Below are positions 1 to 26,570 of a DNA stretch of 26,570 bases, piece by piece (the first letter of the stretch is position 1; each line of letters begins with the position of its first letter). The notes beneath the pieces were generated by a model. That model saw nothing but the letters and a program-made list of their open reading frames with translations. It was not told the origin of the DNA and did no database searches. The translations under genes and the position numbers were made by a program. This stretch comes from a virus. Location of the stretch: the IMG/VR virus record IMGVR_UViG_3300029319_000410, positions 1 through 26,570 of that record, one strand, 5' to 3'.

Positions 1-86
1 ATGAATCCCATATCGAGAATCTTCTTATCTTCTGTGAATGCATATCCGACACAAGTCGTTGATGCATCTAATCCTAATGTAACCAT
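1..86 (-). CDS. RuvC-like nuclease, N-terminal fragment (runs off left edge)
   Basis: A reading frame opens at the ATG at 86 and continues to the window edge, giving 28 residues beginning MVTLGLDASTTCVGYAF. A hydrophobic beta strand followed by D-x-S-T-T and a glycine-aromatic pair is the first strand of the RNase H-like fold in RuvC-type Holliday junction resolvases; D7 would be the first catalytic carboxylate. The start is supported by an AGGAG ribosome site about 4-9 nt upstream, which overlaps the stop codon of the preceding 294-aa gene. Such enzymes cleave branched DNA during phage replication and packaging, the job done by endonuclease VII (gp49) in T4. Only the first strand is visible, so another RNase H-fold or actin-like ATPase protein is possible. 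Confidence 0.6.
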   Translation of the reverse strand, partial: MVTLGLDASTTCVGYAFTEDKKILDMGF

Positions 87-93
87 TTGTCTC

Positions 94-978
94 CTAAATA
101 TCTAATTTTATTTTAAATCTTGTATTTATTTTATCACTTTTTCTAATTGGTCTTGGTAAAGTAGCTTGAATTACAGGTGTATCGTAATCACCATCTTGAT
201 ATAAATTTATTGTTGTGATGTATGGTTGCCATTCACTACCTGTAAATGTCGATGCTAAAGTTGATGTTGCTAAAGTTAAAGGTTTTGTGCTTCCACTTAA
301 AACATTTCTTATCGTATAATTTGTAGTAAAATTAAATTCTTGTGGTAAAATTGTTACATTGTATTCATGAGTTGTAATGTTACTAAATGAATCAAATTTT
401 AATGTAAAGTTTGTGGCTAAATCTGAATAATTTACACTTCCACTCCAAGAGCCTGTTTCTGTAATAACCGCCAAACCTTTGTCATAAAAAATATTTCCAA
501 CATAATTGTCTGATGATGAGGCGTTTGTTGTGCTTTGTGAAAAATGTGCGTTTGTAGCGTATAAATTTCCAAACCCATCATCTCTAATTATAGGATTATT
601 ATTAGAATTATCTACATTGTTCAAATCAGTAAATAAAAAACTACCTTCTTTGATTTTATCACCATAATAACGAGATGGTATTTGAATTATAGAACTACTT
701 GGATAACCATGATATTTTGTAAGAAATTGTTTATTACCACGTTTATCAATTGATAGATTGCTTGATGGTGCTCCAAACTTATGTTCATTAGGATATTGTG
801 GTGAACCACTAGTATAAAATAAAACATTTAAGGAATGCCAATGCGATTGACTTATTGAGCCTGAAACTATCTTTATTGATTTAATTCCGAGTGAACTTGT
901 GTTTAAATTTTGTGTAAAATTTACAACATTACTTTGAATTATGGTTGATGATTTATCAATCTCTCCGAATACATACAT
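94..978 (-). CDS. Putative virion structural protein, 294 aa
   Basis: No function is recognised with certainty. The protein is rich in Ser, Thr, Asn and Tyr with alternating beta-type patterns, has no cysteine, signal peptide or membrane segment, and looks like a phage structural protein. Its last ~43 residues (from YITTINLY to the end) match the end of the neighbouring 375-aa protein in pattern: a Y/F-I-T strand, LY, a proline after a small hydrophobic strand, basic residues, then an alternating strand ending K-I/V-K-L. This suggests a shared C-terminal beta module. The start lies 11 nt after the upstream stop, with a modest GATGGG-type ribosome site. It is the third gene of the 232-375-294 operon, and its stop overlaps the ribosome site of the RuvC-like gene. 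Fibre or decoration protein is an inference from composition and context. Confidence 0.75.
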   Translation of the reverse strand: MYVFGEIDKSSTIIQSNVVNFTQNLNTSSLGIKSIKIVSGSISQSHWHSLNVLFYTSGSPQYPNEHKFGAPSSNLSIDKRGNKQFLTKYHGYPSSSIIQIPSRYYGDKIKEGSFLFTDLNNVDNSNNNPIIRDDGFGNLYATNAHFSQSTTNASSSDNYVGNIFYDKGLAVITETGSWSGSVNYSDLATNFTLKFDSFSNITTHEYNVTILPQEFNFTTNYTIRNVLSGSTKPLTLATSTLASTFTGSEWQPYITTINLYQDGDYDTPVIQATLPRPIRKSDKINTRFKIKLDI

Positions 979-989
979 AGTAACCCATC

Positions 990-2117
990 TTAATAAGTTA
1001 ACTTAACTTTTATAGTAGCTTCTGAACTAAAGTTTTTCTTTAATGGTGTTGAAAGATTTCCTACAGCTACCATTTCACCTGCCCCATTATATAGTTGAAC
1101 TGATGTAATAAATGTGTTAGGATTACCTTTCATTGTTTTTTGTCTTAATTCATTTAAAGAACCTGAAACGAATGTAGGATTATTTGAAAAGTTCATTTGT
1201 CCACTTCTAACTCTACAAAAATATTGAGCACTTACTTGGTCTTCTTCATCTCTAAATGATAGTTTAGCACCAGTTGGTCGTAGACAATTTATAAATCTTA
1301 ATCCAAATTTTTTGTTTGCATCAACACCTTCACCAGTACCAAACCCTCTAAAATTATTTGCTGCTGCAACAGTTGGTGCACCATGAACAACTACGTCATT
1401 TTTATTAGCTCCTTTACCAGGTATAGACGCTGATAACTCAGTCGCACTAAACACCATAACTCCGACATCTGGATAAAAGAATCCATAATTTTTTGCAGCT
1501 GCTCCAGTACCCTCAATAACACCAGCGGTTGAACAACTAACAATATTATATCTATCACCAACAGGTGTTGCAGTTGGTGAAGTAGTTGAACTATCATCTT
1601 TTAAATGTAAAATTGAAATCCCAGTACCATCAGTTTTTGAACCACTTAATGCTATTTCCCAAGTTCCTTTATTCAATCTATCTTTCATATTGGAACGTCT
1701 AGCTGAAAGAACAAATATTTCTTCATCTTTTCCACTCGCTACAGCACTACTGGCACCTGGTGATGAAATAATGAAACCACCAGTAACTTCTGTTGGAGCT
1801 AAAAGTAAACTAGCGTATTGTTTATAAACAGCCTCAGTTGGAGCTTTAATTGCATTTGCATCATCATCAGAACCATACCCATTTGTACTTCCAAAAGCTA
1901 CGTTCCATTCTTGTACAGTTGGTGTGTTACTATTAGCTATACCAAAAAAGTAAGTTTCATTTGTACTTTGTCCTGTTTGTGATGATGAAATAATATTAGC
2001 AGCTGCTAATAGTGAATTTCCATCTGAATGATATGGTGTTGTTACTTTATCCGTTTGAGTAATTTTATCCATACCCTCCGTTGAATCTAATGTTATTAAT
2101 CCTCCAGCTATTGCCAT
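990..2117 (-). CDS. Putative virion structural protein, 375 aa
   Basis: The protein resembles a conserved structural family I associate with marine T4-like phages. The recalled features are an N-terminal N-E-T-Y-F-F segment leading to a V-A-F-G strand (about residues 54-75), a central I-F-V-L-S-x-R-R strand followed by K-D-R-L-x-K-G-T-W-E, and then N-Y-G-F-F-Y-P-D-V-G-V-M-V. The last ~41 residues form the same C-terminal beta module as the 294-aa neighbour. There is no signal peptide or membrane helix. The start is clear, with AGGAGAG 6 nt upstream of the ATG. The gene follows the 232-aa gene by 16 nt and precedes the 294-aa gene by 11 nt, so the three are probably co-transcribed from the element at 2860-2878. 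The role in the virion is unknown; the family link is from memory of patterns, not a search. Confidence 0.78.
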   Translation of the reverse strand: MAIAGGLITLDSTEGMDKITQTDKVTTPYHSDGNSLLAAANIISSSQTGQSTNETYFFGIANSNTPTVQEWNVAFGSTNGYGSDDDANAIKAPTEAVYKQYASLLLAPTEVTGGFIISSPGASSAVASGKDEEIFVLSARRSNMKDRLNKGTWEIALSGSKTDGTGISILHLKDDSSTTSPTATPVGDRYNIVSCSTAGVIEGTGAAAKNYGFFYPDVGVMVFSATELSASIPGKGANKNDVVVHGAPTVAAANNFRGFGTGEGVDANKKFGLRFINCLRPTGAKLSFRDEEDQVSAQYFCRVRSGQMNFSNNPTFVSGSLNELRQKTMKGNPNTFITSVQLYNGAGEMVAVGNLSTPLKKNFSSEATIKVKLTY

Positions 2118-2133
2118 TTATTACTCTCCTAAA

Positions 2134-2832
2134 TTATGATGAACGAACAGTTGATAATACTGCTCTTTGATTTTTTGTAATATTATTTGTCACCGTAAAT
2201 GAATTATAAGCACCTGTTTCAATATGTACAACATAAATATTAGTTGATTTACCTTTTGTATCTTGTTGTATTGGATTTATTTTAAAACTTGAACCATTAA
2301 ATCCATATTGTTGTGCAAATGGGATATCCATCTCTTGTAAGAATTGTCTACTTGTTCCACTTAAATTACTTTGTAGAGTAGCTGTAGTTGAAACAATTGA
2401 TGGGTCTTGAATCACGAAATAATATTCAAAACCAGTAATATTAGCACCACCTGTAAATCCTACTAAGTCAACTGAAATCGTGCCTTTATTTTCATCACCT
2501 TCATTAAATGTTAAAACAGTACCACCACTTACATCTAAATTACCTAAAACTAATGCAGGGACTGCAACAGTATTTTGATTTAAGCTTATTAATCTGTTTC
2601 TTAAATTGTACTCAGCATGAACACTAGCTTCTAATTGTGGTAGATTTTCAATACCCTCACCATAAAAAGCTGAACCACTTGGGTGGTCTGGATTCCAAAG
2701 TGTATAATCTACACCAGTGTCTGAAAGTGTAAATGATGTAATGTTTAAATTACCACCATCTTTTAAAATTTCTCTTCCTTTTTTTGTTAAGACTGCATCA
2801 ACTGTAATTGATGAATTATCTAAATATCCCAT
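2134..2832 (-). CDS. Conserved phage structural protein, 232 aa
   Basis: The N-terminus is distinctive: MGYLDNSS-I-T-V-D-A-V-L-T-K-K-G-R-E, then a short F-T-L-S-D-x-G-V-D-Y strand, N-P-D-H-P-S-G-S-A-F-Y-G and I-E-N-L-P-x-L-E-A (residues 1-70). I recognise this pattern from uncharacterised structural proteins of T4-like environmental phages, where it usually sits beside the 375-aa-type gene, as here. The rest is beta-rich with no membrane segment. AGGAG lies 6 nt upstream of the ATG, supporting the start. It is the first gene after the promoter-like element at 2860-2878 and so heads the second structural operon. Exact function is unknown; tail or fibre component is inferred from neighbours. 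Confidence 0.78.
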   Translation of the reverse strand: MGYLDNSSITVDAVLTKKGREILKDGGNLNITSFTLSDTGVDYTLWNPDHPSGSAFYGEGIENLPQLEASVHAEYNLRNRLISLNQNTVAVPALVLGNLDVSGGTVLTFNEGDENKGTISVDLVGFTGGANITGFEYYFVIQDPSIVSTTATLQSNLSGTSRQFLQEMDIPFAQQYGFNGSSFKINPIQQDTKGKSTNIYVVHIETGAYNSFTVTNNITKNQRAVLSTVRSS

Positions 2833-2859
2833 TGTTTTCTCCTATGTAGAAATACTTTA

Positions 2860-2878
2860 ATTCATATATAAATATAAA
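2860..2878 (-). promoter_or_regulatory. Candidate late promoter, copy 2 (19-nt element)
   Basis: Read on the minus strand the element is TTTATATTTATATATGAAT. It lies 27 nt upstream of the 232-aa start codon in the only intergenic gap on this side of the window. The same 19 nt occur at 24397-24415, 22 nt upstream of another operon's first gene. TATATATG matches the T4 late consensus TATAAATA at six of eight positions and would give a short leader ending in AGGAG, as in T4 late mRNAs. The opposite strand also holds exact TATAAATA (2867-2874 and 2873-2880), so orientation is inferred from the genes, not proven. The assignment to gp55-directed late transcription is inference. Confidence 0.5.
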
Positions 2879-2905
2879 TAAAATAAAAAAATATGCAAAT
2901 TTAAA

Positions 2906-5900
2906 TTAGTATATAATATTATCATTTGAATCTAATGTTGTTTGTCCTTTATTGACAATAATTTTATTTTCACCACCAGTAACTTTTACTCTATAAAATG
3001 ACGCTGTTGAGTAATCCTCATATCGTACATTCAATTGTCCTGGATTTGTGTTTTGTGTTCCTTCATTCATTCTTTCTTTAAATGGATAACTAAAATTTGA
3101 AATGTGGTTACTTGGTAATGTGATTTCACCATCGGAACTTGTTATAAAAAATTTAGTTTTTCCCATCATTCTACCAATATGATTTGAATTAGAAGTAACA
3201 CCACCAACTAAAGATTGATAAGTTATAAGTGAGTGAAAGTCATTATCAATCATTTTTCGGTTATAAAAATTTCTAAAGTTTGAAAAATCGGCACTGTTTG
3301 AAGCGGAATAATATTCGTTGTCACCAATTGAATCAAATACAAATCTTGTATCAATGTGGCCACGATTATAATTACCATCTGAACCAGTGCCACCTGTATA
3401 ATTTATAAAATGTGTTTCATTTGAACTTGTTCCCCAACTACTATGTATATTTGAAAATGATTCATTAGCCTCTTCAGAGTAAGAAATTAATCCATTTTTT
3501 GAAGTGGGTACAGATGAATCAGTTAAAGTTGGTGGAATATTTTTCTGTCCTCGTGTCTCTGAATATGTAAACGATAAATTAAATGGATTTTCAATTGATG
3601 CTGAATAACCACCAGGTTGTAAAAATGGAGGATGAAAGTGATTTTGATAACTTTTTACTGTATAATTACTACCACTATGACTTGATATTGGTGCCAAATA
3701 ACCACTACTTGTCACATACGCGTTACCAAAACTTATTGATGTTGTAATTGGTAATTCTAATGAACCACTGGCATCGACTGGTTTTAAAACTTCACCCTCT
3801 TTGATTGAGTTAAAAATAGCACTTGGAATACTTGTTGATGAAATAATATTTATTTCGTCATTTACTGTATTTGGATTTGGTTCAATTGAATGTAAATGAT
3901 GGTCATATTTTTGTTTTTCTAAAATGGTGGATTTAATCTCAACACCAAAGTTAGAGTTTTCACTAGCCATTGTTGAACGTGCGGGTGATAAACTATTTAA
4001 TCCCTCAGTTAGAGTATGATTAAACATATTTTCCTGTGCTCTTATAAATTTATTTACATCAATTGATAAAGGATGACAATCAAAAAAATCATTTTTAAAT
4101 GTATCTAATAAAGTATAAGATTGTGAAATTGTATATATTGGATTACCATACTTTTCCTCTAAGTTAAATCCACTTAGTTTATCTAAAATAAAATTATTTA
4201 CAAAGTCTTGAGGTGAACGATATAATTCTAATTTATTTGACACAGTAAGTGAAGATTTTTTACCTACAGTATTAGTTAAAGAATCTATAGCTGATTTATC
4301 AGAATTTAAATTACCAACATAATTATTTGACGGATTAATTATAATTCCATTGTCATCTTCTGCTGTCGTATTATCAGATAGAGTTAAACCAACTCTTGGA
4401 ACAATATCAAACCCGTAAATAAATGAACCTGAGAAAAAAGAACCAGGTTTACTAATTGAATAATCGGAATAATTCTTTGTAGGTGAAGCGTCAACAATGT
4501 TTAAAGTTTGTGCTGATGATGAAATAGACGCACTTGAATAATTTTCATTTAATTTAAAATGATAAATTAACTCATCACAATGTGATGTTAAACTATTACC
4601 AAGAGTTGAAAATTTGTTTAATGTATGTTGTTGAAATTTAGATTTACTTAAAGGTGTAGCCCAAGATTTAATTTGTGATAAAGAACCACTAAATATCTCA
4701 CCAACAAATAAATTTGAAGAAGATAAAGCATTTCTTGAACCACTTGACATCCAATTCTGATTAGCTATATCATTATTATCAGTAGCACCTGCTCCACTAA
4801 TTGACATTGTTGCAAAATTATAAGTTCTAATTAATTCATCCTCTTGTAAAGAAGTGTGTAATCTATATTCATTTATTATATTAGTTGATGTACTCCCCGT
4901 CATTCTTTGTAACATTACGTTCCACAATTGTCCATCCGTCATAGTGGAAAATAAAGTTGACATCGATATAGCATTAGTGGCAATCGCTAATGAACCTGTT
5001 AATGAATTATTAAGTCTAAATTGAAATGATGAACTATCACCAGTAGAACTCGGTATCAATCTTAAATCCCATAAAGTTTCCCCACCACTACCACTTGACT
5101 TTAATATTGTTTGTGTTTGTGTTGTGTTAACGTGTTTGTATACAAATTCAATTGTGTTAATGGTCGCACCATCCATCCACCAATCAAGATTTAAAATTCT
5201 ATTTTGTTTACCATTAAAAATATAATTTTGTAATTTTTGTTGACTTGAAACAAATCTAAAGCTTCCTGTTGGATTACCACTTAAACTATTATCTGCACCT
5301 TGACTTACTGGTACTCCATCGTTAAATGGATTTTCCGTTTCACCAGTGGTTTGAACACCATAACCACCAAATTCTTTCACTTTTAAAATATCTGGTGGAT
5401 AACCATATGTATTTAATAAAGCTCTTACTGAATTTTGTGTTCCTTTTGATTTATAGATGTATAATAAATTATTAAGTGTTTTTCTCCAGGTGCTATTTTT
5501 AATATCATCAAATGAAGATACAGAAGTTACATATTTTCCTAAAATATCTGTAAGACTTCCTGATAATGGATTAATAGCTTGCCAACCCATATTTGACAAC
5601 AAAATAGGTAATGTGTTATCTGGTGGAGAGTTTGTTTTTTTATATCCTCTATTATGTAATGTACCAAGTGAATCAATGTGATTTCTAATTAAATCATATT
5701 TTTCTCCTTGTAAATTTAAAAAGTTTTTCATATCTTTATATTCCGAACTTTCTTGAATATAAAGAGGTAAATTATTTTCAAATGAATGTATGTTATTAGT
5801 ATCAAAAGTCTCTGCTGTTGTTAATGCATTATTATACCAATCATTCCATTCAGTTGAACTTGTGTGAAATAAATTATCAAAAGGTAAAACATTTTTGGGA

Positions 5901-8599
5901 TTTTGTAATGTTACTTTTACATCTGTAATTTTTGTTTCTGTAATACCTGTTGGAGTTAAATACAATTGGTTAACTTCTTCAGGTGTTAAAGTTCTATTAT
6001 AAACTCTTGGGTATTGTAAGAATCCATTGAATTGTTCTTTATTACCACTAAGAGTACCTCTATGTCCAATACTTAACTTTTTATCATTATTAAAACTAGA
6101 TGCACTAAATTCACCAACACCTATGTTTGAAGTTTCATCACCTAACTTACCATCAACATAAATTTTAATACCTGTGGATGAACCACTTTGATATGTGAAA
6201 GCTACATGATGCCAACCTAATCCTGCATCGGTTACTGCTTTTTCAGCTCTAAGTGATGTTGAACCTGACCTTACACCAGCTCTGAATACATCTGAACCAC
6301 TTACATAATCTATACCATAAGAGTCAGCTTCAGTACCACGCATAAATACTTCATATCTATCTCGTGTAGGGTCTCCTGAATCACCTAATGCATTATCTGG
6401 ATGGAATCTTTTAACCCAAATCGCCATAGAGAAGTTATCATCTTTACTATAATTAAAATCAGTTGAATCAAATACAATACCTTCTTCTACAGCCGGAGCT
6501 CCGTTACTCGCACTTATGGAATAATAAGATGTTCCATATTGTCTCCCATGAACTTCAAGACCTGCCGATGCGGTAACAGAAACTATATTATCAGCATCAC
6601 CAGTTGTTGGTCCTGCGTCATTTACAACATTAGCAAGAGTTAAAGCACTACCTGATTCCACATCATCAATATTCCAATAACCTTGTAGACTTGATGATAA
6701 TTCATTTTTTCTAAATATTCTAAACAATTCACCACCTGGCATTACAGAACCAAAAAACGGAACACCACTTTGACTAACTACTGTGGTTGGATATAGATTT
6801 GTTGAATCTTTTATCTTATATGAACCTGTTTTATGACTACCACTTAAAATTGTTATTTTGGTTGAACCAGCTTCAAAATCACCAGTTTCTAAATCTACTA
6901 AATCATTATTTGTACTTTTAGGTATGAAATACGATTGTGAAGCCTCGAATATATATCTTTGATGTGCACTACCAGTCATATCAGGATTTAAAATATTATT
7001 TTGATGTAGTGCATCAGTTGGATATGCAGGGTTTAAATTTATATTATTGTTTTGCCAAACCAAAGAACTACCACTATCACCTTGCATTAGAAATGATAAA
7101 TAAATTGAACTACTGTAATTAAAAAAAGGTTTTTGTTCTACAAAATATTTATCAGTAAATAAATCTATAAATTCATTATGAGTACCTGATACTTTTTCAG
7201 ATGAGTGTTTGTACACAACATTAAATCCATTGTGTTGATTTAATTCAGTTCCTTCAACTTGTGCACCACCCAATTGTACAGGTGTTGTGTCTGCATAATT
7301 TTTTAAACTTGGTGCTGAGGCTGTTGAATCTGTTTGTCCATCAAAATATAAAAATCGTTCATAAGGGGTAAAATTTTTAAATTCTTCATTAATTTTTTCA
7401 AATAAATCTTTTCTTTTTTGTATTATAAAAGTTGAATCACCTGTGATTGAACTTGAAACATTTAATGAACTTGAAATATCAGAATAATGTGATTGAATGA
7501 TTTTTACTTTTTCATTAAAATTTTCTAATTTCTTTTTAGCTGAGCCAAAAAAAGTATGATTTTCAAATTCATTAAAATTAGTATTTATATTTGGATAATC
7601 ATATTTACTTGATGAAATTAATGAATTTATTTCAACATCACCAATTGATGCAGAAATAGCTAATTCATCTAAACTTTGAAAACCAAAGTCATTATTATCA
7701 GGATTAATAAAATTTTCTTGAGGTTGTGGTATTAAACCATCACCAAAAATTACACTTGGTACATCTGAAAAGTAAAAAATATCTTGTGTTTGTGTAATTA
7801 AAACTTCCTTTTCAATTGTAACCATTGATAAGTTACCAATAACATTTGGTATTGGTTCATACAATTTTAAAATTATTGATTGATTATCTTTTCCATCTGT
7901 AAATTTATCAAATGTATAATTCATTATTGGAATGTGTTCACCGGTTCCAATATTTAAGACATGTTTGAATTGATATTTATAATTTGGATTTGGTACTGAT
8001 TCTTCACCATCAAGTATAGATTCAGGCTCATTATTATTGAACTCATTTGTAATATTTAATATATCATTAGAATTGTTGGTTATTGGTCTATCAAGTAATT
8101 TTAACCTTACTTCTTTTCTTGATGTAGAAATCTGTTTTATAATAAATTGATAGATGGAATCTGTTGTTGAAGTATCTTCAGGTATTTCTTTTAATTGATT
8201 TAAAAAATCAATTTGAATTTTAAAATTACCTTGTGGTAATCCAAACTCATTAAATATTTCATTTGGTTTTATGTAAATACTACTATTTTCTACAACATTG
8301 CCATCTTCATCTAATGTTTGATATATTTTAAAATCATTAAAATTATCATCACCGATTATTCTTGAACTAAATACATCAGTCCCAACATTAAATGGTGAAG
8401 TGTTTACTCTAGTAGGATTTAAACTCGCATAAAAAATAGCTAATTTATTATCTTCATTTGGAAGACTAACAATGTTATTCGGACTATCTGAAGGATAAAT
8501 TGTTAAACGTATATAGTTCGTACCATTAAATTCAGACATTTGTTCCGATAAAACTAATTCCCTATCTTGAGAACTCAATTCGTATTCAAAATCAGGCAT
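2906..8599 (-). CDS. Giant LamG-containing baseplate/tail fibre protein, 1897 aa
   Basis: This is the largest gene in the window. Visible parts: an N-terminal region of short beta segments; a helical stretch near 340-375 with F-F-G-S-A-K-K-K-L-E-N-F; a LamG/concanavalin-like domain at about 640-880 (M725-A-I-W-V, W-H-H-V-A-F-T-Y, I-Y-V-D-G-K); a helical region at about 950-1075 containing L-L-Y-I-Y-K-S-K-G-T (G1053) and a following R-A-L-L-N-T-Y-G; and a second LamG-like domain at about 1135-1335. The K-G-T helix pattern resembles the P2 gpI tail-protein family, which joins fibres to the baseplate. The C-terminal third is beta- and Ser/Gly-rich. The ATG overlaps the upstream stop as TAATG, with AAGGAG before it. 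The protein likely binds surface glycans as part of the baseplate periphery. Domain calls are by eye; the virion location is inferred from context. Confidence 0.82.
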   Translation of the reverse strand: MPDFEYELSSQDRELVLSEQMSEFNGTNYIRLTIYPSDSPNNIVSLPNEDNKLAIFYASLNPTRVNTSPFNVGTDVFSSRIIGDDNFNDFKIYQTLDEDGNVVENSSIYIKPNEIFNEFGLPQGNFKIQIDFLNQLKEIPEDTSTTDSIYQFIIKQISTSRKEVRLKLLDRPITNNSNDILNITNEFNNNEPESILDGEESVPNPNYKYQFKHVLNIGTGEHIPIMNYTFDKFTDGKDNQSIILKLYEPIPNVIGNLSMVTIEKEVLITQTQDIFYFSDVPSVIFGDGLIPQPQENFINPDNNDFGFQSLDELAISASIGDVEINSLISSSKYDYPNINTNFNEFENHTFFGSAKKKLENFNEKVKIIQSHYSDISSSLNVSSSITGDSTFIIQKRKDLFEKINEEFKNFTPYERFLYFDGQTDSTASAPSLKNYADTTPVQLGGAQVEGTELNQHNGFNVVYKHSSEKVSGTHNEFIDLFTDKYFVEQKPFFNYSSSIYLSFLMQGDSGSSLVWQNNNINLNPAYPTDALHQNNILNPDMTGSAHQRYIFEASQSYFIPKSTNNDLVDLETGDFEAGSTKITILSGSHKTGSYKIKDSTNLYPTTVVSQSGVPFFGSVMPGGELFRIFRKNELSSSLQGYWNIDDVESGSALTLANVVNDAGPTTGDADNIVSVTASAGLEVHGRQYGTSYYSISASNGAPAVEEGIVFDSTDFNYSKDDNFSMAIWVKRFHPDNALGDSGDPTRDRYEVFMRGTEADSYGIDYVSGSDVFRAGVRSGSTSLRAEKAVTDAGLGWHHVAFTYQSGSSTGIKIYVDGKLGDETSNIGVGEFSASSFNNDKKLSIGHRGTLSGNKEQFNGFLQYPRVYNRTLTPEEVNQLYLTPTGITETKITDVKVTLQNPKNVLPFDNLFHTSSTEWNDWYNNALTTAETFDTNNIHSFENNLPLYIQESSEYKDMKNFLNLQGEKYDLIRNHIDSLGTLHNRGYKKTNSPPDNTLPILLSNMGWQAINPLSGSLTDILGKYVTSVSSFDDIKNSTWRKTLNNLLYIYKSKGTQNSVRALLNTYGYPPDILKVKEFGGYGVQTTGETENPFNDGVPVSQGADNSLSGNPTGSFRFVSSQQKLQNYIFNGKQNRILNLDWWMDGATINTIEFVYKHVNTTQTQTILKSSGSGGETLWDLRLIPSSTGDSSSFQFRLNNSLTGSLAIATNAISMSTLFSTMTDGQLWNVMLQRMTGSTSTNIINEYRLHTSLQEDELIRTYNFATMSISGAGATDNNDIANQNWMSSGSRNALSSSNLFVGEIFSGSLSQIKSWATPLSKSKFQQHTLNKFSTLGNSLTSHCDELIYHFKLNENYSSASISSSAQTLNIVDASPTKNYSDYSISKPGSFFSGSFIYGFDIVPRVGLTLSDNTTAEDDNGIIINPSNNYVGNLNSDKSAIDSLTNTVGKKSSLTVSNKLELYRSPQDFVNNFILDKLSGFNLEEKYGNPIYTISQSYTLLDTFKNDFFDCHPLSIDVNKFIRAQENMFNHTLTEGLNSLSPARSTMASENSNFGVEIKSTILEKQKYDHHLHSIEPNPNTVNDEINIISSTSIPSAIFNSIKEGEVLKPVDASGSLELPITTSISFGNAYVTSSGYLAPISSHSGSNYTVKSYQNHFHPPFLQPGGYSASIENPFNLSFTYSETRGQKNIPPTLTDSSVPTSKNGLISYSEEANESFSNIHSSWGTSSNETHFINYTGGTGSDGNYNRGHIDTRFVFDSIGDNEYYSASNSADFSNFRNFYNRKMIDNDFHSLITYQSLVGGVTSNSNHIGRMMGKTKFFITSSDGEITLPSNHISNFSYPFKERMNEGTQNTNPGQLNVRYEDYSTASFYRVKVTGGENKIIVNKGQTTLDSNDNIIY

Positions 8600-11500
8600 T
8601 ACAACGCTCCTTTACTATTATTAGTTTTCTTAGGAACTTTTATAAATGAGTCTCTTCTCATAGGTTGACCTTTTCCAAGTTTTTTTACTTTATAATCACC
8701 GATTAACAATCCTTTATTTGAATTTCCACTTGTGTCTAAAATAGAATTACCACTTAAATTACCAGTATTTAGTTCTAATTTACAATTTTGTTTTAAATCA
8801 TTATCCAGATTATCACTTATAAATATCTGTCCGACTGAACTTTCCAAAGGAAATTTATTTGTTTCACCATCCCAAAATGAAAAATCATTATAAAAATTTT
8901 CTATATTTGTTACAACACCTGAAGGTATATCATCTACGGTAGAAAATGCATTTACATAATTTGGATAAGTGTATTCAGTTGGAAACTCAACTTCACCAAT
9001 TAAATAAAGTATTAATGAACTTACATCTGGTCTACGAAAGAAATTATTCCATCTACTAGCATCAACAGAATCAATAATTGGTGTTGAACTACCTTGAGAT
9101 ACATTAAATTGTTCAAAGTATTCTGGAAATGGTAAAGTTGCTAAAAAATTCGGGTCAAACTCATTATCATAACCAAGTGATTGTGCTACATCAATATCAC
9201 TAAAAAAATTAATGTTTGTATCATATATAGTTTCTGATGTTCCATCTAAAGAAATATTTAATAACGTGTTAATATCATATACACCAGTGTTAAAATATCT
9301 AATTTGCTCTAAATCCATTGTTTCTATATTGACACCTAATTCATCATTTTCTAAATCATTAATTAAAAACTTTTCATCAATGATATCAAATTTTCCTATT
9401 TTACCACCACTTAAAGTATTACGTACACTTTTTTTATATTTTGAATTTTCAGAAACTCCGCCAATCATAACCGTTGTAAAAGGCCATGGTATTGTTGTGT
9501 AATCAGCTCCACCCACATCGGAAAAATCAGGATATTCACTTGGTGGAATATCTAAATAAAATCTTGACGTACAAAGTTTCCATCTACCAATTTCAAATTC
9601 AGGTGAGACTAATTGTTGAAAATCATTAAGAAACTCATAAGGTAAAGCTTCAAAAGAGCTAAACATAATGAATTTAACATTTTTAATTCCTGGTGTTGTA
9701 TATACATTACTCAGACCCTTACCATATTCATATTCCGGTATATTAATAAAACTGGAAGGTAATCTATATTCTTGATTTCCAGCTTTTGGTATTTGGTTTT
9801 CTGGATTTAAATCAGATGTATCAACAGAAAAATAAATTTGTAATTGTTGTTCAACAGTAAAACCACCGTCATCAAAAGGACCACCGCCGGTAAAAAGATT
9901 TAGTTGAGCTTGTGTGACAGGTCCGTCTACCTCCATAGGTAAGTTAAATTCATTTTCTTCTAAATAATCAGCGATATCATTTCTTCCAGATGCTCTCCAT
10001 TCATAAATGTCTTGGTCATCAATTTTACCAAAAAATTTAATGTTATAATAAAAAGTATTTCCAAATTGCATACCTGTATCATATTCCACTATATTTCTAT
10101 CACTATCAATATTAAATTCCTCTATAAATTCTGGAAACTCAGAATAAAATTCTAAAGTATTTTCAACCTGTATTTCGTTAGGAGAAAATTCTTCAAACAT
10201 TCTTATTTTTTTTAATTTGTAAAGATTTTGATTTATTTTTTCTAAATATTCAAAATCATTTTCTGGTTTTGAATTTAACCAATCATCAATAGTTAAAAAT
10301 TTTTCATCTTCATCATTCCAATCAATTACAAAATAATAAAAATATTGCGTACCAGAATCCAATAAAGGTGTTTGTGAGTATTTTTGTAATTCAGAACCAT
10401 CAAAATTTACACCCTTAACTTCAAACGTAACATTTAAAGGTGATGATGCTTTTAAAATTGAATCAAAATCATAATTATAACTTTGTAAATCAATATAATT
10501 TTCAGCAAGTCTATCATTTTGACTAAATCCAAATGTTGTTAATGGAAAAAAATCAGGATGTCTACTTAGTGCATTTGTTCCAAACTCTAAATTTCCGACA
10601 TCCATAGTATCATCACCACCAGATAGCTGATTATTATCAAGTTGTGCTTTTGGGTTTACTAATGATAACCACTCAACACTATTAAATGAATTTGCATTTA
10701 ATGAAACTCTTGGTAAAACTTGTTTTACAGCGTCTTCATAATCACCTACGTCAGAGAACAAATTTTCTACACCAGCTTGTGAGTTAATTTGTAAACTTAA
10801 CGAAGTAACCCTCCATGCAGCTTTACGAGCTCCACCACCACCCTCACCAGTTCTAGTAGCAGTTGCAGATGTAAAATTGTTTTGATAAGTTAAACCAAAA
10901 AAATTATTTCCAGATTTTTGAAACAATTCCTCATTACTTATTTTAAAAATATCATATCTTCGTCTTCTTTCGTCTGTTTTTACTGGCCAAGCTACTTTTT
11001 TATGTCCTCTCATCCAAACAATAATAAAAATCGGATTGTATTGTGATTCATTGAATAAACTTGTTTGTAAACCAGATGTTTCTAAATTACTAAGTTTAAA
11101 AGCATCTAATTCACCATCTGAATTAAAATCTAAGGTTTGACCTTCAAAATCACCTAATTGAACTTGGGGTGAGTCCGCACCAAAATTACTTACTATTTCA
11201 CTGCCCTCAACATTATCAATATTTCCAATATCAGTACCTTCACCTCTAGTACCAAAGCCTTGTGAGTAAAATTTCCACTCATCATGTTCGTTTAATTTAT
11301 TTTTTATAGTTGTATAACCATCTCTTGTTGGGTCACCACCATAAGCTTCTTGTGAAAATATCCATGCAGCTACGTGATTATTTTTTACCGTCCCATCAAC
11401 ACCTGTATTTGAAATATATAAATTTTCTATTTTAATAAATGATTCTGCTTCGTATTTTAGATTTCTTTCAATAATCTTTTCATTAATATCATCCCCAACA

Positions 11501-11658
11501 CTTCGTGTAAAAAGGTCTTTTTTTTGAAATTTATCATTATTTTTAGGTAAACCAGTTGAATCAACATACAATTGATTAGTGTCATTTTCATCAAAATTAT
11601 ATTGACTTCTATCTCCTATGTTTGGTCTATTGACTAATATTTTTTTTATTTCAGCCAT
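8599..11658 (-). CDS. Large baseplate-associated protein, 1019 aa, paralogue of the 1500-aa neighbour
   Basis: No named family is recognised. The C-terminal third is related to that of the upstream 1500-aa protein. Shared blocks in the same order are I-G-G-V-S-E-x-S-x-Y-K-K, a short I-x-Y-F-N-T strand, L-P-F-P (842-845), R-P-D (876-878), Y-T-Y-P-x-Y (P899), D-I-P-S-G, and a basic tail with S-G-N-x-N-x-G-x-x-I-G-D-x-K (about 977-989) ending G-A-L. An N-terminal segment A-A-W-I-F-S-Q-E-A-Y (near 97-106) may also match A-T-W-L-I-T-N-E-A-Y of the paralogue. A calcium-type loop D177-F-N-S-D-G-E-L-D is present; the loop found between L-P-F-P and R-P-D in the paralogue is lost. The start is TAATG-coupled to the upstream stop, with GGAG. 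Its length is close to that of T4 gp7 (1032 aa) and a wedge role is possible, but no gp7 similarity is evident. Confidence 0.8.
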   Translation of the reverse strand: MAEIKKILVNRPNIGDRSQYNFDENDTNQLYVDSTGLPKNNDKFQKKDLFTRSVGDDINEKIIERNLKYEAESFIKIENLYISNTGVDGTVKNNHVAAWIFSQEAYGGDPTRDGYTTIKNKLNEHDEWKFYSQGFGTRGEGTDIGNIDNVEGSEIVSNFGADSPQVQLGDFEGQTLDFNSDGELDAFKLSNLETSGLQTSLFNESQYNPIFIIVWMRGHKKVAWPVKTDERRRRYDIFKISNEELFQKSGNNFFGLTYQNNFTSATATRTGEGGGGARKAAWRVTSLSLQINSQAGVENLFSDVGDYEDAVKQVLPRVSLNANSFNSVEWLSLVNPKAQLDNNQLSGGDDTMDVGNLEFGTNALSRHPDFFPLTTFGFSQNDRLAENYIDLQSYNYDFDSILKASSPLNVTFEVKGVNFDGSELQKYSQTPLLDSGTQYFYYFVIDWNDEDEKFLTIDDWLNSKPENDFEYLEKINQNLYKLKKIRMFEEFSPNEIQVENTLEFYSEFPEFIEEFNIDSDRNIVEYDTGMQFGNTFYYNIKFFGKIDDQDIYEWRASGRNDIADYLEENEFNLPMEVDGPVTQAQLNLFTGGGPFDDGGFTVEQQLQIYFSVDTSDLNPENQIPKAGNQEYRLPSSFINIPEYEYGKGLSNVYTTPGIKNVKFIMFSSFEALPYEFLNDFQQLVSPEFEIGRWKLCTSRFYLDIPPSEYPDFSDVGGADYTTIPWPFTTVMIGGVSENSKYKKSVRNTLSGGKIGKFDIIDEKFLINDLENDELGVNIETMDLEQIRYFNTGVYDINTLLNISLDGTSETIYDTNINFFSDIDVAQSLGYDNEFDPNFLATLPFPEYFEQFNVSQGSSTPIIDSVDASRWNNFFRRPDVSSLILYLIGEVEFPTEYTYPNYVNAFSTVDDIPSGVVTNIENFYNDFSFWDGETNKFPLESSVGQIFISDNLDNDLKQNCKLELNTGNLSGNSILDTSGNSNKGLLIGDYKVKKLGKGQPMRRDSFIKVPKKTNNSKGAL

Positions 11659-14600
11659 TAAAACGCTCCATTTACTCTTGAAGTTTTAAAAATATTTTTT
11701 ATTTTACTTTTTTGTACTCGAAGTGTTTGTTTTTCAAATTTTGATTTGAAATCTCCTATTGATATACCATAATTTTTATTTCCACTATTGTCATCAAAAA
11801 CCTCAACATCAATTTTTTGATTTATAATATTGAATAATAAATTTTCATTTTGTTCCATTTCATTTGTTATGTCACCTTGTAATGGGAATGGTATTTTAAA
11901 AACATTATTGATTCTTGGATAACCACTTACAATATCTCCATCTGTATTAGTCTTGATTTCTACAAATCTGCCATCAGCACCATGTTTTGGTAATACAGGA
12001 TAGTAATAATCATTAACTGTAACATATGCAGTTTCTTCATCTTTTAAAAAGTTTTGTTCCGAAAAAGTATCTATATTAGGGGGAGTGGTATAATCAGTCC
12101 AAAGAAGACGGAAGTTTTCAGAAGGTTGTTCCAAGCCATTACCAGTTGGTATATCACTTAAACTACTCCACTCCAAAGCATAGTCTGGATAAGTATAATT
12201 TTCTGTATCTAGTTGATTCCCATTACCTAAATCATTAATAAGTTTTCTTATGTCAGGTCTTCCCCAGTTATCCCACATATCTTTATCAAAGGCAGTGTAA
12301 TTACCATCACCATTTAAATCAAATTCTTCTTTAAATTTAGGAAATGGTAAACCTGATTGAATTAATTGAAAGGGTAATCCCTCTCTTCTAAATATAGAAT
12401 AATCATTTGGAATAATATTTTTCCAATATCTTTTATTATCAGGATTACCAATTTGTTCTAAATCATCATTTTCAAATCCAAACATTTCCCAAATTGATTT
12501 TGGTGTATTATAATATTTTATACTTGTCAAATCACAATCACCAATTCCTTTTCCTAATTCTTCTCTAATCGGTGATATACCTTTATATATTAATGCTAAA
12601 GGAGGTAGTAAATCCCAAACCATAGAATCAACATTTAATTGAAATGTATATTCTTTTCCTGTTTCAAGTCCATCGTCTAATAAGTTACCACCCCAATCTT
12701 GATTTTGATTTAAAGCTGCAGCAACACCATCACTTCTATCAATCCTTATAATTTCATCAGGCATGGTTTCTGAACTTATTGCTAAATCAGGACCTGGCCA
12801 AGTTTTGGTTTCATTATTACCAAGATTGTATTCCGTTAAATATCGTGGTATCATGTAAGATGGTAATACTTCTAAATTAGCTTGATTTTGATTTTCCATT
12901 TTTAAAAGGGCTAATTCTGTTTTTAATTTGTCACTTTTATTTTTATATTCAATACTTATTTTTTCATTATCTAAAAATCCTAGTTGTCTTTTTATTGTTT
13001 TATAATATGAACTTTGTTCTGATATACCACCTATGATTGGAGTAGTGTTTTTAAAAGGTAAAAAAGAATAACCATCACTTCCAAAATATAAAAAGTCCTC
13101 ATCTAATCCTTCATTTATATTTATTCTAAGTTTAAATTTTTGATTATGTACGACACCTAAAATGTTGCCTTCTTCATCAGTTTTTATTCGTAATGCTGTT
13201 CCCGTAATTTCAAAAATACCATGATTTTCATACGTATGATAAAGTGCTGTATTTTCATCAATTTTTTCAGGTGTTGAGGTAAATTCATTTGCAGAACCAT
13301 CACCCCAATTAATATCATATATATAAAACCTACCTAATCTAAAATCTTGATAAATTGGTGTTCTTTCTATGTTAAAAAATTCATTAGTTGGATATTGTGG
13401 ATAAAAATAAAATTGTACCTCCAAAGGTGCAGTTGAATCTTTGTATTCATTTGGTTGTAATTCTTTATCATAATATTTTGTTAAATCAGCTATACCATAA
13501 TTACCAACAGATATTTTTTTTCTAACATCACAATCTAATTTGAATTTATGAGATTCAAAACACTCAATGTTATCAATCAATACTCTACCTTGAAAATTGT
13601 TTCCAGCTTGTAAAAATAAAAACATATTACCAAGCCCATCAGTAGGGAATTGTGACGCATTACTAACGTATTGGTCAATACCATTAATACCATCTTCAGT
13701 TGAAATAGGACTACGATACAATCTACCAATAATGAAACAATGTGTATTTATTGGTGCAAAGGTTCTGAATCTATCATAACCGGCATTATTATCATAAGTC
13801 CACCTCTCGCCATTCCAATACGCTACAACCACATCTGGATATGTATAATCTACGTCTGAGTTAGTACTCATCGGTAATAGAAAATGAGTATCTGTATGTG
13901 AACTATAATTGTTACAACCAACATACATTAAATAAGCCTCAAGAACCGTTCCATCATTTTGAACACCAGTGGATGTATTTACACCACTTCCTGCTTCATC
14001 ACCCAATTTACTCGCTACACTCATATAATCATCTGTTCCAAAATCACCATGTTTTACAGTCACTCGCTTCTGAATTTCAACATAACCATCTGAAGTTAGT
14101 AGAGTGGTAGTTTGGTGTGGTGAAATCAAAGTAAAGTTTATTTGTGCTGTGTCTTTATCTTGATATCCTGGCACTTTAAAATAAATTTCTCCGGCATTTT
14201 CCTTTGGTACACCTGCGTCTTCTGTATCTTGACCACCACCTTTAGCAATATGATTTAACATAATTTCAACAGGCCCATTATTATCTGCATCATCAAATCG
14301 ACCTCCATACGGAACACCATAAATTAAACCTCTATTGTTGTGGTCATTTTTTAGATTAAAGTCAAATTCAAATGTTTCCCATTGATTGATTTTTTTATTT
14401 TGAAATCTTGTCATACCTCCTAAATCAGCTTGTTTTTTTTGTTCAAAATTTGCACCATTAAAATATCTTGTTGAATTAAAACTACCCGGTGCTCTAAATT
14501 TACAATCCTCCCCTAAATTAGATGGTATTGAAAATGTTCCTGCTTTTGGTGTTTCTTCAAATTGAGTTGATAAAATACCAACTTCAACTGTTGGTGCAAA

Positions 14601-16160
14601 TCCTAAGTTTTCATCTAATGGGTTTGAAAAATTAAAATCGGAATTAGAATTATCTGGTGGGAAAACAGATGTTGTTTTCATTTTAAATCTTATTTTTAAA
14701 GAACTGTAAGGATTTATTGGTGTATCATTAAATTTATCATAAATTTTTTGAACTTGATTTAATACTCTGTATTGATTATCCGTTATTACATCATTAGCAC
14801 TATAAGAATCATCAATGATTTCACCATCATTTTGAAATTGTGATTTAATTAAGTAATTGAATGGCCATTTTCTAAAACCATCCACATCAACATTTCTTAG
14901 AAAATCAAAAACTTTTGTATTGTTCCATATATAATAATTTTGAAAACATAAACATCTTTGATTTGAATAAGCTTCATTTGTTATCAACCAAGTAGCTATA
15001 GTTGGAACCGCGTTACCTCCTTGTGAATCTTCATATCTTAATCTAAATTGGTCTCTTAAAGTTGGTATATTATCATAGTTTTCTATGTCTATTTGATTTA
15101 CTCCTTGAAAGTATTCTTTAAAACCAGAAAAACTACCACTGGTTTGAAAATCAACACCTGACCAATAATCCATACCAGCTGAACCACTTTGTTCCAATGA
15201 CATTGGCACGTATGAATATCTTCCTCCGTAACCTTGAAATCCTTGAAAGTCAGGAAAGTCATAAAATTGTAATAAATCATCATCAGTAATATCACGTAAA
15301 GATAAAAATCTCCATTCTCCCTCTGGTTTGACAACTATGGGAATATCATTACCTTCGTCATTAACTTCCTCTATGTAACTTCTTTCTATGAATTTACAAT
15401 CCCCATTTTTTACTAAATTTTCTTTTGTTATAGGTAAAAATGGAGAAGATAAAATACTTGGAAAATTATCTGCTGCTAGGTTCTCTTCATCAAAAGTAAA
15501 CATACCTAATTCAATCCTACCATCTTGATTTGAATCTTGTAAACCTTGATTTGTATTTAGAAAAGAAGACGTTTGAACATTTAAACCACTAAATGAGTCA
15601 AAAGGTTTTATAATTGTTTGTTCAATTGTTACACCATCTACACCAAATCCTGGTGAAACTGATTCCGAAACAAATCCGTCATCTAATGTGTATTCAATCA
15701 CATCATAAGGAACTACTGTGTCTCCTGCTGGAATATCTTCAGTTTCTTCAAATTCAATACTGTCAAGAGAATTATGAATTTGTACAAAACTATCAACACT
15801 ATGATTTGTTACAGGTGACCCACCAAAACCTCTTTCTACTTTTATTCTCATTAGTGGCAAATAAGTAAAAATATTAGTACTAAATCCTGTCTGGTCATCA
15901 TGGACCAATATTCTCATCACTTCACTATTTATTTTTAAATAGTAGTCTACAAAAGTTCCATTTGTTTCAAATTGCTGTTGTGCCAGATTTACATTAGTTT
16001 CTGTTGTGAATAAAGTAGTATCTAGAAAAGTTTGTGGAACAGTCTCTGGTAAATACGTGTCCCTAAAAGAACTATAATCATTTTGCCATGAACCTAAAAG
16101 GAATGTATCCATGGTATTATTTAAATTCCGTGTTAATTGCGTTGTTCCAATAAAAGCCAT
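11658..16160 (-). CDS. Giant baseplate-associated protein, 1500 aa, with PKD-like and EF-loop motifs
   Basis: The N-terminal region has V-E-R-G-F-G-G followed by H120, like the E-R-G-x-x-G-T...H strand-turn common in phage fibre and baseplate proteins. A calcium-type loop D209-S-N-Q-D-G-R-I-E follows. The middle looks like a set of beta-sandwich domains. A PKD-like domain lies at about 905-1005, with W952-G-D-G-S and, 25 residues on, Y-E-N-H-G. The C-terminal third, shared with the 1019-aa protein, includes L-P-F-P (1271-1274), a canonical 12-residue EF-hand/dockerin-type loop D1281-L-N-G-D-G-N-Y-T-A-F-D1292, R-P-D (1301-1303), Y-T-Y-P-D-Y and D-I-P-T-G, ending G-A-F. The gene begins 40 nt after the 551-aa gene with an AGAGATAG ribosome site. 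It probably builds the wedge periphery or fibres; this is inferred from position after gp6 and the domains. Confidence 0.8.
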   Translation of the reverse strand: MAFIGTTQLTRNLNNTMDTFLLGSWQNDYSSFRDTYLPETVPQTFLDTTLFTTETNVNLAQQQFETNGTFVDYYLKINSEVMRILVHDDQTGFSTNIFTYLPLMRIKVERGFGGSPVTNHSVDSFVQIHNSLDSIEFEETEDIPAGDTVVPYDVIEYTLDDGFVSESVSPGFGVDGVTIEQTIIKPFDSFSGLNVQTSSFLNTNQGLQDSNQDGRIELGMFTFDEENLAADNFPSILSSPFLPITKENLVKNGDCKFIERSYIEEVNDEGNDIPIVVKPEGEWRFLSLRDITDDDLLQFYDFPDFQGFQGYGGRYSYVPMSLEQSGSAGMDYWSGVDFQTSGSFSGFKEYFQGVNQIDIENYDNIPTLRDQFRLRYEDSQGGNAVPTIATWLITNEAYSNQRCLCFQNYYIWNNTKVFDFLRNVDVDGFRKWPFNYLIKSQFQNDGEIIDDSYSANDVITDNQYRVLNQVQKIYDKFNDTPINPYSSLKIRFKMKTTSVFPPDNSNSDFNFSNPLDENLGFAPTVEVGILSTQFEETPKAGTFSIPSNLGEDCKFRAPGSFNSTRYFNGANFEQKKQADLGGMTRFQNKKINQWETFEFDFNLKNDHNNRGLIYGVPYGGRFDDADNNGPVEIMLNHIAKGGGQDTEDAGVPKENAGEIYFKVPGYQDKDTAQINFTLISPHQTTTLLTSDGYVEIQKRVTVKHGDFGTDDYMSVASKLGDEAGSGVNTSTGVQNDGTVLEAYLMYVGCNNYSSHTDTHFLLPMSTNSDVDYTYPDVVVAYWNGERWTYDNNAGYDRFRTFAPINTHCFIIGRLYRSPISTEDGINGIDQYVSNASQFPTDGLGNMFLFLQAGNNFQGRVLIDNIECFESHKFKLDCDVRKKISVGNYGIADLTKYYDKELQPNEYKDSTAPLEVQFYFYPQYPTNEFFNIERTPIYQDFRLGRFYIYDINWGDGSANEFTSTPEKIDENTALYHTYENHGIFEITGTALRIKTDEEGNILGVVHNQKFKLRININEGLDEDFLYFGSDGYSFLPFKNTTPIIGGISEQSSYYKTIKRQLGFLDNEKISIEYKNKSDKLKTELALLKMENQNQANLEVLPSYMIPRYLTEYNLGNNETKTWPGPDLAISSETMPDEIIRIDRSDGVAAALNQNQDWGGNLLDDGLETGKEYTFQLNVDSMVWDLLPPLALIYKGISPIREELGKGIGDCDLTSIKYYNTPKSIWEMFGFENDDLEQIGNPDNKRYWKNIIPNDYSIFRREGLPFQLIQSGLPFPKFKEEFDLNGDGNYTAFDKDMWDNWGRPDIRKLINDLGNGNQLDTENYTYPDYALEWSSLSDIPTGNGLEQPSENFRLLWTDYTTPPNIDTFSEQNFLKDEETAYVTVNDYYYPVLPKHGADGRFVEIKTNTDGDIVSGYPRINNVFKIPFPLQGDITNEMEQNENLLFNIINQKIDVEVFDDNSGNKNYGISIGDFKSKFEKQTLRVQKSKIKNIFKTSRVNGAF

Positions 16161-16200
16161 TACACTATCTCTATGTATTTTTTAAATTTATTATTCATTA

Positions 16201-17856
16201 CTAAACTCTAAAACCACGAGCTCGTAGTAAGTCTGATTTAGATATTATTTCAACTTTACATCTATTTCCTAAACCTGAAAACGATGTGTAGGATTCACCA
16301 TCAGCTTGAACATGATTCAACCAATAATCTGGATTCGTATTATTAAAATCAGAATTTTCTTCATCAACATTTGGATTATAAGTTGCACATATGAAATACC
16401 ATTCATTAAAATCTTCAGGTATATTGGTATAGTTTAAAAGTTGAAATTCATCATTTGAAAAATAATTTCCATTATCATCTTTATTTAAATCTGGTGGGTT
16501 GTTTTTTATTTTTTCTATATCACCCATACCTAGTGCAGAATCTCTTAATCCTGTATCATTAGCAGTCGAGAACTCTCCATCCTCTCTAACTTGTAATCTA
16601 ACAAATCTTTCTGTATTTGTGTTTTGAAATAATCCTAAAGTGTTTTGATGATAACCACCTTCAATATAATTTCCAAAAGTTTCTATATTACCATTACCAT
16701 CATTATAAGTATCATCTTTATTTAATACAAAAGTTTCTAATCTGAATCCAAATGGATTTTCATCTCGTGTTGGATTTCCAAAATTGAACAATGTTCCGTT
16801 TGAAACTTTGTCTAAAAATCTTACCCACATTGTAATGGTAAAACCTGTTTGTAAATAAGTTGGATTGTTTGGGTCTAATCCTTCGATAAAATCTTGATTT
16901 GTATTACGGACAATGATTCCTTGATTTGGATTTCTGAATTGTAAATACCCACTTGATTGATTTTGATATATTGGTCTCTCATCCTCTAAACCAATGTCAT
17001 CCTCCAATATATCAGTTAAATAAGGTAAAATAGTATTATAAATATCTTCAATGGTTTTTGTAGAATTTGTATCGTTGGTTGTTGATTTTAATCTATGAAT
17101 AAACGAATCCTCTTCATCAATGTTTCCATCAGTATTTTCTTGTGCATAAACAATACTATTATTTTTACTATAATCAAGCGAACCAGTCCAAGTCCCATCT
17201 TGAGCTCTATCAACTCTACCATCAGTATCTAAATCAAATTCAGGTAAATTAGGTGGTAACAATGCTCCTAATTCTTGAAAAAATCTTGTAATTCTTGCTT
17301 GTCTAGTGTCACCAGTTGGTAGTAATTCAAATATATTTGTATCTAAATATTCTTCAGCTTTTTCAACATCTATACTAGCTTGTTGTTTTGATATTGAAAT
17401 GAATTGACTTACATTAGAAAAAAATCCATCTTGTACAAGAAATTCTGTGATGTCAAGTGGTGATGGTAAACCACCACCTGATATTTCAATTGATATTGTA
17501 TCATTAGCACCTGGATTAATTGATACTATTAAAGTGTTAAAATCTATTATTCCATTAGCATATTGTTGTAAAACAATTTCTGCATCACCATCATAAGCAT
17601 TTAAATCATCTGCATTAGCTTTAATGTCTTTTTGGAATAATGCTAAAACACCACTTCCTTGGCCTGATTGTAATTGTCCATTACGAATAAATTTTTGATT
17701 ATCTTCAACTATTGTTGTATTGACAAGTGGACTTTGAATTAATGCCTCGGCTACTCTATCCAATAAGCCCTCTAATTTATTAAGAGGTTGACCCTCAACA
17801 GTTTGTTCAAATTCAGGTGGTTGAAAATTTTCATTTTCTTCTGGTGTATAAGCCAT
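16201..17856 (-). CDS. LamG-domain baseplate/fibre protein, 551 aa
   Basis: The C-terminal half (about 290-520) reads as a LamG/concanavalin-like beta sandwich: F-T-I-T-M343-W-V-R-F, N-P-T-R-D, and W-Y-F-I-C-A-T-Y-N near the end. M-W-V and the P-T-R-D loop are 19 residues apart, the same spacing as in the first LamG domain of the 1897-aa protein, so the two are probably related copies. A calcium-type loop D208-L-D-T-D-G-R-V-D sits before it. A second acidic stretch near D456 (D-L-N-K-D-D-N-G-N) is less regular. The N-terminal 190 residues are partly helical and unrecognised. The gene starts 2 nt after the 373-aa stop, with AAGGAA upstream. LamG folds often bind glycans, so receptor binding is plausible but not shown. 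Confidence 0.8.
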   Translation of the reverse strand: MAYTPEENENFQPPEFEQTVEGQPLNKLEGLLDRVAEALIQSPLVNTTIVEDNQKFIRNGQLQSGQGSGVLALFQKDIKANADDLNAYDGDAEIVLQQYANGIIDFNTLIVSINPGANDTISIEISGGGLPSPLDITEFLVQDGFFSNVSQFISISKQQASIDVEKAEEYLDTNIFELLPTGDTRQARITRFFQELGALLPPNLPEFDLDTDGRVDRAQDGTWTGSLDYSKNNSIVYAQENTDGNIDEEDSFIHRLKSTTNDTNSTKTIEDIYNTILPYLTDILEDDIGLEDERPIYQNQSSGYLQFRNPNQGIIVRNTNQDFIEGLDPNNPTYLQTGFTITMWVRFLDKVSNGTLFNFGNPTRDENPFGFRLETFVLNKDDTYNDGNGNIETFGNYIEGGYHQNTLGLFQNTNTERFVRLQVREDGEFSTANDTGLRDSALGMGDIEKIKNNPPDLNKDDNGNYFSNDEFQLLNYTNIPEDFNEWYFICATYNPNVDEENSDFNNTNPDYWLNHVQADGESYTSFSGLGNRCKVEIISKSDLLRARGFRV

Positions 17857-17858
17857 AA

Positions 17859-18980
17859 CTAATTCCTTTTAACTATAAATTCAAAATTATCATCAAATAT
17901 CTGTTCTTGTCCATCATCATATTTTAATTTAAGTAATATTTTATAAACTCTATCTGGATAGAATCCATCTAAATATTGAATAAAATAATTTGAGTTTGAA
18001 TCACAACTAAGTTTTGTATACACTACATCTTGATTGTCTTCAAATGGGACAATGAACTCATCAGTAGCAACATCTTTGATTGCATAAGAACCACTACCTT
18101 CAGTTATAAATGAACCCGTAACGGTTTGTACTGAATTAGTAAAAGTTTTTTGAATATATCTTTTTCTCGCACCAACTCTAAACTTAACCCGTTCACCAAC
18201 CTTATAACTTTCTTTTAAACCTTTCATATATAAAAAGTTATCAGCTAAACCACTCATTGTCAATTCATTTAAAGAACCAGTGTTTGAACCTGTACAAGGT
18301 AAATGGTCATCCCAACGAACCTCTAATTGTGGTGAAAAAATTGTATGTGTGTTTCTCGAGAAGAATTTTAAATGTCCAAATGTTTCACTATCTGTTTCTT
18401 GACTACCACTAAATCTAACTAACATACCATAGTTTTCTTCTTGTCCTTGTAACCACATATTCACCATATTGGTTACTTCTACATTAACATCAGGTGATTG
18501 ATTTGAAAAAGTTTGTGTGGATGAACTAACACTTAACACTGTTACACCAGGTGTGGCCCAAGGTACTGCAGTTCCTCCAATTGGATTACTACGATTATCA
18601 AAACTACATCCATTTGTATTTTTTGGGTCATCACCAAATTTACCTGTACCTTCAACCCAAGATTGTGAAATCGGTTGTATAGCTAATTTATATTCTTCAG
18701 TCATTTCAGCATTACCTTCGGCTTCAAATAACCTTAAATAATATTTTGCGTTAGATGATATAGTGCCATCTGATACTGATTTTGATAACTCAGTAAACTC
18801 CGTTCCACTAAAATTTACTAACGCTCTTGTCTGATGGTCAAATGAATTATTAAAAAATTCTTTTTTAACTTCAAGTATTTGGTCTCGTCCAAAATTTTGG
18901 TCTTTAAAAGATTCACCTGTAATTAAATTTGAACCACTTGAAATCCAAGTGTCTTGTGATGGAAAAATAAAATGATGCAT
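17859..18980 (-). CDS. DNRLRE-like structural protein, 373 aa
   Basis: Residues about 5-225 follow the plan of DNRLRE (carbohydrate-binding-module-like) domains: an opening strand D10-T-W-I-S-S-G, N-F-G-R-D-Q-I-L-E-V, then T-R-A-L-V-N-F, a central Q-S-W-V-E-G-T-G, W176 followed by Y-G-M-L-V-R-F, and a closing F-F-S-R-N...S-P-Q-L-E-V-R-W. The remaining ~145 residues are beta-rich with no recognised match. There is no signal peptide or membrane segment, so the domain is used on the virion and not as a secreted cell protein. The ATG overlaps the gp6 stop as TAATG, with AGGGAGAG before it, so translation is probably coupled to gp6. It is likely a baseplate or fibre-attachment component. The domain call is by pattern and moderately sure. 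Confidence 0.78.
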   Translation of the reverse strand: MHHFIFPSQDTWISSGSNLITGESFKDQNFGRDQILEVKKEFFNNSFDHQTRALVNFSGTEFTELSKSVSDGTISSNAKYYLRLFEAEGNAEMTEEYKLAIQPISQSWVEGTGKFGDDPKNTNGCSFDNRSNPIGGTAVPWATPGVTVLSVSSSTQTFSNQSPDVNVEVTNMVNMWLQGQEENYGMLVRFSGSQETDSETFGHLKFFSRNTHTIFSPQLEVRWDDHLPCTGSNTGSLNELTMSGLADNFLYMKGLKESYKVGERVKFRVGARKRYIQKTFTNSVQTVTGSFITEGSGSYAIKDVATDEFIVPFEDNQDVVYTKLSCDSNSNYFIQYLDGFYPDRVYKILLKLKYDDGQEQIFDDNFEFIVKRN

Positions 18981-21235
18981 TATCTAACTCTCCCTTGTAT
19001 GTTTGTATTTGGATTCTTTAATTCAAAAACTGTTGGTGTGGATGTATTTGGTGGTAAAATAATTGTACCATCAGTTGAGAGTGCAGTTTGGAAATTATAC
19101 TTGTAACCATAACCAGATGTTCCCTCTTCATTTTCACCTGTGACATCTCTAAATGCACCATCAACTATTCCATCACCATCTATATCAATTGTTGCCTCAG
19201 TATTTGAAAATGAATAACTGTAAGTGGCGTTTGCTAAATCAGCATCACTTATTTCACTATTATAATCATCTTTTTGTGTAATTGTGACATGTCCAATGGA
19301 ACGAACACCTTCAACACCCATTAATTCAAATTCTAAATCACTTTTATAAATAGGTTGATTGAATTGCATTTTTTCAATTCTAAAATAATCTTTTATTTTT
19401 TGAATACAATCTAATTTTACTTTTTGTTTATCTGCATATTTTTCAGCTATTACGTCAAATATCACCCCAAAGTTTACAATGTATCCATCTTGAATTGTAA
19501 CCACATCCGTCATTAATTTAAAATTTTCTAAATATTTTTTTATGTTAGTTTTTAATAAATCTGGTACATAATCTGTACTATTGAGTGAAATTCTATTTGG
19601 ATTACCAATTAATTGTTTTTTATTATTGTAACCAAGAATATATATGTCTATTGAACCTAATTCAAAATTTTGTACAGAAGCGACAAATTCAGTTAAACTT
19701 CCAATATCTTGAGATTGAGAATCTAATTCTATTAAAGCTTTAGCAATTTCATTTTCTGCTCCTGATACATCATTATCGTTTAAAAGACCGACAGCATTAT
19801 TTAAATAAGTAATAGAATTAAAGTTATCATCTGCAATTCGACCATTTATGACAGGCAATTGTGTAATATCAGGTTGGTCAGATATTGTAGATGGTCTAGC
19901 TACATAAGTTTTTGCAATGTTTCCAAACTTAGCTGGTATGTTTAATACTCTCGCTTCATAATCTTCTTTCGTCACACATCTATTTTGTGTCGTGAAAAAA
20001 GCTCTCGCTTTTTGTTTTATCTCCTCAGTATCCTCTTCATCTTTACCACCACGAGCACCAATGTTGTTATTAACCGATGCGAGTGTAGCTCCACCATTTA
20101 TTGATGGTACAATTGTACTTGGTAAAGTTGTTAAATCACCACTAACTACGTTTGAATTTATACCCCCACCAACACGATAAGTAATTGTTAATGTTGTGTT
20201 GTTTGGTGTTTCACCCAATGTTGAATACTCGTCACCTAACAATGGATTGATAGCATCGTTTAAATTATTAGCTTGTCCTGGTATTACAACACCAACTTGT
20301 TCCAAATCAATAAATCCTTCATCAATCACTTCACCATTTTTTAAAACACCATTACCAAATATTAATGAAGTTGTATTATCTAAATTTGTTTCTCTTGTAA
20401 ATCTTTTTGTTGAAGTAATATAGGTTAGAGAATAAGGTACAGCTTCAACTGAAACATTACCTTGAAAGTCTATATAAGCTGAACTTCTATTTACATCATC
20501 TGTATAATGTGTTTCAATTGGAACTTTATCTTGAGCTAAAAAATCTACTTCATACCAATTATCTCCATTTGAATCTACACAAGAAATAATATCAACTACA
20601 TTTGTATCAGGTAATGTAATGGTTTTAAACTTTTCAGGTTGTCCTATTTGAAATGTAATTGTTTTTTGTGTAGCACTTACTGCCTTTACAGTTCTTGATA
20701 ATTTATATTTTGAAGCTAAACCACTATCATCTGTTACAGCAATAGTATTCGTATCATTTGAACCAGTAATTCTAAAATCAATTGGTTCTAAAGTTGAAAA
20801 AATTATATTTGAATCTGTTGAAGATACTATTTCTATTCCTTCATCAAATACACTCGCATTTGTGTAATCCACTTTTGTAACATTACCACTATCAGAATTT
20901 ACGTCAGATGTAAAAGTTAAATCAACAAAAGCTGGAACAATTGGTTTTACTTTGTAACCAAACATCTTAGCCATTGTGATAATGTTTCTTCTCTCCTCAG
21001 CTAATGGTAATAACATCTCACGATATTGTTGGTCGATATAAAATGATAAAACATCACCAACATAGGCGTTCATTTCTAATAACATCATACCAGGTGATGT
21101 TTCATTGAAATCACGATATGTATTTGGAAAATATGATTTTGCATAATTCATTAAAGATTCTTTTAATGATGCAAAATCTTTATTTAAATAATTTACGTTT
21201 GATTCTTTAAAATTTTGTTTACCATATGTTGGCAT
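18980..21235 (-). CDS. gp6: Baseplate wedge subunit gp6 (baseplate J-like)
   Basis: This is the T4 gp6-type wedge protein, which forms the ring of dimers that holds the inner baseplate together and couples hub movement to sheath contraction. The N-terminus is characteristic: N-Y-L-N-K-D-F (15-21), P-G-M-M-L-L-E-M-N-A-Y-V-G-D-V-L-S-F-Y (48-66) and E-E-R-R-N-I. The baseplate J-type signature G-A-R-G-G-K-D-E-E-D lies at about 393-402, followed by T-Q-N-R-C-V-T-K-E-D-Y-E-A-R. At 751 aa it is longer than T4 gp6 (660 aa). The C-terminal extra region carries a calcium-type loop D684-I-D-G-D-G-I-V-D692. A GGAGAT ribosome site supports the start. It lies 13 nt after gp25, the order seen in T4-like phages, and its stop overlaps the next start. 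Confidence 0.93.
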   Translation of the reverse strand: MPTYGKQNFKESNVNYLNKDFASLKESLMNYAKSYFPNTYRDFNETSPGMMLLEMNAYVGDVLSFYIDQQYREMLLPLAEERRNIITMAKMFGYKVKPIVPAFVDLTFTSDVNSDSGNVTKVDYTNASVFDEGIEIVSSTDSNIIFSTLEPIDFRITGSNDTNTIAVTDDSGLASKYKLSRTVKAVSATQKTITFQIGQPEKFKTITLPDTNVVDIISCVDSNGDNWYEVDFLAQDKVPIETHYTDDVNRSSAYIDFQGNVSVEAVPYSLTYITSTKRFTRETNLDNTTSLIFGNGVLKNGEVIDEGFIDLEQVGVVIPGQANNLNDAINPLLGDEYSTLGETPNNTTLTITYRVGGGINSNVVSGDLTTLPSTIVPSINGGATLASVNNNIGARGGKDEEDTEEIKQKARAFFTTQNRCVTKEDYEARVLNIPAKFGNIAKTYVARPSTISDQPDITQLPVINGRIADDNFNSITYLNNAVGLLNDNDVSGAENEIAKALIELDSQSQDIGSLTEFVASVQNFELGSIDIYILGYNNKKQLIGNPNRISLNSTDYVPDLLKTNIKKYLENFKLMTDVVTIQDGYIVNFGVIFDVIAEKYADKQKVKLDCIQKIKDYFRIEKMQFNQPIYKSDLEFELMGVEGVRSIGHVTITQKDDYNSEISDADLANATYSYSFSNTEATIDIDGDGIVDGAFRDVTGENEEGTSGYGYKYNFQTALSTDGTIILPPNTSTPTVFELKNPNTNIQGRVR

Positions 21236-21248
21236 ATTTTATCTCCAA

Positions 21249-21740
21249 TTAATATCCAGTTGTACTTGTTGCATCTGATTCTGATACACCTATATCACTA
21301 GTAAAATTAAGTGTAATTGAATCAAGGGTGTTTGGGTCTTGTTTTATATTAAATAATATTTTAACTTTGATTTCATTTGCTCTAATATCTGAATTAGTAT
21401 CTTGACTTAAAACTTCAATATTCCTAACTTCAACAAAAGGTAACCAAAATTGTAATTTATCTAAAATTAAATCTTGTATATTTAATAAATTTTCTTCTGT
21501 GATATGTTCAAATAATATTTGTTTTAAATTAATACCAAGATTTGGTTGAAACAAACGCTCACCTTCATTTGTTTGTAATAAATTTCTTATATTGTTTTTT
21601 ACAGCTTCAATGGTTGTTGAAGTTGTTGCAAAAAATCCATCTTTCCCATCACCTCTACGAATTGGTAAATCAATACCAATTTTGACATTAGTATCGTTAT
21701 CTTCAATATAGGGTTTTCTTGATGTATCTTTAACTGCCAT
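21249..21740 (-). CDS. gp25: Baseplate wedge protein gp25
   Basis: This is a gp25/GpW-type wedge protein, which joins the wedge to the gp6 ring and tail-sheath start in contractile tails. Diagnostic features are the helix V-K-N-N-I-R-N-L-L-Q-T-N-E-G-E-R-L-F-Q-P (48-66) and then N-L-G, with E59-G-E-R62 in the place of the conserved E-P-R-type turn, followed by helices ending W-L-P-F-V-E-V-R-N and an alternating C-terminal strand. At 163 aa it is somewhat longer than T4 gp25 (132 aa), with extra residues at the N-terminus. It overlaps the upstream stop as TAATG with only a weak GAGA ribosome site, so it probably relies on coupling. Immediate linkage to gp6 supports the call. Confidence 0.92.
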   Translation of the reverse strand: MAVKDTSRKPYIEDNDTNVKIGIDLPIRRGDGKDGFFATTSTTIEAVKNNIRNLLQTNEGERLFQPNLGINLKQILFEHITEENLLNIQDLILDKLQFWLPFVEVRNIEVLSQDTNSDIRANEIKVKILFNIKQDPNTLDSITLNFTSDIGVSESDATSTTGY

Positions 21741-22339
21741 TATATTATATTCTCAATATCATCTCTAATTAATCTCACAGATGTAAAATCTCGTTGTCCA
21801 ACTTCATCTTCAACATTGAAATCATCTTGTGAATTTGGGTCATCTCCAATGTAAACATAACCAGTGGATTCCAATCCACCATCTTGTTCATCTCCATCTT
21901 TTGATTGATTAATTGATGGTACAAACCCAGGATTTTGTAAAACGGTTCGTATTGCTTTTTCTAATTCACCTTCTAACTCATCAATTACACTACCTAATCC
22001 AAGTGGGTTTGCTAATTTTCGTAATGCTTTTAAAACAGGCTGAAATTGACCAAGTAATGTGTCAATAAAAATAGTTAGTGGTATATCTGGTATTTTAAAT
22101 TTTTCTACAACAACAGGTGCTTTTATTTCTGTAATTGTAAAATTACATTCAGGATGTGTCAAAAAGTTTATTAAGGCTTCTTTAGTATATTCTGCATCTC
22201 TTTCAAGAAAAGAATTACGTGAAGTATTAACTGTTTTAATATCAACACCAGATTCTTTTAATGCAGCCAATTTACCATTAATTAAATTTTCTTTTAATCC
22301 TCTATCTGGACTTATTATTGGTTGTTTAACTTCCGCCAT
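21740..22339 (-). CDS. Unknown baseplate-module protein, 199 aa
   Basis: I do not recognise this protein. The N-terminal half is charged and mainly helical. The middle (about 73-135) has a V-V-V-E-K-F strand, a P-D-I-P-L-T-I-F-I-D-T-L-L hydrophobic helix and amphipathic helices rich in Leu, and the tail (145-199) is acidic and Gly/Asp-rich. The hydrophobic stretch is interrupted by prolines and a charged residue, so I do not call it a membrane helix. It lies between the gp5-like hub gene and gp25, 2 nt after the 129-aa gene, with a weak GGAAAA ribosome site, and its stop overlaps the gp25 start. A small baseplate or hub-assembly protein is likely by position. Its length resembles T4 gp53 (196 aa), but I see no sequence similarity to it. 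Confidence 0.7.
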   Translation of the reverse strand: MAEVKQPIISPDRGLKENLINGKLAALKESGVDIKTVNTSRNSFLERDAEYTKEALINFLTHPECNFTITEIKAPVVVEKFKIPDIPLTIFIDTLLGQFQPVLKALRKLANPLGLGSVIDELEGELEKAIRTVLQNPGFVPSINQSKDGDEQDGGLESTGYVYIGDDPNSQDDFNVEDEVGQRDFTSVRLIRDDIENII

Positions 22340-22341
22340 TA

Positions 22342-22731
22342 TTATTTTCCATATTTTTGTTTTTGTTTTTGTTCAGCCTTATCTAAAACTTCTCTATAAT
22401 TTTTATTTAAGAATTGACTCATAGGGTCACTTGATGGTACAACTTGTGGTTGTTGATTCATCATGTCACCATAATTTCTTCCAACAATTTCATTCATTCT
22501 ATTAGATGTATATTCACCACCACCCATTGTTTTCCAATCACCATCTTGAGCTGTTTCATTCAATACATCATTTAAAATTTTATTAGATGTGAATTGACTA
22601 TTTTGTGTTCGTTTCTTTGGTGTCATTGGTTTTTCAACCTTAACTGGTTTTTTCAATTCAGTTATTACCTCTTGAATCGCCATAGCTACTTCTTCTCTAA
22701 CTATTTGTCTTATTGTTTTTTTCTTCTTCAT
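22342..22731 (-). CDS. Unknown small charged protein in the baseplate operon, 129 aa
   Basis: The protein starts with a lysine run and an amphipathic helix I-R-Q-I-V-R-E-E-V-A-M-A-I-Q-E-V (about 7-22). A Pro/Lys-rich linker, a central S-N-K-I-L-N-D-V-L-N-E-T motif (about 49-60) and a Gly- and Met-rich stretch follow, and it ends in a basic, Gln/Lys-rich helix. It is predicted to be largely disordered or helical with no membrane segment. The start is supported by GAGGT upstream. It begins 11 nt after the gp5-like gene and ends 2 nt before the 199-aa gene, so it belongs to the same operon. A tail assembly or scaffolding role is conceivable from composition and position, but nothing in the sequence proves it. 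Confidence 0.68.
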   Translation of the reverse strand: MKKKKTIRQIVREEVAMAIQEVITELKKPVKVEKPMTPKKRTQNSQFTSNKILNDVLNETAQDGDWKTMGGGEYTSNRMNEIVGRNYGDMMNQQPQVVPSSDPMSQFLNKNYREVLDKAEQKQKQKYGK

Positions 22732-22742
22732 AATTACCTCTT

Positions 22743-23969
22743 TTATTTATCTATAAAATGTTTACTACTTAAAAAATCATCAATTGTATCTACTATATTA
22801 TTATATTGGGTGGCGGGAATTTGTAAAGGCCCTCCTACATTTGGTGTTGCAACAAGTAATGGTAAAATGTCTACAATTTTTTTTAATAATGTGACTAATT
22901 CATTACCTTTTACCATAGGTTCTTTTGCATCTTTACCTAATTTTGTTGTCGTTGAACTAATGATTAGTTGTTTATTAGTTGATATTGTCAAGTTTTCACC
23001 TGAACCAATATGTATATCTTTAAGTGACGATATAAATATATCATCACGTTTTGAATTTAAAGTTATTCTATCTGAATGTAATAAAATTTGATTCTCATTA
23101 TTATTATTTCCATAACCATAAATTGTTGTTTGTATATCAGCATTATTATTTAAAAAACTTTGTACCGTACCAATTGGATTTGGATTTGGGTCAACAGTAT
23201 CTGAAGCTAAGGTAAATCCAAGTACTGGTGTATCATCATCTGTTATGTGAAATGGAAAATGTTGAGCTAATGTTCCTTTTGAAGTTATTGTTATTAAACT
23301 ACCATCACCTAATGTTTCAAAAACATTGTTATCATTTCTTTGATTAGAAATAAAAACATAAGGGTTATTACTTCTACTTCCAACACGAATGCTATTACCA
23401 TGTCTACCTTCAATCATATAATCACCTGTGGTTTCATTTATTACATCACCTTCACCATAATCTAAATTAGGTAATCTTACTTTTTGTAATCTATTGTATT
23501 CAACATCTTTATTAAATGCTAAACTTTCACCTCTTTCACCCCTCAAGGTATTTTGTAACATGTCTGAAGTTCCAATGGTTAATTCTTTTTTATAGTTTTT
23601 ATCATCATTCCAAGTTGGACTATTATTTATAGTATTAAGTGGCCCTAAATAATAATTTATTTTACCAATTGTACATAATAAGACTGGGTCACCTTTGGTT
23701 GGTACATCCCCATGATTTCTTAATAAAGGAAAATACCTATTATCTTCACTATAATATTGCTGTCTTCTTTTTCCACTATTGCTTGGTATATGAGAAACTG
23801 CATAAATTGTATTAATGGTTTGTTCACCCTTATATCCATACGACTCTTGTGAATGAATTGCATCAACACAATAACCTGGTACAAATTGTAAATATACTGG
23901 TAAGGCATATTCCTTACCCATAAATCCTTTCACTTTTTGTCCTGAGAAATTTTGAAATGTTGAACCCAT
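22743..23969 (-). CDS. gp5: gp5-like baseplate hub/needle protein without lysozyme domain
   Basis: The order of parts fits the central spike protein of T4-like baseplates: an N-terminal OB-fold-type region (about 1-130, with G-D-P-V-L-L-C-T-I-G and Y-Y-L-G-P), a connecting region with the marker G-D-Y-M-I-E-G-R-H-G-N-S-I-R-V-G-S-R (about 178-195), and a C-terminal stretch of short regular strands (about 290-350, repeated I-x-L-x-S and I-x-I-x-S steps) like a triple-stranded beta-helix needle. At 408 aa it is much shorter than T4 gp5 (575 aa), and I see no lysozyme domain between the OB fold and the needle. The final ~50 residues after the needle are helical. GGAGAG precedes the start, which directly abuts the upstream stop. 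The protein would puncture the outer membrane during contraction. Confidence 0.85.
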   Translation of the reverse strand: MGSTFQNFSGQKVKGFMGKEYALPVYLQFVPGYCVDAIHSQESYGYKGEQTINTIYAVSHIPSNSGKRRQQYYSEDNRYFPLLRNHGDVPTKGDPVLLCTIGKINYYLGPLNTINNSPTWNDDKNYKKELTIGTSDMLQNTLRGERGESLAFNKDVEYNRLQKVRLPNLDYGEGDVINETTGDYMIEGRHGNSIRVGSRSNNPYVFISNQRNDNNVFETLGDGSLITITSKGTLAQHFPFHITDDDTPVLGFTLASDTVDPNPNPIGTVQSFLNNNADIQTTIYGYGNNNNENQILLHSDRITLNSKRDDIFISSLKDIHIGSGENLTISTNKQLIISSTTTKLGKDAKEPMVKGNELVTLLKKIVDILPLLVATPNVGGPLQIPATQYNNIVDTIDDFLSSKHFIDK

Positions 23970-24374
23970 TTAACTCTCCGAATATCCTTTTGAAATAGTT
24001 TTATCTTTTATTGTTTCAAGTCGATGACTTTCTTTTTGTAAGTCATCAACAGTATCTTGAAGTGTTCCCATTAACTCAGCCTTTTCTTCATCACTTAATA
24101 ACATTGATTCGTCTGATTCACCTTGTGATTTAGATATAATTCTTTGCAATACACCAGCGAGTTTTACCAAATGTTCATCATTACGAACAGCAGTGTCCAT
24201 ATATTCTTTTATGATAGGTGCAACCAATACCACATCATCTATTGTTGTAATGAATCCGTGTATTTCTGATATTAACAAATCGATTTGAGTTTTACGCTTC
24301 GTAGTGTTTTCGTAAATATCTTTTGTTAAATCTTGAAAGGTTTTTCCTTCAAATATTTCTTTATTGTCTGACAT
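23970..24374 (-). CDS. Unknown helical protein heading the baseplate operon, 134 aa
   Basis: The protein is acidic and almost wholly helical by eye, with heptad-like spacing of Leu/Ile/Val (about 30-85 and 95-125), and no cysteine or membrane segment, suggesting a coiled-coil or helical bundle. I do not recognise a family. AGGAGAT upstream fixes the start. It is the first gene after the terminator and the candidate late promoter, and the gp5-like gene follows with no gap, so it is probably expressed with the baseplate. A hub assembly, chaperone or tape-measure-associated role is possible but unsupported by any motif. Confidence 0.7.
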   Translation of the reverse strand: MSDNKEIFEGKTFQDLTKDIYENTTKRKTQIDLLISEIHGFITTIDDVVLVAPIIKEYMDTAVRNDEHLVKLAGVLQRIISKSQGESDESMLLSDEEKAELMGTLQDTVDDLQKESHRLETIKDKTISKGYSES

Positions 24375-24396
24375 ATCATCTCCTATGGATAGACTT

Positions 24397-24415
24397 ATTC
24401 ATATATAAATATAAA
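24397..24415 (-). promoter_or_regulatory. Candidate late promoter, copy 1 (19-nt element)
   Basis: The minus strand reads TTTATATTTATATATGAAT, identical to 2860-2878. It sits between the terminator after gp55 and the 134-aa gene, 22 nt before the start codon. The position right after a terminator and ahead of the baseplate operon is what a late promoter would need. TATATATG is the best match to the T4 late -10 sequence TATAAATA (six of eight). The complementary strand holds exact TATAAATA at 24404-24411, so the direction is taken from gene context. Confidence 0.55.
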
Positions 24416-24417
24416 AT

Positions 24418-24437
24418 TTGTAAGAAATTGTAAGAAA
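24418..24437. repeat. Tandem 10-bp direct repeat (two copies)
   Basis: TTGTAAGAAA occurs twice in direct succession, at 24418-24427 and 24428-24437, between the terminator and the candidate late promoter. It could be a regulatory protein site or simple slippage. Nothing else in the window links it to a function. Confidence 0.7.
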
Positions 24438-24463
24438 TAAAAAACCCACTTTAACAGTGGGTT
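24436..24463 (-). terminator. Rho-independent terminator after gp55
   Basis: On the minus strand AACCCACT, a 5-nt loop, and AGTGGGTT form an 8-bp stem (24456-24463 with 24443-24450), followed directly by a T-rich run (TTTTTTATTT counting the last stem bases). It begins 8 nt after the gp55 stop codon and would end the upstream non-structural transcript. Confidence 0.9.
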
Positions 24464-24470
24464 AGTTAAT

Positions 24471-25172
24471 TTAGAAGAAGGAACCTGAATGATTGTAAAT
24501 TATAGTTCCTTTTTTATTAAAAGTATTTAATAATTTTTTGTAATGTTTTTTTAAAGTATTGACAACTGATGTTATGTGAGCAGTTTCAACATCAGTCATT
24601 TCTCTAATTAAAATATATAAAGCTTTTTTATTAAAATTTTCAATGTCATCACGTTGTTTCATTAAATCTATAATAGCATAACCTATTTTTAAATCTCTTG
24701 GTTTTTTAAAAATATTGTTCATATTGTTATCAAAGTACTCTGTAATTTCGTTTGTTAAGGTTATAAAATCAGATTCATAATTAGCGTCTTTACTACGATG
24801 TCTATCTAAAACATCAATCTTATCATGTGTTTTTAGTTTTTTATAATTATTGTTATTATGTAAAATTAAATAGTTTTTAGCAACTACTGAAAAATAACTG
24901 AATGCTTTTGAACCTTTTGTATGGTCATATTTATGCATATTCATAACCATAAACGCTACTACTTCATGTTTAACATCTTTAAATGGGTCATCAAAATACG
25001 TAAACTTAAATGTATTAATTATGTTTTCAGCTAATTTATCAAAAGCTGCATGTATTCTTTTTCCATAAATGTTATTTCTCTCAGCGTCATTGTTTGAAGA
25101 GTTATATTCAATAATAGCGTCTTGTACTTCTTTTCCAAAATATACTTTTCTTTTAGCTTTCTTTTTTGGCAT
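24471..25172 (-). CDS. gp55: Late-transcription sigma factor gp55
   Basis: This is a T4 gp55-type sigma factor, which replaces the host sigma on RNA polymerase and recognises late promoters. After a lysine-rich start, helices at about 40-110 form a reduced sigma region 2: F-D-D-P-F-K-D-V-K-H-E, then M-H-K-Y-D-H-T-K-G-S-K-A-F-S-Y-F, which lines up with the N-F-D-E-T-K...A-Y-I segment of T4 gp55. There is no region 4, as expected for this family. The chosen start at 25172 (233 aa) has AGGAG 7 nt upstream; an in-frame ATG at 25199 lacks a ribosome site. The C-terminus ends G-S-F-F; in T4 gp55 a hydrophobic C-terminal motif binds the sliding clamp, so this may be its counterpart (inference). It overlaps the 92-aa gene by 20 nt and is followed by a terminator. 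Confidence 0.9.
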   Translation of the reverse strand: MPKKKAKRKVYFGKEVQDAIIEYNSSNNDAERNNIYGKRIHAAFDKLAENIINTFKFTYFDDPFKDVKHEVVAFMVMNMHKYDHTKGSKAFSYFSVVAKNYLILHNNNNYKKLKTHDKIDVLDRHRSKDANYESDFITLTNEITEYFDNNMNNIFKKPRDLKIGYAIIDLMKQRDDIENFNKKALYILIREMTDVETAHITSVVNTLKKHYKKLLNTFNKKGTIIYNHSGSFF

Positions 25173-25431
25173 CTTGTGTCTCCTCTTCAAATATCCCATC
25201 TAAAGATAATTGAATTTGTTTTAATTGTTCAAAGAAAAAACCAGTTTCATCATCTGATTCGTAATGTCCTTTCGAATCAACAAGTTTCATTTTTTCTGTT
25301 GAAAATTTTACAACTTGTTGTATCTGTAAAATTAATTCTTCATATTGTGTTATTCTTCGTAATGAATAATATACCAATACAGATGTAAAAATACTAATTA
25401 TAAAAAACAATATTGTTAAACCTACCCACAT
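25153..25431 (-). CDS. Small membrane-anchored protein, 92 aa
   Basis: Residues 3-24 form one strongly hydrophobic helix followed by R25-R26, which by the positive-inside rule places the rest in the cytoplasm. An amphipathic helix (27-50) leads to the conserved-looking V-D-S-K-G-H-Y-E-S-D-D-E-T-G-F-F-F-E (51-68), and an acidic tail. I recall similar small proteins, a single N-terminal helix plus a D-D-x-x-G-x-x-F motif, in marine T4-like phages next to gp55, but no function is known to me. AGGAGAT supports the start. It sits 9 nt after the HD-domain gene and overlaps gp55, so the three are probably one transcript. A role at the inner membrane, such as replication anchoring, would be speculation. 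Confidence 0.78.
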   Translation of the reverse strand: MWVGLTILFFIISIFTSVLVYYSLRRITQYEELILQIQQVVKFSTEKMKLVDSKGHYESDDETGFFFEQLKQIQLSLDGIFEEETQDAKKES

Positions 25432-25440
25432 ACTAATCTC

Positions 25441-26166
25441 CTAATTAAATAACTCGTCAAACTTAGCTTTCATATTGTCTATTTGTTCTTTTGGAACTTC
25501 TTTGTGTTTTGTTACACCCTCATCTGAATGTTCCTCTTCACCTTGTAACCAAGTTTGTTTTTCACAGATTGTTGATAACCAATCACCAAAGTGAACTATT
25601 GAACCAAGAACGTGTCTTGTATCTACATAAGATTTAAAATAAGTTTCAGCTGCTGGGTCAAATAAACCATCAGCACATAAGATAGCCTTATAAACATGTG
25701 GATTAACATCAATGTGATATTTAGATAATAACCATAAAGCTCTATCATGAACAGTCATATAATCTAAATCTTTATTATGTGTATACCACTCTTTAAGTTT
25801 TTTTCTTCTCCAATCATCAGTTTGATATTTATAATAAGGTTGTGTTCCATCACCAAGTTTACCTAAATCATGAAACATAGCTGCCAATACCACATCTGAA
25901 TCTGAATGAATTACTTCAACTCCGTTTAATTCATATTGTCTTTTAATCATAAGTGAATTTTTAATTACATGTAAAACATGGTCAAGATAACCACCTTTAA
26001 AACAATTATGATAATTAGGTCTACCTGATGCTGGTGCAGTTTTATATTCTGTTTCAAAGTCATTGTGTAACTTTAAAATATTTTCTTTCTGTTTACCTTC
26101 GAAATGTTCATCAATAATTGACATCAACTCATTCCAATTGTTATCCATTTGTTCTTGATTTATCAT
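25441..26166 (-). CDS. HD-domain metal-dependent phosphohydrolase
   Basis: The four metal-binding residues of the HD superfamily appear in order: H63 (in L-D-H-V-L-H-V), H99-D100 (in M-F-H-D-L-G-K-L-G) and D195 (in H-F-G-D-W-L-S-T), with K103 after the HD pair. HD proteins are hydrolases of nucleotides or phosphodiesters; the substrate cannot be told from the sequence. At 241 aa it is a single-domain enzyme with no nucleotidyltransferase or synthetase part. The start codon overlaps the upstream stop (ATGA), with GGAGA about 9 nt before. It lies ahead of the membrane protein and gp55 in the non-structural cluster, so nucleotide metabolism or control during infection is plausible. A regulatory nucleotide hydrolase is an alternative. 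Confidence 0.87.
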   Translation of the reverse strand: MINQEQMDNNWNELMSIIDEHFEGKQKENILKLHNDFETEYKTAPASGRPNYHNCFKGGYLDHVLHVIKNSLMIKRQYELNGVEVIHSDSDVVLAAMFHDLGKLGDGTQPYYKYQTDDWRRKKLKEWYTHNKDLDYMTVHDRALWLLSKYHIDVNPHVYKAILCADGLFDPAAETYFKSYVDTRHVLGSIVHFGDWLSTICEKQTWLQGEEEHSDEGVTKHKEVPKEQIDNMKAKFDELFN

Positions 26167-26570
26167 CTTCCAACTTCTCCTAAATATTTATCTTTTGCCT
26201 GTTCATAAGTTAAGCCAAATAACTTATCCCAAAAATGTAATTCTGATATTATTTTATTATCAGATTTTAGTTTATTAAATCTTTTTTCTGCTTTTGGTTT
26301 CCACCATTCAGATATTAAATTATTATAATATACGAAATCCTGCCTTAATTTCAAAGAACTTTTTTTAATATTGTTTTGTAAAAAATCATTTGTGTTTTCA
26401 TAGAATGAACAAAAGTATACTCCTCTTTTTTTATCACTCTGATAATCTTTTAATTTTAATTCACATTCTTTAAAAACTCTAATATCTAAGTTAGACCTTA
26501 CTTTTCTTTTTTCACCAAAATATTCTTCCCATACTCGTATCATTTCTTTTGGAAGTTTTAAAGGAATCTT
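26163..26570 (-). CDS. Unknown protein, 5' end cut by right window edge
   Basis: At least 135 codons are open: the reading frame continues without a stop from the ATG at 26543 to the window edge, encoding K-I-P-L-K-L-P-K-E before that methionine. The ATG at 26543 has no clear ribosome site, so the true start probably lies outside. The product is basic and rich in Lys, Trp and aromatic residues, with R-V-W-E-E-Y-F-G, a central R-G-V-Y-F-C-S-F-Y and a C-terminal helix F-G-L-T-Y-E-Q-A-K-D-K-Y. No family is recognised. Its TGA overlaps the HD-gene start, so the two are translationally coupled. Confidence 0.65.
   Translation of the reverse strand, partial: KIPLKLPKEMIRVWEEYFGEKRKVRSNLDIRVFKECELKLKDYQSDKKRGVYFCSFYENTNDFLQNNIKKSSLKLRQDFVYYNNLISEWWKPKAEKRFNKLKSDNKIISELHFWDKLFGLTYEQAKDKYLGEVGR

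Follow-up and report, generated by a model that had tools for sequence, protein, structure and literature searches.

A putative mobile single-EF-loop cassette at fixed slots in paralogous proteins of a phage baseplate cluster

The locus

The stretch of DNA analysed here, referred to as the window, is a 26,570-base fragment from the virus record of an uncultured phage (IMG/VR record IMGVR_UViG_3300029319_000410), in which the large genes all lie on the minus strand. They are arranged in the order gp25-like, gp6-like, 373-aa, 551-aa, A, B and C, followed by genes for 232-, 375- and 294-aa proteins. A and B, the two very large neighbours of 1500 and 1019 aa, carry copies of a small domain with an EF-hand-like loop, here called the cassette, which is the main subject of this analysis. 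The principal genes are the following:

21249..21740, minus strand: gp25-like baseplate wedge protein (PHROG 261, E 8.2e-18)
18980..21235, minus strand: gp6-like baseplate wedge protein (PHROG 219, E 7.4e-24)
16201..17856, minus strand: 551-aa protein, whose relative in locus L094 has a cassette in an insert of ~250 aa
11658..16160, minus strand: 1500-aa protein, family A (ORF; 55 non-redundant family sequences)
8599..11658, minus strand: 1019-aa protein, family B (ORF; 43 non-redundant family sequences)
2906..8599, minus strand: 1897-aa protein, family C, with a LamG domain (Pfam Laminin_G_3, E 1.2e-15)

The gp6 and gp25 homologues are adjacent and their order is conserved in related loci, as in the baseplate cluster of T4-like contractile tails, and it is the gp6-like gene that marks the operon as the baseplate cluster of a contractile tail. 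The 373-aa protein has a CBM96-like domain. A Tail_P2_I (gpI-like) domain reached only E 0.12 in the 1897-aa family and is not claimed, and A and B match nothing in PHROGs and Pfam above the cut-off. Among 83 related IMG/VR loci, A and B are adjacent in 69 and the run A-B-C is found in 57, the exceptions lying mostly at contig ends; from this constant gene order, a heteromer of A and B, as proposed by the first-pass annotation of the window, is plausible.

The nearest isolates found, Flavobacterium phage immuto (Immutovirus) and Microcystis phage Mel-JY01, share with the window the order gp25 - gp6 - 373-like - C-like - 232-like - 375-like, but they have no A gene, no B gene and no cassette, and tblastn searches of cultured phages with the 1500-aa and 1019-aa proteins gave no match. 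Since both isolates are without A and B, these genes look like a clade-specific addition, or else like genes that were lost in other lineages.

An old pair of paralogues

The regions of A and B that can be compared, and a motif within them, are located as follows:

11661..13490, minus strand: C-terminal framework of A homologous to B (aa 891-1500; framework-only hhalign)
8602..10494, minus strand: C-terminal framework of B homologous to A (aa 389-1019; framework-only hhalign)
13116..13328, minus strand: PKD-like motif of A (aa 945-1015, FYIYDINWGDG...HTYENHG...FKLRINI; sequence pattern)

The first-pass annotation, made from the letters of the window, had proposed that A and B are paralogues, pointing to short blocks shared by their C-terminal thirds. 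All of the listed blocks do occur in order in both C-termini, the similarity greatly exceeds chance expectation, and the paralogy holds outside the blocks as well. A direct BLASTP comparison of the window pair gives E 1e-8, and hhalign with 4+4 sequences gives a probability of 97 and E 1.2e-10. When all cassette columns were stripped from the input (51 A sequences and the B family), so that the insert could not drive the match, hhalign returned a probability of 99.1 and E 6.4e-19 over 301 columns with 26% identity, in an alignment that runs from ADLTKYYD/DLQSYY to the final residue (GAF/GAL). The supported paralogy reaches about 400 residues. A masked, cassette-free HMM matched 32 B and 38 A sequences and none in C, and the same framework-only hhalign found no match of C (1897 aa) to either A or B. 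The region of the PKD-like motif of A has B 441-667 as its hhalign partner; the PKD label is inferred from the sequence pattern, Pfam giving no match for it.

The phylogeny that had been suggested for dating the duplication gives an old age. When a tree was built from the region they share, one branch with 100% support, far longer than any branch within a family, split the 53 A rows from the 41 B rows. Because A and B each lie on one side of this single long branch, fully separated across 94 sequences, the duplication must be an ancient one that is not confined to this phage; the tree places it before every sampled relative, and a recent tandem duplication does not describe the pair.

A domain with a single EF loop

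The blocks first listed as common to A and B turn out to be of two kinds. IGG[IV]SExS, IxY[YF]NT, SGNxNxG and GA[FL] are shared framework; LPFP, RPD, YTYPxY and DIP[TS]G are, on the alignments, parts of one mobile single-EF-loop cassette inserted into it, with a core of ~47 residues and a total of ~85 aa when its tail is included. An iterated HMM of 47 columns (cut-off E<1e-4; best E on shuffled ORFs 0.16) detects 79 copies in a set of 454 non-redundant ORFs, of which 36 belong to A, 28 to B and 15 to C, and additional single cassettes are found in one 551-like protein (L094) and one 375-like protein (L138). Across ten whole contigs, every cassette lies in a large ORF of the A/B/C size range. 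The window itself has three copies, not two:

12111..12356, minus strand: EF-hand cassette of A (aa 1269-1350, core 1269-1310, slot A863; cassette HMM E 2.9e-16)
12285..12320, minus strand: canonical 12-residue EF loop DLNGDGNYTAFD within it (aa 1281-1292; sequence)
9955..10137, minus strand: second cassette of B (aa 508-568, slot B451 inside the PKD-like domain; cassette HMM E 3.3e-8)
8893..9150, minus strand: C-terminal cassette of B, with a degenerate loop (aa 837-922, core 837-887, slot B600; cassette HMM E 4.4e-16)

The perfect calcium loop of the 1500-aa protein stands as originally described, while the description of the 1019-aa protein needs revision on two points. The stretch at aa 852-866, taken to be an unrelated Ser/Thr-rich replacement of the loop, is part of the C-terminal cassette of B, itself another copy of this domain, which still has the flanks LPFPEYFEQF and VDASRW...RRPDV but whose ligands have been removed by substitution and by an insertion of 3-4 residues. 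Nor has the protein lost its EF-hand loop, as its second cassette, overlooked at first, has the loop NIDSDRNIVEYD at 10078-10113 with ligand positions 1, 3, 5 and 12 kept. In an AlphaFold2 model of full-length B, the C-terminal cassette forms a confident helical island (pLDDT mostly 76-89) within a poorly modelled tail; the mean pLDDT is only 64, confidence being low outside aa ~50-480, the PKD-like part and this cassette, and Foldseek with the 1019-aa model gave no significant match.

In a 40-copy alignment, LPFP, the D at loop position 12, the W and RPDI are near-invariant. The loop is far more variable: all four ligand positions are kept in 33 of 73 copies, and the remaining 40 are degenerate or have indels. 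Degenerate loops are found in A, B and C alike, at most slots, and some loops tolerate long insertions. Because degenerate loops are in the majority, Ca2+ binding, itself a prediction, may not be the conserved property of the cassette.

Of the 40 copies, 17 match Pfam EF-hand_1 (best E 1.6e-4) and 12 match Dockerin_1 (best E 0.0056), all of them weakly. A profile search of the PDB, in which the matches cover just the loop, returned EF-hand proteins (2jnx, E 2.6e-4) as well as dockerins (2y3n, E 0.0037). With the 40-sequence alignment as input, AlphaFold2 models the A cassette at pLDDT 91 and pTM 0.81; the model consists of a short entering turn (9-12), the loop (13-24), an exit helix (22-30) and a further helix (34-44), the loop being unpaired. 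Foldseek with this cassette found no fold match in the PDB and no significant match among viral models, where the top match, named 'Dockerin type 1', is meaningless at E 6.7. Searches of PHROGs and Pfam with the cassette gave nothing above the cut-off. Two pattern scans of 84,980 bacterial and archaeal species genomes, their sensitivity limited to the conserved head motif, confirmed no cassette, and neither of the two pattern matches in cellular genomes is a cassette. Literature searches found no description of the module.

Slots, filled and empty

Cassettes are placed at discrete slots, namely one site in C, positions 451 and 600 in B and, in A, the N-terminal region, 739, 780-788, 831 and 863. 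All 15 family-C copies lie at the one position after GNYKIQIDFLNQ; B451 lies inside the PKD-like domain, before YTTPGIK, and B600 follows YDMNTLLNI. In relatives, a slot contains either a linker of 6-30 aa or, for one cassette, 82-115 aa, and it is longer where several modules are present. Two further features of the window belong here:

8129..8221, minus strand: region of slot C134 of the family C protein, empty in the window and filled in 14 of 37 relatives
12600..12800, minus strand: ~67-aa WPGPDL...WDLLPP module of A (aa 1121-1187, slot A787), which recurs in the slots of relatives

The slots of the window's own cassettes are often empty elsewhere. A863 is empty in L013, L011, L019 and L006, and the first two of these loci, the nearest relatives by A framework, read REGIDLD[AN]...IDTYSQQE where the window protein has the cassette. 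B600 is empty in L002, L006, L009, L012, L013 and L017, B451 has no cassette in 38 of 41 relatives, and the LPFP...RPD block is missing or located elsewhere in L002, L003 and L004. In close relatives such as L002 and L006, neither A nor B has the cassette, and its presence in the two window proteins is therefore not simply an inheritance from one duplicated gene.

On the framework trees, parsimony requires a minimum of 37 presence/absence switches over seven slots (A739 2, A780 4, A831 3, A863 4, B451 3, B600 13, C134 8), counted on a fast tree and with gain and loss not distinguishable. At the A N-terminal and A780 slots some framework columns fall within the cassette, and not every copy there is demonstrably a clean insertion. 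B600 lies, by the profile alignment, ahead of the YW matched to RYWKNI of A, and A863 follows the YWKNI segment. From this gapped part of the alignment, A831 is probably a better counterpart of B600 than A863 is, and the two C-terminal cassettes of the window probably occupy non-equivalent slots.

The same slots receive other modules. Relatives have a CBM60-like module in slot A863 (Pfam E 1.6e-10, above the cut-off), a CBM_4_9-like module in cassette slots (E 3.3e-4, below the cut-off) and the WPGPDL module in slots A787, A863 and A898, as well as cysteine repeats of the CTDPTACNYN type and a Hint-type sequence. These slot-sharing modules likewise move from slot to slot.

Movement between slots and proteins

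The best match of a cassette is at the same slot for 48 of 73 copies and at a different slot for 25. On the cassette tree, which is weakly resolved (5 of 70 inner branches starred), the slot labels change 27 times, where 9 changes would be the fewest possible and shuffled labels average 44.6; the labels cluster beyond shuffles yet need 27 changes, and this points to some vertical inheritance together with much exchange. Individual pairs illustrate the exchange. The N-terminal cassette of A in L044 and the C-terminal cassette of A in L047 show 89.9% DNA identity over 207 nt, whereas the A frameworks that hold them share 30% of residues. The copy in slot A863 of L014 matches that in slot B451 of L010, across paralogous proteins, at 62% over 93 aa, and the copy in slot A780 of L030 matches that in the N-terminal extension of the L138 375-like protein at 72% over 65 aa. 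In such cross-slot pairs the cassettes are 62-90% identical, against 25-30% for the frameworks.

The same domain thus occurs at non-equivalent positions of different proteins whose close relatives do not have it, which is what defines a mobile accessory domain. By these comparisons, the cassette has moved repeatedly among slots in A, B, C and further neighbouring proteins, at least five structural proteins in all. The idea that conserved DNA in the head of the cassette acts as a recombination hook is not supported: codon identity there is 0.78 against 0.66 expected, but a like excess is seen in vertically inherited framework blocks (0.75 against 0.60-0.64).

Proposed explanation and alternatives

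The account we favour, at a probability of roughly 0.7, combines an old A-B duplication and fixed slots with a mobile, often decayed single-EF-loop module that has a role in surface contact. A and B would be structural proteins of a contractile-tailed phage, their genes lying between those for the baseplate wedge and that for the LamG protein C, and by the alignments fixed slots in their C-terminal framework and PKD-like region receive accessory modules. The insertions may be displayed on loops outside the baseplate or on short fibres. The EF module could serve as a compact, Ca2+-stabilised contact module that binds glycans or surfaces, or as a spacer positioning neighbouring binding modules, and it would be interchangeable with the CBM60-like and CBM_4_9-like modules found in the same slots in relatives. 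Copies with degenerate loops would have kept the fold with their Ca2+ dependence lost or weakened, and recombination among co-infecting relatives would have spread the module. Judged from its slot-sharing with CBMs and its genome position, the cassette is likely to be an accessory surface-contact module. A more specific version, offered tentatively and at somewhat less than even odds, is that the cassette is a clade-specific EF-loop plug-in that moves among defined slots of at least five neighbouring virion proteins, where CBM60-like, CBM_4_9-like and further modules compete with it for space; the phage would in this way gain a host-contact surface that is combinatorial and in part calcium-gated.

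Two alternatives derive the present distribution from vertical descent. In the original proposal, a calcium-loop gene was duplicated in tandem, the loop was lost from one copy and the products form a heteromer with divided roles. The paralogy of A and B, the pairing of one intact with one degenerate C-terminal loop and the common long form of the A and B cassettes, including YTYPxY...DIP, are all in keeping with it, but the duplication predates all relatives, relatives of both proteins are without the cassette at these slots, the slots are probably non-equivalent, a further cassette of the 1019-aa protein retains its ligand positions, and degeneracy is found at most slots of all three families; we regard it as the most improbable of the readings considered. 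Had the cassette instead been ancestral to all slots, with the pattern arising by repeated loss of a vertically inherited domain, the predominance of same-slot best matches and the clustering of slot labels on the cassette tree would be accounted for. This reading is very unlikely in view of cross-slot pairs that are far more alike than their frameworks, of the nearest cultured relatives, which have neither A, B nor cassette, and of the entirely different modules that fill the same slots in relatives.

The other alternatives concern what the cassette does. It could be a half-dockerin whose cohesin-like partner is located on the virion or the host cell, as the weak Dockerin_1 similarity, the dockerins among the PDB profile matches and the short entering turn with a loop running straight into the exit helix, like a dockerin F-hand, would suggest. 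Docking of this kind is nevertheless distinctly unlikely, given that the 40-sequence alignment has one loop per cassette where dockerins have two, that half of the loops are degenerate, that A, B, C and the 551- and 373-aa proteins have no cohesin-like Pfam match at E<=1, and that six longer relative contigs contain no Dockerin_1 match. A pure spacer with no binding role, lengthening or rigidifying loops and tolerated wherever it is inserted, would fit the frequent degenerate loops, the tolerance of long loop insertions and the presence of the cassette in many slots of several proteins. We consider this unlikely too, if less strikingly so, as the conserved W, GRPDI and LPFP and the use of the same slots by carbohydrate-binding modules suggest selection beyond length.

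Comparison with known systems

The favoured account, of a mobile module in fixed slots, turns the giant protein pair into a testable slot-and-module system, in which it can be asked what module, in what slot, determines host range or surface binding, and whether calcium plays a part. The signature LPFPxYxEEF...W..GRPDI is a tool for finding and dating domain transfers between phage structural genes. The locus also carries a caution, in that the absence of a motif from one paralogue need not mean functional specialisation.

Domain mosaicism in tails and baseplates, an ongoing shuffling of fragments, has been found mostly among receptor-binding and baseplate proteins (Smug et al. 2023; PMC10684548), in a survey whose main text makes no mention of an EF-hand or dockerin module. 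The present case differs from that survey in following one module through defined slots in both paralogues and non-paralogues. With the EF-hand superfamily (Pfam EF-hand_1) the cassette shares the 12-residue loop, with D/N at positions 1, 3 and 5, D/E at 12, G at 6 and a hydrophobic residue at 8, but it has one loop and not a pair, a short entering helix and motifs of its own, LPFP and GRPDI. With type I dockerins it has in common an EF-like loop leading directly into the exit helix and a place as an extracellular accessory module linked with CBMs; unlike them it has a single loop and not two, no cohesin was seen and its matches fall below the Pfam cut-off. Strict membership of dockerin type I, defined by two tandem F-hand repeats of ~22 residues, is rejected on account of the single loop.

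A parallel in behaviour is offered by Ig-like domains, which are widespread beta-sandwiches often added by programmed frameshift. They have been described as promiscuous accessory domains on phage structural proteins (Fraser et al. 2006, as cited in PMC10684548). Like them, the cassette is a small independent domain added to or inserted in several unrelated virion proteins and patchily distributed among close relatives; unlike them, it is a helical domain with a single EF loop, confined to discrete internal slots of adjacent baseplate-cluster genes in, so far, one phage clade.

Module content of the family A proteins

Family A, comprising the 1500-aa protein and its relatives, reaches 2243-3207 aa in L048, L051, L045 and L044 through the stacking of modules in its insertion slots, so that, of the baseplate-cluster proteins in this analysis, these four are among the largest. 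Near the N-terminus, the family A proteins of L044, L053, L056 and L059 carry a Hint/intein-type start, ECFVAGTKVKMSNGLEKNIEDIQIGEKVLSYN (Hom_end_hint, E 5e-8), also found in the 1019-aa paralogue family (family B) of L025. These sequences lie within structural proteins, in differing slots (n=2), and self-processing of a baseplate protein bearing one is possible. The N-terminal regions of family A in L004, L024, L028, L029 and L049 contain GCTDPTADNYNSNANVDDGSC-type repeats.

Two features of the window are considered below:
12600-12800, minus strand: WPGPDL module, ~67 aa, pattern WPGPDL...RSDG...LETGKxYTF...WDLLPP
16201-17856: 551-aa protein, with an EF-like stretch, FDLDTDGRVDRAQDG, of its own

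The WPGPDL module, shuffled among slots A787, A863 and A898 and also present in L018, L043, L033, L040 and L138, has no match in Pfam; in L138, the 375-like protein carries a stretch resembling it ahead of the EF cassette. Slot A831 of L002, L011, L012, L013 and L036 holds a 55-aa block with NRRTGELVPAGTLYHIHPDGGPMEGG...GGTEGHDYFD, likewise unmatched in Pfam.

EF-like and CBM60-like sequences

The EF-like stretch of the 551-aa family, with similar loops in relatives, lies in a context unrelated to that of the mobile EF cassette. Slot A863, occupied by this cassette in the window, houses a CBM60-like module in L002, L007, L008, L009, L010 and L046 (L010 copy, Pfam E 1.6e-10), a module type that is Ca-dependent and xylan-binding.
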